DNA from: Dulcicalothrix desertica PCC 7102
Lineage (GTDB): Bacteria > Cyanobacteriota > Cyanobacteriia > Cyanobacteriales > Nostocaceae
Length of the DNA: 64,000 nucleotides
Assembly (NCBI RefSeq): GCF_003991905.1
Contig: NZ_RSCL01000016.1
Span: 124,001-188,000 of the forward strand
Direction: 5' to 3'
The notes below the pieces were generated by a model. That model was not told where the DNA came from. It was given only the letters and a program-made list of their open reading frames with translations, and made no database searches. Numbering within the stretch: position 1 is the first letter of the stretch; each line of letters starts with the position of its first letter. This document shows, one piece after another, positions 1 through 64,000 of the stretch. Made by a program: the position numbers and the translations under genes.

Positions 1-1
1 C

Positions 2-478
2 CATGAATCAGAAGAATCTCAATCCTTGACAACTTTTGCAGTCAGCGAAGAAGTTTTTCGACAAGTTTACGATTCCCCAGCTTCTTTACCGGGAAAAGAA
101 AAATGGGTTACATCTGATGAAGATGTCAGAGAAATTGAATGTTTGTTGGGAATGGATCCAAAAACTATTGGCGCCCCATTGTGGGTAAGTGGAGATACCA
201 GATGTTGCCCTAACTGCGGTCGGGAAACAAACTGGTTGGATATCGTAGGTTCAGCGCTGACTCAGGTGCATAGCAAAGAAATGCTAGCAAAAGTGATTTT
301 AGGAACAAGGAAATATATTAATGTTGAGGCGCCGCGTGCAATTGCTGATTTAGCTTGCTACCAATGTCAAACACCAATTATCGACCTCAGAAGCTTTAAA
401 TGTCACAACTGGGCTTATGCCATAGGTGATTTGCGGAAAGTTTTGGAACAAATTCGCAGAAGAGAACAGGCATCTTAG
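2..478 (+). CDS. Zinc-ribbon-like CIS-associated protein (5' end off window)
   Basis: The reading frame is open back to the left edge of the window, so the N-terminus is missing. The only early ATG (position 3) is out of frame. The visible part has two CxxC pairs, CCPNCG near residue 60 and CYQC near residue 110, which looks like a split zinc-ribbon. I do not recognise a named family. It ends 9 nt before the next small gene and is followed by CIS cargo and baseplate genes, so it is probably an accessory or assembly protein of the CIS. Function is inferred from position only. Confidence 0.6.
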   Translation, partial: HESEESQSLTTFAVSEEVFRQVYDSPASLPGKEKWVTSDEDVREIECLLGMDPKTIGAPLWVSGDTRCCPNCGRETNWLDIVGSALTQVHSKEMLAKVILGTRKYINVEAPRAIADLACYQCQTPIIDLRSFKCHNWAYAIGDLRKVLEQIRRREQAS

Positions 479-487
479 GAGCAGTAT

Positions 488-745
488 ATGAATATTAATG
501 TGCAAATTGAGCGGTTAATTTTAGATGGAGTATCTGTTCCTCATGCCCAGCGACCTTTGTTACAGACAGCAGTGGAGGTGGAATTAGGGCGCCTTTTGGC
601 TGTTGGTGGGTTAGCCCCCAATTTAGTAGAAGGTGGCGCCGTGCCTCGTGTTAATGCTGATAGTATGGAAATTGCTGATACTAGTAATTACACGGAGATG
701 GGGCAGCAGATAGCCCGTGCTGTATATCGGGGGATGGGGTCATGA
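488..745 (+). CDS. Small conserved CIS-cluster protein (85 aa)
   Basis: Short acidic protein preceded by a GGAG ribosome-binding site at about 478-481. Its stop codon overlaps the start of the next gene (ATGA, 742-745), indicating translational coupling to the first DUF4157 cargo gene. The N-terminal half (pattern VQIERLxLDGxxV, then LLQTAVEVELGRLL) is helical and resembles the small unnamed proteins commonly placed just before DUF4157 genes in injection-system loci. A loading or chaperone role for the following cargo is plausible but is inference from gene order. Confidence 0.6.
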   Translation: MNINVQIERLILDGVSVPHAQRPLLQTAVEVELGRLLAVGGLAPNLVEGGAVPRVNADSMEIADTSNYTEMGQQIARAVYRGMGS

Positions 746-2322
746 GCAAGCAGACGGTAGCGCAGCATACACCGACAACATCACCGCTTTCTCAGGGTGG
801 GATTTTGCAGAGGAAATGCGAGACGTGCAGGCAGCATACGATCGCGGGTGGTCAGTGTAACGACTGTCAAAAAAAGCGCCTTCAACGCCGTGCCACCCAT
901 CAGGAAGCACTCTCTGAAGTTCCGCCGATTGTCCATGAAGTCCTTCAGGCATCTGGGCAACCTCTCGATCTTGCAACTCGAACTTTTATGGAATCCCGCT
1001 TTAGTCAAGACTTTAGCGGAGTGCGTTTACAGACTCAGCCAGCATCGATCGCTCAAACAAGTCTAGCAATCGGTTCTGCCCATAATGCTTCTGAAAGCGA
1101 AGCAGATCGTACTGCTGAACGAATTGTGCAATCTTCTGTATTTTCTAACAAGAGTCCCTTCACAGACCCTGGCTATGACTTCAGCCAAGTACTGGTGTAT
1201 ACCGACGATCAAGCGGACAAATCAGCACGGGCATTGAATGCGTTAGCTTACACAGTTGATCGCAACATTGTGTTTAGACGGGGACAGTATCAACCGAGTA
1301 CCGCTACAGGAAAACAACTGCTAGCTCATGAACTAACCCATGTAGTTCAGCAGCGTCAAGGAACACGAAGTCCCTCACAGTACAATCGTGTTTCCGTAAT
1401 TCAACGCAAAGAACAGCCCGCGCGCCCATTAAACCAGTTTACTGAACCATTGACTGATGCAGAATGGCAACTTGTAGAGATGTGGCAAAGTTATGGAGAA
1501 GTTGGTATTGATTCGTTGACTGAAGACCCTGCTCACAATGCATTGATGGTTGCTGATGCGATCTTTTGCAGTCGAGCGCTTTCCTCACTCATTTTAGACA
1601 GTCCCAGAGAAGACCCGCTTCTATGCGTGATCTCGGAGGTTACAAGAGCTGACCCCCGTGTGCAGCAACTTGTGCAACATGTAACCGCAAGAGGTCCAAT
1701 CATCAACTGGGCTAGTGTCGATCCGGATCAAAGGATGCGACATGTCATGGCGCTTCTCGTAAATACCTATCATTTCCCGGAAAACGGTGCAGCAGGTTTA
1801 GTTGGGAATCTGTGGTCGGAGTCGGGTGTACTTCCAAGCCGGATTGAGGGGAGCCATATAAATATGCCAATGACAGCTCCAAACTTTGCTGGACGATCAA
1901 CCGACTTTACCGCAGAACAAGTGATGAATCGTGATCATGCGGCGCGACAAGGACCACGGCTTCCTGGAATAGGTCTTGCCCAATGGACTTCTCCTAATCG
2001 GCGTGAGCGGCTCTTTCAACATACCTTTCAAGGACGACAACAGGGTGCGGCTATCCTCTTCAACATGGATGCTCAAGTCGATTATTTGGTCACCGAACTC
2101 CAATCTACCTACGCTGGTGTCTATAACGTTTTAACGAGAGCTGGTGTCTCGTTGAACGATGCGAGTGATGAAGTTGTTTACCGCTTTGAGGTTCCAGGGG
2201 CTGTTTTAGATGGTGCGGGGAACCTCCTGCCACGCAACAATCCAGCGGTTCAGGCAGTGTTTACGCGACGGAGAAGCAACTCCCAGCGAGCTTTGCGGGT
2301 TTTTAGCGCTGCTCAACCCTAG
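742..2322 (+). CDS. DUF4157 cargo protein with C-terminal phage-tail-type lysozyme domain
   Basis: 526 aa. The N-terminus has a CxxC...CxxC segment (residues 26-42) followed by DUF4157 sequence, with the zincin motif HELTH at residues 196-200. Residues ~325-500 resemble the phage tail lysozyme family (PF18013 type): NLWSESGV with probable catalytic Glu360, and GIGLAQW at 409-415. That family cleaves peptidoglycan. DUF4157 proteins are known to associate with extracellular-type CIS and act as cargo or toxin carriers. The DUF4157 module is rearranged: the ESEAD segment (118-122) that normally follows HExxH comes before it, and DFSxV segments occur twice (residues ~90 and ~146). It is coupled to the gene before it. 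Confidence 0.8.
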   Translation: MSKQTVAQHTPTTSPLSQGGILQRKCETCRQHTIAGGQCNDCQKKRLQRRATHQEALSEVPPIVHEVLQASGQPLDLATRTFMESRFSQDFSGVRLQTQPASIAQTSLAIGSAHNASESEADRTAERIVQSSVFSNKSPFTDPGYDFSQVLVYTDDQADKSARALNALAYTVDRNIVFRRGQYQPSTATGKQLLAHELTHVVQQRQGTRSPSQYNRVSVIQRKEQPARPLNQFTEPLTDAEWQLVEMWQSYGEVGIDSLTEDPAHNALMVADAIFCSRALSSLILDSPREDPLLCVISEVTRADPRVQQLVQHVTARGPIINWASVDPDQRMRHVMALLVNTYHFPENGAAGLVGNLWSESGVLPSRIEGSHINMPMTAPNFAGRSTDFTAEQVMNRDHAARQGPRLPGIGLAQWTSPNRRERLFQHTFQGRQQGAAILFNMDAQVDYLVTELQSTYAGVYNVLTRAGVSLNDASDEVVYRFEVPGAVLDGAGNLLPRNNPAVQAVFTRRRSNSQRALRVFSAAQP

Positions 2323-2383
2323 TACTAAGCAGTCTTTTTTTGATACCCCCATAGCCAATAAACTCTCACTCCCCAACCTCAAA

Positions 2384-4069
2384 ATGATGCAAACACTCAC
2401 CCAAACCCAAGCCGAAAAAGCTTCCTTAACCTCTGTTAATAAAGGACTGTTACAACGGCGTTCTGTTGATAGGGATGAAGTTGCTGAAGTACCGCCAATT
2501 GTGCATAAAGTGCTTTCCTCCCCCGGTCAATCTCTAGACTCTGAAAGCCGTACCTTCATGGAATCTCGCTTTGGTCAAGATTTTAGTTCGGTGCGAGTTC
2601 ATACAAATGATCAAGCCGCAGAATCTGCTCAAGCTATTAATGCACTAGCTTACACGGTTGGGCAAAATGTAGTTTTTAACACAGGACAGTACGCTCCGAA
2701 AACTTTTGTAGGGCAGCAAATTTTGGCACATGAGTTAACTCATGTTTCACAGCAACAGCATATTACACAAGGCGCCTCGACAGCAAAATTGCACCTTGCC
2801 CAGTCTGATAGCTCCCAAGAAGCGGAGGCAAATCGGATGGCTGATGCAGTGACAGGGCAAACGCATGAGTCACTTCGCGAAATTTCAAGCGATGTATCAG
2901 AAGCTGTTATTCAAAGACTTTCACTTGCGGAGGGAATTGGAGTTGGCTTAGGGGTAGCAGCTGGAGTAGTGGGTTTAGGGTTACTTGCCTATTTTTTAGG
3001 ACGAGAGCGTCCAAGAATTCACTTAGAAACCAATGCTGCTAACATTCAACTAATTCGAGACCCAGCAAGTACCACCCCAGAAATAGTTGGTACACTCCCC
3101 CAAGGAACGCGGGTTGTAATTACCGATGACGGCAGAAATCGTCCATTTAATTCCCACAACGAGCAATGGGTCAAGGTTCGTGTCACTGTTGGAACATTTC
3201 TGAATCAAGAAGGTTGGCTACATCGCAATCAATTAGTAGAGCGTCCGGAAACCGAAGAAATTTCACCCGAAGCGGCGCTGCAAATCTTTCAAGCTCTTGC
3301 CCAGGCTAACATTCTAACAAACGATGGTTCAGCCCCTATACCGTTCCATTATCCACCCGATGGCTGCTATGCCCGTGCCCACCGTATGGAAGAGTTGTTA
3401 ACAGAAATGGGGTATGCTTCCGAAAAAGTATTTGCTCTAGCTGGTTCGCTACCCCTACGAGCAGAAACTGATTATGGACAGGATTCACCACCAAGTCAAA
3501 CTCCTGGTGTAACTTGGGCTTGGCATGTGGCGCCAATTATTAAAGTTCGTGACCCGCAAAGAGGACTGTTAGAAACTGTACTTGATCCATCGCTGGCAGA
3601 ACGACCCCTGTTATTGGATGAATGGTTGGATACGATGGAAGCCGACCCAGATACAGAAAACACAACCTTTACTCGACTGACACTAGGAGAAGTACGAGAG
3701 CAAATGCAGACCGGACAGTTAGGACGTAACCGTCGAGTTGCTGTTACGGCTCCTCGCTATACCTATAATCCCGATAGTTTGCTGGATACCGACCCTACCC
3801 GTGAAGAAGCACAAAGCAGCGATCGCTCGTTTCGACCAAGAATTACTCGATATGTCCAATTGGCGCCTGTGTTTGAACTTGCCCGATTGATTCGCATAGA
3901 GTTGCGCCGTGCTGTAATTAACTTGATGGTCATCTTAACTGCTATACGCAACGCCACTCGTTTTGTGCGACAACAATTTACAACACTCTTTGCTCGCTTG
4001 CTCGAACAGCTGCGACAACGGCTTACTCCCCCTGAGCGTCAACAAGTTGATGCAGCATTAGATGAATGA
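2384..4069 (+). CDS. DUF4157 cargo protein with SH3-like and protein-glutaminase (deamidase) domains
   Basis: 561 aa from the ATG at 2384; the open frame extends further upstream, but only through the end of the previous gene in another frame. DUF4157 lies at residues ~35-160, with HELTH at 117-121 and the downstream EAEAN ligand segment at 146-150. A Gly-rich hydrophobic stretch (181-205) is followed by an SH3b-like segment (~212-285). The C-terminal domain matches the protein-glutaminase fold: DGCYARAHRM with Cys328, WAWHVAP with His381, and VLDPSL with Asp401, which would form the Cys-His-Asp triad. Such enzymes deamidate glutamine side chains in proteins. I infer a toxin or effector carried by the CIS. 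The target is unknown. Confidence 0.8.
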   Translation: MMQTLTQTQAEKASLTSVNKGLLQRRSVDRDEVAEVPPIVHKVLSSPGQSLDSESRTFMESRFGQDFSSVRVHTNDQAAESAQAINALAYTVGQNVVFNTGQYAPKTFVGQQILAHELTHVSQQQHITQGASTAKLHLAQSDSSQEAEANRMADAVTGQTHESLREISSDVSEAVIQRLSLAEGIGVGLGVAAGVVGLGLLAYFLGRERPRIHLETNAANIQLIRDPASTTPEIVGTLPQGTRVVITDDGRNRPFNSHNEQWVKVRVTVGTFLNQEGWLHRNQLVERPETEEISPEAALQIFQALAQANILTNDGSAPIPFHYPPDGCYARAHRMEELLTEMGYASEKVFALAGSLPLRAETDYGQDSPPSQTPGVTWAWHVAPIIKVRDPQRGLLETVLDPSLAERPLLLDEWLDTMEADPDTENTTFTRLTLGEVREQMQTGQLGRNRRVAVTAPRYTYNPDSLLDTDPTREEAQSSDRSFRPRITRYVQLAPVFELARLIRIELRRAVINLMVILTAIRNATRFVRQQFTTLFARLLEQLRQRLTPPERQQVDAALDE

Positions 4070-4116
4070 ATTCAAATTATTTAAATTATACTTAAATTCA
4101 GTAGAGAGTTACTTTT

Positions 4117-5526
4117 ATGACTGAGCGCACGCTAGTCCAAACCACCTTAAATCCTGATATCTCTGTTTCTACAGGATTACTCCAATGCAAATCTGCTAAC
4201 TGCGGGCAGCGTAGCCTGAAAATATCAAATCATACCGATTGTCAAAAAAGACAATTGAATCTCCAGCGCCGTGCAACTAGTCGGGATAAACCTTCACAAG
4301 TTCCGCAAATTGTCCATGAAGTGTTGCAATCGCCCGGTCAGCCTCTCGATGCTAATACTCGTGTTGAGATGGAATCCCATTTTAACCGCGACTTTAGCCA
4401 GGTACGGGTACATACAGACGCAAAGGCAGCAGAGTCAGCAACAGCGGTAAATGCATTAGCTTACACTGTAGGACAAGATATTATGTTTAGGAGCCAACAA
4501 TATGCACCAGAGAGCAACTCAGGACAGCAACTGTTGGCTCACGAACTAGTGCATGTGTTGCAGCAAGAGGATAGTAACACCGTCAGCAATTTGGAGTTAG
4601 CCATCTCTGATAATGCCTCGTTAGAAGCAGAAGCAGACCAAGCAAGCCAAGCGATTGCAGGAGGTCAGCAGATACAACTCTCTTTAGCTTCGGCAGCAAC
4701 AGCTATCCAGCGACAAATTGCAGATTCTCGTAGGGAAGAGATAATCCGACTGGGTGAATCTGAAGACCCAGCAAATCGCCAACGTGCATTGGAGCTAATA
4801 ATAGAAACTTATTATGAACGACCAGATACACTCGCTAGAATTGAATACGATCCGGATTTTAATTATGAGAGTCCCCAGGACGCAGAAACGGGTTTTGCAC
4901 CTCTACGGCAGCCTCAAACGATCAAGATTGGTTCTCGCTTTTTTAACCGCTTCCGCGAACGCTTTGACCAAAGGGCACGCACTATCGGACACGAACTGCA
5001 ACATGTCGTGCAGCGGGCGCCTGTAAGCCAACAACAGAGTGGTGGAAGAACTGTAGGTAGTACTTTACTTGGCATTGGGGTAGGAATTCTTGGAGGCGCA
5101 GCACTTGGAGGAATTGGTCTTGGCGTTGCAGCGGCGGCAGGTGCAAGCCTTAGCCCCCTTGCCATAGGGCTAGGATTAGCTGGTGGTGCTGTCTTAGGTG
5201 GTGTCATTGGCGGGATTGCAGACCCTTTTAGTTCCAGAACAACCGAACAAAGTCAGGAACCTATCCAGAATTCACATACACGCGAATTTTTAGCTCTCTA
5301 TTGGACGGTGACAGCTAACGTGTCTGGCTTGCGCCCGCTAAGTCGAGGTCAAACCCTTCAAAATATTAGACAACCCAATGTCGGTGCATTGGATGAGTAT
5401 CGCCAAATGCCACCGGATGACCAAAGACGCTATCGAGAGCAATACGAGCATATTCAAAGGATTTTACGAGAACTGGAAAACGAGGAACGTGTCCGTAAAG
5501 GAGATACTAGAGCCAAAACAGAATAA
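4117..5526 (+). CDS. DUF4157 cargo protein with second HExxH domain and Gly-rich hydrophobic segment
   Basis: 469 aa. The N-terminal DUF4157 module has HELVH (142-146) and EAEAD (170-174). A second zincin-like motif, HELQH, lies at 292-296, and the REFLALYW segment (Glu389) could supply the third metal ligand. Between them residues ~314-367 form a long Gly/Ala-rich hydrophobic segment that could insert into a membrane. The protein ends in a charged helical tail. It is the third cargo gene in a row; a 269-bp gap separates it from the tube and baseplate genes. A metallopeptidase or pore-forming role is inferred, not shown. Confidence 0.72.
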   Translation: MTERTLVQTTLNPDISVSTGLLQCKSANCGQRSLKISNHTDCQKRQLNLQRRATSRDKPSQVPQIVHEVLQSPGQPLDANTRVEMESHFNRDFSQVRVHTDAKAAESATAVNALAYTVGQDIMFRSQQYAPESNSGQQLLAHELVHVLQQEDSNTVSNLELAISDNASLEAEADQASQAIAGGQQIQLSLASAATAIQRQIADSRREEIIRLGESEDPANRQRALELIIETYYERPDTLARIEYDPDFNYESPQDAETGFAPLRQPQTIKIGSRFFNRFRERFDQRARTIGHELQHVVQRAPVSQQQSGGRTVGSTLLGIGVGILGGAALGGIGLGVAAAAGASLSPLAIGLGLAGGAVLGGVIGGIADPFSSRTTEQSQEPIQNSHTREFLALYWTVTANVSGLRPLSRGQTLQNIRQPNVGALDEYRQMPPDDQRRYREQYEHIQRILRELENEERVRKGDTRAKTE

Positions 5527-5795
5527 GAGTATTTTTTTGTGCTTGGCTAAATAATATTAATTTAGTCTCTAAAAAGAAACCAATCGTTATGCGAACAATA
5601 GCAGAAACAAAATCTACCTTAAATGTTATGTTAAGAAACCTAAAGTAATCAGTATTTCCTCGGTAAAGTGATACAATAAAAAAACATCAACAGATGATTG
5701 CTTTTATACACTTTTAGCCAAAGTTCCAAAGCTGTTCTGATCAAGTTTTTCCGCAGTCAAAAAATATAAAGTATTCGTAGGCAAAGCCCCTAGCC
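5527..5795 (+). other. Gap between cargo genes and baseplate operon
   Basis: 269 bp of AT-rich sequence without a credible ORF. A TACAAT hexamer at 5672-5677 could be a -10 element for the downstream structural genes, but I see no convincing -35 at the right distance. This is the largest break within the CIS locus, so a separate promoter for the tube-cap/baseplate operon is likely here. Confidence 0.35.
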
Positions 5796-6455
5796 ATGAC
5801 TACCTTCCCAGGTTCACCCAGGCTACTTAAAGGTGGCATTGTCTTAATTAACCCCAATACTGCTGTAGTGCAACGCATTATCGTAATGCAATATAACCCC
5901 GACACCCTTAGTCGCACATTACAAGTGCAGGGAGTAGGGAATGAAAGTGGTGACCGCCAAGAAGCGCTACGGTTGAAAGGACCCCCAATTGAGACAATTA
6001 AGCTGGATGCAGAAATTGATGCAACTGACCAGCTAGAATTCCCCGACCAAAATTCCACCACGGCTGAATCTGGTATTTTCCCCCAACTAGCAGCCTTGGA
6101 AATGATTATTTATCCTGATAGCAATCAGATTCAAAATAACCATCGTCAGGCACGTTCGGGAATTCTAGAAGTGTCCCCAATAGAAACTTTCCTTAGTCTG
6201 TTCGTCTGGAGTCAGAATCGTATTTTACCTGTACGATTAACAGAATTCAGTATTACAGAGGAAGCTTTTGATACTTCTCTTAATCCAATTCGCGCTAAGG
6301 TGAGTTTAGGAATGCGGGTGTTAAACTCTAATGACTTAGGGTTTAACCACAAAGGCAGCAATTTATTTATGGTGTATCACCGTCAAAAAGAACAATTTGT
6401 TACACGCGCGCGTGCGGGCACATTTAGTTCTTTAGGAATTAAAGGTATTCCATGA
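5796..6455 (+). CDS. CIS tube-cap protein (Afp7 N-terminal-domain type)
   Basis: 219 aa. The N-terminus (LLKGGIVLINP... VMQYNPDTLSRTLQ) matches the N-terminal domain of injection-system tube-initiation proteins (Afp7/gp53-like). These sit between the inner tube and the spike hub and often carry a LysM domain; here the LysM part is encoded by the next gene. The 4-nt ATGA overlap with that gene suggests equimolar production. It starts at ATG 5796 after a 269-bp gap and heads the structural operon visible in this window. Confidence 0.82.
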   Translation: MTTFPGSPRLLKGGIVLINPNTAVVQRIIVMQYNPDTLSRTLQVQGVGNESGDRQEALRLKGPPIETIKLDAEIDATDQLEFPDQNSTTAESGIFPQLAALEMIIYPDSNQIQNNHRQARSGILEVSPIETFLSLFVWSQNRILPVRLTEFSITEEAFDTSLNPIRAKVSLGMRVLNSNDLGFNHKGSNLFMVYHRQKEQFVTRARAGTFSSLGIKGIP

Positions 6456-6826
6456 TGGACACAATGCAAGCTATGGCAATGCAGAATTTATTGCAACCAG
6501 ATGCTTTAAAAACCAATCTTTTTCCAATTACAAGCCGTTATTACGGTTTAAATACAGCCACCCTGAAAACGGGTACTGACAAAACTATTGTTTATCTGAG
6601 ACGACGGTTTATACCACCTCCAGAGCAGTTTTCTTTATTACAAGAACATACAGTGACGGAGGGCGAACGCTTAGATAATATCACAGCCCAATATCTGGGC
6701 GACCCTGAACAGTTCTGGCGAGTTGCTGATGCAAATAATGCCATGAATCCTAATGAACTAACTCAAACTATAAATCGTAAATTACGAATTACCATGCCAG
6801 CAGGTTTATCTGGCCCAATGTTATGA
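6452..6826 (+). CDS. LysM-domain baseplate protein
   Basis: 124 aa. Residues ~65-115 form a LysM-like motif (HTVTEGERLDNIAxQYLGD..FWRVADANN-like pattern). In contractile tails LysM proteins of this size (gpX/gp53-like) bind the tube-hub junction rather than peptidoglycan. The gene overlaps both neighbours by 4 nt (ATGA at each end), so it is translated with the tube-cap and hub proteins. The start at 6452 is fixed by the overlap. Confidence 0.85.
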   Translation: MMDTMQAMAMQNLLQPDALKTNLFPITSRYYGLNTATLKTGTDKTIVYLRRRFIPPPEQFSLLQEHTVTEGERLDNITAQYLGDPEQFWRVADANNAMNPNELTQTINRKLRITMPAGLSGPML

Positions 6827-7950
6827 ACCGTGGTTTATATCTATCGATTCGCATGGGGTCTTTATTCAACCCCTCACCAGTATCTCAAGCTGTGATTGAA
6901 GCCATAACTGAAATACAGGTGACAAATAGCGTTGGTAGTCAAAGCGGTTTTCAAATGAAATTTACTCTGGGAAAACAATCACCCTTTAACAATTTATTGC
7001 AATCAGGGTATTTTGACCCTAGAACTAGAGTAATTATCATTGCGACAGTGCATGGTACACCCCAAGTGTTGATGGATGGCATTATTACTAAACAAGATGT
7101 CACCCCCAGCAACCAACCAGGACAATCAACCCTTACAGTTACAGGGTTGGATTTAAGTGCCATCATGGATTTTATTGACCTGACGGACATTCCCTATCCA
7201 GCAATGCCATTATTTACGATTGTGGCTCTAATTTTGGCAAAATATGCTGTTTTTGGTGTAGCTCCTCTGGTGATTCCCACTAGTATTATTGCTATTCAAA
7301 ATCCTCTGGAGAGATTCCGCAAACAACAAGGTACTGACTTTAATTACATCAATGCTTTAGGACAAGCTAGTGGTCACATTTTTTACTTAGAACCTGGACC
7401 CGAACCGGGAATGAGTATTGCTTATTGGGGACCAGAATACAGTAAATTTACTACTCCTCAGCCAGCATTGAGTATTAATATGGATGCTGATGACAACGTG
7501 GAATCCTTGAGCTTTTCCTACGATGGTTTAGCAGCTAGGCAGTACTTGGCCATCATTCTGGAACAAAACAGCCGTATACCAATTCCAGTACCAATTCCTG
7601 AAATCAGTATTTTGAAGTCGCCTCTAGCACAACAAACACCCCCAAATTTGAAAAGTGCCAGGTTGGAAGATATTGCTAGGAATGGTTTAGGAGAAGCTGC
7701 GCTGAAAATTTTAGGTGCATTGATGGCAACACCCGATGCTATTAGCAGTAGTGGTCAGTTAGACGTGTTGCGTTACGGACGTATTTTGAAAGCTAGACAA
7801 TTGGTGTCTGTGCGGGGAGGAAGTAATTATTATGACGGTTTATACCAAGTCAAAAGTGTTACTCATAATATCAAGCGAGGTGAATACAAACAAAGCTTTT
7901 CCTTAGTGCGAGGTGGTGTGAAATCATCTATTGAGCGGGTGAGTGTATGA
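6823..7950 (+). CDS. Spike hub protein (phage late control gpD/VgrG N-terminal type)
   Basis: 375 aa. Family features are an N-terminal beta-barrel, the conserved GTDFNYINALGQASGH region around residue 165-180, and a C-terminal segment (YDGLYQVKSVTHNIKRGEY) typical of gpD/VgrG hub domains. It would form the trimeric hub that connects the tube to the spike. Afp8-type proteins fuse hub and spike; here the spike (gpV-like) is a separate downstream gene with a 4-nt overlap. Start at ATG 6823 overlaps the LysM gene. Confidence 0.85.
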   Translation: MNRGLYLSIRMGSLFNPSPVSQAVIEAITEIQVTNSVGSQSGFQMKFTLGKQSPFNNLLQSGYFDPRTRVIIIATVHGTPQVLMDGIITKQDVTPSNQPGQSTLTVTGLDLSAIMDFIDLTDIPYPAMPLFTIVALILAKYAVFGVAPLVIPTSIIAIQNPLERFRKQQGTDFNYINALGQASGHIFYLEPGPEPGMSIAYWGPEYSKFTTPQPALSINMDADDNVESLSFSYDGLAARQYLAIILEQNSRIPIPVPIPEISILKSPLAQQTPPNLKSARLEDIARNGLGEAALKILGALMATPDAISSSGQLDVLRYGRILKARQLVSVRGGSNYYDGLYQVKSVTHNIKRGEYKQSFSLVRGGVKSSIERVSV

Positions 7951-8480
7951 CAGATAGTGGTAGAAAATTTTACGGCAAATTCCAAGGAACTGTAGTCAAT
8001 AATATTGACCCCTTGAAGCAGGGACGATTACAGGTACTAGTTCCAGATGTGGGCAGTCTTTCCCCCTCCACCTGGGCAAAGCCTTGTGTTCCCCTTGGTG
8101 GTTTGCAAATGGGGATGTATTTAATACCCCCGATACAAGCAGGTGTGTGGGTGGAGTTTGAAAATGGCGACCCTGATTATCCTATTTGGGTTGGTTATTG
8201 GTGGGGTTCTGCCGCAGAAATACCAGCGATTGCGAATTTAAGTACTCCTGGTATGCCTGTAATTATCATGCAAACTCCTACTCAACAAGCCTTGGTAATT
8301 AGTGATGTGCCAATACCCCCAATGTTAGCACCAGGAATTATGCTAATGAGCGGCGCCTCGTCTATCACTATCGATGCTACAGGTGTGACAATTACGGCGC
8401 CAAAGGTGACAATTAATGGCGCCGCGATTAACCTCACTGGAGTCACCAACATTAATAGCGGTGCTTTGATAGTTACTTAG
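7947..8480 (+). CDS. Baseplate assembly protein V-like spike
   Basis: 177 aa. An N-terminal OB-fold segment (GRLQVLVPDVG... WVEFENGDPDYPIWVGYWWG) is typical of phage gpV/VgrG spike proteins. The C-terminus has repeated short beta strands (SITIDATGVTITAPKVTING) expected for a trimeric beta-helix needle. It would form the puncturing spike below the hub and carry the PAAR-like tip encoded next. It overlaps the hub gene by 4 nt. Confidence 0.87.
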   Translation: MTDSGRKFYGKFQGTVVNNIDPLKQGRLQVLVPDVGSLSPSTWAKPCVPLGGLQMGMYLIPPIQAGVWVEFENGDPDYPIWVGYWWGSAAEIPAIANLSTPGMPVIIMQTPTQQALVISDVPIPPMLAPGIMLMSGASSITIDATGVTITAPKVTINGAAINLTGVTNINSGALIVT

Positions 8481-8498
8481 AGGAGATTTAACTAATAC

Positions 8499-8822
8499 AT
8501 GCCAGGTTTTATACTACATCTCGGTGCAAGTGTTTTATGTAGTCATGGGGGACAGGCACAACCTACAGTTGTTAGCCCTAGAGTCACCGTAAACGGTCAA
8601 CCAATTGTCACTCAACCTAACCCCTATACGGTAGTCGGTTGTGCTTTACCCCCACCTCCTAATGGTAATGGTCCTTGTGTTACTGCCCAGTGGGTGACTG
8701 CTTCTATTCGAGTGACTTCGATGGGAATGCCTGTTTTGTTATTAGATAGCCAAGCAGTCTGTCTTCCCACTGGTACACCTTTAATTATTGGTGCTACGCA
8801 AACAAGGGTAAATGCAATATGA
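8499..8822 (+). CDS. PAAR-like spike tip protein
   Basis: 107 aa, rich in Gly, Pro, Val and Thr, with Cys12, His15 and a Cys-containing loop (GPCVTAQW) that could bind a metal as PAAR tips do. Length and position right after the gpV-like spike gene and before gp25 fit an Afp10/PAAR (or DUF4280-like) tip. It starts 18 nt after the spike gene, with AGAGGAG at about 8480-8486 as ribosome-binding site. It overlaps the gp25-like gene by 4 nt. Confidence 0.8.
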   Translation: MPGFILHLGASVLCSHGGQAQPTVVSPRVTVNGQPIVTQPNPYTVVGCALPPPPNGNGPCVTAQWVTASIRVTSMGMPVLLLDSQAVCLPTGTPLIIGATQTRVNAI

Positions 8823-9178
8823 ACATAGATTTTCCCTTCCACTTTGATAATCTCGGTCGAACAGCAACTACCGACTCGGACGACCATATCCGAAACATGA
8901 TTAAGCTGTTATTATTTACCAATCCTGGGGAAAGGGTAAACCGTCCCGATTTTGGTAGCGGTTTGCTGCAATTAGTTTTTGCTCCTAATAGTGCGGAGTT
9001 AGCTGCAACTTTACAATTTACTATGCAAGCAGCATTGCAACAGTGGTTGGGTGATTTGATTGATGTGCAAGGGTTGGAAGTTATTAGTGAGGATTCTCGC
9101 TTGCAGGTATTTTTAGAATATGTAGTCAAACGCACTGGGGAACAGCGTACAGAAATATTTGCCAGGAGCGGTGTATGA
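8819..9178 (+). CDS. gp25/gpW-like baseplate wedge protein
   Basis: 119 aa. Matches the GPW/gp25 family: N-terminal DFPFHFDNLGRTATT, then MIKLLLFTNPGERVNRPDFGSGL, the family's EPR-like core (here NPGERVNRPDFG). gp25 proteins start sheath polymerisation at the baseplate (Afp9 in the Serratia system). The gene overlaps both neighbours by 4 nt. Confidence 0.9.
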   Translation: MNIDFPFHFDNLGRTATTDSDDHIRNMIKLLLFTNPGERVNRPDFGSGLLQLVFAPNSAELAATLQFTMQAALQQWLGDLIDVQGLEVISEDSRLQVFLEYVVKRTGEQRTEIFARSGV

Positions 9179-11781
9179 TGAACAATTCTTTGTACAGACG
9201 CGATATGTATAGACGCGATAAATCGCGTCTCTACAGTTGTACAAACGAACAACGGCGCCACGAAGTCCGCAAACGAAACCTGAACGGATTGGATTATTTA
9301 GAAGTTAGCGATGACCAATTTTATCTGTATGTATATTTCATTGGCGCCTTACCAGAAAATATTACCAAGGAGAATATCCGAATTGAAGGTGGTCAGCGCA
9401 TCCGAGATATCCAAGTAATTGATGTCGAGTTAGAACATCAGAAAGACCCGACTTTAGATAGTTATTTGCGAGTGCGGGTTGATAAGTATGGCGATTTTTC
9501 TACCTATACTCTGCGCTTAATTGGGTTGGAAGGGATTGACCCCCATTATTCTTACCTAAATTTCAGTTTTAAAGTTAATTGTCCCAGTGACTTAGATTGT
9601 AAATCAGCACATATTTGTCCTGGGAAAGAACGGACTGAACCGGAGATTAATTATTTAGCCAAAGATTATGCCAGTTTCCGCCAATTAATTTTAGACCGTT
9701 TGGCGTTAATTATGCCCAATTGGCAATCACGGCATGTTCCCGACTTGGGTATTACTTTAGTGGAACTTTTAGCTTATGTTGGAGACTATCTCAGCTACTA
9801 CCAAGATGCTGTTGCTACCGAAGCATATTTAGATACCGCTCGTCAACGTATCTCAGTGCGGCGCCATGTGCGATTAGTTGACTACCCGATGCATGAGGGT
9901 TGTAATGCCAGAACTTGGGTTTGGTTAGAAACAAAAATTGATACTAGCATAAATCTCAAAGACATATATTTTATTACTACTTATCAGGATTTACCTGTTT
10001 CAAACCCAGTTTTAAAAATAGATGACCTGAGAAATATTGACAGTAAAAAGTACGAAGTTTTTGAGCCTATTGTTAAAGAGTCACAAGCGAATATCGAATT
10101 ATATAAAAAACATAACGAAATTCATTTCTATACATGGGGTAATCGCGAATGTTGTTTACCTAAGGGTGCAACTAGCGCAACTCTATTAGATGAATGGATT
10201 TCCTCTACTAATACTCCTACTAAACAAGATAAATGTGATGATGATGCTCCCAAACCTCCTAATTTAGAACGGAAGTTACAATTGAAACCTGGCGATATTC
10301 TCATTTTTACAGAGGTAAAAGGCGCCAAAACCGGAAACCAAGCAGATGCTGATATTAACCATCGTCATGCAGTTAGACTAATTAGCGTTAAACATGGTGT
10401 AGATGAAGTCTATAGAGTAAACGTAAATAATGTTACTCAAGACATGCCCACTCCTATTGTAGAAATTACTTGGGCAACAGCAGATGCATTGCCTTTTCCT
10501 CTGTGTATTTCAGCGATTGGGTTGGCGCCAGAATGCCAATTAATCGAGAATATTAGCGTAGCGCGCGGTAATGTCATCCTTGTAGACCACGGACGCACAG
10601 TAACAGAGAATTTGGGTGTAGTAGCTGCAAAAACAGAAATAATGCCCTGTGAGGGGGAAAATCAACCCGCAGATGTAACAGCAGTAGCTGCTTCTTTTTA
10701 CCCCTCTCTCAAATATGCACCTTTAACCTTTCGCCAACCGCTTTCCAAGCAAGACCTACATCAGGCGCCTGCCACTAGTTTACTCACACAAAAACCTAGA
10801 AAAGCTCTACCACAAATTACCAAATTAATCAGTAATTACCCATCATGGTCTTGGACTCCTCAACTAGATTTATTAGGAAGTAATAGTCAAGACAAGCATT
10901 TTGTTGTGGAAGTGGACAATGAAGGTTATGCTCATTTGCGTTTTGGCAATGGAGAACTCGGACAAATGCCAGTAGCTGGAAGTAATTTCTCTGCAATATA
11001 CCGCATTGGTAATGGTATAGCTGGAAACATCGGTGCAGATACCATTGCCCATATCGTATTTCGTCAGAATGCAATCACTGGTATAACTCCCCATAACCCT
11101 TTACCAGCAAAAGGAGGTACACAACCCGAACCGTTATCAGAAGTAAAATTATTTGCACCCAGTACCTTCCGTAAGGAGTTGCAAAGGGCAATAACAGCAC
11201 AGGATTATGCGGATATAGTTATGCGCGATTTTTCAGATACAGTGCAAAGAGCAGCTGCAACCTTACGCTGGACAGGTAGTTGGGATAAGGTGTTGGTAGT
11301 AGTTGACCCTTTAGGAGAAGAAACCAATAACAATGAATTATTAGCTGCTATTTCTCAACATTTATATCGTTACCGTCGTATTGGTCATGATGTGGTAGTA
11401 AAACAAGCTATTTACGTTCCTTTGGATATTGAGATGACTGTATGTGTTCAGCCAGACTTTTTGCGAGGACATGTGAAAGCAGCATTGTTGAACTTATTTA
11501 GCAATAGGATTTTACCAGATGGGCGCCGTGGTTTTTTCCATCCAGATAATCTGACTTTTGGTACAGGTATAGCTTTGAGTAAATTAGTTGCGACAGCGCA
11601 AACAGTAACAGGTGTAGAAAATGTAGTAGTAACAAAACTGCAACGTTTATATGAACTCGATAATGGAGAACTCGACAATGGTATTTTACCTCTAAGTTCT
11701 ATGGAAATCGCGCGGTTAGATAATGACCCAAATTTTCCAGAAAATGGTCAATTTAAATTAAGCCTACATGGTGGAAGATAA
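9175..11781 (+). CDS. Large baseplate protein, gpJ/Afp11-like (first copy)
   Basis: 868 aa. Conserved elements include NYLAKDYASFRQLILDRLAL and ELLAYVGDYLSYYQDAVATE near residues 160-220, and LRFGNGELGQMP near 590, all typical of 'putative baseplate assembly proteins' of injection systems (Afp11, phage gpJ wedge). It forms the baseplate wedge frame. It overlaps the gp25-like gene by 4 nt. The first ~25 codons are made from a dispersed inverted repeat (YRRDMYRRDKSRLYS), so the native N-terminus may begin near NEQRRHEVRKR at about 9244. Confidence 0.88.
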   Translation: MMNNSLYRRDMYRRDKSRLYSCTNEQRRHEVRKRNLNGLDYLEVSDDQFYLYVYFIGALPENITKENIRIEGGQRIRDIQVIDVELEHQKDPTLDSYLRVRVDKYGDFSTYTLRLIGLEGIDPHYSYLNFSFKVNCPSDLDCKSAHICPGKERTEPEINYLAKDYASFRQLILDRLALIMPNWQSRHVPDLGITLVELLAYVGDYLSYYQDAVATEAYLDTARQRISVRRHVRLVDYPMHEGCNARTWVWLETKIDTSINLKDIYFITTYQDLPVSNPVLKIDDLRNIDSKKYEVFEPIVKESQANIELYKKHNEIHFYTWGNRECCLPKGATSATLLDEWISSTNTPTKQDKCDDDAPKPPNLERKLQLKPGDILIFTEVKGAKTGNQADADINHRHAVRLISVKHGVDEVYRVNVNNVTQDMPTPIVEITWATADALPFPLCISAIGLAPECQLIENISVARGNVILVDHGRTVTENLGVVAAKTEIMPCEGENQPADVTAVAASFYPSLKYAPLTFRQPLSKQDLHQAPATSLLTQKPRKALPQITKLISNYPSWSWTPQLDLLGSNSQDKHFVVEVDNEGYAHLRFGNGELGQMPVAGSNFSAIYRIGNGIAGNIGADTIAHIVFRQNAITGITPHNPLPAKGGTQPEPLSEVKLFAPSTFRKELQRAITAQDYADIVMRDFSDTVQRAAATLRWTGSWDKVLVVVDPLGEETNNNELLAAISQHLYRYRRIGHDVVVKQAIYVPLDIEMTVCVQPDFLRGHVKAALLNLFSNRILPDGRRGFFHPDNLTFGTGIALSKLVATAQTVTGVENVVVTKLQRLYELDNGELDNGILPLSSMEIARLDNDPNFPENGQFKLSLHGGR
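9191..9240. repeat. GACGCGAT inverted repeat inside the first gpJ-like gene
   Basis: TGTACAGACGCGAT and a second ATAGACGCGATAAATCGCGTCTCTACA palindrome lie within codons ~6-23 of the gpJ-like gene. The core is the same as the three intergenic copies. The tract is translated in frame. Confidence 0.8.
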
Positions 11782-11789
11782 GACTTTGT

Positions 11790-11847
11790 AAGGGCGGGTT
11801 AACGATATATTAAATACAGCTTTAGGATATTTATAAACCCGCCCTTT
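11790..11847. repeat. AAGGGCGGGTT...AACCCGCCCTT inverted repeat in the CIS operon
   Basis: Arms AAGGGCGGGTT (11790-11800) and AAACCCGCCCTTT (11835-11847) with a ~35-bp AT-rich loop between the two gpJ-like genes. No T-tract follows, so it may be an mRNA-stability hairpin rather than a terminator. Confidence 0.75.
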
Positions 11848-11885
11848 AGACAATATAAAATCCAAAATAACGGGAGGACTAGGAC

Positions 11886-14800
11886 ATGATGAATGAAAAT
11901 TGTGGATGTTGCGAAGGAGTCGAAGCAATCACTCCGATTTCCACTGTCAACCGTCCTGGTTTAAATGCTTTAATGTATCGAGTTGGTACCCACAGCACCT
12001 TTCTCGAAACTATGAAAGCTGGTGTTTCTAATAGTAAATATCCTGCTCTTGCTAAGTTGAAAACTCGAAATGCTAATGATTCATCTATTGCTTTTCTAGA
12101 TGCTTGGGCAACGGTAGCGGATGTTTTAACCTTTTATCAAGAACGTATAGCTAATGAGGGTTATTTACGGACAGCAACAGAAAGACGTTCTGTATTGGAG
12201 TTAGCAAGGTTAGTTGGTTATAGTTTGCGTCCTGGTGTCGCTGCTACAGTCTATCCTGCTTTTACAATGGAAATAGGATATAACAAAGATACGCAAATAC
12301 CCGTAGGTACGAGAATTCAAAGTCTACCAGCTTCGGGGGAAATGCCGCAATTTTTTGAAATAGCGGAAACTATCGAAGGTCGTACTGAGTGGAATAATTT
12401 GCAACCAAGATTAACACGACCTCATTATATTGAACTGTCGAATGCTAAAGATATAGATAAACTTTACTTTCAGGGTATTACAACTAATCTTAAACCGAAT
12501 GACCCACTATTATTTATATTTTCTAATATTCAGGGGATGCAAATTTTTCGTCATGTGAAAAAAGTGGAACCCCAAGCTATAGAAAATCGTACTAAAGTAG
12601 AGTTACAAACAGAGCCAGAAACTATAACAACCGATGATAAAATAAATCTATCTTCTTCTAATCCAAGCAGAGAAAAACAACAATGTCCCTTTGATAAACT
12701 AGGTACAGCAGATGAAGGTTTATTAAATAATCTACTTAAACCTGCTTCGATTCCACCTGCTAACGCTTCAAGGTTGGGTTTATCTTTGAAAGATACTTAT
12801 AAATGTGAGTCAGATATTGCACCACAATTATTAAAAACTCTTAAACCTCAACTAAAAGATACATTATATACTGCTTGGCAAAATACTCCTGTTACAAATA
12901 AATCATCTTTACAAAGTACCCAAGCATTACGGGTAAAAGCAGCACCTTTTGGCGCCAATTCTCCCTTGAAACCAGTTTATGATGAACGGGGGAGAATTTT
13001 AGGTTATGAAGAGTGGGCAATTGCACCAATTATAAAGCTGGCAATTAATGTCTTGATTAACAACAGCGATAATGTTTTTGCACTTGCTACTGTCTCTGTA
13101 CAACAAAAAACAGGAAATCAGAGTCTCTTCATAAATCGACAAGCGATGATAAGAGGGGAGCAAATCAACGCACCTGGGTTAAGTGTTGTGCCAACTTTAT
13201 TAACAGATGGTAGTGAAGAATTCCCACAAGATGTAGGAGTAAGATTACAAATTATTACACCAGTAGAACATACCGTTACGATTACTCAGCAAGAAGTTGG
13301 TTGGGGTGTGCAAATAGCAACAGACCCACAACACATTATTACATCAGGGCAAACATTGAGATACACAAGCGACGATGGACGCAAAATTACTATTTCAAAT
13401 ACCAGAGGTATAAGAGAGAATGAGCAAGTCTCTGTTTCAGAAGAATTAACTATTCCTCTATCGGATACTGAAAAACGTATTTTGCCCCTTGATGCTCAAT
13501 ATGACCAAATCCTACCGAGGAGTTGGGTCGTTATTCAGCGTCCTAATAGCCAAATTATTACCCAAGTCGAGAAAATAGAAACTATCACTAAAGCTGACTA
13601 TGGTATTTCAGCTAAAGTTACACAATTAACTTTACAAGACCGATGGTTAGAGGATAATGACTTAACTTTAGATGTAATTCGTCAAACCACGGTCTATGCT
13701 CAAAGTGAAGAATTAAAACTTGCATTCGAGGTTATCAACCCTATAGAAGAACCCGTTAAAGGAAGCGAAGTTGAACTTAGCCAACTTTATGAAGGATTAC
13801 AACCAGGAAGATGGTTAATTGTATCTGGAGAACGCGCTGACCTTGGGGAAACTACGGGTGTTAAAGCGAGTGAGTTAGTCATGCTGTTGGGAGTTAAGCA
13901 ACGCGCGGTAACTAAGTTTAAAGATATTGAACAAGAAAGACCGGGAGATATAACCCATACTTTTATACAATTAAAAAATTCCCTTAGTTACGAATACAAA
14001 CGGGATACCGTCACCATCTACGGTAATGTCGTTAAAGCTACTCATGGTGAAACCCGCACGGAAGCGTTAGGAAGTGGTGATGGTAGCAAAGCGTTCCAAG
14101 AATTTTCTCTGCGACAATCACCTCTTACTTATGTTGCTGCTCCTATACCTGCTGGCGCCAAAAGTACTTTAGAAGTGCGTGTCAATGACATTCTCTGGCA
14201 CGAAAAAGATAGCCTTGCAGGACTTAAGCCAACGGAACGCGCGTACATTACTAAAACTGGTGATGACAGTAAAACTACGGTTATATTTGGTAACGGAGAA
14301 AACGGCGCCCGTTTACCTACAGGTGTAGAAAATATCAGAGCAGTGTACCGTAGTGGTATCGGTAAAGTTGGTAATGTCAAAGCAGAGCAAATTAGTTTGC
14401 TAGCATCACGACCTTTGGGACTAAGAAGTGTTATTAACCCCCTACCTGCTACCGGAGGCGCCGACCGGGAAAGTCGTGACCAAGCGCGTAAAAATGCACC
14501 TTTAGCAGTAATGGCTTTAGACCGTTTGGTATCTGTACAAGACTATGCAGACTTTGCCCGCACTTTTGCTGGTATCGCTAAAGCAGGCGCCATGCTGTTA
14601 TCGGATGGTCGTCGCAGGTTAGTTCACCTGACTATTGCTGGGGTAGATGACATACCAATCGATAAACAATCAGATTTATATCGTAATTTGTATCAAGCGC
14701 TACGTCTATATGGCGCCTCTGACCAGCCAATACAGCTGGAACTCAGAGAACTAATGGTAATTATCATTAGCGCTAAAGTCAAAATTTTACCCGATTATCA

Positions 14801-15194
14801 ATGGGAGGCAGTAGAACCACAAATAAGACAAACATTACTAGATACCTTTAGTTTTGAACAGCGAGAACTAGGACAAGATATTACGTTAAGTGAAGTAATT
14901 AGCACAATTCAAAAAGTTGCAGGAGTTGACTTTGTTGATTTAGATATTTTGGATACTGTATCTGAAACAGAAGCAGCAAATCCAAATATACTAACACAAA
15001 TATTTCAAGCTTTAGCCCAAGGAAAAGTTTACCCCAGAGAAAACAATAGAGAAAACAATAATTCATCAACAGAAACCCAACCGCGAAAGAGGATTACTGT
15101 TAATCTAGCTAGGGTGAAGCAAAAAATCCAACCAGCCCAAATTGCAATATTAACTCCTTCTCAACCTCTAACTCTAATTCTTAACCCGCTGTAA
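11886..15194 (+). CDS. Large baseplate protein, Afp11-like (second copy)
   Basis: 1102 aa. Same superfamily as the preceding gene but longer. It has an early SSIAFLDAWATVADVLTFYQ core (~residues 60-80) followed by ERIANEGYLRTATERRS, an FGNGENGARLPTG segment (~residue 800) and a C-terminal wedge domain (SVQDYADFARTFAGIAKA). Baseplates of this class often use two gpJ-like proteins to build asymmetric wedges. A GGGAGG ribosome-binding site (11871-11876) precedes the ATG. The 104-bp gap upstream contains a hairpin repeat. The tail after ~residue 1030 is Asn/Thr-rich and low in complexity. Confidence 0.87.
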   Translation: MMNENCGCCEGVEAITPISTVNRPGLNALMYRVGTHSTFLETMKAGVSNSKYPALAKLKTRNANDSSIAFLDAWATVADVLTFYQERIANEGYLRTATERRSVLELARLVGYSLRPGVAATVYPAFTMEIGYNKDTQIPVGTRIQSLPASGEMPQFFEIAETIEGRTEWNNLQPRLTRPHYIELSNAKDIDKLYFQGITTNLKPNDPLLFIFSNIQGMQIFRHVKKVEPQAIENRTKVELQTEPETITTDDKINLSSSNPSREKQQCPFDKLGTADEGLLNNLLKPASIPPANASRLGLSLKDTYKCESDIAPQLLKTLKPQLKDTLYTAWQNTPVTNKSSLQSTQALRVKAAPFGANSPLKPVYDERGRILGYEEWAIAPIIKLAINVLINNSDNVFALATVSVQQKTGNQSLFINRQAMIRGEQINAPGLSVVPTLLTDGSEEFPQDVGVRLQIITPVEHTVTITQQEVGWGVQIATDPQHIITSGQTLRYTSDDGRKITISNTRGIRENEQVSVSEELTIPLSDTEKRILPLDAQYDQILPRSWVVIQRPNSQIITQVEKIETITKADYGISAKVTQLTLQDRWLEDNDLTLDVIRQTTVYAQSEELKLAFEVINPIEEPVKGSEVELSQLYEGLQPGRWLIVSGERADLGETTGVKASELVMLLGVKQRAVTKFKDIEQERPGDITHTFIQLKNSLSYEYKRDTVTIYGNVVKATHGETRTEALGSGDGSKAFQEFSLRQSPLTYVAAPIPAGAKSTLEVRVNDILWHEKDSLAGLKPTERAYITKTGDDSKTTVIFGNGENGARLPTGVENIRAVYRSGIGKVGNVKAEQISLLASRPLGLRSVINPLPATGGADRESRDQARKNAPLAVMALDRLVSVQDYADFARTFAGIAKAGAMLLSDGRRRLVHLTIAGVDDIPIDKQSDLYRNLYQALRLYGASDQPIQLELRELMVIIISAKVKILPDYQWEAVEPQIRQTLLDTFSFEQRELGQDITLSEVISTIQKVAGVDFVDLDILDTVSETEAANPNILTQIFQALAQGKVYPRENNRENNNSSTETQPRKRITVNLARVKQKIQPAQIAILTPSQPLTLILNPL

Positions 15195-15218
15195 TTATTT
15201 ATTTAATTCTTTTTACTT

Positions 15219-17444
15219 ATGAACACTATAGAAGACTACTTATACAACCTTTTACCCGTAATATACCGTCAAAGCGATGCAGAAAAAGACTATGCTCTAC
15301 GAGACTTATTACGGATAATCTCCGAACAAGTCAATATAGTAGAGTCAGACATTTCTCAACTTTATGAAAACTGGTTTATTGAAACCTGCCAAGATTGGGT
15401 TGTTCCCTATATTGGTGATTTAATTGCTTATAAACCAGTCCACGAAGCTGGTGAACCGGGAGATATAAACACCCCTCAAGGACAACAACGCAATAAAATA
15501 TTAATTCCGCGACGAGAACTTGCTAATACCATTCGTAATCGACGACGTAAAGGAACTCTCACATTATTAGAATTACTTGCAAATGATGTTGCTGGCTGGT
15601 ACGCGCGGGCAGTTGAATTTTACAAGCTATTGGGTTGGACACAGCACCTTAATCATTTACAACTTGGGCAAGGTAGAAGGGTAGATTTACGTCAAAGTGA
15701 TATTTTGGAAAGGTTAAATAGTCCCTTTAATGAAATTGCCCATACTGTAGATATACGTCGTATTCAATCGCCCTACGACCCAGGACGCTATAATATTCCA
15801 CATGTGGGAGTTTTTATCTGGCGCCTAAAAACCTATTCCGTCACCAGAACACCTGCTTACTGTTTAGAAGAAGTTAGACCAAATTGCTACACGTTCAGCG
15901 TTTTAGGCAATGATACACCACTTTATAATCTTCCTCAACCTGAAACAGAACCAACCCACATCGCTCTTGAAATAAATTTACCCGTTCCCTTGCGTCGTCG
16001 TGTTCTGGAAATAGATAAACAAAGATATGAAAAAACAGGTGAAAGTCTTTACTATGGAGAAAACAAGAGCTTTCAAATTTTTTTAGGAACTCCAGCAGGA
16101 ACCTCCTTTACCTGGCGCCCAATTCCTTACGATAAAATTATTCCTGAAGACCTGAGTGAATGGCAATATCAACCCCCTCAAGATATGGTAGCAGTTGACC
16201 CGGTTTTAGGGAGAATTGTCTTTCCTTCTCGTCAGTTACCGAAAGCAGGAGTTTGGGTTTCTTATCAATATGCTTTTAGTGCAGATATTGGCGGTGGTGA
16301 GTATAACAGGATACTATTACAACCAATTATTTATACACTTTACCGAGTAGGAAAACAGGAAGAATTCACTCGTATCAACGACGCTTTCGACCGCTGGCAG
16401 TCAGATTATCAAACCAATCCTGACGAAGCAAAATATCGTCAAGCAGTGATTGAAATTACCGATAGTAGCGTTTACACTGAGTGCTTTAATTTGTGTCTCC
16501 AAGCTAATCAAACCTTACAAATTCGCGCGGCAAACTACAAACGTCCAATAATTCGCTTACTAGACTATCAAGCTGAAACTACTGATTCCTTACTTGTTAC
16601 TCTACAATCAGGAAGTCGCTTCAGTTTAGATGGTTTATTAATCGTTGGTCGAGGGGTGCGAATTCAGCGAGAAATGCCTGATTTCCTCGTATCTACTACC
16701 CCTACATACACAGAGATACTGAGTCCAGTCAAAGTTACTATCCGCCATTCGACTCTTGTTCCTGGTTGGTCGCTACAATGTGATTGCGAACCCAAACGTC
16801 CTGCTGAACCAAGTTTAGAATTATATAACCTGAAGGGACAAGTAGAAATTACCCACAGCATTATCGGTTCCATTCAAGTGCATCAAGATGAGGTACAAAC
16901 TGACCCCATCACTATTCACATCAGTGACAGTATTGTTGATGCGACTCACACCGAGCAGGAAGCAATAGATGCACCCGGATGTGCTGTAGCTCATGCAAAA
17001 CTATCAATTTATCGCAGTACTGTATTTGGCAAAATCCTGACTCATAGTATTAAATTCGCAGAAAATTCTATCTTTAACGGTTGCATTACTGTCGCGCGTC
17101 GTCAGTCCGGGTGTATGCGCTTTTGTTATGTTACCCCTGGTTCTCGCACACCCCAACGCTATAACTGTCAACCAGATTTAGTTCAACAAGCAGTAAGTGA
17201 AGATTTAAAGCAAGTGGAAAGTGAGCGCGTCCGTCCTCAGTTCAAAAGTACTCGCTACAGTACTCCCACTTATTGTCAGCTTGCTAACACCTGCCCTGAA
17301 GAAATTAAACGTGGTGCTGATGATGAATCAGAAATGGGTGTTTTTCATCACCTCTATCAACCTCAAAGAGAGGCAAATTTACGCGCACGTTTAGATGAAT
17401 ATACTCCATCTGATATGGAAACAGGAATTATTTATGCTAATTGA
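15219..17444 (+). CDS. Tail protein I-like baseplate protein (Afp12 type)
   Basis: 741 aa. The N-terminus (YLYNLLPVIYRQSDAEKDYALRDLL, then WVVPYIGDLIAYKP and RRKGTLTLLELLANDVAGW) matches large tail protein I/Afp12-like proteins in CIS loci. The C-terminal ~300 residues look like a repetitive beta-rich domain with IHISDSIVDAT and RRQSGCMRFCYV patterns, perhaps an arm or adhesin-like extension. It starts 24 nt after the second gpJ-like gene. It is expected at the periphery of the baseplate. Confidence 0.8.
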   Translation: MNTIEDYLYNLLPVIYRQSDAEKDYALRDLLRIISEQVNIVESDISQLYENWFIETCQDWVVPYIGDLIAYKPVHEAGEPGDINTPQGQQRNKILIPRRELANTIRNRRRKGTLTLLELLANDVAGWYARAVEFYKLLGWTQHLNHLQLGQGRRVDLRQSDILERLNSPFNEIAHTVDIRRIQSPYDPGRYNIPHVGVFIWRLKTYSVTRTPAYCLEEVRPNCYTFSVLGNDTPLYNLPQPETEPTHIALEINLPVPLRRRVLEIDKQRYEKTGESLYYGENKSFQIFLGTPAGTSFTWRPIPYDKIIPEDLSEWQYQPPQDMVAVDPVLGRIVFPSRQLPKAGVWVSYQYAFSADIGGGEYNRILLQPIIYTLYRVGKQEEFTRINDAFDRWQSDYQTNPDEAKYRQAVIEITDSSVYTECFNLCLQANQTLQIRAANYKRPIIRLLDYQAETTDSLLVTLQSGSRFSLDGLLIVGRGVRIQREMPDFLVSTTPTYTEILSPVKVTIRHSTLVPGWSLQCDCEPKRPAEPSLELYNLKGQVEITHSIIGSIQVHQDEVQTDPITIHISDSIVDATHTEQEAIDAPGCAVAHAKLSIYRSTVFGKILTHSIKFAENSIFNGCITVARRQSGCMRFCYVTPGSRTPQRYNCQPDLVQQAVSEDLKQVESERVRPQFKSTRYSTPTYCQLANTCPEEIKRGADDESEMGVFHHLYQPQREANLRARLDEYTPSDMETGIIYAN

Positions 17445-17457
17445 ATAATTAAAATTT

Positions 17458-17486
17458 CAAAATCCAAAATCCAAAATCCAAAATCA
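17458..17486. repeat. CCAAAAT tandem repeat before the DUF6519 gene
   Basis: Four or so 7-bp units CCAAAAT in the 57-bp gap between the tail protein I-like and DUF6519 genes, a typical cyanobacterial heptanucleotide tandem repeat. Confidence 0.8.
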
Positions 17487-17501
17487 TATGAGGATAAATA
17501 T

Positions 17502-18950
17502 ATGTCAGGTGAATTTAGAGGCGATTTTACTCGCGATAGTTTTGACCCCCAAAAACATTTTTTACGAGTATTAATGCAGCAAGGAAGGGTACAAGTTGAT
17601 GCAGACTGGAATGAACAAGTTGCTATACTTTTACATTACCTGCAAACTTTAGCAGAGGACTTAATTGGCCCCCACGGAGGACCAGTAAGACGTTCGGGAT
17701 TTAAAATCACTTTTGATACTCAGGAAGATGTTAAAAATAACAATATTTTAGATTTTCAAATCAGTACTGGGAATTACTACGTCAACGGTATTCTTTGTGA
17801 AAATCATAAAATTGATGAAAATGGCTATGAATTGCCTTACATAAAATATTACAAACAGCCTAATTGTCCACTTAATCCAGACCAAGACAAGCTACCCGAT
17901 TTACCTTTTTTGGTTTTTCTTGATGTCTGGGAACGTCACATTACTTACATCCAAGATGAGGAAATTCGGGAAGTAGCTTTGGTAGGTGCAGATACAGCAA
18001 CCCGTTCCCAAGTTATCTGGCAAGTGAAAGTTGAAAAATTAGACAAAGACGCTGCAAAATGTACTGATGTTGATTGGAAAGAATTATTAGAAAAGTGGCA
18101 ATCCAAAAATCGCGGACTTTTAGCAGCAAAGGCAAAGGAAACTATAGAGCAAAATGAAACTTGTTCAATTAAACCTGATACTCGCTACCGAGATAAAGAA
18201 AATCAACTTTATCGTGTGGAAATTCACGCAGATAGTACTGGTAAACCAACTTTTAAGTGGTCGCGGGAGAACAGTTCGGTTGTTTTTCCCATTGATGTGG
18301 ATAACGGTGTTGAGATAACAGGTACAACAATCACTCTAAAATTAAAACATTGGTGGCATGATTGCCGTTTTGGTTTAGTTGAAAAGGGTTGGGTAGAAAT
18401 CGTTGATGATTATATTTCCTTGAATCAATTAGCAAAACCCCTGTGGAAAGTAGACAAAATTGAACCAGAAGATTTTTTGGTGACATTGACAAGGGAAGAA
18501 TCATCAGAATGTACGCTCACCCAAAATATCGGCAAACATCCCTTCCTCCGACGCTGGGAACAAAACGAAAAAAGTGGGTTAAAGTTGATTAACGGCGCCG
18601 TACCAATCGACGAAGCAACAACAGACTGGTTTACTTTAGAAGATGGTGTGCAAATTAAATTTAAACAGTCAGAATTCGGAGAAAATTATCGCACGGGTGA
18701 TTATTGGCTAATTCCAGCGCGGACAGCTACAGGTGATGTAGAATGGCGTAAATCAGCTGATGGCAAACCTCTAGCTCTACCTCCTCATGGTGTCGAACAT
18801 CACTATGCACCTCTAGCAGTAATTGCAAGTAAAGAAGGAGCAGAAGATTGTAGGCGCCAGTTCTACCCATTAGCTAGTAGCTATTACTACATTGGTTCTA
18901 CAACAGGAATAGGTTCTGATTTGATTTGGACTGATGCTAACCTACAGTAG
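17502..18950 (+). CDS. DUF6519 CIS-associated tail protein
   Basis: 482 aa. The N-terminus GDFTRDSFDPQKHFLRVLMQ followed by QGRVQVDADWNEQ is the signature of DUF6519 proteins found in phage-tail-like injection loci. The rest is beta-rich with the motif YRVEIHADSTGKPTFKWSRE in the middle. Precise role is unknown; a peripheral baseplate or fibre-like component is likely. The start has AGGA upstream (17490-17493), and the 57-bp gap before it contains a CCAAAAT tandem repeat. Confidence 0.8.
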   Translation: MSGEFRGDFTRDSFDPQKHFLRVLMQQGRVQVDADWNEQVAILLHYLQTLAEDLIGPHGGPVRRSGFKITFDTQEDVKNNNILDFQISTGNYYVNGILCENHKIDENGYELPYIKYYKQPNCPLNPDQDKLPDLPFLVFLDVWERHITYIQDEEIREVALVGADTATRSQVIWQVKVEKLDKDAAKCTDVDWKELLEKWQSKNRGLLAAKAKETIEQNETCSIKPDTRYRDKENQLYRVEIHADSTGKPTFKWSRENSSVVFPIDVDNGVEITGTTITLKLKHWWHDCRFGLVEKGWVEIVDDYISLNQLAKPLWKVDKIEPEDFLVTLTREESSECTLTQNIGKHPFLRRWEQNEKSGLKLINGAVPIDEATTDWFTLEDGVQIKFKQSEFGENYRTGDYWLIPARTATGDVEWRKSADGKPLALPPHGVEHHYAPLAVIASKEGAEDCRRQFYPLASSYYYIGSTTGIGSDLIWTDANLQ

Positions 18951-18984
18951 ATAATTTTTGACTAAAATTGGAGGTTTGGTTTGA

Positions 18985-19872
18985 GTGAAAGCTGTTTGGT
19001 CTTTATGGACAAAACCGTTAAGAGAAAATAAAAAATCTATATGGGTAAGTGATAAACATCATTTGCTGGCATGGATTTTATCAGTAGAAACAGCAAAAAA
19101 ACATTACCCTGAAACAGCGTTATTTACCGATAGTCAAGGTGCGCGGATGCTTGTTGATAAATTAGGTTTAGAATTTACACAAGTATCTACAGAGCTAGAT
19201 GCTTTAGAAAATAGCGACCCTAGATTGTGGGCATTAGGTAAAGTTTACACTTATGGCGCCCAAACCGAACCTTTTATTCATATAGATAGTGATGTGTTTC
19301 TCTGGAAACCATTACCTTCCGAAATGGTATCCGCACCTCTTTTGGCACAAAATCCTGAATATTTTACTGTTGGTAATTCCTGGTATGACCCAGAAGCAAT
19401 GGAAACAGCTATTAGCCAAATAAACGGTTGGTTACCTGAAGAATGGATATGGCAACGCAGTTATGGGTTGTTACAAACTGCATACAATTGCGGTATATTT
19501 GGTGGTCATGCAGTAGATTTTATTCGCTACTATGCAAGTTTGGCAATAAAGTTTGTTGAACATCTATCTAACCAACTTGCTTGGTTAATTCTACATCCAG
19601 ATACCGAAAGAAATATATTATTTGAACAATATTTACTTGGTTGTTGCGTTAGCTACCATCAACACCAAACAAAATCTCCGTACAAAGATATTCGTGTAAA
19701 ATGTTTGTTTCCCAGTCTAGATGATGCTTTGATTCCCGAAAATGCAGCACGAGTTGGTTTTACCCATTTAATTGCAGATGCTAAACAGAATCGAAAAATA
19801 GCCCAACACTTAGAGCATCGAGTCAAGAAAGACTACCCAAAATACTATTATTCTCTCATCAACTCTTTTTAA
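18985..19872 (+). CDS. DUF6734 protein, glycosyltransferase-like
   Basis: 295 aa from a GTG start with a strong GGAGG site at 18970-18974. Resembles DUF6734 (KAVWSLWTKPL at the N-terminus). The segment EPFIHIDSDVFLWKPLP at ~residues 92-108 contains a DxD motif like those of nucleotide-sugar glycosyltransferases, and GNSWYDPEAM follows. It sits 34 nt after the DUF6519 gene, so it is probably the last gene of the CIS operon. It might glycosylate a surface component of the particle, but this is inferred from the DxD motif and position. Confidence 0.6.
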   Translation: MKAVWSLWTKPLRENKKSIWVSDKHHLLAWILSVETAKKHYPETALFTDSQGARMLVDKLGLEFTQVSTELDALENSDPRLWALGKVYTYGAQTEPFIHIDSDVFLWKPLPSEMVSAPLLAQNPEYFTVGNSWYDPEAMETAISQINGWLPEEWIWQRSYGLLQTAYNCGIFGGHAVDFIRYYASLAIKFVEHLSNQLAWLILHPDTERNILFEQYLLGCCVSYHQHQTKSPYKDIRVKCLFPSLDDALIPENAARVGFTHLIADAKQNRKIAQHLEHRVKKDYPKYYYSLINSF

Positions 19873-19985
19873 CTTGTACTTGTAATGTTTGGGGTTTTTC
19901 TAAGTAAAAAACAATTTAAGATTGTAATAAATATAGCGAATAGGGGAATACTAAGTATTAAATACATTCTTAGGTTAAGTCAAAA

Positions 19986-20198
19986 ATGTTTAACAAAGGC
20001 AATATGACACTAGTGTTTTTACTGATGCTAATATTCGTTGGGTTTGGAGATAGCTTTTTACCAAAACCATTGAGTACAGCCAGTTATCAAACACGAACGA
20101 CTATAAACAATATTGTTATAGGTATGTTTCCATCATGGCGCCCAAAAACAGACCCAAATAAACGAACACAAGAAGCAATCAAAGAAATGAACAAATAA
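19986..20198 (+). CDS. Small membrane or secreted protein, unknown function
   Basis: 70 aa. One hydrophobic segment at residues ~7-23 (TLVFLLMLIFVGFG) followed by a polar, Lys-rich tail. It could be a signal peptide or membrane anchor. I do not recognise the family. It lies between the CIS locus and the convergent ilvC gene and contains a GGCGCC site, like the native genes around it. Confidence 0.45.
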   Translation: MFNKGNMTLVFLLMLIFVGFGDSFLPKPLSTASYQTRTTINNIVIGMFPSWRPKTDPNKRTQEAIKEMNK

Positions 20199-20209
20199 CA
20201 AAGTTATGA

Positions 20210-20237
20210 GTAGAGACGCGATTAATCGCGTCTGTAC
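20210..20237. repeat. Dispersed inverted repeat (GACGCGATTAATCGCGTC type)
   Basis: Near-perfect palindrome with core GACGCGATTAATCGCGTC, one of four related copies in the window (others at 9191-9240, 39534-39563 and 63555-63580). It lies between two convergent genes and could act as a bidirectional terminator in RNA. A short (CTAACTC)n run follows at about 20252-20275. Confidence 0.8.
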
Positions 20238-20282
20238 AGAGTTATGAATTAAAACTCCTAACTCCTAACTCCTAACTAAATA

Positions 20283-21293
<1,011 letters not shown>

Positions 21294-21533
21294 TCAGCAA
21301 GCACCTGTTTTATTGCAGACCTTAGATTCTACCGCATAACTATCACCAAAAAATATTAATCTATATTATTGCAATATTAAATTCCTCCTCAAAGCCATCC
21401 CAAACCCAGGCTCAAGGCTGAGGCGCCTGTTAAAATTATGATTGATGCTGGATAATTGTGCGCCAAATACGTATGAAAAAAATCACTCGCAGCAACGAGT
21501 GAGCAATAAAAAGTATAACTTATGAAAAAAGAA

Positions 21534-21845
21534 TAATTAATAGAATGCTTCTATATTTTGTCGGTAGGCAATTAAAGCGTGGTTGCCTCGTTCTTCTTTT
21601 AGCGCCCCAAGAATGGTATCAGATTCTTCTAATGATACGATTGTTTTAATTTCAATATTAGTATTATATCCTGCTAAATCTGACAAGCGTCTTCCGTGCC
21701 CACCTTCACCTTGTACTTGGTTAATAGTATATCCAGTTACATTATGACTTTTCAGTAGCTTTACAACACGGTCTTTCAACACCGTTTCCCCAATAATAGT
21801 GATTAACACGGCGGGTTGAACGGGATTAATAACTAAGTCTAACAT
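21534..21845 (-). CDS. PII-like regulatory protein
   Basis: About 102 aa. It begins MLDLVINPVQPAVLITI; the ATG at 21845 is chosen because a TTGGAG site lies just upstream, whereas the longer frame would need a TTG start. The fold pattern resembles PII-like trimeric signal proteins: alternating beta strands, GYTINQVQGEGGHGRR as a T-loop-like segment, and a C-terminal ALIAYRQNIEAF strand. Ligand is unknown. No transporter gene is adjacent, unlike sbtAB. It is encoded just downstream of the RRM gene on the same strand. Confidence 0.65.
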
Positions 21846-21875
21846 TAACAACTCCAAATAATAAAATTTAAATAC

Positions 21876-22130
21876 TTATCTTGCATCTGCAACAGTTCTA
21901 GCTCTATTTACTTTGAGTGTATATCCCATCCACTCAGTACCTACTAACGCACTAATCGCTGCCATCTCTTGACTATCTGTTTCCATTTCTACAACCGCGA
22001 ATCCCCTTTTCTCTCCTGTTTTCTGGTTTGTAGATACTAAAATTCTTTTAACTACTCCATACTTTAAAAAAACTTGTCTAATATCATTATCTTCCACTTC
22101 ATGGGATAAATTACCAATATAAACTGACAT
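21876..22130 (-). CDS. RRM-type RNA-binding protein (cyanobacterial Rbp family)
   Basis: 84 aa from the ATG at 22130, which has GGGAG 6 nt upstream; a longer frame exists but starts in the leader. One RNA-recognition motif: RNP2 SVYIGNLS at the start, RNP1-like KRGFAVVEM at ~residues 41-49. Cyanobacterial single-RRM proteins are typically cold-induced and bind mRNA. The RNP1 has the two aromatic positions reduced to a single Phe. It is followed by the PII-like gene, possibly as a two-gene operon. Confidence 0.85.
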   Translation of the reverse strand: MSVYIGNLSHEVEDNDIRQVFLKYGVVKRILVSTNQKTGEKRGFAVVEMETDSQEMAAISALVGTEWMGYTLKVNRARTVADAR

Positions 22131-22328
22131 GAGATATCTCCCAAGTAAAATCAATGCTATCTAGGTAAATAATTACACTATTGTTTTACTTAGATGTTGC
22201 TGACAAAAATGGTTTCATCCACTTTATTAACAAATATAAAAAAAACAAATGACTGTTTTTACGTACTTAATTAAATCTTATCAGTAAATTGACAAGTTAA
22301 TTGTAAACTAATGTAAACATTTATGTCT

Positions 22329-22399
22329 AAGAAACCGGGTTTCTAGGCAAAATCTTCATTTTTATGACAAAATTTCAGCGAATAAACCCGGTTTCTAGG
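22329..22399. repeat. Inverted repeat with GAAACCGGGTTTC arms (copy A)
   Basis: About 71 bp. A self-palindromic arm, AAGAAACCGGGTTTCTA, on the left is paired with AAACCCGGTTTCTA on the right, with an AT-rich centre containing AAAATCTTCATTTTT. Related copies are at 52080-52149, 52340-52408 and 55357-55425. It is non-coding and lies between the RRM gene and the aldo/keto reductase. Confidence 0.8.
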
Positions 22400-22406
22400 A
22401 TTTTAG

Positions 22407-23279
22407 TTAAGAAGCTGTTTCTTTATCAATTTGCTGAATTTCGGCTTCTGATAATTTAATATCACCTGCACGTGCCGAGTCTTCAATGCTAGAAACTTTA
22501 CTGGCGCCTGGTATTGGTAAAATACATGGTGACTTTGAGCGCAACCAAGCTAAAACAATACCATATACCGATACGCCTTTTTGTGTTGCGAGTTTGCTGA
22601 TAATAGAAATATCTTGCAAATCTGAATGACGTCTGCGACCCCCAAACGGACTCCAAGGTAAAAAAGTCAAGTTTTCTTGCTGGCAATATTCTAAAACACC
22701 ATCAGACTCAGGTTGACGATACCAAGGACTATATTGATTTTGCACTGAAATAATATCTACAACATCCCGTGCTTGTTTTATTTGTTCAACGGAAAAATTA
22801 GAAACTCCAACAAACCGAACTATACCAGCATCAACTGCTTCCCGTGCAGCTTTTAATGATTCTTCTATAGAATAGTCTGGATCAGGTGAGTGATATTGCC
22901 AAATGTCAATTGGTTTATTACCACCCAACGCTTCAAAACTAACGCGAATAGTTTCACGTAAATGTTCGGGGTTGCCGTTACGAGTCCAGCTTTGGTTCGG
23001 ACGCATTAACCCACCTTTGGTAGCAACAACAATATTACTGGTATCACCACTGTAGGTTTGTAGTGCTTTACCAATCAGTCGTTCATTATGGTGTTTATCA
23101 GATTCGTCTTTACAATATGAGTCCGCAGTATCAATAAAAGTAATGCCTAAATCCAAAGCACGATGAATAACTTCTATTGATTGCGACTCATCCGGACGTT
23201 CGTATACTGACATTGGCATGGCGCCTAACCCAATTGCACTTACGGTAATACCTGTATTCGCTAATTGTGTTGTTTGCAT
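22407..23279 (-). CDS. Aldo/keto reductase
   Basis: 290 aa. NAD(P)H-dependent reductase with a TIM-barrel. Catalytic tetrad elements are visible: FIDTADSY (Asp and Tyr), VVATKGG (Lys) and WQYHSPD (His). The segment RFVGVSNFSVEQI is typical of the family. Substrate is not predictable. It stands alone on the minus strand; downstream is a GAAACCGGGTTTC repeat. Confidence 0.93.
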   Translation of the reverse strand: MQTTQLANTGITVSAIGLGAMPMSVYERPDESQSIEVIHRALDLGITFIDTADSYCKDESDKHHNERLIGKALQTYSGDTSNIVVATKGGLMRPNQSWTRNGNPEHLRETIRVSFEALGGNKPIDIWQYHSPDPDYSIEESLKAAREAVDAGIVRFVGVSNFSVEQIKQARDVVDIISVQNQYSPWYRQPESDGVLEYCQQENLTFLPWSPFGGRRRHSDLQDISIISKLATQKGVSVYGIVLAWLRSKSPCILPIPGASKVSSIEDSARAGDIKLSEAEIQQIDKETAS

Positions 23280-23364
23280 AATTCAAGGTAAAAATGATTA
23301 ATGGGACTTATTAATCAATTTATATCCAAAATTCTCTTGTGGAATGGGCAGGAAAGCCCGTTCT

Positions 23365-24114
23365 TCATCCAGTAAATTCTGGCAAATCCTGATTTGTATA
23401 GTACTCTATTACTTGTTCTAGTGGAAAGCGATTTTCTGATTCAGAGCGCGCTTTTATACCCAACGCAATCTGCACTTCATCCCAGTCTCCTACCAAGAAA
23501 GTTGGCACACATTCAGCAGCAAAAGCTTTTTCAATGACAGGCGCCGCTTCTACTGCTTTTAAATCAATTAGTTCACCAACTAAAAAAGCATTAACCTCTG
23601 GGTCGTTAATAGTAAAGTTACTTAATAAGTTAGTTATAATTTCAACACATTTAGAACGTGCTTCTGGATGAATTTGAGCGATACGAGTCAATGCGCTAGC
23701 AGCGTCTGCACGTTGGTAAGTATCGCGTGACGAGTCTACTATATATGCTTCGAGTGGTTCAATTGCAGCAATACCTATTTTGGCTAATGCACTAGGTAAC
23801 TCTAAACTAATGCGGTCATCTTCTTCAAATGCGCCAAATAAATAAATTAATGGTTCAATAGCTTCTACCGCGCGCAGTTGACCCAATACTCTTACTGCAT
23901 GTACTGGCGCCCAAGCTTGCAGGTTTTCATTTATATCTTCTATATCGTCAGCAGCAATAGATAAATCTTCATCACAAGCCATGCGTATTAAGTCAGGAAC
24001 GTGCTGTGAAGTAAAACCTAGTTCCTCTACATAATCAGGTATTCCCTTGATTTGACTGCAATCTCCGTAAGTTAGCAGTTCGTTTACAGGAGACGGATAA
24101 GAAGATAATGACAT
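23365..24114 (-). CDS. HEAT-repeat protein
   Basis: 249 aa. Helical repeats such as HAVRVLGQLRAVEAIEPLIYLF and ALAKIGIAAIEPLEAYI fit HEAT/PBS-lyase-like repeats. Related cyanobacterial proteins act as scaffolds or, in phycobilisome context, as chromophore lyases, but no phycobiliprotein gene is nearby and I would not assign lyase activity. It has an acidic N-terminus. The gap to the aldo/keto reductase (23280-23364) contains a copy of the TGGAATGGGCA repeat type. Confidence 0.7.
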   Translation of the reverse strand: MSLSSYPSPVNELLTYGDCSQIKGIPDYVEELGFTSQHVPDLIRMACDEDLSIAADDIEDINENLQAWAPVHAVRVLGQLRAVEAIEPLIYLFGAFEEDDRISLELPSALAKIGIAAIEPLEAYIVDSSRDTYQRADAASALTRIAQIHPEARSKCVEIITNLLSNFTINDPEVNAFLVGELIDLKAVEAAPVIEKAFAAECVPTFLVGDWDEVQIALGIKARSESENRFPLEQVIEYYTNQDLPEFTG

Positions 24115-24313
24115 GTTTACTTATCTTTAGTTTTATTTTTCTTTTTTATTCCAATTATTATAGTCACCTACTTATAAATTAATTTCAAAGCATTGTGACA
24201 ATTTTTAAAGTGGTTAATATCAAGCTTGTTTGTTACGCAAATCGTAACGGCAACTATCTAGAGACAGATAAACCTACATACTAGCATTAAGGTTATTTAT
24301 GTGAGGTTTGAAT

Positions 24314-25207
24314 ATGAATAAGGGAAGTATACTTTTTGCTACCCTTTTAGGGGGGATTGTTTTGAGTAGTTGCGCTGCTGCCAATAATGGAGGTAGTGAA
24401 ACAATGTCAATGCGACAAAATTCATCTAACTCACTTAATCAAATAGCAGCTACAATACCACCAACTGCTGATACAGCCAATGAAATGGCATCAAAAATCA
24501 AGGCGCCTACCAAGGTAAAATCACAGTTAATTAAAAAAGCAACTATGAGTATAGTTGTAGAGTCAATTGACAAAAGCATTAACGAAGTGACGCAAATCAT
24601 TGACAAACAGCAAGGTGATTTAATCAAACTTGCTCAAAATCAGCCTAAAGATGAGTTCGCGCGTTCTACTGCATCAATACAGTTGAGAGTTCCACAAACT
24701 ACGCTAGATAATACCCTTACTCAAATAGCTAAACTGGGAATTGTTAAAAACCGTAGCATCACAGCAGAAGATGTTGGGGATAGAATCGTTGATTTTCAAG
24801 CACAGTTAGTTAATTTGAGAAAAACTGAAACAAATCTTCAAAAAATTATGGATAAAGCTGGTTCGGTACGCGATACATTGAGTGTGTCACAAGAACTGAG
24901 CAATGTTCGTGACTCTATCGAGCGAATAGGCGCCCAACTCAAGAATCTACAAAACCAAGTCAGCTATTCGACTATTACCTTAAATTTAGAAGCAGCAGTT
25001 TCTACTAAAAATCCGCAACGTGGTTTTGGGTTGCAAGTTCAAGAAACTTGGAATAAATCAACCAACTCAGTTGGTAAATTTAGCATGGGACTGTTAAAAC
25101 TAGCTATTTGGCTCATGGCTTATAGTCCATATGTATTTATTCTTGCTTTTGGTATTTACGGCTTTAATCGTTGGCGGTCTGCAAAAACTGGAGTTAAGCT
25201 AGATTAG
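24314..25207 (+). CDS. DUF4349 lipoprotein
   Basis: 297 aa from the ATG at 24314, with GAGG 7 nt upstream. A lipobox LSSC lies at residues ~20-23 of a lipoprotein signal peptide. The body matches DUF4349: TKVKSQLIKKATMSIVVESI start, long coiled-coil segment VDFQAQLVNLRKTETNLQKI in the middle, and a C-terminal membrane helix (LAIWLMAYSPYVFILAFGIYG). Probably an envelope protein; function of the family is unknown. The protein kinase gene follows 39 nt later, so the two may be cotranscribed. Confidence 0.85.
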   Translation: MNKGSILFATLLGGIVLSSCAAANNGGSETMSMRQNSSNSLNQIAATIPPTADTANEMASKIKAPTKVKSQLIKKATMSIVVESIDKSINEVTQIIDKQQGDLIKLAQNQPKDEFARSTASIQLRVPQTTLDNTLTQIAKLGIVKNRSITAEDVGDRIVDFQAQLVNLRKTETNLQKIMDKAGSVRDTLSVSQELSNVRDSIERIGAQLKNLQNQVSYSTITLNLEAAVSTKNPQRGFGLQVQETWNKSTNSVGKFSMGLLKLAIWLMAYSPYVFILAFGIYGFNRWRSAKTGVKLD

Positions 25208-25246
25208 ACATGGACACAAATAATTAACGCCATTTCACCCTTGTTC

Positions 25247-26962
25247 ATGAGTACGATACCATTTACAAATCAAGGATATCGGGTCATACGCGAACTCGGT
25301 TGCAACCTCAATGGAGGTCGTGTAACATACTTAGCGCAACGTATAAATACTGATGAAAAAGTTGTTATTAAGGAGTTTCAGTTCGCACGCTCTAGCGTTC
25401 AAAGCTGGTCTGGTTTTAAGGCATATGAACGTGAAATACAGGTGTTACAAGGGTTAAACCATGCTGGTATACCACGCTATCTCGACTCTTTTGAAACTCC
25501 ATCAGGGTTTTGTATGGTGCAAGAGTACAAACATGCTCAATCTTTGTCTGTAGCACGCAGTTTTGCTTTTGATGAAATTAAGCAAATAGCTGTTTCTGTG
25601 CTGTCTATTCTTATATATTTACAAAACCGTATTCCGCCTATTTTTCATCGCGATATTAAGCCAGAAAATATTTTAATTGATGATAATATCAATGTTTATT
25701 TAGTTGATTTTGGATTTGCTCGTATTGGTAGTCATGATATGGCGATGAGCAGTGTTGCGATGGGGACACTAGGTTTTATGGCGCCAGAGCAAATTTACAA
25801 CCGTCAGTTAACAAAATCTACAGATTTATATAGTTTGGGTGCGACATTAATTTGTTTGTTAACAGGCGCCAAATCAGCTGCGATGCATACTTTAATCGAT
25901 GAAGATGGGTGTATTGCTTTTAAACATTTAGTTCCTCAGTTGAGTTTGGGGTTTATCGAGTGGCTTTCAACGATGGTTCAACAAAAACCCAAAAACCGCT
26001 TTAAAGATGCGAATGTAGCACTTCTGGCACTAAAACCACTCGATATTGTCCCCTTATGTGTTGCAAAAATTGATAAAACAGAACTTGAATTTACGGCTGG
26101 ACAAATTGGTGAAAAACTTTCGCAAACGATTACTATTCTTAATGATAATCCAGAAACAACATTAGTCGCTTGGTGTGAAGTGGCGCCTCATAGTAACGAC
26201 GCTCCACACACACCTCATAGCCATGATTGGATTGATTTTACGCTCCGGCATTTTAACGGTGAGAAAATTTTATGTAAAGTGACAATTGATACAACCTATT
26301 TAATGGCAGATAAAATATATTATCGCGAATTACTATTACATACAAATTCAGCCGTTGAAATTCAAACTATTCAAATAAAAATTAAAACTGCTGCGTTACC
26401 AATAATTCAATATAAACAACCATACGCATCACTTTTATTATTATTGTTGACTTCTGGGGCAATGGCGTGGACTGGTGCGGCTGTTGCGGCAGTTATTGCT
26501 GCTATATTAATGACGGTTATTGGGGCTGGTATTGTTGTTGTCGATGATATTGTATTTGGGGCTGCGGTTGCGTCTTTGGTGGGTTGCTTTTTGGGGGTTG
26601 CAGCAGGACCAATTTTTGGAACTTTCTTATCTGTAATGGTAGCAATTGAATTTTGGTGTATTACTAAAGCTGGTATAAGCCACATAGAGACTATCAATCA
26701 GGGTGTCAATCAAATTACATTTACGACAAATCTTAAAAAAGGATTTAGTCAGGCAATTGGTATTGTGATGGTTGTGCTTACAGCTTTACTGGGTTCCTGT
26801 GGCGGTTTAGTATTAAAGACTGGTGTCATCAACTTTTGGGTAATATTGACAATTGCGTCAACTAGTTCTAGTTTAGCTGGAATTTTTATTTGCCTACCAA
26901 TTTATCGGCGCCGACTGGTTGGTAAGTATCTCAAGTCAGAGAAACGCCGAATAAAACCGTGA
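25247..26962 (+). CDS. Membrane-bound Ser/Thr protein kinase
   Basis: 571 aa from the ATG at 25247 (an in-frame TTG two codons upstream is less likely). The kinase domain is complete: Lys in VVIKEFQF, HRDIKPENILID catalytic loop, DFGFAR, and an APE-like MAPEQIY. It covers residues ~10-265. A beta-rich domain (~280-385) follows, then several hydrophobic helices (~390-560; GAAVAAVIAAILMTVIGAG and others). A soluble kinase with C-terminal membrane anchor is a common Hanks-type layout in filamentous cyanobacteria. Substrates are unknown. Confidence 0.9.
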   Translation: MSTIPFTNQGYRVIRELGCNLNGGRVTYLAQRINTDEKVVIKEFQFARSSVQSWSGFKAYEREIQVLQGLNHAGIPRYLDSFETPSGFCMVQEYKHAQSLSVARSFAFDEIKQIAVSVLSILIYLQNRIPPIFHRDIKPENILIDDNINVYLVDFGFARIGSHDMAMSSVAMGTLGFMAPEQIYNRQLTKSTDLYSLGATLICLLTGAKSAAMHTLIDEDGCIAFKHLVPQLSLGFIEWLSTMVQQKPKNRFKDANVALLALKPLDIVPLCVAKIDKTELEFTAGQIGEKLSQTITILNDNPETTLVAWCEVAPHSNDAPHTPHSHDWIDFTLRHFNGEKILCKVTIDTTYLMADKIYYRELLLHTNSAVEIQTIQIKIKTAALPIIQYKQPYASLLLLLLTSGAMAWTGAAVAAVIAAILMTVIGAGIVVVDDIVFGAAVASLVGCFLGVAAGPIFGTFLSVMVAIEFWCITKAGISHIETINQGVNQITFTTNLKKGFSQAIGIVMVVLTALLGSCGGLVLKTGVINFWVILTIASTSSSLAGIFICLPIYRRRLVGKYLKSEKRRIKP

Positions 26963-27082
26963 AGCTAAGAACATGAGTGGTATTCAAATTGTGTAGATTC
27001 GTTCCTAAAATGTACTGGCGATAACGAAATGTTGGTGCATAGGGATGCCAAGATAAAAAGGAGAAGCGTATTTAACCGAGAC

Positions 27083-28615
27083 ATGCCAGAACTACGCCAT
27101 TCGATTGCTCATCACTACCACGAACGAACTAAGTACGACCCCGATACTATAGCGTCCAAAAACCAGGGTTTGGATTGGTCGAAACAACCTGTACCGTTTA
27201 AAGAATATAAAATTGGTACGGTTTTTGACCTCAAACCATATATCCAAGAATCTTCATTAGATTCGGAAGATAATACTGATACACAATGGTGGCGCCGTTT
27301 ATCGCGGTTGCTGTTTTGCAGCTACGGTTTAACAGCTAGAATGCCATCAATGGGGAGTGCCGTGTTTTTACGCTCGGCGCCAAGTGCAGGTGGTTTATAT
27401 CCAGCCGAAATATATATAGTTTCACGGGGTACACCGTTGTTACCTGCTGGTTTATATAACTACCAGTCACGAACTCATTCGCTACTGCAATTCTGGGAAA
27501 ATAATGTTTGGCAAACATTGCAGGAAGCTTGTTTTTGGCATCCTGCTTTGGAAAGTACACAACTTGCCATCGTCATTACTGCGGTTTTTTACCGTTCAGC
27601 TTGGCGTTATGAAGACAGAGCATACCGTCGAATATTTCTTGATACGGGACATTTATTGGGAAATATCGAACTATCTGCTGCGACGTGTGACTTTCGACCC
27701 CATCTAATTGGTGGTTTCGTCGATCAAGCCGTCAATGATATGCTTTATATTGACCCAGAACAAGAAGGCGCCACCGCAGTCCTTCCGATAGCCGATTTAC
27801 TTGATATTAAACAAAATTTGCCAACTGGACGTACAGCTTTACCATCAGCGACCGAAACAGAATATCCCAAAATCCCTGACGGTGAGCTTCTTAAGTACAT
27901 TCATACTGTAACGCAAATTTTGCCAGGTACAACAGGTAAACTCAATTTACCCGAAATCAAGCAAAATAAATCTATCGAAGATAAATATAAATTTCCCTTC
28001 TGTCAAAAAATTTCAACCCTAACAACTCAAATCGACTGGGGAGATAAACTTGATAAACTCTCTTCAACAATCCTTAAACGTCGTTCCACTAGAGCATACA
28101 GCGGAGATGATTTAACATTAGATGAACTCAAATCGTTACTCGATTTTACATACCAACCCCAACATTATATAGACCAAGAATTAGATATCTCGCCAGATTA
28201 CTTCGACCTGAACTTAATACAAACCTTTATAGCGACCTCTGGAGTCGAAGGACTCGAAGCAGGATGTTACTATTACGCACCCGCTTCGCAAGAATTACGA
28301 CAAATTCGCTTTAAAAACTTCCGCAGAGAATTACACTTTCTCTGTTTAGGACAAGACCTTGGTCGCGATGCATCCGCTGTTATTTTCCATACAGCCGATT
28401 TAAAGGCATCTGTATCTCAGTATGGAGATAGAGTATATCGATACCTACATATGGATGCAGGTCACTTAGGGCAAAAACTAAATCTTGCTGCTGTTCGTCT
28501 TAATATCGGTGTCAGCGGTATTGGCGGATTCTTCGATGATAAAGTCAACGAAGTTTTGGGTATCCCTCAAGATGAAGCGGTATTATACATAACTACAATA
28601 GGGCGCCCAATGTAA
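27083..28615 (+). CDS. SagB-type dehydrogenase with two nitroreductase-like domains
   Basis: 510 aa from the ATG at 27083; MPELRHSIAHHYHERTKYDP is the typical family N-terminus, although the frame is open 18 codons further. Two FMN-dependent nitroreductase-like modules: the first has RSAPSAGGLYPAEIYIV (~residues 95-115), the second LKRRSTRAYSGDDLTLDE (~330-350). SagB/ThcOx enzymes oxidise azolines to azoles in peptide natural products. No YcaO cyclodehydratase or precursor gene is adjacent, so this orphan could have another redox role. Confidence 0.85.
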   Translation: MPELRHSIAHHYHERTKYDPDTIASKNQGLDWSKQPVPFKEYKIGTVFDLKPYIQESSLDSEDNTDTQWWRRLSRLLFCSYGLTARMPSMGSAVFLRSAPSAGGLYPAEIYIVSRGTPLLPAGLYNYQSRTHSLLQFWENNVWQTLQEACFWHPALESTQLAIVITAVFYRSAWRYEDRAYRRIFLDTGHLLGNIELSAATCDFRPHLIGGFVDQAVNDMLYIDPEQEGATAVLPIADLLDIKQNLPTGRTALPSATETEYPKIPDGELLKYIHTVTQILPGTTGKLNLPEIKQNKSIEDKYKFPFCQKISTLTTQIDWGDKLDKLSSTILKRRSTRAYSGDDLTLDELKSLLDFTYQPQHYIDQELDISPDYFDLNLIQTFIATSGVEGLEAGCYYYAPASQELRQIRFKNFRRELHFLCLGQDLGRDASAVIFHTADLKASVSQYGDRVYRYLHMDAGHLGQKLNLAAVRLNIGVSGIGGFFDDKVNEVLGIPQDEAVLYITTIGRPM

Positions 28616-28630
28616 ACACTTTCCTATATT

Positions 28631-28740
28631 GTGGAATGGGCATCCCCTTGTGGAATGGGCATCCCCTTGTGGAATGGGCATCCCCTTGTGGAATGGGTAT
28701 CCCCTTGTGGAATGGGCATCCTTGCCCGTTCCATATAAAG
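28631..28740. repeat. 19-bp tandem repeat, 5 copies
   Basis: Five head-to-tail copies of a 19-bp unit beginning GTGGAATGGGCATCCCC (starts at 28631, 28650, 28669, 28688, 28707). The last copy ends with CTTGCCCGTTCC, which completes a hairpin GGGCATCCTTGCCC. One copy carries a C-to-T change. Single copies of the same hairpin family are at ~23337-23360, ~41446-41520 and ~46580-46612. Confidence 0.85.
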
Positions 28741-28796
28741 ACATTCTCAAAAACATAGATTAAACTAGCGCATGTAAAAACTAACACGCTTTCCAA

Positions 28797-29465
28797 ATGT
28801 CCCTAAGACGACTTTTAATTACTGCCTCGGTGCTGCTAACTACTACCTCAGTCTCAAGTAACGCTTTTGCTCAAAGCAAAGGTACTCCCGGTAAATTTGA
28901 TTTTTATGTACTAGCTCTATCTTGGTCTCCTGACTATTGTGCAGCCAAAGGAGACAGTGACCCGCAACAGTGTAAACAAGGAAAAAAACTAGGTTTTGTT
29001 CTACACGGACTTTGGCCCCAATACCAAAAAGGATATCCTGCTAGCTGCACCACCGAAAGATTGCCAGAAACAGTCAAACAGCAATTTCCAAATTTATTTC
29101 CTAGTGCCAAGCTTTACAATCACGAATGGCAAAAACACGGTACTTGTACAGGCTTAACTCCTGCACAGTATTTAACACTATCAAAACAGAAAAAAGACTC
29201 TGTATCAATTCCTACAGACTACGCCAAACCAAGTAAACCCTTCCGCACCACTATAAATAAACTACAAAGTGATTTTGTTGGCGCCAATCCAGCATTTACA
29301 AGTCTTAGTATAGCCCCTTCTTGCTCAGGTTCCGGACGCTTTTTGCAAGAAATCTTAGTTTGCTTTACCAAAGATGGCAAACCAGGCCCTTGCAGCGCAG
29401 AAGTAATAAGACGTTCGCTCTTAAGTTGCGGTCAATCAGACTTCCTAGTCCGCAACGTCAGGTAA
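28797..29465 (+). CDS. Secreted ribonuclease T2 family protein
   Basis: 222 aa. Signal peptide of ~24 residues ending at NAFAQS. Both catalytic segments are present: CAS I HGLWPQY (~residue 71) and CAS II HEWQKHGTC (~residues 110-118), with the two catalytic histidines and the Lys. Cysteines are suited to disulphides. It would cut RNA outside the cytoplasm, at the periplasm or cell surface. It stands alone between the tandem repeat and proS. Confidence 0.93.
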   Translation: MSLRRLLITASVLLTTTSVSSNAFAQSKGTPGKFDFYVLALSWSPDYCAAKGDSDPQQCKQGKKLGFVLHGLWPQYQKGYPASCTTERLPETVKQQFPNLFPSAKLYNHEWQKHGTCTGLTPAQYLTLSKQKKDSVSIPTDYAKPSKPFRTTINKLQSDFVGANPAFTSLSIAPSCSGSGRFLQEILVCFTKDGKPGPCSAEVIRRSLLSCGQSDFLVRNVR

Positions 29466-29494
29466 AATATCAAAATTGGGCATAATAGAAAAGA

Positions 29495-29525
29495 ACCCCT
29501 CGGCTTGAGTTATCTTAAGCCGGGA
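29495..29525 (+). promoter_or_regulatory. Possible hairpin in the proS leader
   Basis: CTCGGCTT and AAGCCGGGAG face each other across a short loop about 35 nt before the proS ATG. The 6-bp CGGCTT/AAGCCG stem, extended by a G-U and a G-C pair, may be an RNA control element or the terminator of the RNase gene. I see no T-box consensus. Confidence 0.35.
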
Positions 29526-29555
29526 GAGTTGTCAAAAAGAATCGAAGAATAAACT

Positions 29556-31061
29556 ATGGCTGGTCGGAAAACAGAAAAAGCTAATTCCTTGAAAATTACC
29601 AAGCGTGATGAAGATTATTCACGCTGGTATCTCGATATAATAGAGCGGGCAAAACTTGCAGAAGATTCAGGAGTTAGGGGATGCATGATTATCCGACCAG
29701 AAGGTTATGCCATCTGGGAAAAAATACAGCAAACCTTAGATAAGATGTTTAAGGAAACCGGTCATGTTAATGCATACTTCCCAATGTTAATTCCTGTGAG
29801 CTACTTCTCAAAGGAAGCTGAACATGTTTCTGGTTTTGCTAAAGAGTGTGCCGTAGTTACTCACCATCGTTTAAAATTGACAGAGGATGGAACCATTGGT
29901 GTAGATACAGAAGCTGAATTGGCAGAGCCATTAGTTGTAAGACCAACCAGCGAAACCATTATTTGGTCTGCATATAAAAATTGGATTCAAAGCTATAGAG
30001 ATCTCCCTATTCTCGTAAATCAGTGGGCAAATATCTGTCGATGGGAACTTAGAACTCGTCCCTTCTTACGTACTGCTGAATTTTTATGGCAAGAAGGACA
30101 CACAGCTCACATAACATATGAGGAAGCTGAAGTTGAAGCACGCCAAATTTTACAAATCTATAAAACTTTTGTCGAAGACTATTTAGCAGTTCCTGTCTTT
30201 GATGGATTAAAAACTGAAAACGAGAAATTTCCAGGCGCCGACCATACTTATACAATTGAAACAATGACACAAGACCGTCGTGCCATTCAGGTAGGTACTA
30301 GCCATCACCTTGGAACAACATTCTCACATGCTTTTGACGTTAAGTATTTATCAGCACAAGGTACTTTGGAGTATCCATTTGCGACAAGTTGGGGTATAAC
30401 AACCCGTCTTATTGGTGCCATGATTATGGCTCACTCTGATGACCAAGGATTTGTTTGCCCCCCTCGTGTTGCTCCATTACAAGTTGTTGGCATTCCAATT
30501 TATAAAACAGACGATGATAAACAAACAGTTTTATCTAAATTTGAAGAATTACAACAAAAATTTAAATTAATAGATAAATTTTCATTTCGAGTAGACGCGC
30601 GCGAAAGCTTAAGTCCCGGTTTCAAATTTAATGATTGGGAGTTGAAAGGCATTCCGCTTCGTCTAGAGATTGGACCGAAGGATTTAGCAAATGGAAGCTG
30701 TATCTTAGCAAGACGCGATACAGGAGAAAAGATTAATGTACCACTTGACCAATTAGAAGAAAAAATACCTGAAATTTTGGACTTTATTCAAAAAAGTTTG
30801 TTTAAAAAAGCTCAAGAATTTCAGCGTCAGCATACTTACTTTGTAGATACGTATGACTCATTTAAAAATGCCATTGAGCAAAAGCCTGGTTTCTACGTAG
30901 TTTATTTTGCTGGGGCGCCTGAAGATGAAGAAAAAATCAAAGAGGAAACTAAAGCAACTAGTAGATGCATAGCTTTTAGTTTGCAAGACAATAGTATCGG
31001 TAAATGCTTCTATACAGGCAAAGAAACCTCTCAACGTGTTATATTTGCTAAAGCTTATTAA
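29556..31061 (+). CDS. proS: Prolyl-tRNA synthetase, archaeal/eukaryote-type (ProS type 3)
   Basis: 501 aa, charges tRNA-Pro. The sequence is of the short class: DEDYSRWYLDIIERAKLAED at the start, RPTSETIIWSAYKNW motif 2 region, RTAEFLWQEGHTAH, and the conserved C-terminal Tyr after RVIFAKA. The bacterial-type INS editing domain is absent. Most cyanobacteria use the longer (~600 aa) bacterial-type ProRS, so this is likely a second or acquired enzyme. The usual Zn-binding Cys cluster near the C-terminus is reduced to isolated Cys residues, as in other bacterial type-3 enzymes. No other translation genes are nearby. Confidence 0.92.
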   Translation: MAGRKTEKANSLKITKRDEDYSRWYLDIIERAKLAEDSGVRGCMIIRPEGYAIWEKIQQTLDKMFKETGHVNAYFPMLIPVSYFSKEAEHVSGFAKECAVVTHHRLKLTEDGTIGVDTEAELAEPLVVRPTSETIIWSAYKNWIQSYRDLPILVNQWANICRWELRTRPFLRTAEFLWQEGHTAHITYEEAEVEARQILQIYKTFVEDYLAVPVFDGLKTENEKFPGADHTYTIETMTQDRRAIQVGTSHHLGTTFSHAFDVKYLSAQGTLEYPFATSWGITTRLIGAMIMAHSDDQGFVCPPRVAPLQVVGIPIYKTDDDKQTVLSKFEELQQKFKLIDKFSFRVDARESLSPGFKFNDWELKGIPLRLEIGPKDLANGSCILARRDTGEKINVPLDQLEEKIPEILDFIQKSLFKKAQEFQRQHTYFVDTYDSFKNAIEQKPGFYVVYFAGAPEDEEKIKEETKATSRCIAFSLQDNSIGKCFYTGKETSQRVIFAKAY

Positions 31062-31626
31062 AATTAGTAAAACGGTTTTATTAAGGGTTAACATCACTTT
31101 CATCACGGATTATTTAACCGTCGGCTCACGACTGAGAGCCTGCCCGTAGCACAGACTATAAGCCGATACTACAAAACTCCCTAAAAATTAATGACATGAA
31201 CCACTAGTTGGTAAACACTTTAGCTAACTATCAACTTTTTGCTAATTAAAATAAGAATAATGTAGAAGCAGAATACATTTACATGTAGCAGTCCATACTG
31301 CTCCTAAGCGCGTAAATTGTGTAAGACGAGGATACAAATCTTTAACCTAAGTCTTTATAAATAGATTTATCTTTTTCTTGGTCAGAAAGATTAAAACTTG
31401 GTATATTATCAGTACATTTTGAATGTTTACTTCCTCTATGCATAATACTTTCTTAATATTTCTAAAGTATTTAATGAAGTTTGTTGTCGCTAAATATATA
31501 TAGTGTAGACAAATCACATGATATTAACTAGATTTAATGCTGTTATTTACCTGTACAAAATATACATTAATATTTATTATATACAGTTGATATTTGTAAA
31601 TTAAGGCGCGTAGAATCTACAAATAG
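31062..31626. other. 565-bp gap after proS, with one tiny ORF
   Basis: AT-rich region with no recognisable gene. On the minus strand, 31342-31443 could encode a 33-aa polar peptide (MHRGSKHSKCTDNIPSFNLS...), but it lacks a clear ribosome-binding site and I do not recognise it. I found no tRNA cloverleaf and no repeat shared with the rest of the window. Confidence 0.4.
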
Positions 31627-31692
31627 ATGATTTTAGCACACTCACATCTCCTCTTACGCTATTTAACTTTAGGTTTCATGAATAGGAATGGT

Positions 31693-32364
31693 ATGAAGAC
31701 TTTCACTTTCCATACCCATATAGAAGACAAAAATTCAACCTTGAATCCTGGTATAGATGAACTTACCAAGGTCTTAAAAAGAGCTGATCGAGAAGGGAAA
31801 AAATTGATAGAAATGTTCAAGGAAGTGGCAGACAGCTTAATGTCACTACTTGGATCAGTGATAGAAGTTGAGCCGAAACTAGGATTTGTTACAACTTCGC
31901 AACCAATCCGTGAGTTCCAGCTTGAAGGTGTGAGCATCAAAACTTGGAAGAAAACCAAAACACACACAATCAAGTTTCGCCAGAAGTATAAAAATATCCC
32001 TGTGTATGGGTCTATCGTAACAGTAGAAGTTGGCGATGAGTATGATTTGATAGCAATTAACTCAGCCATTGGCGACCCTATTGACATTGATGCCCACCCC
32101 AAGTTTAAGCCTGATCAACTTAAAGACGTAATTCAGAAGCAAACTAAGCATGACCTGAGAAACTCGGATATAAAAGAAACTCTTTACTACTACTTTGATA
32201 CAAATGAAAAGCGTTGGCGCCTTGTATACTTAGTTGAAAACAATTCACAAAAAATAGATTCTCTCCCCAAATCTGAATCAGCACCAGAAATAGTAGATTA
32301 TGTAATTGACGCTCATACGGGAGAGTTAGTTTCTGAACTACCCCGCATCAAAACAATTCGGTAA
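31693..32364 (+). CDS. Stand-alone thermolysin-propeptide-like (FTP/PepSY) protein
   Basis: About 223 aa from the ATG at 31693, which has AGGA 6 nt upstream; in-frame starts at 31627 and 31678 are alternatives. Residues ~91-128 (HTIKFRQKYKNIPVYGS... VEVGDEYDLIAINSAIGD) resemble the FTP propeptide domain of M4/M36 metallopeptidases, and YVIDAHTGELVSELP near the end resembles PepSY. No HExxH catalytic domain follows. Such propeptides inhibit and chaperone the protease. It may be a free inhibitor, or the remnant of a protease gene. No clear signal peptide at the chosen start. Confidence 0.65.
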   Translation: MKTFTFHTHIEDKNSTLNPGIDELTKVLKRADREGKKLIEMFKEVADSLMSLLGSVIEVEPKLGFVTTSQPIREFQLEGVSIKTWKKTKTHTIKFRQKYKNIPVYGSIVTVEVGDEYDLIAINSAIGDPIDIDAHPKFKPDQLKDVIQKQTKHDLRNSDIKETLYYYFDTNEKRWRLVYLVENNSQKIDSLPKSESAPEIVDYVIDAHTGELVSELPRIKTIR

Positions 32365-32435
32365 AGCATTCAGGGAGAATTATAGTTGCTGTAGTGTATG
32401 TAGGGTGGGCAGTGCCCACCTTACGTAGTATTGGC

Positions 32436-33920
32436 TTATTTTAGTAATTCTTCACCTCGTCGATATAGTTCGCGCGCGTAATCTGTCCACGTACCTTGTC
32501 CCCAATATCGAAAACAGCTAGTTTGGACTAGTAAGTTATAAAGTAATGCTTTTTGGTAGTCTTCGCGTTGCGTTACTTGTGCATCTTGTTCGACTAACTT
32601 GTCGTATTTTTGATGAAACAACGCGCTGAGTTTATTCATTGGTTCTAGGACATTTTCATATCCTCTTACCCAACTTAAATCATTTGTCCACGAGGCGCCA
32701 TCTATATGAAACTGATTATCATTTGCTTTTAATTCTTGAATGGCATTTGCTACCGTTTCTTGTGTGATATTACTGGTGCGCTGCCAGATTTTGTGTTGCT
32801 GTACAGCTTGAATTTCGGGATAATTATTAGGGTCGGCGCCTGCTGCTTCGATTAATTCTAGGTATTCTGTACCATTAATTGCGACAGTTCCCGCATTGTT
32901 ATTACCTCCATCGCGGATTTCGTGATAAATTCTGAATAAATCACGGGGATATTCATTCATCATTACACCCCCATTTTCGCCATCGGCAATTTGTGTTACT
33001 AAAGAAGGAATGTTTGTATTACTAACTTGCTGCTTACCACGTCCTTTTGCCTCAAAGTAAGGTTGCATTTGTGCAACTAGCTTTGTATCCGAACCTTGAG
33101 TTTTAATTAGTGCAGTAATACTAACGGTTTCACCGTGAGAATTACGCGCGGTTAATTTATTGGGAATATACTTCTGGTCATGATGTAAACTGGCGCCATC
33201 TAAACGTTCGACTGAATGCTCTTGCACCATTATCCATTTATACCCGCATTCCTTTAATGCTTTTACGTACTGATATAAAGTATCTGGATGATTAGGTAAA
33301 TGCATTTCTGGAGGAGAAAATCCTTTTACCCGCTTTAAAGCATCGTAACCAAATATGGCAGCAAAATAATGTTGCCAAGCTTGAATATGCAACTTGATAT
33401 CAGGAATAGGGGTAGAAGGAATAACTGCATGACTCCACATCGTACCCAACCATTCGACGTAAGGTTGATATTGCACATCGCAGGTAATGCGCTTGAGAGT
33501 ATCAATAATATCGGTGTGCTGTTGCCGTAAACCCCAAAGTAAATTACCCGAATAGTCGAGCATAATACGGGGGTTACATCCTTGGGAAACTAATTCTGGA
33601 ATAAACTCACCAATGCGTTTATAACACCAAGCGAAAACACCTGCATTATGGTTATCCCCATTATGAGGGTGTTCAAACATATGTTGCAGGTTACTAATTA
33701 ATTCACCGTTGAAACCTGCGGGAATAGTAGGTTGGTGCATGTGAAGCGCGCAGGCAAACCCAGCATTGATATTTTCGAGCCGGAGATTGCTTGTATTTTT
33801 AAATACAGGGTCATTGTGGTTTGTAACTAAATGAATTTCGGATTCCCAACCGCTGATGTTTGGTAAACCAAAGCGGATATCATCGAGTCTGGGGAGGGGG
33901 GATGAAATAGTAGCAGTCAT
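32436..33920 (-). CDS. Glycoside hydrolase family 57-like protein
   Basis: 494 aa. Near the N-terminus FACALHMHQPTIPAG gives the HxHQP motif typical of GH57 barrels; LDYSGNLLWGL and WIMVQEHSVERL further along also fit. GH57 enzymes act on alpha-glucans (amylases, branching enzymes), and cyanobacteria store glycogen. The exact activity is not decidable by eye. It stands alone, convergent with the propeptide-like gene; a short GTGGGCAGTGCCCAC hairpin (32403-32420) lies between their ends. Confidence 0.8.
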   Translation of the reverse strand: MTATISSPLPRLDDIRFGLPNISGWESEIHLVTNHNDPVFKNTSNLRLENINAGFACALHMHQPTIPAGFNGELISNLQHMFEHPHNGDNHNAGVFAWCYKRIGEFIPELVSQGCNPRIMLDYSGNLLWGLRQQHTDIIDTLKRITCDVQYQPYVEWLGTMWSHAVIPSTPIPDIKLHIQAWQHYFAAIFGYDALKRVKGFSPPEMHLPNHPDTLYQYVKALKECGYKWIMVQEHSVERLDGASLHHDQKYIPNKLTARNSHGETVSITALIKTQGSDTKLVAQMQPYFEAKGRGKQQVSNTNIPSLVTQIADGENGGVMMNEYPRDLFRIYHEIRDGGNNNAGTVAINGTEYLELIEAAGADPNNYPEIQAVQQHKIWQRTSNITQETVANAIQELKANDNQFHIDGASWTNDLSWVRGYENVLEPMNKLSALFHQKYDKLVEQDAQVTQREDYQKALLYNLLVQTSCFRYWGQGTWTDYARELYRRGEELLK

Positions 33921-34109
33921 TCCATGCGTCCTATAGAAGCTTACTTATTTTGACCCATGACTGCTGTTATACCAGAAAGTCACTAAATAAATTAATAACT
34001 CAGCACTACTCTCGCTGCATAAACTCCAAAAGGGAAACATGTAAACGTTTAGATGAGTAAGGATAAAACTTACAACTCTATTAAACACATCATGTTTGTG
34101 AGAATTACC

Positions 34110-34346
34110 ATGAAAAAGTTAGCTATTCTCGGTTCTGCAGTTGCATTTTTACTATTGAGCAACATTGCTAATTATGCCAAAACAACGTCTCAGTCTACAC
34201 AGCAAAATAAGACTGATACAGAACAAGTTGCTGAAGATTCCACCAACAAGTCTGAACCTGAACAAGAACAAAACCCTGTTGACACGCAGCAAGAAACAGA
34301 CTCATCGACTAATAAACCTGAATCTACAAATAATTACGGATATTAA
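34110..34346 (+). CDS. Small secreted acidic protein
   Basis: 78 aa from the ATG at 34110; an upstream in-frame ATG at 34053 is possible but would put 19 polar residues before the signal peptide. MKKLAILGSAVAFLLLSNIA is a clear signal sequence. The mature part is low-complexity, rich in Gln, Glu, Thr and Ser, with an imperfect repeat (DSTNKSEPEQ / DSSTNKPES). No function recognised. Confidence 0.55.
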   Translation: MKKLAILGSAVAFLLLSNIANYAKTTSQSTQQNKTDTEQVAEDSTNKSEPEQEQNPVDTQQETDSSTNKPESTNNYGY

Positions 34347-34394
34347 AGTTACTCGTTTAAACATCTCAATATTTTAAAAGGAAAAGTTTTTACC

Positions 34395-34874
34395 ATGATT
34401 CATCATATTTCAATTGCGGCAAATCAACCGCAACACGTAGCGAAAGTCCTTGCAGAATTATGCCAAGGACAATTCTCAGAGTTTCCCTATCATCCTGGAT
34501 GCTACATTGTTTTACCTTTAGATCCGCATGGGACAATGATTGAAGTGCTGACTTCTAGCTCTGAATTTACACCGCTTCAGGTTGATGGGGAAAGTAGTTT
34601 GCATCAAAATCCCAATCCTTCTAAGTACAATGCTTTTCATGCGGCAATCTCAGTTCCTACTTCTGAAGCACAAATTCATGAAATTGCAAAACGTGAAGGT
34701 TGGCATGTACTAACGTGCGACCGCAAAGGATTTTTCAGTGTTATTGAGGTTTGGATTGAAAATAAACAGTTACTGGAATTCCTTTCTCCAAAACAAGCTG
34801 CTCAATATCTTGCTTTCATGCAACCGCAATCGTTGAAGCAGTTTTTATCAGAAACAGCACTCTCCGAATGCTAA
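34395..34874 (+). CDS. VOC/glyoxalase-fold protein
   Basis: 159 aa. MIHHISIAANQPQHVAKVLAE at the start and the beta-alpha-beta pattern (GCYIVLPLDPHGTMIEVL) fit the vicinal oxygen chelate fold. A second half with FHAAISVPTSEAQIHEIAKREG suggests the usual paired module. Possible metal ligands are His4 and Glu residues, but the full set is uncertain. Substrate unknown. It lies 48 bp after the small secreted protein gene. Confidence 0.7.
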   Translation: MIHHISIAANQPQHVAKVLAELCQGQFSEFPYHPGCYIVLPLDPHGTMIEVLTSSSEFTPLQVDGESSLHQNPNPSKYNAFHAAISVPTSEAQIHEIAKREGWHVLTCDRKGFFSVIEVWIENKQLLEFLSPKQAAQYLAFMQPQSLKQFLSETALSEC

Positions 34875-35094
34875 AGTCGCTCGTTAAACCAGCTTGATAT
34901 TTTACCAAAAGGCGCCTGTACAAGTATAGTTAACATTCAAAGGCGCCTGCTTATAGCGTTTCCTGTTCGGATCAGCTTTCTAAAGTTTTTATCAAATAAA
35001 AGTAAATTTTTTATAAATTTACGAACCGTTTGTCACAACTTTATCACAATTTGCTGATTATGCTGGATAGTATAACCGACAAGGGCACACACCA
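34875..35094. other. Upstream region of PATAN regulator with two AAAGGCGCCTG copies
   Basis: 220 bp. Contains two direct copies of AAAGGCGCCTG about 31 bp apart (34908 and 34939), unusual because GGCGCC is mostly inside genes in this window. Otherwise no gene. The promoter of the response-regulator gene probably lies here. Confidence 0.35.
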
Positions 35095-36315
35095 ATGGCG
35101 CTTCATACAGAATTAACTATACCCGATACATTACTTTATGAATTTAAAACTTGTACTCGGTCGCATTACAATGGCAAGCTTGAAATTGAAACTTGTACAG
35201 GGCATAAGTTTTCTTTTTACTACCGTTTAGGACACATTGTTTGGGCAAGTGGAGGCGCCCATCCACTTCGACGCTTTAGGCGAAACATGGTACAATATTG
35301 CCCCCAAATTAATCTTGATACAATTCAATTGCAAGCGGACAATCAAGATATAGAATATTGGGATTATCAAGTCCTAGAAGCTTTGTATAACAAGCAGAAA
35401 ATTAAACGCGAGCAAGTAACTCAAATTATATATAGCACAATTGGTGAACTTCTATTTGATTTAACACAGCAAACAAGCTGTCATATTAGTGCTTGTCAAC
35501 GCAATAAAGAGGTAATTTTAGAGGCGCCATTAAGTCTTTCTAGCACAGCGATATCGCTCGAACATATATTTCAATCGTGGAATTCTTGGTCAAAAGCTGG
35601 TTTAGCTAGCTTTTCTCCCAATTTAGCACCTGTACTTCGACAACCTGAACAACTTCAACACCTAATTAATCCAGCATTATATGATAAATTTGTCAAGCTA
35701 ATGAGAGGTAAATATACGCTGCGCGACTTAGCAGCAAAAGCAAAGCAAGATGTATTAGCTATTAGCCGTTTTTTACTTCCTTATATTTTACGAGGATTTG
35801 TTGAATTAGTTAAAGTAGAAGATTTTCGTCTATTTACAAAAGAAACTAAAAATATTTCCAACCAAACAGAATCATCAAAAACGCCATTAATTGCTTGCAT
35901 CGATTCCAGTCCCAGAATTTGTTGGCTTTTAGAGCAGATTATCACTCATCACAGCATGAACTTTGTTGGCATTCACAACCCTTTAAAAATTTTACCGACT
36001 TTAATAGAGCGTAAACCAGACTTGATTTTTTTAAACTTAAATATGCCATTTATTAACGGCTATGAAGTTTGCGCTCAAATCCAACGTATTTCCAGTTTGG
36101 CTAAAATACCTATTGTAATTTTAACTGATGGTGATGGTCTTTTTGACCGGATGCGTGCTAAAGTAGCTGGCTCAACTGATTTTATGACTAAACCCGTGGT
36201 AACTGATAAAGTTATGGATATGGTACGCAAACATTTACATGTTGATACCACATCACTTTATAATTCTTCAATCATATCTAAAGAGCGAAGTGAGTTATGT
36301 TTAGTAGATAATTAA
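35095..36315 (+). CDS. PATAN-domain response regulator (PatA-like)
   Basis: 406 aa. The N-terminal ~240 residues match the PATAN domain of cyanobacterial regulators: NGKLEIETCTGHKFSFYYRLGHIVWASGGAHPL-type start and GELLFDLTQQ in the middle. The C-terminal REC domain (from ~residue 262, TPLIACIDSSPRI) has the phospho-acceptor Asp in LIFLNLNMPF replaced by Asn, so phosphorylation at the usual site may be lost. PATAN regulators control heterocyst patterning, phototaxis and pilus motors. No kinase is adjacent. Confidence 0.85.
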   Translation: MALHTELTIPDTLLYEFKTCTRSHYNGKLEIETCTGHKFSFYYRLGHIVWASGGAHPLRRFRRNMVQYCPQINLDTIQLQADNQDIEYWDYQVLEALYNKQKIKREQVTQIIYSTIGELLFDLTQQTSCHISACQRNKEVILEAPLSLSSTAISLEHIFQSWNSWSKAGLASFSPNLAPVLRQPEQLQHLINPALYDKFVKLMRGKYTLRDLAAKAKQDVLAISRFLLPYILRGFVELVKVEDFRLFTKETKNISNQTESSKTPLIACIDSSPRICWLLEQIITHHSMNFVGIHNPLKILPTLIERKPDLIFLNLNMPFINGYEVCAQIQRISSLAKIPIVILTDGDGLFDRMRAKVAGSTDFMTKPVVTDKVMDMVRKHLHVDTTSLYNSSIISKERSELCLVDN

Positions 36316-36346
36316 ACACAGATGGCAGTGAGGGAAAGACAGGGAT

Positions 36347-37819
36347 ATGCAGGCGCCAAAATACATCCTGGCATTAGACTTAGGTACAACAGGGAACCGC
36401 GCGTTTGTATTTAACGCTGACGGTAATATAGTAGGTAGTGCTTATAAAGAACTTACGCAACATTACCCACAACCAGGATGGCTGGAACACAACCCCTCAC
36501 AAATTTGGAATGATACCTGCTGGGTAATGCAAACAGCTATTGTAAATTCCCAAATTACCCCTGCACAAATAGCTGCTATCGGACTTACCGTGCAGCGTGA
36601 AACCTGTTTACTGTGGAACAAAACTACTGGAGAACCACTTCATAATGCCATTGTCTGGCAAGACCGACGCACGGCGCCATTTTGTTATGAACTACAAGCA
36701 CAGGGTTATACTCAAGAAATATATGACCGTACAGGATTAGTCATCGACGCTTATTTTTCGGCAACCAAGCTCAAATGGTTACTAGATAATATTCCAAATC
36801 TTGATATTAATAACACCCTAGCTGGCACTATTGATACATGGATATTGTGGAAATTAACTAATGGAATACACGCTACAGACCACAGTAACGCTAGTCGAAC
36901 AATGTTGATGAACTTAACGACAGGCGCCTGGGATGAAGCGTTATTAAAATTATTTCAAATACCAGTATATATATTACCACAAATCCAACCTAGCTTAAGT
37001 CACTTTGGTGTTACCCATACAAATATATTAGGAGTAGAAATTCCCATCACAGCAATATTAGGGGACCAACAAGCTTCATTATTTGGTCATGGCTGTTCAA
37101 AACCTGGTTTAGTCAAATGTACTTATGGAACAGGTAGCTTTTTAGTAGCGCATACAGGCTCACAAATAATTCGGACATCGCAGCAACTTATCTCGACAAT
37201 AGCTTGGACACAATCTAATTCGCTGGGATATGCACTAGAAGGTAGTATGTTTACAAGCGGCGCCTGTATTCAATGGCTACGCGACAGTCTTAAACTTATT
37301 AAAAATGCTGCCCAAACAGAAACAATGGCAACGAGCGTTACAGATACTATGGGTGTATATTTTGTACCAGCATTTAGCGGGTTAGGGGCGCCTCATTGGG
37401 ACATGAGCGCACGGGGAGCATTTTTCGGAATTACAGGTGGAACAAAACCCGAACATATGGTGCGTGCTGTTCTTGAAGCAATAGCTTACCAAGTAAAAGA
37501 AGTTGTAGAAGCAATCAACGCATCGTGTACTATACCTGTACAAAAATTAGCAGTAGATGGTGGCGCCTGTAATAATAATTTCTTAATGCAATTCCAAGCT
37601 GATATTTTGGGAATTCCAGTAGAACGTCCGGTTGTTCGCGACACAACAGTGCAAGGTGTTGCCTTTGCTGCTGGGTTAGTTATAGGTTTGTGGGATAGTT
37701 ACGAAATATTAGTTCAAAACCGTCAAATTGACCGTGTATTTGAACCAGGTAAGGAAAGTTTGAATAATTTTGCTATATGGCAAAAAGCTGTTGAGCGCAC
37801 GAAACATTGGACAAATTAA
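36347..37819 (+). CDS. glpK: Glycerol kinase
   Basis: 490 aa, the normal length. It phosphorylates glycerol with ATP. FGGY-kinase signatures: YILALDLGTTGNRAFVFN at the N-terminus, IGLTVQRETCLLWNKTTG, and GLGAPHWDMSARGAFFGITG near 350. The residue usually making GTTSxR is GTTGNR here. The gene starts 31 nt after the PATAN regulator, so they may be cotranscribed. No glpF or glpD in the window. It ends at a repeated hairpin shared with the HAD/CNNM junction. Confidence 0.95.
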   Translation: MQAPKYILALDLGTTGNRAFVFNADGNIVGSAYKELTQHYPQPGWLEHNPSQIWNDTCWVMQTAIVNSQITPAQIAAIGLTVQRETCLLWNKTTGEPLHNAIVWQDRRTAPFCYELQAQGYTQEIYDRTGLVIDAYFSATKLKWLLDNIPNLDINNTLAGTIDTWILWKLTNGIHATDHSNASRTMLMNLTTGAWDEALLKLFQIPVYILPQIQPSLSHFGVTHTNILGVEIPITAILGDQQASLFGHGCSKPGLVKCTYGTGSFLVAHTGSQIIRTSQQLISTIAWTQSNSLGYALEGSMFTSGACIQWLRDSLKLIKNAAQTETMATSVTDTMGVYFVPAFSGLGAPHWDMSARGAFFGITGGTKPEHMVRAVLEAIAYQVKEVVEAINASCTIPVQKLAVDGGACNNNFLMQFQADILGIPVERPVVRDTTVQGVAFAAGLVIGLWDSYEILVQNRQIDRVFEPGKESLNNFAIWQKAVERTKHWTN

Positions 37820-37824
37820 CTGGC

Positions 37825-37890
37825 AACGGATGTAACGGATGTAACGGATAAGCTTATTATCCATCCGTTACATCCGTTGTATCCGTTGCA
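37825..37890. terminator. Inverted repeat CGGATGTAACGGAT at a convergent junction (copy 1)
   Basis: Left part AACGGATGTAACGGATGTAACGGATAA and right part ATCCATCCGTTACATCCGTTG form a long hairpin between the convergent glpK and DUF72 genes. A second copy of the same element is at 58008-58062 between two other convergent genes. A bidirectional terminator role is inferred. Confidence 0.65.
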
Positions 37891-37892
37891 AA

Positions 37893-38747
37893 CTACCACA
37901 AGTTTAATTGATTAGGTTGCTTATCAAGCTCATTCCAAGGTAAAGCTGGAACTGCCACCCCACTTTCTTCCAATACCTTTTGAAAATAGCGCGCGTTACT
38001 AGGAGAGTGTTCTTCAACAGGGCAGTGAACAAAGAAGTAAATTTGTTTTCCTTGCTGTAACCAATTTTTTACTTGCGCTACCCACTCTTCCATAAATTGC
38101 TGGTTCATTTCTAACTTCGGGTGTGAAATAAACCGAACTAAACTAAACGGCGCCGTTACGCTAAACTCTACAGGTAATTGAGGTTTTCGTCGTTCTGACT
38201 CCAACTGTGGGTCATCATCTCCAGTATAAATTGGGCGAGTATCTAATAATACTCTCCCAACTCCAAATCTTTCTAAAAGTGCATTTAATTCGATTTGATA
38301 AACTTCTCTAAACCAGTCACGATGACGAACCTCTACAGCTAAGGGTAATTTTGTTTCTTGCCAAGCTTCTAAAAAAACTTCTAAATCATTAATTGACTTT
38401 GGTGCATAGCTTGGTGGTAGCTGTGCGAACATCGGCCCTAAACGGGCGCCTAGTTGTTGCATTCGTCCTGCAAACTCTAAAGCTTGATTAATATAAGGTT
38501 TTAATAACCCGTTATGAGTAACATCGCGCGGTAACTTTGGGCAAAATTTAAAACTAGGTGATGTTTGTGTTGCCCAACGAGAAACAGTCTCCTGACTTGG
38601 TACTGCGTAAAAAGTTGTGTTACCTTCTACTGTAGTAAAACGTTGGCTGTATAAATTAAGGAAATCGGCATTACGAGTACCTTCAGGATATAGTTCTCCT
38701 ATCCAACCTTTATATGCCCAAACAGCACACCCTAGAAAAAAACTCAC
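37893..38747 (-). CDS. DUF72 family protein
   Basis: 284 aa. The pattern GCAVWAYKGWIGELYPEGTR at the N-terminus, FTTVEGNTTFYAVPSQETV, and FAQLPPSYAPK fits DUF72, a TIM-barrel-like family of unknown function, common in bacteria. YFFVHCPVEEHSPSNARYF near the C-terminus is also typical. It ends in the hairpin shared with glpK. Confidence 0.9.
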   Translation of the reverse strand: MSFFLGCAVWAYKGWIGELYPEGTRNADFLNLYSQRFTTVEGNTTFYAVPSQETVSRWATQTSPSFKFCPKLPRDVTHNGLLKPYINQALEFAGRMQQLGARLGPMFAQLPPSYAPKSINDLEVFLEAWQETKLPLAVEVRHRDWFREVYQIELNALLERFGVGRVLLDTRPIYTGDDDPQLESERRKPQLPVEFSVTAPFSLVRFISHPKLEMNQQFMEEWVAQVKNWLQQGKQIYFFVHCPVEEHSPSNARYFQKVLEESGVAVPALPWNELDKQPNQLNLW

Positions 38748-38815
38748 GGCTTGCTTTGTGTGAATAAATTACTAATATAATAACAAGTAAGGTGGGCACT
38801 GCCCACCATACTACA

Positions 38816-39349
38816 TTAGAAGCAATAACCAACACCAGTTTGTAAGCTTACTGCATCAGCAGAGCTATTCTTGTACGCATCAATACCCCACTTGGCATCA
38901 CCGTAAACAACGATGTTTTTAGCAACTTCAGATTCGGCGCCAAGAGTCACGACAGGAGCGTTTTTGTTTCCTAATTGGCTGGCATAACCTTCGTTGGTTT
39001 GGAACGAGTAACCACCACCGAGATAGACGTTAGTATTTTTAGCAACTGGTGCATCAAGAGTTACCATTGGGATAAGTGCTGTTGAATTACCACCAAATAA
39101 TGCTGCACCACGAACTGAAACTTGTGATTTAGGAATCGCGTAACGTCCTTGTACGTTACCACCAAATGTTGCTGCATCTTCTTGTTGACCACCATTGGTA
39201 ACACCAGCAGAAACACCGGCGCCTATATAACTACCGTTCATTCCTTGTTGTTGAAGTTGTTGAACTGGTTGAGCCGAAGCAATTCCTGCTGAAACCAAAA
39301 TAGACGAAAGTGCAAGTGCGGCAGTAGCTGTTAGTTTTGCGAGTCTCAT
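38816..39349 (-). CDS. Outer-membrane beta-barrel-like secreted protein
   Basis: 177 aa from the ATG at 39349 (a longer frame would add nine residues before a normal signal peptide). Signal peptide with AxA site at ~residue 24. The mature part has alternating amphipathic strands with Gly and aromatic residues and ends in Phe (GVGYCF), like outer-membrane beta-barrel proteins. Similar to small cyanobacterial porin-like proteins of unknown role. A transcriptional hairpin AAGGTGGGCACTGCCCACC lies just after its end. Confidence 0.7.
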   Translation of the reverse strand: MRLAKLTATAALALSSILVSAGIASAQPVQQLQQQGMNGSYIGAGVSAGVTNGGQQEDAATFGGNVQGRYAIPKSQVSVRGAALFGGNSTALIPMVTLDAPVAKNTNVYLGGGYSFQTNEGYASQLGNKNAPVVTLGAESEVAKNIVVYGDAKWGIDAYKNSSADAVSLQTGVGYCF

Positions 39350-39533
39350 ATAAAGTATCCTCACCCTTGAATTCACTTAATGCTTTATATATATAGAATC
39401 TCTTTTTTTACAAAACTCAACCTCGCACAAAACGGTCATTCAAGCAGGTGAAAATATGTTCACCCAGTTAGGTGAAGGCGATTTATATTTTGTTAGTTAA
39501 AATAGATTAAAAGATATTTTAAATATTATTAAA

Positions 39534-39563
39534 TGTAGAGACGCGATTAATCGCGTCTCTACA
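39534..39563. repeat. Dispersed inverted repeat (GACGCGATTAATCGCGTC type)
   Basis: Perfect palindrome TGTAGAGACGCGATT/AATCGCGTCTCTACA between the end of the pilin-like gene and the porin-like gene's promoter region. Same family as 9191-9240, 20210-20237 and 63555-63580. Confidence 0.85.
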
Positions 39564-39574
39564 ACCCACAGATT

Positions 39575-40450
39575 TTACTCTATAGAAGTTGAATCAGCAG
39601 GGCAAGTTATTTTATTTGTAGTTAAAGATAATATTGGCATTGCTGACTGTTTGTTTGTTGGTTTGGTTCTTTGGCAAATACCACTAATTGTTATAGCTTC
39701 ACCGTTAACATTTGCCACAAAAACGGCGCCAGTATAGCTTGGTAACTCAGGTTTTTTGGGAGTAGCAGTTACAAAAACACGTGCTTGGCTTCCACTTGGT
39801 TGCTGTATTTGGTAAGTATATTCAGCATCATTAGATGGAATGCCCAATTCTAAATCTTTCAAATTGATGCTAAATTTAGATTTTTCTAAAAAATATGCCT
39901 GTTGCGCGCGGTTAATTGTGGTTACATACATTTGAGCTTTTGGCACTTCCTTGGTGGTTGAGCCTGAATCTGATATTAACTCTACACCTTCAGGTAATGT
40001 TGTTGCGTCTGAACTTTTTGTAAAGATTGTGCCGTTTTTAAATTGAGGTGGTCTTGGTGTACCTGGGTTAGTACCTTCTAACTGCATCCGCATTTTTCCA
40101 TCAGCAGTATATTCAAAAATCGTTTGTACAGGTTTATTCGTTCTTGGTAGAAAAACATCAAGATGCATCGGTTTCGGCGCCGAGCTTATCTTATATCTCA
40201 ATTCTGTCGCAGTACGTGGAGTATTCGGAACCAGTGGTGACACAATATAAAGTTTATCGTCAGGGGCAAAAATAAAAGTTAAAGATATGCCACCCTGATT
40301 CATTTCCCATGACCCTAAATACTTTTGGTCGGGATTAGTGACGCCTGGGGTTGGGGTAGTTTGCGCGTATGATGGAATTACAAAATTTGGAGCAATCATG
40401 CTTGTGCTGCATAATGTCAGCAGCAAAGCCACAGAAGATAATTGACGCAT
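39575..40450 (-). CDS. Type IV pilin-like G/H family secreted protein
   Basis: 291 aa. Signal peptide at the N-terminus (VALLLTLCSTSMIAPNFV... ending near SYAQT). The C-terminal half (YVTTINRAQQAYFLEKSKFS) resembles the segment shared by cyanobacterial 'type IV pilin-like G and H' proteins, where it normally follows the pilin N-helix. That helix is not present here, so this is probably a secreted or periplasmic relative rather than a pilin. The central domain (GSWEMNQGGISLTFIFAPD) is beta-rich. Divergent from the ABC permease gene, 68 bp apart. Confidence 0.7.
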   Translation of the reverse strand: MRQLSSVALLLTLCSTSMIAPNFVIPSYAQTTPTPGVTNPDQKYLGSWEMNQGGISLTFIFAPDDKLYIVSPLVPNTPRTATELRYKISSAPKPMHLDVFLPRTNKPVQTIFEYTADGKMRMQLEGTNPGTPRPPQFKNGTIFTKSSDATTLPEGVELISDSGSTTKEVPKAQMYVTTINRAQQAYFLEKSKFSINLKDLELGIPSNDAEYTYQIQQPSGSQARVFVTATPKKPELPSYTGAVFVANVNGEAITISGICQRTKPTNKQSAMPILSLTTNKITCPADSTSIE

Positions 40451-40518
40451 GTACTTTAATACCTAAAACTGTTTGCTTTCCGAAGTATCTAAATACTGAG
40501 TAAAATTTTTTACTTTAT

Positions 40519-41430
40519 ATGAAAACACCTACAAACCGTTCTATCATAACCTCACCCAATACAAAAGCGCATATTTTAGACAACGATGCGGTAGCTGCGT
40601 GGATATTTCTGGCGCCTGCCTTAATATTGCTAGGGTTGTTTATAATTTATCCCATCGTATATTTATTCTTTTTGAGCTTCACCGCAGGCAGTTTTACATC
40701 GCGCGGTACTTACTGGGTAGGTTTAAGAAATTACTTGCGTTTAGCACTCAACCCGGATTTTTGGCAAGTTATAGGAAACACCCTTTATTTCACCATTGCC
40801 ACCGTCATACCAAGCTTAATTATTCCCTTGGGACTTGCAGCACTACTCAACCGCAGCATGGCACTACGCGGAGTTTTACGAACAACTTATTTTTTACCCT
40901 CAATAGTCTCACTAGTTGCCGCAGGTCTAGGATTTCGTTGGCTCTTTCAAACCGATGGCCCAGTTAATGCTTTCTTGAGTAATTTTGGTATTGCACCAAT
41001 ATCTTGGTTAGGAGATACCTTTTGGGCAATGCCAGTGTTAATTCTTTTAAGCATATGGAAACAACTAGGCTTTAACATGGTAGTCTTTCTAGCTGGACTA
41101 CAAACAATTCCACCCAGTCGCTACGAAGCCGCCGAACTTGATGGCGCCAACGCATGGCAACAATTTTGGCACGTCACACTACCAGGTTTGCGACCAACAT
41201 TAATTTTCGTCATCATCACCACAGTTATATTTACCCTGCGAAGTTTTGAACAAGTATATGTAATGACAGGTGGTGGACCCCTCAACTCCACAAACCTACT
41301 CGTTTTTTACATCTACCAAGAAGCATTTGCTCAATTTGACTTCGGTTATGCAGCAGCAGCCGCAACCGTACTACTTGCAATCACCTTAGTACTAGTATAT
41401 TTACAATTAAGAACCTGGACAGAAGACTAA
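40519..41430 (+). CDS. Sugar-type ABC transporter permease (MalF/UgpA family)
   Basis: 303 aa. Six hydrophobic segments and the binding-protein-dependent transport signature EAAELDGANAWQQFWHVTL (EAA loop, ~residues 206-224) that docks to the ATPase. Best fits one of the two permeases of a carbohydrate or glycerol-3-phosphate importer. No partner permease, binding protein or ATPase is adjacent, so partners must be encoded elsewhere. It is preceded by the divergent pilin-like gene. Confidence 0.9.
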   Translation: MKTPTNRSIITSPNTKAHILDNDAVAAWIFLAPALILLGLFIIYPIVYLFFLSFTAGSFTSRGTYWVGLRNYLRLALNPDFWQVIGNTLYFTIATVIPSLIIPLGLAALLNRSMALRGVLRTTYFLPSIVSLVAAGLGFRWLFQTDGPVNAFLSNFGIAPISWLGDTFWAMPVLILLSIWKQLGFNMVVFLAGLQTIPPSRYEAAELDGANAWQQFWHVTLPGLRPTLIFVIITTVIFTLRSFEQVYVMTGGGPLNSTNLLVFYIYQEAFAQFDFGYAAAAATVLLAITLVLVYLQLRTWTED

Positions 41431-41445
41431 AAAATTCTCTCTCTC

Positions 41446-41520
41446 TTGTGGAGCGGGCATCCCTGCCCGCCTCTTGTATTTATATGTGTTGGGACGGGCA
41501 AGGATGCCCATCCCACAAGA
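41446..41520. repeat. Paired GGGCATCCCTGCCCG hairpins
   Basis: Two opposed copies of the GTGGGATGGGCATCCTTGCCCG family face each other (GAGCGGGCATCCCTGCCCG and CGGGCAAGGATGCCC), forming a larger inverted repeat just after the ABC permease gene. Could end transcription. Confidence 0.65.
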
Positions 41521-41566
41521 ATATAAGAGTAATCCCACATTTTTATACCTAACAAAAAATTAATTA

Positions 41567-41638
41567 ATGATTCGACAAGCGAAACAGGAAGATACACAAT
41601 CATTAGGTACTCTGCTCAAAGAACAAAGCTTTAGGTGA
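41567..41638 (+). pseudogene. N-terminal fragment of a GNAT acetyltransferase
   Basis: A 23-codon frame MIRQAKQEDTQSLGTLLKEQ followed by SFR and a stop resembles the usual first helix of GNAT N-acetyltransferases. The rest of the gene is absent; the next sequence is a minus-strand membrane-protein gene, whose last codons overlap it. Likely a gene remnant left by deletion. Confidence 0.35.
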
Positions 41639-41957
41639 GGGCAAATAATAATAAAAAGCATCCTAATAAATAAATTAAAAAAGTAATAATAGCAGCTATA
41701 ATTACACCTTTCATTACAGAAGCCTTATCTTTATTTTTCAACCAAATACAAAGTGGAACAACATATGTAAGTTGCCAAAGTGGAAACAAGTATATTGGGT
41801 ACACTTGAATAATTAAAGATAAATTATAATTATTTCTGGTTATAGTACCAATCAAAAATATTAAAATTAAACTAGCTAAATGAAGCAATAGTAGTAAAAA
41901 AAATCCAGATATTATCTTTTTGATTTCGATTTTTTTGGCATATTTCGTTTTCTTCAT
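41631..41957 (-). CDS. Small integral membrane protein
   Basis: 108 aa with three clear hydrophobic segments: residues ~15-37 (IISGFFLLLLLHLASLILIF), ~48-70 and ~82-106. The N-terminus is Lys-rich (positive-inside). Family not recognised. Very AT-rich compared with its neighbours and without a GGCGCC site. Confidence 0.5.
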   Translation of the reverse strand: MKKTKYAKKIEIKKIISGFFLLLLLHLASLILIFLIGTITRNNYNLSLIIQVYPIYLFPLWQLTYVVPLCIWLKNKDKASVMKGVIIAAIITFLIYLLGCFLLLFALT

Positions 41958-42291
41958 ATAAATACTATCGTAAGTAGAAGATTAATACTGCTGTTTTAAT
42001 ATATTCATCAAAAAATGTATACGTAATCCGCATATTTACGCAAAAACTTTTTAGCTGAATCTTGCTTGCGCCGTTGTCCTGAATTTGATCAGCCTAAAAG
42101 GACTATATTCATTCACATTTTTACTTTATACAGGCGCCTTCTCCTCCTTTAGTATGACCATAAATAGTTGGAGAAATTATCAGCTACAATCCAAACTTTC
42201 TTACGATGTATTTAACCAACCGAAATTCCTATTATGTACACATAGCAGCGGAACAACACCGCAATAAACACAATATAACGGAGACAAAACA
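41958..42291. other. Upstream region of the double-glycine peptide gene
   Basis: 334 bp. A 60-codon frame at 42085-42267 needs a TTG start and has no ribosome-binding site, so I do not call it. The region includes one GGCGCC site at 42133. It probably holds the promoter and leader for the peptide gene at 42292. Confidence 0.35.
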
Positions 42292-42540
42292 ATGACTAAC
42301 GAAATTAACACCAATGCAATTGAACTATCTATCGATGAGCTTGATACCGTTGCAGGTGGCTTGGCTATTAGCTTGGGTGATATCGGCGGATTTACATCAG
42401 ATGCAGGTAACAGCTTCTCACAAAAGAACTTGGCTGTAGGTCAACAAACCTTCGCTGGACCTGGTGGTAGCTACACTGCTTCTGTAACAAATCTTCAAGA
42501 AATATTTAGCAAAGCTGGTCAATCCATCGCTGCTAAATAA
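42292..42540 (+). CDS. Double-glycine leader peptide (bacteriocin/RiPP-like precursor)
   Basis: 82 aa with GGAG 8 nt upstream of the ATG. The N-terminal ~23 residues end in ELSIDELDTVAGG, a classic double-glycine leader (LSxxEL...GG) recognised by C39-peptidase ABC exporters. The mature part would be ~59 residues, Gly/Ser/Thr-rich, without Cys, hence no lanthionine or disulphide. Nif11 features are absent. No exporter, modification enzyme or immunity gene is adjacent. A 10-bp inverted repeat follows the gene. It could be a secreted signalling or bacteriocin-like peptide; function is inferred. Confidence 0.75.
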   Translation: MTNEINTNAIELSIDELDTVAGGLAISLGDIGGFTSDAGNSFSQKNLAVGQQTFAGPGGSYTASVTNLQEIFSKAGQSIAAK

Positions 42541-42546
42541 AAGCGA

Positions 42547-42631
42547 ATTTAAGGTGTCATCTAATATCTACTATCATAGATGTACATAAGACTTATCGCT
42601 TGCTATTACATAAATATCAGGCACCTTAAAT
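42547..42631 (+). terminator. Inverted repeat after the double-glycine peptide gene
   Basis: ATTTAAGGTG (42547-42556) and CACCTTAAAT (42622-42631) are perfect reverse complements enclosing 65 bp, which itself contains a smaller ATCTA/TAGAT hairpin. It starts 7 nt after the stop codon. It lacks a U-tract, so it may stabilise the mRNA rather than terminate. The remaining gap to 42865 has no gene. Confidence 0.45.
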
Positions 42632-42865
42632 CTATCGAGAACTGTATCTTCTCTATTTACTAAGTGTGCGTGTTCTGCAATTCAATACTAAAGTTTGGTG
42701 CCTGTTATGTAGCTTATGGTGAGGACTATATTTAACAGGCGCCACTTCGTATTACTTAATTAGTTATTTGCTTAGGAATAAGCATTGTTGCAGCATTTTA
42801 AGCAACCAATTTACGTCCATCTTGTAGATTTTAATGAAAATTTAGCACGCTATGTACGAAAGAAC

Positions 42866-44635
42866 CTAACTATCAAGGAAGTTCACAGGAATTTGAATCA
42901 TGAACTTTGCACCTCTTCCCAAACCAGAATCAACATTTAAAGTTCCGCGATGGGTTTCTACTATAATTTGATAGCTAATTGACAGACCCAAGCCTGTTCC
43001 TTTTCCTATAGGTTTGGTGGTAAAAAATGGATTGAATAACTTTGATTTTACCTCCTCACTAATTCCCAATCCATTATCTGCAATAGTTATTGCTATCCAT
43101 TTTTCATCAACAACTTTGGTAAAGATATAAATAGTAGGATGATTTGAATTTTTATCAGTATAGTTTACGTCTTTAGTCACATCAAAGCTTTCTTCCAGAG
43201 CTTCGATTGCATTGGCGATAAGATTCATAAATACTTGATTTAATTGACCAACATAACAATCAACTAAAGGTAATTTGCCGTACTCTTTAATAACTTGTAT
43301 TTCGGGATGTTTATTAGTGGCTTGTAAGCGGTGTTCTAAAATCATTAAAGTACTTTCAATACCTTCGTGAATATCTACTTTTTTTATTTTAGCTTCATCA
43401 AGGCGAGAAAAATTTCGCAGTGACTGGACAATATCACGAATTCTTTCTGTCCCCAGCATCATAGAATTGAGAATTTTGGGGAAGTCTTGAGTAAGGTAGT
43501 CTAATTCAATTATTTTAATTAATTTTTGAATTTCTTGTGAGGGATTTGGATAATATTTTTGGTAAACTTGGATTAATTCAATTAAATATTGAGTATATTC
43601 CTTAGCGTATGTAATATTACCGTGAATAAAATTTACTGGATTGTTAATTTCGTGGGCAACTCCAGCCACTAGTTGACCCAAACTCGACATTTTTTCTGTA
43701 TGAATTAGCTGAATTTGAGTTTGCTGAAGCTTATTCAGAGTTTCTTGCAGATCGGTAATGGCTTGTTCCAGATAATCTGACTGAGTTATGGTAGATTGCT
43801 CGGAAACATCTAGTAACTGGGATAATGTGGCAATTTTTGAGTTAAGACGCTGAATAATCTCATCTTTGTTGTTTGTCTTTGTGATTTTGTCACTGATAGT
43901 TGGCTGATTGTGGGATATGAAAATTTTGCCATCATCGAAAGGAAGAAGTGCCATTTTCACATTTAATGCCAGCGGACGCAGTAAATCCGCCGTTATTCGA
44001 GGAATCGTCACTCTCAAAAACATTAGAATGACAAACATATTTCCTGAAGGCAATAGCCCTCCAAAACCTACTACAGACTTGATCCCAAATTTAATAACAA
44101 AACTTTGGCCAGGAATGTAAGGATTATTCAAGGCATCCTGAATATAAAAAACATTGTACATTCGCTGTTCTAAATTAGTTAATAAATTAGCGTCCCTGTG
44201 CAATATTATGCCTGGGCTTATTCCTAATTGCTGGATGAGCTGAGAAATCATTGGGATGCGAGTAATCGCTTCTTCATTGGCTAAAGGAATAGCTTGGTGT
44301 CCTAGCGATTGATGCCGCAAGTTCCATTCTGGCAATTCCCCAGCGGTGCTAAGTAATGTCAGGCATTTAAGATTGGAACTTGGCAGATTATGATTTAGTA
44401 TTTTGCTGGCATATTCCTGTAATTGCCCTGGTAACTCTGCATAAGGATGGGTTTTAAATAAACGGATAAGTACACAAGATTTCTCGCCAGTATTTTGAGA
44501 AACTAGATTTTGATATAAATAATTAATAATTTTATTACTAACTTCTTCCATACTCTGAGTTTGAATGCCTAAATTGCGTATTGCCAAACCACACTCAGAC
44601 ATATTTCTTAAAGTAAAATTTTGCAAGTCATACAT
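42866..44635 (-). CDS. Sensor histidine kinase with N-terminal sensory domain
   Basis: 589 aa. The N-terminal ~235 residues resemble an unclassified GAF-like domain without membrane helices. A coiled coil spans ~255-315. Dimerisation/H-box [20 protein letters not shown] has the phospho-acceptor His at 328. ATPase motifs are N-box ([12 protein letters not shown]), G1 (ADNGLGI), F and G2 ([14 protein letters not shown]). A cytoplasmic sensor. No response regulator is adjacent. No GGCGCC site is present over its whole 1.8 kb, unlike most native genes here. Confidence 0.92.
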
Positions 44636-44735
44636 TATTAGTTACTCCGAATAGTAGTTGCAACTTCATCAATGCTTTATTCGCCAATGCCAATTTGGGG
44701 CATTTGAGGGTATAATTTAGTATTTTTGAGCATTT

Positions 44736-44935
44736 ATGAGCGTTAAGTTACATTTGCCTACTTATTGTGCCCATTTTTCTCCTGTTTCTATCATCAGGCG
44801 AACTGAGTTGGAAATAGCACAGCATATTCGATACACTTTAGTTACAAAAAAATTACCCAGCGTGCGTTTCGTCCACCTAGCCACACATGGGATATTCGAT
44901 GATGTTCAAGGTATTAATAGCTCTATACAGCAGTT
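44736..44935 (+). pseudogene. Decayed CHAT-domain fragment
   Basis: The frame RTELEIAQHIRYTLVTKKL followed by PSVRFVHLATHGIFDD resembles the CHAT (caspase-like) protease core, in which VHLATHG carries the catalytic His. The remaining family sequence, including the Cys region, is missing; the frame then runs antisense into rsmG. Most likely a remnant of a larger CHAT gene. Confidence 0.45.
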
Positions 44936-44950
44936 AACCTGGCTGCTCGT

Positions 44951-45688
44951 TCAAAGTGGTCGCTGTGTTGGCACACCTACCGCACGCGGATATTTTGCGG
45001 GTGTTTGTGAGACTTTTCGTAAATAAATACAGTGGCGAATGCTATTTGTTAATGGCGTTGTAAATTCTTCTATGTTGTCAATTACACCACCAAGTTCTTC
45101 AACTGCATTTTCTAAAGCAAGGTTTTCAGAAGGCGCCCAGGTTCCACGATAAATAACAGCCAAGCCATTTTGTTTAAGCAAAGGCAAAGCATACTCAGCG
45201 CAAACTGTCGCAGTAGCAACTGCCCGAATTAAAGCAACATTATACTTTTCACGATAAGTTCGTAGTTGACCTATTTCTTCTGCTCTACCGACAATTGTTT
45301 TAACGTTACCCAGGTTTAATTCTGCTGAGGTTTTTTCAAGAAAAGTAATCTTTTTTTGCGTTGAGTCAAGTAAATCAACTGTACAATTGGCTACTGTCAT
45401 TGCAGTAGGAATACCAGGAAATCCGGCGCCTGTACCTATATCAATTACAGCTAACTTCTTATTTGCTCCTAAAAACTGTTTAATTCCCCGTAAAGAATCC
45501 CATAAATGTTTTTCCCAAAATTCTTGTGGGTCAGTAATACGGGTAAGGTTAAGTTGTTTATTACCGATAACAATTAATTCATACAACTGCTGAAACAGTG
45601 ATTGTTGTTGAGCGTCAGGTTGCCAACCAAGGGTCTGCTGCCAAATATCAGTCATTTCTGGCAATTTAGGCAAAGTTAAGTCATCCAC
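44951..45688 (-). CDS. rsmG: 16S rRNA (guanine527-N7)-methyltransferase
   Basis: 245 aa. SAM-binding Rossmann motif VIDIGTGAGFPGIPTAM at ~residues 74-90 and LLDSTQKKITFLEKTSAELN after it. The family's WEKHLWDSL and LIRAVA segments are present. It methylates G527 in the 530 loop of 16S rRNA; loss gives low-level streptomycin resistance in other bacteria. The C-terminal ~25 residues overlap the antisense CHAT remnant. Confidence 0.95.
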   Translation of the reverse strand: MDDLTLPKLPEMTDIWQQTLGWQPDAQQQSLFQQLYELIVIGNKQLNLTRITDPQEFWEKHLWDSLRGIKQFLGANKKLAVIDIGTGAGFPGIPTAMTVANCTVDLLDSTQKKITFLEKTSAELNLGNVKTIVGRAEEIGQLRTYREKYNVALIRAVATATVCAEYALPLLKQNGLAVIYRGTWAPSENLALENAVEELGGVIDNIEEFTTPLTNSIRHCIYLRKVSQTPAKYPRAVGVPTQRPL

Positions 45689-45971
45689 AAGCTAAAAATA
45701 AACGAGAAGTAACGCACTTACGTACATATAAATATAAAGTAGGGTGCGGCTAGCCAATCTTACCATCTAAGGTAGTGAGTAATACTTTATTAAATGTGAT
45801 GGTGCCTGGATAAATAATCGTAGGACAGGTACATCTTACTCAACTTGCTTCAATTTAGCTCGCAAAATAGCTTCTACCTCACTTTCTGGATTTGCAAGCT
45901 CCTGAAAATGCTCCAGTGTATCGAAAGTTAGTACTTACGCTAACAATAAAACTTGTGTGTTTAGACCTTTG
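45689..45971. other. Gap with a remnant coding fragment
   Basis: 283 bp. On the minus strand, 45836-45934 is open for 32 codons ending LRAKLKQVE-stop (segment TLEHFQELANPESEVEAILR). It has no start codon and is cut by a stop just upstream, so it looks like the C-terminal tail of a lost gene. Nothing else recognised. Confidence 0.3.
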
Positions 45972-46283
45972 TTAGCTAACTGCATCGACATCTGTAGATA
46001 ATTCGGCAATGACTTGTCTTAAAGAAATATTTTTACTATGGTCTGATTTTTGGTTTTCAGGCTGTGTTGCAATTTCATTATCAACTTCTTCGAGTGATAA
46101 AACGGGCAAGTCGAATGCTTCTCTAAACCATTGAACTAACTGCATTAGTTCTTGAAAAGAGGCGCCGACTATAACTACTGGAGCTTTACTATAGTTTACA
46201 ATTTTGTTGTCTCTATTATAGAATACTTCGCGAATGGAGTAACGTCCCTGATTATCACGGAAAACCCTATATGTCCAAATCAT
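45972..46283 (-). CDS. Small conserved hypothetical protein (103 aa)
   Basis: Begins MIWTYRVFRDNQGRYSIREV, with a compact predicted alpha/beta part (WTYRVF...YSIREVFYNRDNKIVNY) and an acidic, polar tail. I have no named family. There is an internal GGCGCC. A stretch LMQLVQWFREAFDLPVL is probably an amphipathic helix. Its neighbours give no functional hint. Confidence 0.55.
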   Translation of the reverse strand: MIWTYRVFRDNQGRYSIREVFYNRDNKIVNYSKAPVVIVGASFQELMQLVQWFREAFDLPVLSLEEVDNEIATQPENQKSDHSKNISLRQVIAELSTDVDAVS

Positions 46284-46619
46284 GATTACTGCCTCTATTG
46301 ACTACAAAAGCTCATAATCTATACCAGAAGATATTGATGCATTATTACAAATAAATTATATAATAAGCTGTTGAATATATAATCGAATATTCTAAACGTT
46401 TCTTCAAGTGTCATGTTGAACGCAGCGAAACATCTTAATATACAATGAGATTTTAGATTCTTCACTACGTTCAGAATGACAATTATTATTCTTACTTTTA
46501 CTAGAAGACTTTAGATTCTTTGCTACGCTACTAATGACAATTTTACACTTTTAAGAATGTATATAGTTATAAATAAAACTCTTGTGGGATGGGCATCCTT
46601 GCCCGTCCCTCCATAAAAT
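46284..46619. repeat. Gap with diverged TGTCATGCTGAACG repeat and GGGCATCCTTGCCCG hairpin
   Basis: 336 bp. TGTCATGTTGAACGCAGCGAA (46410-46430) and the inverse CTACGTTCAGAATGACA nearby belong to the same family as the five-copy 30-bp repeat at 63281-63430. At 46580-46612 a CTTGTGGGATGGGCATCCTTGCCCG hairpin precedes the end of the DUF3370 gene. No gene. Confidence 0.6.
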
Positions 46620-48047
46620 TTAATATGCTTTCACTGTCAAAACATGAGGTGGTGTGGAGTCTGGTGGATAAATTAAGTCTACTTGGACTTGGCGCCTACT
46701 ATTTTTCGCAATTGTTATTTTTACCAATGGTTCTATAATTTGCGCGGTTCGGTGCCAGAGGTGTACGTAGCGAGTTAGTTGTTTGCCTTGGTCATCGGTA
46801 TATTTGACTCGAACTGTTCCTCTAAAGAATGGAAAATCTAACGAGGGTTTGCGGAAGCGTAAGTTACCTTGAGAAAGTTTGTCTTCTTTTAATGGTGTTT
46901 CTAAGGTGATACCTATTGTTTGTGCTTTATTGGTGTTGTTGTGTAATGGCAAGTTTAAATTATATTCAATTCCATAGTTACCGTGTGCTTCGTATGCAGT
47001 GTCTGGGTAACGCACTAACATTTTTGCTGTTTGGTTTTGTTCGGTACCTAAACGACCTCCTCGCAATGTCACTAAACCATAAGAAATGCTTTTTCCTGGT
47101 TGGGGTATTTTGAGGAGTGTGGAGTTTTTATCAGTGAGTGTTGCTTGCCATTGTGAACCTTGTGATACTCCTGCTACACGTCCATATATTAGTTGTCCAC
47201 CTGTTGCATCCGGAGGTGTTGGAATTTTGTCACGTGGCCCTGCAAAGTTTCCGGTGTTTAATAAATTTTGCCATTCTGTAAGATTCGGCGCCCGTTCACT
47301 GCCATCATTATTTTTACGAGCAAACATTGCCATGCTAGCGGCGTATATTTTGCCACTGCTTTGTAAACGCATAAAGCTAGAGCGTCCATTTACTGGTCTT
47401 TCTAGTCCACGCACTGGTATAGAACCATTCATTAACATTCGATATGAACGTGGTGGAATTACTATTTTTGCCGGAAATTCTTTTTGCCGAACTCCACGCA
47501 ATACATCTGCAACTGCTCTGGCGCCTGGGCCTGAATAAGTTTTGCCGTCGTTGTTTTCAATATATGGAGGTAGAGTTACAAACGGCGCCTCTTGCATTAA
47601 GTAACTTGCTGCTTGTAGTACATTAACGGTTACTGGTTTGCTGCTAGGGTTGTGTAATATTACCCCGATATACAGCGTTTGTAAGTCTTTGGGGGTGTGA
47701 GTGTAGTGATGCGCGAATAAATCAAAGCGTCCTTGAAATGGATAGTTAAGGTGTGCTGCTGGGGTTGTTTTACCAGTATTGGGGAATGTGGAGAGTAATA
47801 TTCCTTCTTTTTTTATCCATTCGGGACTGTTACTGTTGAAGACGGGAACTGTATTAAGTTTGCCGGGTAACGCGCGTACTTCTCCCATTTGGAGAATTTC
47901 TTGTGGTGCTGGTTTGGTTGGTGTTTGGGCAATTATTGTATTTGTTGTGGTAGCGTGCGCGCATCCAAAGCTAGAAAATATGGGAAATACAGATAAGAGT
48001 ATTAATATTGGTTTAAATAGTTGTAGCTTATGTAAGCGATTCGACAT
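46620..48047 (-). CDS. DUF3370 family secreted protein
   Basis: 475 aa. An N-terminal hydrophobic signal (ILILLSVFPIFSSFGCAHA) includes a possible lipobox FGC at residue ~29. EVRALPGKLNTVPVFNSNSPEWI is the conserved start of DUF3370, a family found mainly in cyanobacteria. The body is beta-rich and ends HVLTVKAY. Probably an envelope or cell-surface protein. Function unknown. Confidence 0.85.
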   Translation of the reverse strand: MSNRLHKLQLFKPILILLSVFPIFSSFGCAHATTTNTIIAQTPTKPAPQEILQMGEVRALPGKLNTVPVFNSNSPEWIKKEGILLSTFPNTGKTTPAAHLNYPFQGRFDLFAHHYTHTPKDLQTLYIGVILHNPSSKPVTVNVLQAASYLMQEAPFVTLPPYIENNDGKTYSGPGARAVADVLRGVRQKEFPAKIVIPPRSYRMLMNGSIPVRGLERPVNGRSSFMRLQSSGKIYAASMAMFARKNNDGSERAPNLTEWQNLLNTGNFAGPRDKIPTPPDATGGQLIYGRVAGVSQGSQWQATLTDKNSTLLKIPQPGKSISYGLVTLRGGRLGTEQNQTAKMLVRYPDTAYEAHGNYGIEYNLNLPLHNNTNKAQTIGITLETPLKEDKLSQGNLRFRKPSLDFPFFRGTVRVKYTDDQGKQLTRYVHLWHRTAQIIEPLVKITIAKNSRRQVQVDLIYPPDSTPPHVLTVKAY

Positions 48048-48187
48048 GAGTAGTTATTATTAAGGAATTATAGGTGTAAATGATGACTATTTAGACCGAT
48101 AAGTTCCTTTCCTCTCTGTGAACTCTGTGCCTCTGTGGTAAAAAAAGTATATTGACTGCACAGGCAGGATGCCTGTGCTACAAGAGG

Positions 48188-48619
48188 TTACACAAAATCT
48201 AAGAATTGTTCGGGTACTAGTCTTAATTCTCCTGATTTACAGCGATTAATATCAACCCAGACAGCTACTTTTTTACGTTCTCCTTCGGTAAATTCTTGAC
48301 GTTGAAGCTCGTAATATTTGGGGTCAACAAAATCACATTCGTATAGCTGGATAATTTCATGACCTGGTTTACCGTTGAAGGTAAATAGATTTTCTAAACA
48401 TCCGAGGTAACGAATATTTTGTAATTCGGCTTGAATTTCTTCTTGAAATTCGCGCTTTAATGCCTCTAAACTAGTTTCGCCAAAGTCAACGCCTCCACCC
48501 ATTGCACGATAAAATGTATTTTGTTTTACAGGGTCATAGCCTTCGGAAACAAATACTTGATTGGCGCCGTTGCGGATTAAACCGAGAGCGATGAGTCTTA
48601 TTTCACCTTCTTTATACAT
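48188..48619 (-). CDS. NUDIX hydrolase
   Basis: 143 aa. NUDIX box GGGVDFGETSLEALKREFQEE (GX5EX7REUXEEXGU pattern) at ~residues 41-61, with the final G replaced (EIQAELQ). It hydrolyses nucleoside diphosphates linked to another moiety; substrate not predictable. It is followed by the DUF3531 gene upstream on the same strand, 24 bp away, so the two may form an operon. Confidence 0.92.
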   Translation of the reverse strand: MYKEGEIRLIALGLIRNGANQVFVSEGYDPVKQNTFYRAMGGGVDFGETSLEALKREFQEEIQAELQNIRYLGCLENLFTFNGKPGHEIIQLYECDFVDPKYYELQRQEFTEGERKKVAVWVDINRCKSGELRLVPEQFLDFV

Positions 48620-48643
48620 TGTTTTGAGATACCAAAATATAAG

Positions 48644-49096
48644 TTAATTATCATATATGAAAGAAGGGCGGCTTTCGCTGTCTTCGACTGGCCAATCTGA
48701 ATTTTCTCCACCGATGTATAATTCTTCAATAACTACGTATTCTTCACTGATTTGGGCAAGGGCGTTGATAATAACATCTAGTGCAATAGCATCACTAGTA
48801 CCTAAATCAAACCAACAGCGTCCCCATTGTCCTTCGTACTCAAATTCACCCATGTTATGCATGAGCGCTTTCAAGCTTTTATCGTAAGCGTCTTGGTCAT
48901 AGCTCATATAGCTCAGTTCTAAACCAGTGTCCTGAACTTGAAGATTCTCAGCGTTGAAGGCGCCTAATTTACCTAAATAAAACCAAGAACTAAAAGCTTC
49001 TTCAACAAATTCTTTCTCGCGTTGTGATGGTACGGTACTAAATTTAAACCAAATCCAAATATCGAAAGGGTTAACCTCACGGAACTGTACAAGCAT
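48644..49096 (-). CDS. DUF3531 family protein
   Basis: 150 aa. MLVQFREVNPFDIWIWFKF and the following FVEEAFSSWFYLGKLGAFN match DUF3531, conserved in cyanobacteria and plastids. No catalytic motif is recognisable. It precedes the NUDIX gene by 24 bp. It probably acts in the cytoplasm. Confidence 0.85.
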   Translation of the reverse strand: MLVQFREVNPFDIWIWFKFSTVPSQREKEFVEEAFSSWFYLGKLGAFNAENLQVQDTGLELSYMSYDQDAYDKSLKALMHNMGEFEYEGQWGRCWFDLGTSDAIALDVIINALAQISEEYVVIEELYIGGENSDWPVEDSESRPSFIYDN

Positions 49097-49158
49097 AAAA
49101 GGAAGGGGGAAAGAAGAGAGTCACAATATAATATACTTCCTTCCTTACCTTGCTTATC

Positions 49159-50091
49159 CTATTTCCCTAAATTAGCTACACTACTATCGGCGTTACGTCG
49201 TTCGCGTTCAATTTGCTTGACCAACCCAGACGGAAGCTGAGATTTTCTGGTTAAAGCTTTATCGAACATGCTTACAGCTTCGCGCATCATGGTTGGGTTT
49301 TTGTCTTTATTGGCTTTCGCGCGTAAAATCTGTGCCTTCAAATATTGTACTTCTGGATTATCTGGTGTACCCTTTAATGCTCTGTCGGCATATTGAAGCC
49401 CTTTATCGTACTGCTTTAAGTCGCGGTAAGCAATGGCAATACCTCTATCTGCCAGATATTGAGGAGCTGCATTTTTTTCTAAACGCTGGATAGCTTGGGA
49501 TGGGTCGGCAAATGGTAAGTTGACGGCTAACATCAAGTCCATGTAACCCTTCAATAAATTCAACTCTGGGTCTTGCGGTGATATTTTTTCTGCTTTATCT
49601 AAAAGATCATACACTTTTCGTAGTCTACTCAAAGCAGCAGGCGCCCCATTCACTGTTCCCTGACGAGTTAAAATAACTGCTCCTCCCAAAAACTCTCCAA
49701 CTGCTGCGTATAAATTACCACGTAGTGCATCGGTAGAAATTAACTTTTGAGCAGTTTCCAAGGTTTTCTGACTGTAAGTATCAAGCCCAGCAATATCATT
49801 ATTTGTATACGCCAATGAAGCTTTCATAGCATACGCAAGGGGTTCCGAAGGCTCTGTGGCTATTGCTTTTTGCAAAAAACGGTCGGCAGCTTGATAATCT
49901 CCCTGTAAAAAAATAGCTTTAAATGCGGCTTCTGTGTTGTCGCCAATGTTACGCGGTTGAGTCGTTCGGAATGGATCCAAAGCATTGGCGCCTAATGTGC
50001 TGCTAAGTGTAACAAATACCGCCAATCCTGCACTTGCGAGTTTTGTTAAATTAAAAGTGTGGATTGATGGATAACAAAACCGTTTGTCCAT
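49159..50091 (-). CDS. Sll0314/Alr1548 family TPR protein
   Basis: 310 aa. Signal peptide (residues ~1-36, ending near GANA). Tetratricopeptide repeats are visible: NTEAAFKAIFLQGDYQAADR and DRGIAIAYRDLKQYDKGLQY. Exported TPR protein in the cyanobacterial Sll0314/Alr1548 family, probably a periplasmic or thylakoid-lumen scaffold. Starts 62 bp before DUF3531 on the same strand. Confidence 0.85.
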   Translation of the reverse strand: MDKRFCYPSIHTFNLTKLASAGLAVFVTLSSTLGANALDPFRTTQPRNIGDNTEAAFKAIFLQGDYQAADRFLQKAIATEPSEPLAYAMKASLAYTNNDIAGLDTYSQKTLETAQKLISTDALRGNLYAAVGEFLGGAVILTRQGTVNGAPAALSRLRKVYDLLDKAEKISPQDPELNLLKGYMDLMLAVNLPFADPSQAIQRLEKNAAPQYLADRGIAIAYRDLKQYDKGLQYADRALKGTPDNPEVQYLKAQILRAKANKDKNPTMMREAVSMFDKALTRKSQLPSGLVKQIERERRNADSSVANLGK

Positions 50092-50388
50092 AAACTTCCT
50101 CAGTGATTATACTATTGTAGCTGTCTTATGTGTTACTTATAATCGCAATAACTATCCCCTATTGCCAGCGCACAGGTTGCGTTCGTTGCTCCTACGGTAG
50201 CTGACAATGGAGATTTTTTAAGGTTCCCGTTATGAAAGTAGCTATTATAAACATGCTAAGTTTGCCACAATAGAGATGTAACTGATATAAGAATTTTTCC
50301 ACTAATCAGGGGAATCTTTCGGAACTTTATCGTTGTTCGTAGTGTAGTTAATAAGTAAGTTGCTGCCTTTTTTTGGTAATCTTAACAA
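50092..50388. other. Divergent promoter region (TPR protein / ECF ATPase)
   Basis: 297 bp between divergent genes. No gene or clear regulator site recognised. Confidence 0.35.
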
Positions 50389-51072
50389 ATGCTCTATCTC
50401 AGAAACCTGACCTATCATCCCACGGCTTGCCCAGACCCAATTCTCAAATCTGTTAACCTAGACCTAGAATCTCAAAAGCTCGGTCTAATTATCGGGCCAA
50501 GCGGTTCTGGTAAAAGTACAATGCTCGAAATTTTATCTGGACTCGCCGAACCAACCTCTGGCAAAATGTTTTGGCGCGAACAAGAACTTGTCCCAGAACA
50601 GATGCAGCAACTAGCTGGATTAGTATTTCAGTTTCCAGAACGTCACTTTTGTGGTGGGACAATTTTAGAGGAATTGCGGTTAGGACATCCAGAGATAGGT
50701 ACCGAAAGAGTTAGAGAAGCACTTGTCTCAGTTGGACTAGACCATTTATCGTTATCGACCAAACCACATGCTTTAAGTGGAGGTCAACAAAGGCGCCTAG
50801 CACTAGCAGTACAATTAATTCGCCAGCCACATATATTATTATTAGACGAACCTACCGCTGGTTTAGATTGGTCAATGCGGCGCCAGTTAGTAAACCTACT
50901 TGCCAAATTAAAACAGCACTGGACACTATTAGTAGTCACACACGATGCAGGTGACATGCTAGAAATAGCAGATTATTGCTGGAATATCAGCCACGGAGAA
51001 TTAAAATCCATCGACCCCATCGCCTTACAAGCCAAAACCAAACACCCGTTGCCAGTCGTAGGGGCGGGTTAA
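50389..51072 (+). CDS. ECF-type ABC transporter ATP-binding protein
   Basis: 227 aa. Walker A GPSGSGKST, Q-loop VFQFPERHFCG (the FPE motif typical of ECF/cobalt-type ATPases), signature LSGGQQRRLALA, Walker B ILLLDEPTAGLD, H-loop VTHD. No transmembrane or S-component gene is adjacent. The last codons and the stop lie in a GGGCGGGTT inverted repeat, giving the end VVGAG. It energises import of a vitamin or metal in other bacteria. Confidence 0.92.
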   Translation: MLYLRNLTYHPTACPDPILKSVNLDLESQKLGLIIGPSGSGKSTMLEILSGLAEPTSGKMFWREQELVPEQMQQLAGLVFQFPERHFCGGTILEELRLGHPEIGTERVREALVSVGLDHLSLSTKPHALSGGQQRRLALAVQLIRQPHILLLDEPTAGLDWSMRRQLVNLLAKLKQHWTLLVVTHDAGDMLEIADYCWNISHGELKSIDPIALQAKTKHPLPVVGAG

Positions 51073-51150
51073 CCAAAATCTTCTACTAACATCAAAATAT
51101 AACTAAACCCGCCCCAAAACCCGCCCCAAAACCCGCCCCACCAAACGGAC
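51061..51150. repeat. GGGCGGGTT...AACCCGCCC inverted repeat overlapping the ECF ATPase stop
   Basis: GGGGCGGGTTAA on the left contains the stop codon of the upstream gene; on the right there are three tandem copies of AAACCCGCCCC. The loop is ~35 bp. Same family as 11790-11847 in the CIS operon. Confidence 0.75.
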
Positions 51151-51329
51151 GGGTGATTTAATTTACCAAACAAACAATACAAATTCGCCATAGTCAGGCG
51201 CCCAAGCAATCCATTTGATTAATAAACATAACTTTACGTTGCGTTGCAGCTAGTTAACACCCTTACTCCAGTGGTACACGTGGGGCAGTACACTGGCAAA
51301 TAGATAATATTCTTTAATTAAATTAAGAT

Positions 51330-52064
51330 ATGTCAAGGACTTCTATGCCCTCAGTGCGTGAGCAACAACACCCACTTATTCGTCAATTAGCTAATTGTAT
51401 CGAAGAGGTTTGGCAATATAAGCTCGATTTATCGCCTTATACTTTGCCCCCAGAGCTAGGATATGTTGAAGGTAAACTAGAGGGTGAGAAATTGGTGATT
51501 GAAAATCGCTGCTATCAAACACCTCAGTTTCGGAAAATTCATCTGGAACTAGCGCGTGTAGGAAACATGCTTGACATTTTACATTGCGTGATGTTTCCTC
51601 GCCCTGAGTATAATTTACCAATGTTTGGTTGTGACTTAGTTGGTGGTAGAGGACAAATCAGCGCTGCAATTGTAGACTTGTCACCAGTTAATTCACGCAC
51701 TTTACCAGAAGCGTACAATAAAGCACTATCATCACTCGAACCTCCAAACTTTTCAAACCCGCGCGAGTTACCCCAATGGGGCGATATATTTTCTGAGTTT
51801 TGCACTTTTGTACGTCCCTCTGATGACGGAGAAGAGGAAAAATTTGTATCGCTTGTTCGAGACTTTTTGAACATACACTGTCACTTGGCCGTCAACTCTA
51901 AACCTGTTCCACCAGAGCAAGTAACACAAATTCTAGCTGGACAGCGTAATTATTGTACTAAGCAACAGCGAAACGATAAAACCCGTCGAGTGTTGGAAAA
52001 AGCTTTTGGTTCTGATTGGGCCGACCATTATATGACTACGGTTCTGTTTGACTTACCAAATTAA
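51330..52064 (+). CDS. pcyA: Phycocyanobilin:ferredoxin oxidoreductase
   Basis: 244 aa, the usual length. It reduces biliverdin IXalpha in two two-electron steps to phycocyanobilin, the bilin of phycobilisomes and phytochromes. Conserved segments: [20 protein letters not shown] and [19 protein letters not shown], with the catalytic His in LHC and Asp in FGCDLVG. In-frame starts at M1 (51330) and M6 (51345) are both possible. It stands alone. Confidence 0.97.
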
Positions 52065-52079
52065 AACATAGAAACCTCT

Positions 52080-52149
52080 AAGAAACCGGGTTTCTACGCA
52101 AAATCTTCATTTTTTTACAAGATTTTGGATAAAGAAACCCGGTTTCTGG
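52080..52149. repeat. Inverted repeat with GAAACCGGGTTTC arms (copy B)
   Basis: Left arm AAGAAACCGGGTTTCTACG and right arm AAAGAAACCCGGTTTCT with the shared centre AAAATCTTCATTTTTTTA. Nearly the same as copy A at 22329. Confidence 0.8.
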
Positions 52150-52339
52150 TTTCTGTTTTATTTGCAACATTATTATTGTATTAATTGTTATTAGGTGTTT
52201 TCAGAAAGTCAATTTAATCAAAACAGCGATATATTTTACATTAAAATCAATATTTATCCAATCTTTAAATAAAACGAATAAAATCAATCGAAATCTTGAT
52301 AATAGATATATAATAGCAAACAACAGTTAGCTCTACATA

Positions 52340-52408
52340 AAGAAACTGGGTTTCTACGCAATTATTGTTGTTTTTATTACCAGGCAACAACGAAGAAACT
52401 CGGTTTAT
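52340..52408. repeat. Inverted repeat with GAAACCGGGTTTC arms (copy C, degenerate)
   Basis: AAGAAACTGGGTTTCTACG at the left and GAAGAAACTCGGTTT at the right, with a different centre. It belongs to the same family but has diverged arms. Confidence 0.6.
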
Positions 52409-52695
52409 TACAATTTGATTTTATTCAATCTATTATTCAATAACTATGTCAATTATATCATAAGGTTAGCAATGAGCATATTCTCTTTTGAGAGATGATT
52501 AAAATTAAAAATAAATCATTACAAAGGTAAGTTATTATTATGCTATTTGTCTCTTAATGTACAGCTATTAATTAATATTTAACTGAAAATAAACATTGCT
52601 CAATCAAAATAATTCCATAAGTAAGTAAACAATATAAATAATTTCAAAACCTCTTTACACCTCATATTAACTACCAATTACTAAAAGAGCTAATC

Positions 52696-54114
52696 ATGTC
52701 AAGATGGACAGAAGAGTCAGGGACAGAAAGACCTAGAGAACGACGGGAGTATACATGGGGACTTGCTGTAATTGTGCCTTTACTACTTACAGCAGGGGTG
52801 TTAACAGTTGCAAAATGGCAGCAGCTTCAAAGCCTTAACAACCCGGCGCCTATTAACAGACCAGTTGCTAACAGCGTTAATGCTGTAGGACGCTTGGAAC
52901 CGCGCGGTGAAGTGATTAGAGTATCTGCTCCTACTTCTGGAATACAAACCTCAACTCGAGTAGAGCAAATTTTAGTCAGGGAGGGAGAAAGAGTCAAAAA
53001 AGACCAAGTACTTGCTGTTTTGGATAACTTTAAGAGTAACCAAGCTGCCTTAGAAGAAGCCAAAGCAAAGCTACTTGAAACTCGTGCCAATTTAGGAAGT
53101 GTAAAATCAGGTTCACCTAGAGAACTGCAAGCGCAAAATGCGGTAATCAATCGTTTGCAAGCTCAGTTACGAGGAGAAAGTGAAGCTCAACAAGCTGCTG
53201 TTAACCGTTTACAAGCGCAGTTGCAAGGAGAACGTATAGCTACTCAAGCAACTGTAGATAGAATTGCAGCAGAATTACGTGGGCAAACAGATAGTTTAAC
53301 TGCTACTGTCGCACGTACTCAAGCTGAACAGCGTAACGCTGAAGTTGATTTTGAACGATATGACACTTTATTCCGCGAAGGCGCCATATCAGCACAGGAA
53401 CGCGACAGAAGAAGATTAGCTGCACAAACAAGTTCTTCACAAGTTACTGAAAGTCAAGCACAACGTCGTCAAGCGATTGCGACTTTACAACAGCAACTAG
53501 CTGAAGCGCGTGCAAATCAGGTAAAGACAATTGCAACATTACAACAGCAAATTACCGAAGCAAGAGTGAATCGCGATAAGACTATTGCGACCTTACAAAA
53601 GCAAATCGAAGAAGAAAGGTCTAGATTTGGCAAACTCCGCGATGTCGCTCCAAGTAACGTTCAAATTGCTCAAGCTCAAGTCAGTAGTGCAATTGCCAAT
53701 CAGCGCAGAGCCGAAAACGAACTTAGTCAAAGCTACGTCAAGGCGCCTATTTCTGGAGAAATTCTCAAAATTCACACCAAACCCGGAGAAGTTATGACTT
53801 CAAACGGGATAGCAGAAATTGGACGTACTGATGAAATGTTAGTTGTAGCTGAAATACCAGAAGACAATATTGGTAAAGTTCGACTCGGACAAAAAGCAAC
53901 AATTAGTAGCGAGAACGGCGCCTTCAACGGACAGCTACAAGGTACTGTGACTGAAATTGGTCGAAAAGTTGGTAAAAGAGACGTACTCAACACAGACCCA
54001 GCAGCAGATATTGACGCTAGAGTTGTTGAAGTCAAAATTTCCTTACCCCGTGAAGATAGCGAACGAGTATCTGGTCTAACATTCGCAAAAGTTCTTGTTG
54101 AAATTGGAATTTAA
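52696..54114 (+). CDS. devB: DevB-like membrane fusion protein
   Basis: 472 aa. One N-terminal membrane helix (residues ~20-43), then biotinyl-lipoyl-like halves, GRLEPRGEVIRVSAPTSG and VKAPISGEILKIHTKPGEV, around a very long coiled-coil hairpin (~105-340), as in HlyD/DevB adaptors. In Anabaena DevB links the DevCA ABC exporter to TolC and exports heterocyst envelope glycolipids. Followed by devC (9 nt gap) and devA in the same order. Several dev-like copies exist in heterocystous genomes, so this one may serve another lipid. AGAGC upstream is a weak ribosome-binding site. Confidence 0.9.
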   Translation: MSRWTEESGTERPRERREYTWGLAVIVPLLLTAGVLTVAKWQQLQSLNNPAPINRPVANSVNAVGRLEPRGEVIRVSAPTSGIQTSTRVEQILVREGERVKKDQVLAVLDNFKSNQAALEEAKAKLLETRANLGSVKSGSPRELQAQNAVINRLQAQLRGESEAQQAAVNRLQAQLQGERIATQATVDRIAAELRGQTDSLTATVARTQAEQRNAEVDFERYDTLFREGAISAQERDRRRLAAQTSSSQVTESQAQRRQAIATLQQQLAEARANQVKTIATLQQQITEARVNRDKTIATLQKQIEEERSRFGKLRDVAPSNVQIAQAQVSSAIANQRRAENELSQSYVKAPISGEILKIHTKPGEVMTSNGIAEIGRTDEMLVVAEIPEDNIGKVRLGQKATISSENGAFNGQLQGTVTEIGRKVGKRDVLNTDPAADIDARVVEVKISLPREDSERVSGLTFAKVLVEIGI

Positions 54115-54123
54115 AGAGTCAAA

Positions 54124-55278
54124 ATGTTGCGTAAAATCCCTTTAGCTTGGTTACAACTTACTCGTGAGCGAACTCGTCTTTTGATAGCACTTGCGGGAAT
54201 TGCGTTTGCGGACATTTTAATATTTATGCAGCTTGGTTTTCAGGACTCTTTGTATTATAGTAACGTTCGCTTTCACGCCAGCTTACAGGGAGATGTTGTA
54301 TTAATTAGTAATCAATCGAGTTCTTTAATCTCGATGAAAAACTTTTCGCAGCGTCGTTTATATCAAGCTTTAAATTTTAAAGAAGTCGAATCGGTTCATC
54401 CTATTTATTTAGATTTTACCAGTTTTAGAAATCCTGTAACTGGTTTCCCTCGTAATATATTTGTCATGGGCACTAATCCGCAATCGAATATATTTGATAT
54501 TCCTGGGGTTGCTGAAAATCTTGATAAACTAAATTTACCTGATGTAATTTTATATGACCGTGCGTCACGCTCAGAATTTGGACCCATTGCTCAAAAATTT
54601 GATGCGGGTGAAACTGTTACAGCAGAAGTCAGATTACGACGTATCCGAGTTGTTGGGTTATTTACGTTAGGCGCCTCGTTTGGTGCAGATGGAAATATTA
54701 TTACTAGTGATATTAATTTCTTAAGGATTTTTAACAATCATCAACAAGGTTTAATCGAAGTTGGATTAATTAAATTAAAACCCGGCGCCGATGCCAATGC
54801 TTTTGCTCAAAAATTAAGAAAGTATCTAACCCAAGAAGTCAATGTCATGACAAAACAACAGTATATTGACTTTGAGCGCAATTATTGGGCAAGTAATACA
54901 GCTATTGGCTTTATCTTTACACTCGGCGCCATTATGGGCTTTATAGTAGGAATCGTGATTGTTTATCAGATTCTTTATACTGAGGTTAATGACCATTTAT
55001 CTGAGTACGCAACACTAAAAGCGATTGGTTACACGCATAAATATTTACTCAGAGTAATTTTACAAGAATCTTTACTTTTAGCTGTTCTAGGTTACTTCCC
55101 TGGACTATTTGTAACTCTATTTTTATATCAAAAAGCACGCGAAGCAACTTTGCTACCTGTGTTTATGAATTTTTCTCGTGCCGTCATAGTATTAGTTTTA
55201 ACAATTATTATGTGTTATATTTCCGGTGTCATAGCTGTTAAAAAACTAAATGCGGCTGACCCGGCTGATATTTTTTAA
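54124..55278 (+). CDS. devC: DevC-like ABC exporter permease
   Basis: 384 aa. An N-terminal helix, a large periplasmic MacB-like domain (~45-265) and three C-terminal helices (AIGFIFTLGAIMGFIVGIVI, LLAVLGYFPGLFVTLF, VIVLVLTIIMCYISG) give the four-helix FtsX/DevC layout. It begins with MLRKIPLAWLQLTRERTRLLIA, the family's conserved N-terminus. It should work with DevA to drive export through DevB and TolC. Confidence 0.92.
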   Translation: MLRKIPLAWLQLTRERTRLLIALAGIAFADILIFMQLGFQDSLYYSNVRFHASLQGDVVLISNQSSSLISMKNFSQRRLYQALNFKEVESVHPIYLDFTSFRNPVTGFPRNIFVMGTNPQSNIFDIPGVAENLDKLNLPDVILYDRASRSEFGPIAQKFDAGETVTAEVRLRRIRVVGLFTLGASFGADGNIITSDINFLRIFNNHQQGLIEVGLIKLKPGADANAFAQKLRKYLTQEVNVMTKQQYIDFERNYWASNTAIGFIFTLGAIMGFIVGIVIVYQILYTEVNDHLSEYATLKAIGYTHKYLLRVILQESLLLAVLGYFPGLFVTLFLYQKAREATLLPVFMNFSRAVIVLVLTIIMCYISGVIAVKKLNAADPADIF

Positions 55279-55356
55279 TTAATTAGTAATCATTAATATT
55301 GTTGCAAATAATGCAAAACCAATGCCAATAAAGAGTAAAAATCTTAATCAGGACTT

Positions 55357-55425
55357 AGAAACCGGGTTTCTTCGTTGAGATATTGTAATAATCATGACGA
55401 TTTTGCTCCCGAAACCCGGTTTCTT
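55357..55425. repeat. Inverted repeat with GAAACCGGGTTTC arms (copy D, between devC and devA)
   Basis: Left arm AGAAACCGGGTTTCTTCG and right arm CCGAAACCCGGTTTCTT in the 192-bp gap between devC and devA. A strong hairpin in an operon mRNA may affect expression of devA relative to devBC. Confidence 0.8.
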
Positions 55426-55470
55426 TACGTAACTACTCGCTTCAGTTGTCACAGCTTTCAAATATTATTT

Positions 55471-56187
55471 ATGACCAGAACAGAGCCAGTAATTTCCATA
55501 AAACATCTTAACCATTATTATGGCAAAGGCGCCTTAAAAAGACAAATATTATTCGATATTAATTTTGATGTTTATCCTGGGGAAATAGTAATTATGACTG
55601 GACCCAGTGGTTCAGGTAAAACTACTTTGCTCAGTTTAATTGGTGGCTTGCGCTCAGTTCAAGAAGGCAGCTTACAATTATTAAGTCATGAATTATACCG
55701 AGCTAATCAAAAAAAGCTAGTTAACATTCGACGTAATATTGGCTTTATCTTTCAAGCGCATAACTTACTAGGATTTTTGACCGCTCGACAAAATGTACAA
55801 ATGGCTGTGGAGTTGAATGATAATATTTCTCAACATGAAGCAATACGAATGTCAGAAGCGATGTTGAAAGCAGTTGGTTTAGGCCCAAGAATAAACTACT
55901 ACCCCGATAATTTATCAGGAGGTCAAAAACAGCGTATAGCAATTGCGCGTGCTTTAGTGAATAATCCAGCGCTGGTGCTAGCAGACGAACCGACAGCAGC
56001 ATTAGACAGACAATCAGGACGCGACGTTGTGGAATTAATGCAGCGACTAGCAAGAGAGAAAGGAACTTCAATTATGTTAGTTACCCACGACAACCGAATT
56101 TTAGACATCGCTGACCGCATTATTAACATGGAAGATGGTGTCTTAGAGAGTGATTCTCAAAATGTACTTGTAAAAAGCTACGACTAG
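55471..56187 (+). CDS. devA: DevA-like ABC exporter ATPase
   Basis: 238 aa from ATG 55471; the frame is open 32 codons further upstream, but that part is the inverted repeat and has no family similarity. Walker A TGPSGSGKTT, Q-loop IFQAHNLL, signature LSGGQKQRIAIA, Walker B LVLADEPTAALD, H-loop VTHD. It is the ATPase of the heterocyst-glycolipid-type exporter with the two preceding genes. Its stop is followed by a CACTCAT/CAGTACT tandem repeat. Confidence 0.93.
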   Translation: MTRTEPVISIKHLNHYYGKGALKRQILFDINFDVYPGEIVIMTGPSGSGKTTLLSLIGGLRSVQEGSLQLLSHELYRANQKKLVNIRRNIGFIFQAHNLLGFLTARQNVQMAVELNDNISQHEAIRMSEAMLKAVGLGPRINYYPDNLSGGQKQRIAIARALVNNPALVLADEPTAALDRQSGRDVVELMQRLAREKGTSIMLVTHDNRILDIADRIINMEDGVLESDSQNVLVKSYD

Positions 56188-56243
56188 CACTCATCACTCA
56201 TCACTCATTACTCAGCACTCAGTACTCAGCACTCAGTACTCAT
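56187..56243. repeat. Heptanucleotide tandem repeat (CACTCAT/CACTCAG type)
   Basis: Run of 7-bp units (CACTCAT, CACTCAG, TACTCAG) after devA, between convergent genes. It is a short tandemly repeated repetitive (STRR) sequence of the cyanobacterial kind; the same unit occurs twice inside mfd. Confidence 0.85.
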
Positions 56244-56285
56244 TACTTAATTGGTAGATGCACTTATTTATTTAGATTTACTGGT

Positions 56286-57167
56286 TTACCTTGTGTTATG
56301 TCCTTGCTTAGGTGATTTTACTCCTTGTGTACGACCTGGTAGGGTATTTTCTGGTGTAGGGGTTGGCATACCATTGGCTTGACGACTAGTGCGAAAAGTA
56401 ACGTTTACACCTTCGTTCGATTGTTCGAGAACGAGCAAAGGTGTAGGTTTTGCTTTTTGATCCCAGTGCATAAAGGCAATTCGACCCTGAATTGTTGGTT
56501 GCCAAGTATCGTGGTCTTCCGCAGGACTAAGATAAGTTTCTATACAATCAATAATTTGACTAATAGTGGCAGAAGTTGCCTGGGTAGGTAGCTTCATTAG
56601 TCTAATTTGAATGCGGAATAAGACTCGTTTGATGATGTTGGGAGCAGTACCTATTTCATGCTCAACATCAAAAATCTCATCCACCTGGCGCCCATTACTA
56701 TTGGCAATACCAACAACCCCAGTGTTCGTTTGAGATGGACGTAATGCTTGTGTAATCTTATCTTTTACTTTAATTTTAACTTGGTTAACAATTGCAAAGT
56801 GGAACACCTCTTCAGCCATCCGCATACGCAAATAGTCGAGGTTAAACTCGCGCGAGTTGATTAAATCAGGGTTTGTTTCCATTTTGCGAATAGTTTCGAG
56901 AGCTAACTTTAGCTTTTTTTCAAATTCGCTGGTTCGGAACTTTTCAAACCTGATTCTTTTGTTTAGCTTATCGCTTTGCATCTTGGTGTATATTGCTGCC
57001 GCAACTAACAACACCAAAAGTACGCCAGATGTAACCATCCATATCGATGGTGCTTCTGAGTTTTCAGCAGCAGCGATGTTTGCTTGACTAGTTTGAGTCG
57101 TTTGTGTTGTTGAAGTTACCTTTTTAGGTTTTGACCCTGTTTGAGCTATAAAAACTGGTGTTGACAT
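56286..57167 (-). CDS. Conserved hypothetical membrane-anchored protein
   Basis: 293 aa. One membrane helix at ~residues 43-61 (VTSGVLLVLLVAAAIYTK) after a polar, Thr/Gln-rich N-terminus, and a coiled-coil segment following it (~62-100). The remaining alpha/beta domain (FDVEHEIGTAPNIIKRVLFRI) is unrecognised. Probably attached to the inner or thylakoid membrane. The C-terminal tail is Pro/Thr-rich. Likely cyanobacterium-specific. Confidence 0.6.
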   Translation of the reverse strand: MSTPVFIAQTGSKPKKVTSTTQTTQTSQANIAAAENSEAPSIWMVTSGVLLVLLVAAAIYTKMQSDKLNKRIRFEKFRTSEFEKKLKLALETIRKMETNPDLINSREFNLDYLRMRMAEEVFHFAIVNQVKIKVKDKITQALRPSQTNTGVVGIANSNGRQVDEIFDVEHEIGTAPNIIKRVLFRIQIRLMKLPTQATSATISQIIDCIETYLSPAEDHDTWQPTIQGRIAFMHWDQKAKPTPLLVLEQSNEGVNVTFRTSRQANGMPTPTPENTLPGRTQGVKSPKQGHNTR

Positions 57168-57265
57168 AATAGATAAGCATAAATTTTACCTCTCTCGTTT
57201 AGGATGCCCAAATTCGCAGTATGATTTTTGCGTGTAAACATTGAATCTATGAAATTTTTGAAACC

Positions 57266-58018
57266 ATGCCAAATTCCTTGAATTTGAGTCAAATTCGTCT
57301 CATTGCTACGGATATGGATGGGACTTTAACGGTATCTAATAAATTTACAAGCTTGCTCTTACAGGGATTGGAAGATTTGAAAGAGAGTAGCACTAAAGTG
57401 CTTATTACGACAGGGCGCAGTGCGGGTTGGGTAAGTGGAATAGCGCATTATCTGCCCATAGTAGGTGCTATTGCTGAAAACGGTGGATTATTTTACTCGT
57501 GTAATAGTGAGGCGCCAATATATTTAACGCCTATTTCGGATATAATTACTCATCGTCAGCAATTAGCGGCTACTTTTGAGCATTTAAAGCTAAAATTCCC
57601 CAAAATTCAAGAATCTGCTGACAACCGTTTCCGTATAACTGACTGGACTTTTGATGTTGCTGGACTAACTTTAGACGAAATCAAAACGTTGGCAAATCTG
57701 ACTCAAACAATGGGTTGGGGATTTACCTACAGTAATGTACAGTGCCATATAAAACCGCAAGGACAAGACAAAGCAGTTGGACTATTAAAAGTTCTGCAAG
57801 AATATTTTCCTGAAATTACACTCGAACAAGTAGTAACAGTTGGTGATAGTCCCAACGATGAGAGTTTATTCGACACTACCTACTTCCCCAATTCTTTTGG
57901 AGTCGCCAATGTATCACATTATCTTGATACCTTACAGCATAAACCTGCTTACATTACAAGCGGCGCCGAAGGAGAAGGATTTTGCGAACTAGCAAGAATG
58001 ATATTGCAACGGATGTAA
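57266..58018 (+). CDS. HAD-superfamily phosphatase (Cof-like)
   Basis: 250 aa. Motif I ATDMDGTL at the start (nucleophile Asp), motif II TTGRS, motif III Lys in KPQGQDKAVGL, motif IV VVTVGDSPNDESLF. A Cof/phosphoglycolate-type HAD with a C2 cap domain. Substrate not predictable. The last residues (ILQRM) and the stop codon are encoded inside a CGGATGTAACGGAT repeat at the convergent junction. Confidence 0.92.
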   Translation: MPNSLNLSQIRLIATDMDGTLTVSNKFTSLLLQGLEDLKESSTKVLITTGRSAGWVSGIAHYLPIVGAIAENGGLFYSCNSEAPIYLTPISDIITHRQQLAATFEHLKLKFPKIQESADNRFRITDWTFDVAGLTLDEIKTLANLTQTMGWGFTYSNVQCHIKPQGQDKAVGLLKVLQEYFPEITLEQVVTVGDSPNDESLFDTTYFPNSFGVANVSHYLDTLQHKPAYITSGAEGEGFCELARMILQRM

Positions 58019-58062
58019 CGGATAATTAATATAACCTATCCGTTACATCCGCTTTATCCGTT
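58008..58062. terminator. Inverted repeat CGGATGTAACGGAT at a convergent junction (copy 2)
   Basis: GCAACGGATGTAACGGATAA and ATCCGTTACATCCGCTTTATCCGTTGC form a hairpin. The stop codon of the HAD gene and the last codons of the opposing CNNM gene (GNG-stop) both lie in it. Same element as 37825-37890. Confidence 0.7.
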
Positions 58063-59382
58063 GCCAGTGTCTGTATCTTCCTTTTTCTCTAGTTTCGGTA
58101 CAACTAAAACTTTATCAACGCGGTTTCCGTCCATATCCATCACCTCAAATCGCATATTTTGCCATTCAAAATGGTCTGCGGCATTAGGTATACGTCCAAG
58201 ATGGGTAATAACGAAACCTCCTAAAGTCTGGTAACTACCTCGGTCTTGAGAACGTAATTCCTCAATATCGAATAATTCCATAAATTCATCAACAGCCAAC
58301 ATCCCATCTAGTAACCACGAACCATCTTCACGTCGTATAACTTGAGGGTCATCCTGGTCATCTACAGAGGGAACGTCGCCAACAATTTCGATTAAAATAT
58401 CATTGAGCGTTACCAATCCCTGAATTACACCGTATTCGTCAACAACTAATGCCATATGCGTTACCGTTTGTTTGAACATTTCTAAGACTTTCAAACCACG
58501 AGTGCTTTCTGGCACAAACACAGGTTGACGTAAACCAACGGTTAAATCCATTGGCTGACCAGTGAAACTCCTTGCTAAAAGGTCTGTAACGGGGAGAATA
58601 CCAAGAACATTATCAAGACCACCTTGGCATACAGGGTATCTAGAATAACCACTTTCAATTATTTTCTGACGATTTTCTTCCGCAGAATCTTCTAATTCCA
58701 GCCAAACTATATCTGGACGAGGAGTCATTAAAGCGCTAACTGGACGGTCTCCTAGGCGAAACACCCGTTCTACCATATCTTGTTCAGCTTCTTCAAACGT
58801 TCCTTCCTCGGTTCCTTGTTCGATTAAAACGCGAATTTCTTCTTCTGTTACTTGCGGTTCCGTTGATGGTCGCATTCCTAATAGCCGTAGCACTGCATTA
58901 GTAGAAGCACTTAAAAGGTAAACTACTGGTGTAGTCAGCTTCGATAGCATCTGCATTGGAATAGCCATTATTGAGGCTATTGACTCAGGATTGTTTAGTG
59001 CTAAACGTTTTGGCACTAACTCACCCAAAATCAGCGTTATGTATGTAATGATGACGATAGCTAATACTTTTGCTAACTGCTCTCTGTATGTTGGCGACAG
59101 TGCTACTGAATTTAGAATAGGCGATAGTCGCTTCGCTATGGCTTCTTCTGCATAGGCGCCTGTAAGAATAGTTAGCAGTGTAATACCAATTTGGACAGTT
59201 CCCAGAAACTCGTTAGGTGAAGAAGCCAAACTCAACGCGACACGCGCTTTAGTATCACCCCGTTCGGCAAGCTGCTGCAAGCGGACTTTACGCGCAGAAA
59301 CAATCGCCAACTCAGACATGACAAACAAACCGTTGGCGAGGACTAATAGAAAGATTATTAGAATTTCGACTGTTGGAGACAT
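58054..59382 (-). CDS. CNNM/CorC-type membrane protein with CBS domains
   Basis: 442 aa from ATG 59382 (a TTG 7 codons earlier is less likely). N-terminal DUF21 domain with several membrane helices (~residues 1-175), two CBS domains (~195-330; SALMTPRPDIVWLE, VLGILPVTDLLA), then the CorC/HlyC-associated domain at the C-terminus (DGMLAVDEFMELFDIEELRS). Family members act in Mg2+/Co2+ efflux. Often mislabelled 'hemolysin'. Stands alone, convergent with the HAD gene. Confidence 0.93.
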   Translation of the reverse strand: MSPTVEILIIFLLVLANGLFVMSELAIVSARKVRLQQLAERGDTKARVALSLASSPNEFLGTVQIGITLLTILTGAYAEEAIAKRLSPILNSVALSPTYREQLAKVLAIVIITYITLILGELVPKRLALNNPESIASIMAIPMQMLSKLTTPVVYLLSASTNAVLRLLGMRPSTEPQVTEEEIRVLIEQGTEEGTFEEAEQDMVERVFRLGDRPVSALMTPRPDIVWLELEDSAEENRQKIIESGYSRYPVCQGGLDNVLGILPVTDLLARSFTGQPMDLTVGLRQPVFVPESTRGLKVLEMFKQTVTHMALVVDEYGVIQGLVTLNDILIEIVGDVPSVDDQDDPQVIRREDGSWLLDGMLAVDEFMELFDIEELRSQDRGSYQTLGGFVITHLGRIPNAADHFEWQNMRFEVMDMDGNRVDKVLVVPKLEKKEDTDTGNG

Positions 59383-59604
59383 TATAATAATTGCCGAAGA
59401 CAACGGCAGACCCTGCTTAAGTTTAAATTTTTTGGTATCTAGTATTCAAGGTTATTTGATAAAACACCTGTCAGGTAAAATGTTAACACCGTAATCGCTA
59501 CTTACTCCCCGCACTTAAGGCAACAGTCTTCTAAAATAGTTTGAAGTAGGCACTACATATTTGATTGTGCTTTAAAATGAGTTGCACGCCCAAGTTTAAC
59601 AAAT

Positions 59605-62600
59605 ATGACATTTTCCTCCATCGTGCGCGCGCTGGGACGCTTACCTCTCACATCTGAACTTATTACTAAGTTAAATCGACAAGAAGATTTATATTTAAGT
59701 GGTATTCCTCGTCTACCCAAAGGTCTAGTTACTTCTGCCTTGGCAAGAACCGAAGGGCAGAATTTGTGCGTGGTGTGTGCGACTTTAGAAGAAGCTGGAC
59801 GCTGGACAGCACAACTCGAAGCGATGGGATGGAGAAATGTGCTTTTTTACCCAACTTCTGAAGCATCACCATACGAACCATTTGACCCCGAAACCGAGAT
59901 GACGTGGGGACAAATGCAAGTTTTAGCTGATTTAGTCAAAGATAAAGGAGAACAGACGAACCAAATTGCAATTGTCGCGACTGTTGGAGCGTTACAGCCA
60001 CATTTACCACCTCGTGAAGCATTTCAACCTTTTTGTTTAACTATAAAGCCAGGAAGCGAGATTGATTTAGATGAATTTGGCGAACAAGTTACAAAACAAG
60101 GTTACGAACGGGTTGCTTTAGTTGAAACAGAAGGGCAATGGAGTCGGCGCGGTGATATTGTTGACGTGTTCCCAGTATCATCAGAATTACCAGTGCGCTT
60201 AGAATGGTTCGGCGATGAAATAGAGCAAATTCGCGAATTTGACCCCGCTACACAGCGTTCTGCACTCGATAAAGTTCCAGAACTAGTTTTAACGCCAACA
60301 AATTTTAGTGTTATTTTTACCGAAGCTCTTAACAATAGTGCTGAGTATAAAGTGCTGAGTGCTGAGTTGGAGAAAGACTCAGCACTTAGTACTCACCACT
60401 CATCACTCATAGAAGGAAGTCGTAGATTTTTGGGTTTGGCTTATGACAAACCAGCATCTTTATTAGATTACTTACCGAAAAATACCTTTATAACTATCGA
60501 CGAACCCGAACAGTGTTATGCACATAGTGACCGTTGGGTAGAAAATGCTGAAGAACAGTGGCAACAATTAGTTCATGGAAAATTGGAACTGGAAAACGAA
60601 GACGAAGAAAACGATATAGAAAACACCTCTCCCTCTCTTCCCGCACTCAGCACTCAACACTCAGCACTCAGCACTCAGCACTCAGCACTCAACACTCAGC
60701 ACTCAGCACTCCTAAAAATTCATAAGGAATTTGGCGAGTGTTTACTTGCTGCTTCTGCTTTTAAACTAATTTACTTATCGGAACTAGCAGAAACTATTAT
60801 TACTGAGCAAGGTAATCAATCTGGACTAAACCTTGCTAGTCGTCCGGTTCCTGTAACTCCGCACCAATTTTCTAAAATAGCCGAGACTATAAGGCAAGAA
60901 CGTGACCGCAATTTCTCTGTGTGGGTTATTTCAGCACAACCGAGCCGTTCCGTATCTTTACTACAAGAGCATGATTGTCCAGCGCAGTTTATTCCTAACC
61001 CGAATGATTTTCAAGCTATAGAAAAACTACAAACAAATCACACACCGGTTGCACTCAAATATTCTGGACTCGCTGAACTTGAAGGGTTTGTGCTGCCAAC
61101 GTACCGAATGGTCATTATTACTGACCGTGAGTTTTATGGGCAGCACTCACTTGCAACTCCTAGCTATGTTCGTAAAAGGCGCCAAGCTACTTCTAAGCAA
61201 GTTGATTTAAACAAGCTACGTCCAGGTGATTATGTAGTACACCGTAATCATGGTGTAGGAAAGTTTCAGAAGCTAGAGAGTTTAACGCTGAATGAGGAAA
61301 CGCGCGATTATTTAGTTATACAGTATGCCGATGGATTGTTACGTGTAGCTGCTGACCAAGTAGGCGCCCTTTCAAGGTTCCGCGCGACTACTAACAAGGT
61401 GCCTGAACTCAATAAAATGACGGGTAAGGCATGGGAGAATACTAAAAACAAAGTTCGCAAAGCCATTAAAAAGCTAGCGGTTGATTTGTTGAAGTTATAT
61501 GCAGCAAGGTCACAGCAACAAGGATTTTCTTTTCCCCAAGATATGCCTTGGCAAGAAGAAATGGAAGATTCTTTCCCTTATCAACCTACACCCGACCAGC
61601 TTAAAGCTACCCAAGATGTGAAACGAGATATGGAAAGTGACCGACCGATGGATAGGTTGGTATGTGGGGATGTGGGTTTTGGTAAAACCGAGGTAGCTAT
61701 TCGCGCGATATTTAAAGCTGTCACCGCAGGCAAACAAGTGGCACTTCTGGCGCCTACTACTATCTTGACGCAGCAACACTACCACACTCTTAAAGAACGC
61801 TTTTCGCCTTATCCTATTAATGTAGGTTTACTCAACCGTTTTCGTTCTGCTTCCGAACGTCGCGAAATTATAAAGCGCCTTGCCACAGGAGAGCTTGATA
61901 TTGTAGTTGGCACACACCAGCTTTTAAGTAAAGAAATTAGTGTTAAAGATTTAGGGCTTTTAGTCGTAGACGAAGAACAACGCTTTGGGGTGAACCAAAA
62001 AGAGAAAATAAAAAGTCTTAAAACTCAAGTTGACGTACTCACCCTTTCAGCAACACCTATTCCCCGGACGTTATATATGTCACTTTCGGGAATTCGGGAA
62101 ATGAGTTTGATTACCACTCCACCACCTTCTCGGCGCCCAATTAAAACCCACTTGGCGCCACGTACCGCTGAATCAGTACGTGCTGCTATTCGTCAAGAAC
62201 TTGACAGAGGCGGACAAATATTCTACGTAGTTCCACGAGTAGAAGGAATTGAAGAAACCGCTATTTCTCTACGCGAAATGGCAGGAGGCGCCAGAATAGC
62301 CATAGCTCACGGACAAATGGACGAAAGCGATTTAGAATCAACGATGCTGACATTTAGCAACGGTGAAGCTGATATTCTGGTTTGTACCACTATTATTGAG
62401 TCGGGGTTAGATATTCCGCGCGTTAATACAATTTTGATAGAAGATGCCCACCGTTTTGGTTTAGCACAGCTTTATCAATTACGTGGACGGGTAGGACGTG
62501 CGGGTATCCAAGCACACGCATGGCTATTTTATCCACAGCAACGTGTATTGTCAGATGCAGCACGGCAAAGACTACGCGCTATCCAAGAATTTACACAGCT

Positions 62601-63231
62601 AGGTTCTGGGTATCAATTGGCGATGCGTGATATGGAAATTCGCGGTGTTGGAAATTTATTAGGCGCCGAACAGTCAGGACAAATGGATGTAATAGGCTTC
62701 GATTTATACATGGAAATGCTCGAAGAAGCCATCCGTGAAATACGCGGTCAAGAAATACCCAAAGTTGAAGACACACAAATTGACCTTAACCTCACTGCGT
62801 TTATTCCTGCTGACTACATAACCGACCTCGACCAAAAGATGAGCGCATACCGCTTTGTTGCATCAGCAAAATCAAAATACGAACTCACACAAATTGCTGC
62901 TGAATGGAACGACCGTTACGGTACTATTCCCAAACCAGCTTTGCAGTTACTAAAGGTAATGGAACTTAAACAACTAGCTAAAAATCTTGGCTTTAGTCGC
63001 ATTAAACCCGAAAATAAACAGCACGTTGTTCTCGAAACCCCTATGGAAGAACCTGCATGGAACTTATTAGCAGCTAATTTAGCTGAGAATTTACGAACTC
63101 GCTTCGTTTATTCCCCAGGTAAAGTCACCGTGCGCGGTTTAGCAACAATGAAAGCTGACCAACAACTCCAAACTCTAATAGATGCTTTCGACAAAATGCA
63201 AGGCGCCGTCCCCGAAGCAGCAGTTGTATAA
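59605..63231 (+). CDS. mfd: Transcription-repair coupling factor Mfd
   Basis: 1208 aa against about 1150 for typical Mfd. It displaces stalled RNA polymerase and recruits UvrA. UvrB-like N-terminal module (~1-230), RNAP-interacting domain (~530-600; [16 protein letters not shown]), helicase motifs [45 protein letters not shown], and the C-terminal TRCF domain. The extra length comes mainly from two heptanucleotide repeat tracts read in frame at ~60340-60412 and ~60640-60713. The second encodes the heptapeptide LSTQHSA about three times. They lie between the N-terminal and RNAP-binding modules, likely a tolerant linker. Confidence 0.97.
60640..60713. repeat. CACTCAG heptanucleotide repeat within mfd
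   Basis: About ten 7-bp units (CACTCAG with CACTCAA variants). Three units equal 21 bp, so the reading frame repeats every seven codons. A shorter, mixed tract with both orientations is at ~60340-60412. Confidence 0.85.
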
Positions 63232-63280
63232 GTTGTAGCACAGGCTTCTAGCCTGTGCAGTCATCATAAAGCTAGACTCA

Positions 63281-63430
63281 TGTCATGCTGAGGAACGAAG
63301 CATCTCCAACTGTCATGCCCAGGAACGAAGCATCTCAAACTGTCATGCTAAGGAACGAAGCATCTCCAACTGTCATGCTGAAGAACGAAACATCTCAAAC
63401 TGTCATGCCCAGGAACGAAGCATCTACAAG
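63281..63430. repeat. 30-bp tandem repeat, 5 copies
   Basis: Units begin TGTCATGC at 63281, 63311, 63341, 63371 and 63401; consensus TGTCATGCTGAGGAACGAAG then CATCTCCAAC. Copies differ at a few positions. No spacers, so it is not a CRISPR array. Confidence 0.9.
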
Positions 63431-63554
63431 ATTTTCACGTAATTTCATAGTAAATTTTTAAATCGTTTTAAGTATAAGTATCGTTAGTTATGACAGTCAA
63501 GAAAAATTAACCGCTAATATCATGTCCGGGTACATAACCATAATAAAATCCTCC

Positions 63555-63580
63555 TAGAGACGCGATTAATCGCGTCTCTA
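63555..63580. repeat. Dispersed inverted repeat (GACGCGATTAATCGCGTC type)
   Basis: Perfect palindrome TAGAGACGCGATT/AATCGCGTCTCTA, fourth copy of the family in this window; just before the end of the DUF3291 gene. Confidence 0.85.
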
Positions 63581-63619
63581 CAATTTAAATTATGATAACT
63601 GTAACGCACCATCAACAGA

Positions 63620-64000
63620 CTACACAACAAGATTTGGCGCCAAATAAGGTTTGACAAAAGTAAAAGATTCAGGTGAGTCACCATGCAAAGCAAGATATTC
63701 TAGCTTTGCCTTTCCCTCTTCCACTGTTGGCAAATAACCAGCAGGAACCCACCACATACAAAAATGCTCCCCTTGGTATCTTTCAAACCATTTACGACGT
63801 TGAATAAAAAACTCACCATGTAAGCTTTGATAGACATATGCTTTGAGCGACTCTAAACTTTGCCAAACAGATAAATTCACAAGCATTCTAGAGTCAGGGT
63901 AAGCTCGAATATCAGTCGCGTTGCCTGAAGATGTTTGTAACCTCCAAACAAAACCTGGACTCTTATCAGCAATTGAGTTTACTTCATCAAGTGCAGTAGC
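63620..64000 (-). CDS. DUF3291 family protein (5' end off window)
   Basis: The frame is open to the right edge, so the N-terminus is missing. The visible 126 residues include SPGFVWRLQTSSGNATDI and MLVNLSVWQSLESLKAYVYQ, typical of DUF3291, a ferredoxin-like/ABM-fold family, with WFERYQGEHFCMWWVPAGY near the middle. Small possible monooxygenase-fold protein of unknown role. An internal Met at 63886 is not the real start because family similarity continues before it. Confidence 0.85.
   Translation of the reverse strand, partial: ATALDEVNSIADKSPGFVWRLQTSSGNATDIRAYPDSRMLVNLSVWQSLESLKAYVYQSLHGEFFIQRRKWFERYQGEHFCMWWVPAGYLPTVEEGKAKLEYLALHGDSPESFTFVKPYLAPNLVV

Follow-up and report, generated by a model that had tools for sequence, protein, structure and literature searches.

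The window (the whole 64,000-nucleotide stretch of Dulcicalothrix desertica PCC 7102 that was analyzed, positions 124001-188000 of contig C16) carries three DUF4157 cargo genes, the middle one of which encodes a 561-residue protein with a protein-glutaminase domain and lies 47 bases from the next cargo gene (Table 1). An upstream ATG is also present at position 2210, and the start at 2384 matches the start region of the homologues. The eCIS_core domain is on the N-terminal side of the protein, the arrangement by which DUF4157 cargo is recognized. An earlier note on this DNA had read the gene as a protein-glutaminase-like deamidase fused to DUF4157, a hydrophobic segment and an SH3-like segment, and carried as CIS cargo. 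The open frame with its start and stop, the DUF4157 fusion and the hydrophobic segment were all recovered, and CIS genes flank the slot on both sides. The SH3-like segment stood in part, as PF08239 did match there, although weakly and below its cut-off. Cys328 was the sole cysteine among the 561 residues; the homologue of Calothrix sp. HK-06 has one cysteine and that of Richelia SL_2_1 has four, three of them near the N-terminus. The G+C content of the glutaminase cargo gene was 0.470, against 0.403 for the downstream CIS genes.

Table 1. Features of the glutaminase cargo gene and its surroundings (positions in the window; residues of the 561-aa protein).
Feature	Position	Strand	Residues	Basis or remark
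Conserved 85-aa gene directly 5' of the cargo slot	488..745	+		no Pfam match
First cargo gene, DUF4157 and phage tail lysozyme (PF18013)	742..2322	+		Pfam
Glutaminase cargo gene, 561 aa	2384..4069	+	1-561	DUF4157, hydrophobic stretch, SH3-like segment, protein-glutaminase domain, helical C-terminus
First hydrophobic-Gln-Arg motif, LQR	2450..2458	+	23-25	N-terminal of DUF4157
eCIS_core / DUF4157 domain	2534..2761	+	51-126	PF13699, 102.7 bits, E 1.2e-29
HExxH metallopeptidase motif HELTH, intact	2729..2743	+	116-120	inside DUF4157
Junction motif IQR, DUF4157-payload	2909..2917	+	176-178	candidate processing site
Hydrophobic Gly/Ala-rich segment	2933..3001	+	about 184-206	
SH3-like segment	3065..3226	+	228-281	PF08239, 19.6 bits, under cut-off 27
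Protein-glutaminase catalytic domain	3281..3637	+	300-418	PF18626; PDB 8z3i, 2zk9, 3a54
Cys328, predicted nucleophile	3365..3367	+	328	aligned to Cys42 of 2zk9
His381, predicted catalytic	3524..3526	+	381	aligned to His83 of 2zk9
Asp401, predicted catalytic	3584..3586	+	401	aligned to Asp103 of 2zk9
C-terminal region	3674..4066	+	431-561	last part helical, basic (helix from low-confidence model)
Third cargo gene, DUF4157, payload without a family above cut-off	4117..5526	+		Pfam
CIS structural genes downstream of the slot	5796..18950	+		Pfam

Upstream of the cargo slot are genes for the sheath, the tube, a T4-baseplate-like protein, a Pvc16_N protein and an AAA ATPase. The downstream set comprises a CIS_tube-like gene, 124-aa and 375-aa genes without a Pfam match, a base V spike, a PAAR/DUF4280-like gene, gp25, two baseplate J-like genes, a 741-aa gene without a Pfam match and DUF6519; the matches for CIS_tube, DUF4280 and the first baseplate J fell under their Pfam cut-offs. 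The best PDB match of the sheath was 8bky (1.6e-75), which is Cis2 of Streptomyces coelicolor (PMC11566945), and the sheath was also near 9ezm, deposited by the same study from Halogeometricum. Anabaena All3325 (7b5h) followed at 4.4e-42, eighth of the 17 PDB sequences listed, and an Anabaena-type tCIS was therefore rejected as the machine. Two additional sheath genes occur on other contigs of this genome (C3 and C19), neither of which had a DUF4157 match; the C3 sheath, the one compared, was likewise closest to the S. coelicolor sheath.

The 85-aa gene at the 5' side of the slot was recognizable in 11 of 20 fetched stretches and is possibly a cargo adaptor. In the third cargo protein, HELQH forms a second HExxH motif, and a long segment is rich in Gly and Ala. 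No immunity-like partner gene was found: ATG-started frames of at least 25 aa are absent at 5527-5800, 3' of the third cargo gene, and at 11768-12165 of the Richelia SL_2_1 stretch (L003), 3' of the homologous gene.

The family search that the earlier note had called for gave a highly significant result, with PF18626 matching the cargo protein at 82 bits (cut-off 25, E 4.4e-23, model positions 3-106 of 106). In a search of the whole 11.4 Mb genome, this cargo was the one copy of the family (85.6 bits). The NCBIfam equivalog NF040782, whose cut-off is 250 bits, gave 60.5 bits and covered the enzyme domain only (model 159-256 of 321), so that the domain is shared, while the cargo is not a member of the equivalog. 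The segments DGCYARAHRM, WAWHVAP and VLDPSL were all found, and the residue numbers given to the proposed triad, Cys328, His381 and Asp401, were exact. These residues were mapped through a phmmer alignment with PDB 2ksv/2zk9, and residues 42, 83 and 103 are given as the triad of 2zk9, the Chryseobacterium protein-glutaminase, in a figure legend (PMC3498931). In an alignment of the window protein with six others at 28-93% identity to it, the triad, Arg331-Ala332-His333, Trp378 and Trp414 were invariant in all seven, in agreement with the Cys-His-Asp triad proposed earlier.

All five PDB sequences matched by the single protein at E <= 1 (8z3i, 2ksv, 2zk9, 3a54 and 3a56) are named protein-glutaminase or protein-glutaminase domain, which excludes chance for the enzyme domain. 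The seven-protein profile matched five distinct protein-glutaminase sequences at about 1e-28; the other seven matches listed were two weak unrelated entries and five designed repeat proteins, the best at 5.6e-08 with no single stretch passing alone. No other enzyme family was found over the payload in Pfam at E 0.1, and the transglutaminase families PF20085, PF01841 and PF09017 gave no match to the cargo protein at the same threshold, in a scan where matches above about E 0.1 are mostly removed by the speed filters. When residues 204-561 were modeled in AlphaFold together with three close sequences, the mean pLDDT was 39.2, too low for use. Judged by its sequence, the enzyme domain of the cargo is a member of the protein-glutaminase family with an intact triad. 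Membership in PF18626 does not by itself settle the specificity, as the papain-like relatives include transglutaminases and proteases.

The enzyme region was also the most constrained part of the cargo. Between the window copy and that of Richelia SL_2_1, 137 of 147 residues of this region were identical, and dN/dS over residues 286-430 was 0.039. Values were higher elsewhere: the hydrophobic stretch gave 0.088, the C-terminal region 0.127, SH3 0.158, DUF4157 0.170, the linker 0.362 and the first 50 residues 0.53. For the same pair, eight structural CIS genes ranged from 0.033 (PAAR-like) to 0.133. The pair of window and HK-06 had too few changes for per-domain values (five in the enzyme region).

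Full or nearly full copies of the cargo were found in four of 217 genomes of the family (taken to be Nostocaceae, as Calothrix and Richelia belong to it), namely the genome of the window, Calothrix sp. HK-06 (the closest named relative, 98%), Richelia SL_2_1 and CSU_2_0, the last copy (L004) being broken on a contig of 1.3-fold coverage. A search of genome contigs yielded three loci from 51 candidate stretches. The family itself was rare, with PF18626 in one of 386 genomes sampled across the phylum and in four of 388 sampled across the order. Completeness is lower for two of the latter four, G675 (77%) and G799 (85%), both of which have DUF4157 domains on other contigs. G799, a distant cyanobacterium, encodes two glutaminase proteins without DUF4157 (L067 and L069), which align with that of the window over the final part of its SH3-like stretch and over the glutaminase domain, one at 39% and the other at 34% identity; the PF08239 SH3 match was present below cut-off in L069 and absent from L067. 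Because these two proteins share the SH3-glutaminase part without DUF4157, this part looks like a module joined to different N-termini, a reading that rests on two proteins.

Among mobile elements, no relatives of the glutaminase were found in viral contigs by protein or profile search. Two DNA patterns gave nine viral loci (three and six), where no frame of at least 80 aa matched the domain profile, and phages gave no match at E 0.01. The enzyme part matched four of 72,556 plasmid records, including one from Sinorhizobium and two from Streptomyces; the Sinorhizobium protein has PF18626 and lacks DUF4157. The whole cargo protein matched 91 plasmid records, none over 80% of its length among the best 40 of the 91.

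The cargo slot was compared across 20 stretches around the best DUF4157 matches, a choice that favors similar N-termini. The cargo lay between the AAA ATPase and a CIS_tube-like gene in 14 of them; three had one flank on the stretch, and no CIS flank was seen in three (L058, L061 and L062). Three of the 20 (L045, L046 and L047) duplicate the records of the HK-06, Richelia and CSU_2_0 stretches (L002, L003 and L004), and payloads were counted in the other 17. These held 41 DUF4157 frames, and the Pfam scan covered 40 of them, all except a piece of 144 aa. A further domain above cut-off was present in 11 of the 40: SLT (four), OmpA (two), and LysM, PG_binding_1, Ntox44, pretoxin HINT and the transglutaminase TGL (one each). 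PF18626 was absent from all 40. The 47 payload parts compared, which include those of the window, HK-06 and the three stretches without CIS flanks, formed 36 groups by blastp similarity (E 1e-5), of which 30 had a single member.

Genome G433 matches the window at 94-98% identity in its ATPase, tube-like and spike proteins and at 89% in the third cargo, but its slot has no glutaminase cargo and holds an 830-aa DUF4157 frame and two further frames; in the family survey this genome had DUF4157 matches only. These further frames, of 154 aa and 400 aa (stop to stop), follow the different cargo (L060:8982-10661) and are absent from the slot of the window; the 154-aa frame could be an immunity partner. 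In the Richelia slot the first cargo is a different one and the third is absent. To judge from these comparisons, the cargo slot is one that exchanges payloads rapidly. The first cargo of Calothrix HK-06 (L002:9439-9939) was a remnant of 166 aa, left after an in-frame internal deletion that takes out DUF4157 and part of the lysozyme domain. Another CIS slot, in genome G478, encodes a DUF4157 cargo with a transglutaminase domain (L052:3-1754; PF20085, 46.3 bits), the sole PF20085 match among the 217 Nostocaceae genomes.

Hydrophobic-Gln-Arg motifs were frequent around DUF4157. In 46 DUF4157 frames (L006, L046 and L048-L064), with expectations taken from shuffles, [VIL]QR occurred 85 times N-terminal of the domain (5.5 expected) and 28 times between 10 residues before the domain end and 150 after it (5.3 expected). 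The motif was present before the domain in 43 of the 46 frames, after it in 26 and further downstream in nine. In a stricter test with non-redundant windows and the 400 classes [VILM]XX, QR ranked first in the post-DUF4157 window (26 of 40 windows; 2.68 expected), and nine of the 26 junction matches lay 16 residues past the domain end. In the pre-DUF4157 window QR was fourth by ratio (26 of 35; 2.97 expected); this window contains homologous sequence, so that shared ancestry explains part of the enrichment there. Ten frames from plasmids of other phyla had QR after the domain in five (0.68 expected; rank second) and before it in six (0.76 expected; rank third).

The junction motif is a possible processing or loading signal, and proteins may be cut at it. 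Published statements bear on this in different ways. DUF4157 is described as a CIS cargo marker domain of unknown function, and the eCIS signal peptide is stated to show no specific conserved sequence (PMC11297309). Most such (PVC-metallopeptidase) domains were called releasing peptidases (PMC3482391), but growth inhibition by Cgo1 was independent of its metalloprotease motifs (PMC8894135), which argues against self-release. A far-reaching proposal is advanced with low confidence, namely that the DUF4157 peptidase would cut the flanking hydrophobic-Gln-Arg motifs in the tube or on leaving it and free a deamidating SH3-glutaminase, that most DUF4157 cargo would behave likewise, and that glutamine chemistry (glutaminase and transglutaminase) would be a recurrent cyanobacterial CIS weapon.

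Since a cargo ending in a glutaminase is encoded inside a CIS cluster, the machine probably delivers an enzyme that converts glutamine to glutamate. The family match, the triad, the fusion and the CIS setting together favor the modular DUF4157-glutaminase architecture first suggested in the earlier note, and they make it likely that the protein is a CIS payload, loaded and injected, with a glutaminase part that would deamidate glutamine in target proteins. In such a mechanism, the N-terminus and DUF4157 would load the protein into the tube, contraction would deliver it, and cleavage at the IQR junction, by DUF4157 or another protease, may free the payload. The SH3-glutaminase part would then form an acyl-enzyme by Cys-His-Asp chemistry and hydrolyze the side-chain amide of glutamine within proteins to glutamate and ammonia, which would disable or alter the target proteins. 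The targets may be rival bacteria, a grazer, or cells of the producer itself that undergo regulated death.

The last of these targets corresponds to a reading in which the cargo acts within the producer, in regulated lysis or ghost-cell formation, and not on another organism. This appears possible, if on the unlikely side. The sheath is closest to that of S. coelicolor, and a related Streptomyces system mediates cell death (PMC10066040); the Anabaena CIS lies on thylakoids and has a proposed ghost-cell role (PMC8894136), but the sheath in the window is not Anabaena-like. Peptidoglycan-related payloads made up eight of the 11 with a domain above cut-off (40 scanned), three of the eight being close relatives. 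In view of these payloads and of the sheath's kinship with the Streptomyces cell-death system, the enzyme may act on bacterial envelopes or on the cells of its producer. The fast exchange of payloads, however, fits competition at least equally well, and action within the producer bears on the target and not on the identity of the enzyme. Action of this particular payload on peptidoglycan or its cross-links, as an amidase or peptidase resembling its cell-wall-directed neighbors, is very unlikely. Cell wall binding is common among bacterial SH3 segments, the neighboring cargo carries a lysozyme, and SLT, LysM, OmpA and PG_binding_1 payloads occupy the slot elsewhere; yet the domain matches the protein-glutaminase family, and the NlpC/P60, CHAP and amidase families were unmatched in Pfam.

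As to the enzyme itself, the same Cys-His-Asp chemistry would serve a transglutaminase, in which a lysine amine resolves the acyl-enzyme, or a thiol protease, in which a peptide bond is cut. The families overlap within the papain-like superfamily (PMC10318531), a transglutaminase (PF20085) occurs in the CIS cargo L052 of the same cyanobacterial family, and the cargo EAT14 is transglutaminase-like, with protease activity not excluded by its authors (PMC11297309). No transglutaminase or peptidase family matched over the payload in Pfam at E 0.1, though, and the PDB lists were topped by protein-glutaminases and held no transglutaminase, so this assignment is unlikely. A decayed or inactive cargo is less credible still, to the point of being highly improbable: the L004 copy is interrupted and the neighboring HK-06 cargo has its large in-frame deletion, but the window copy is intact, keeps both the triad and HExxH, and shows the low enzyme-region dN/dS given above. 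The preferred reading is of an injected protein-glutaminase. CIS payloads with a readily assayable predicted activity are few. This one joins a CIS scaffold to an enzyme from a family well studied in food use and easily assayed, and its single cysteine is the predicted nucleophile, which makes activity, loading and release directly testable. The hydrophobic-Gln-Arg junction motif likewise offers a concrete handle on the role of DUF4157.

Compared with the Chryseobacterium protein-glutaminase (PF18626; 2zk9, 3a54), the cargo has the same enzyme domain, the same triad order and the same His-Asp spacing (20 in both), whereas the Cys-His spacing is 53, which is 12 more than the 41 of that enzyme. 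The Chryseobacterium enzyme is secreted and is made as a pre-pro-protein whose pro-sequence can be removed (PMC6132073), and the cargo is a DUF4157/SH3-like fusion encoded in a CIS operon. PF18626 proteins have also been placed near type IVb secretion genes (PMC10318531). By analogy, the nearest characterized relative in function is EAT14 of Chitinophaga rupis (Danov et al., 2024; PMC11297309), in which a DUF4157 cargo protein likewise ends in a Cys/His/Asp enzyme of the transglutaminase-deamidase type. EAT14 differs in having LysM and a transglutaminase-like domain, and its mutated residues (Cys298, Asp397 and His410) give the order Cys-Asp-His, in contrast to the Cys-His-Asp of the window cargo, which belongs to PF18626.

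Cgo1 and Cgo2 of AlgoCIS, DUF4157 proteins shown to fill the tube lumen, resemble the cargo in their predicted disordered N-terminus, central DUF4157 and variable C-terminal part; their payloads differ from that of the cargo, the C-terminus of Cgo1 being a putative metalloprotease (PMC8894135). The tCIS of Anabaena sp. PCC 7120 is likewise cyanobacterial and has two DUF4157 candidate effectors, Alr3311 and Alr3312 (PMC8894136), but the window sheath is nearer S. coelicolor Cis2 (8bky) than All3325 (7b5h). Among polymorphic toxins, DUF4157/PVC-metallopeptidase is combined with papain-like toxins (Zhang et al., 2012; PMC3482391), Tox-TGase being listed with PVC and cyanobacteria among its lineages; the word glutaminase is absent from the first 300,000 of the 357,715 characters of that paper. 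No description of a DUF4157-glutaminase cargo was found in the accessible main-text portions of the CIS/DUF4157 and protein-glutaminase toxin literature, in line with the earlier remark that no characterized cyanobacterial CIS cargo is known to have this activity. In that literature DUF4157 cargo with enzyme payloads is already known, and a protein-glutaminase payload on such a scaffold is apparently new.
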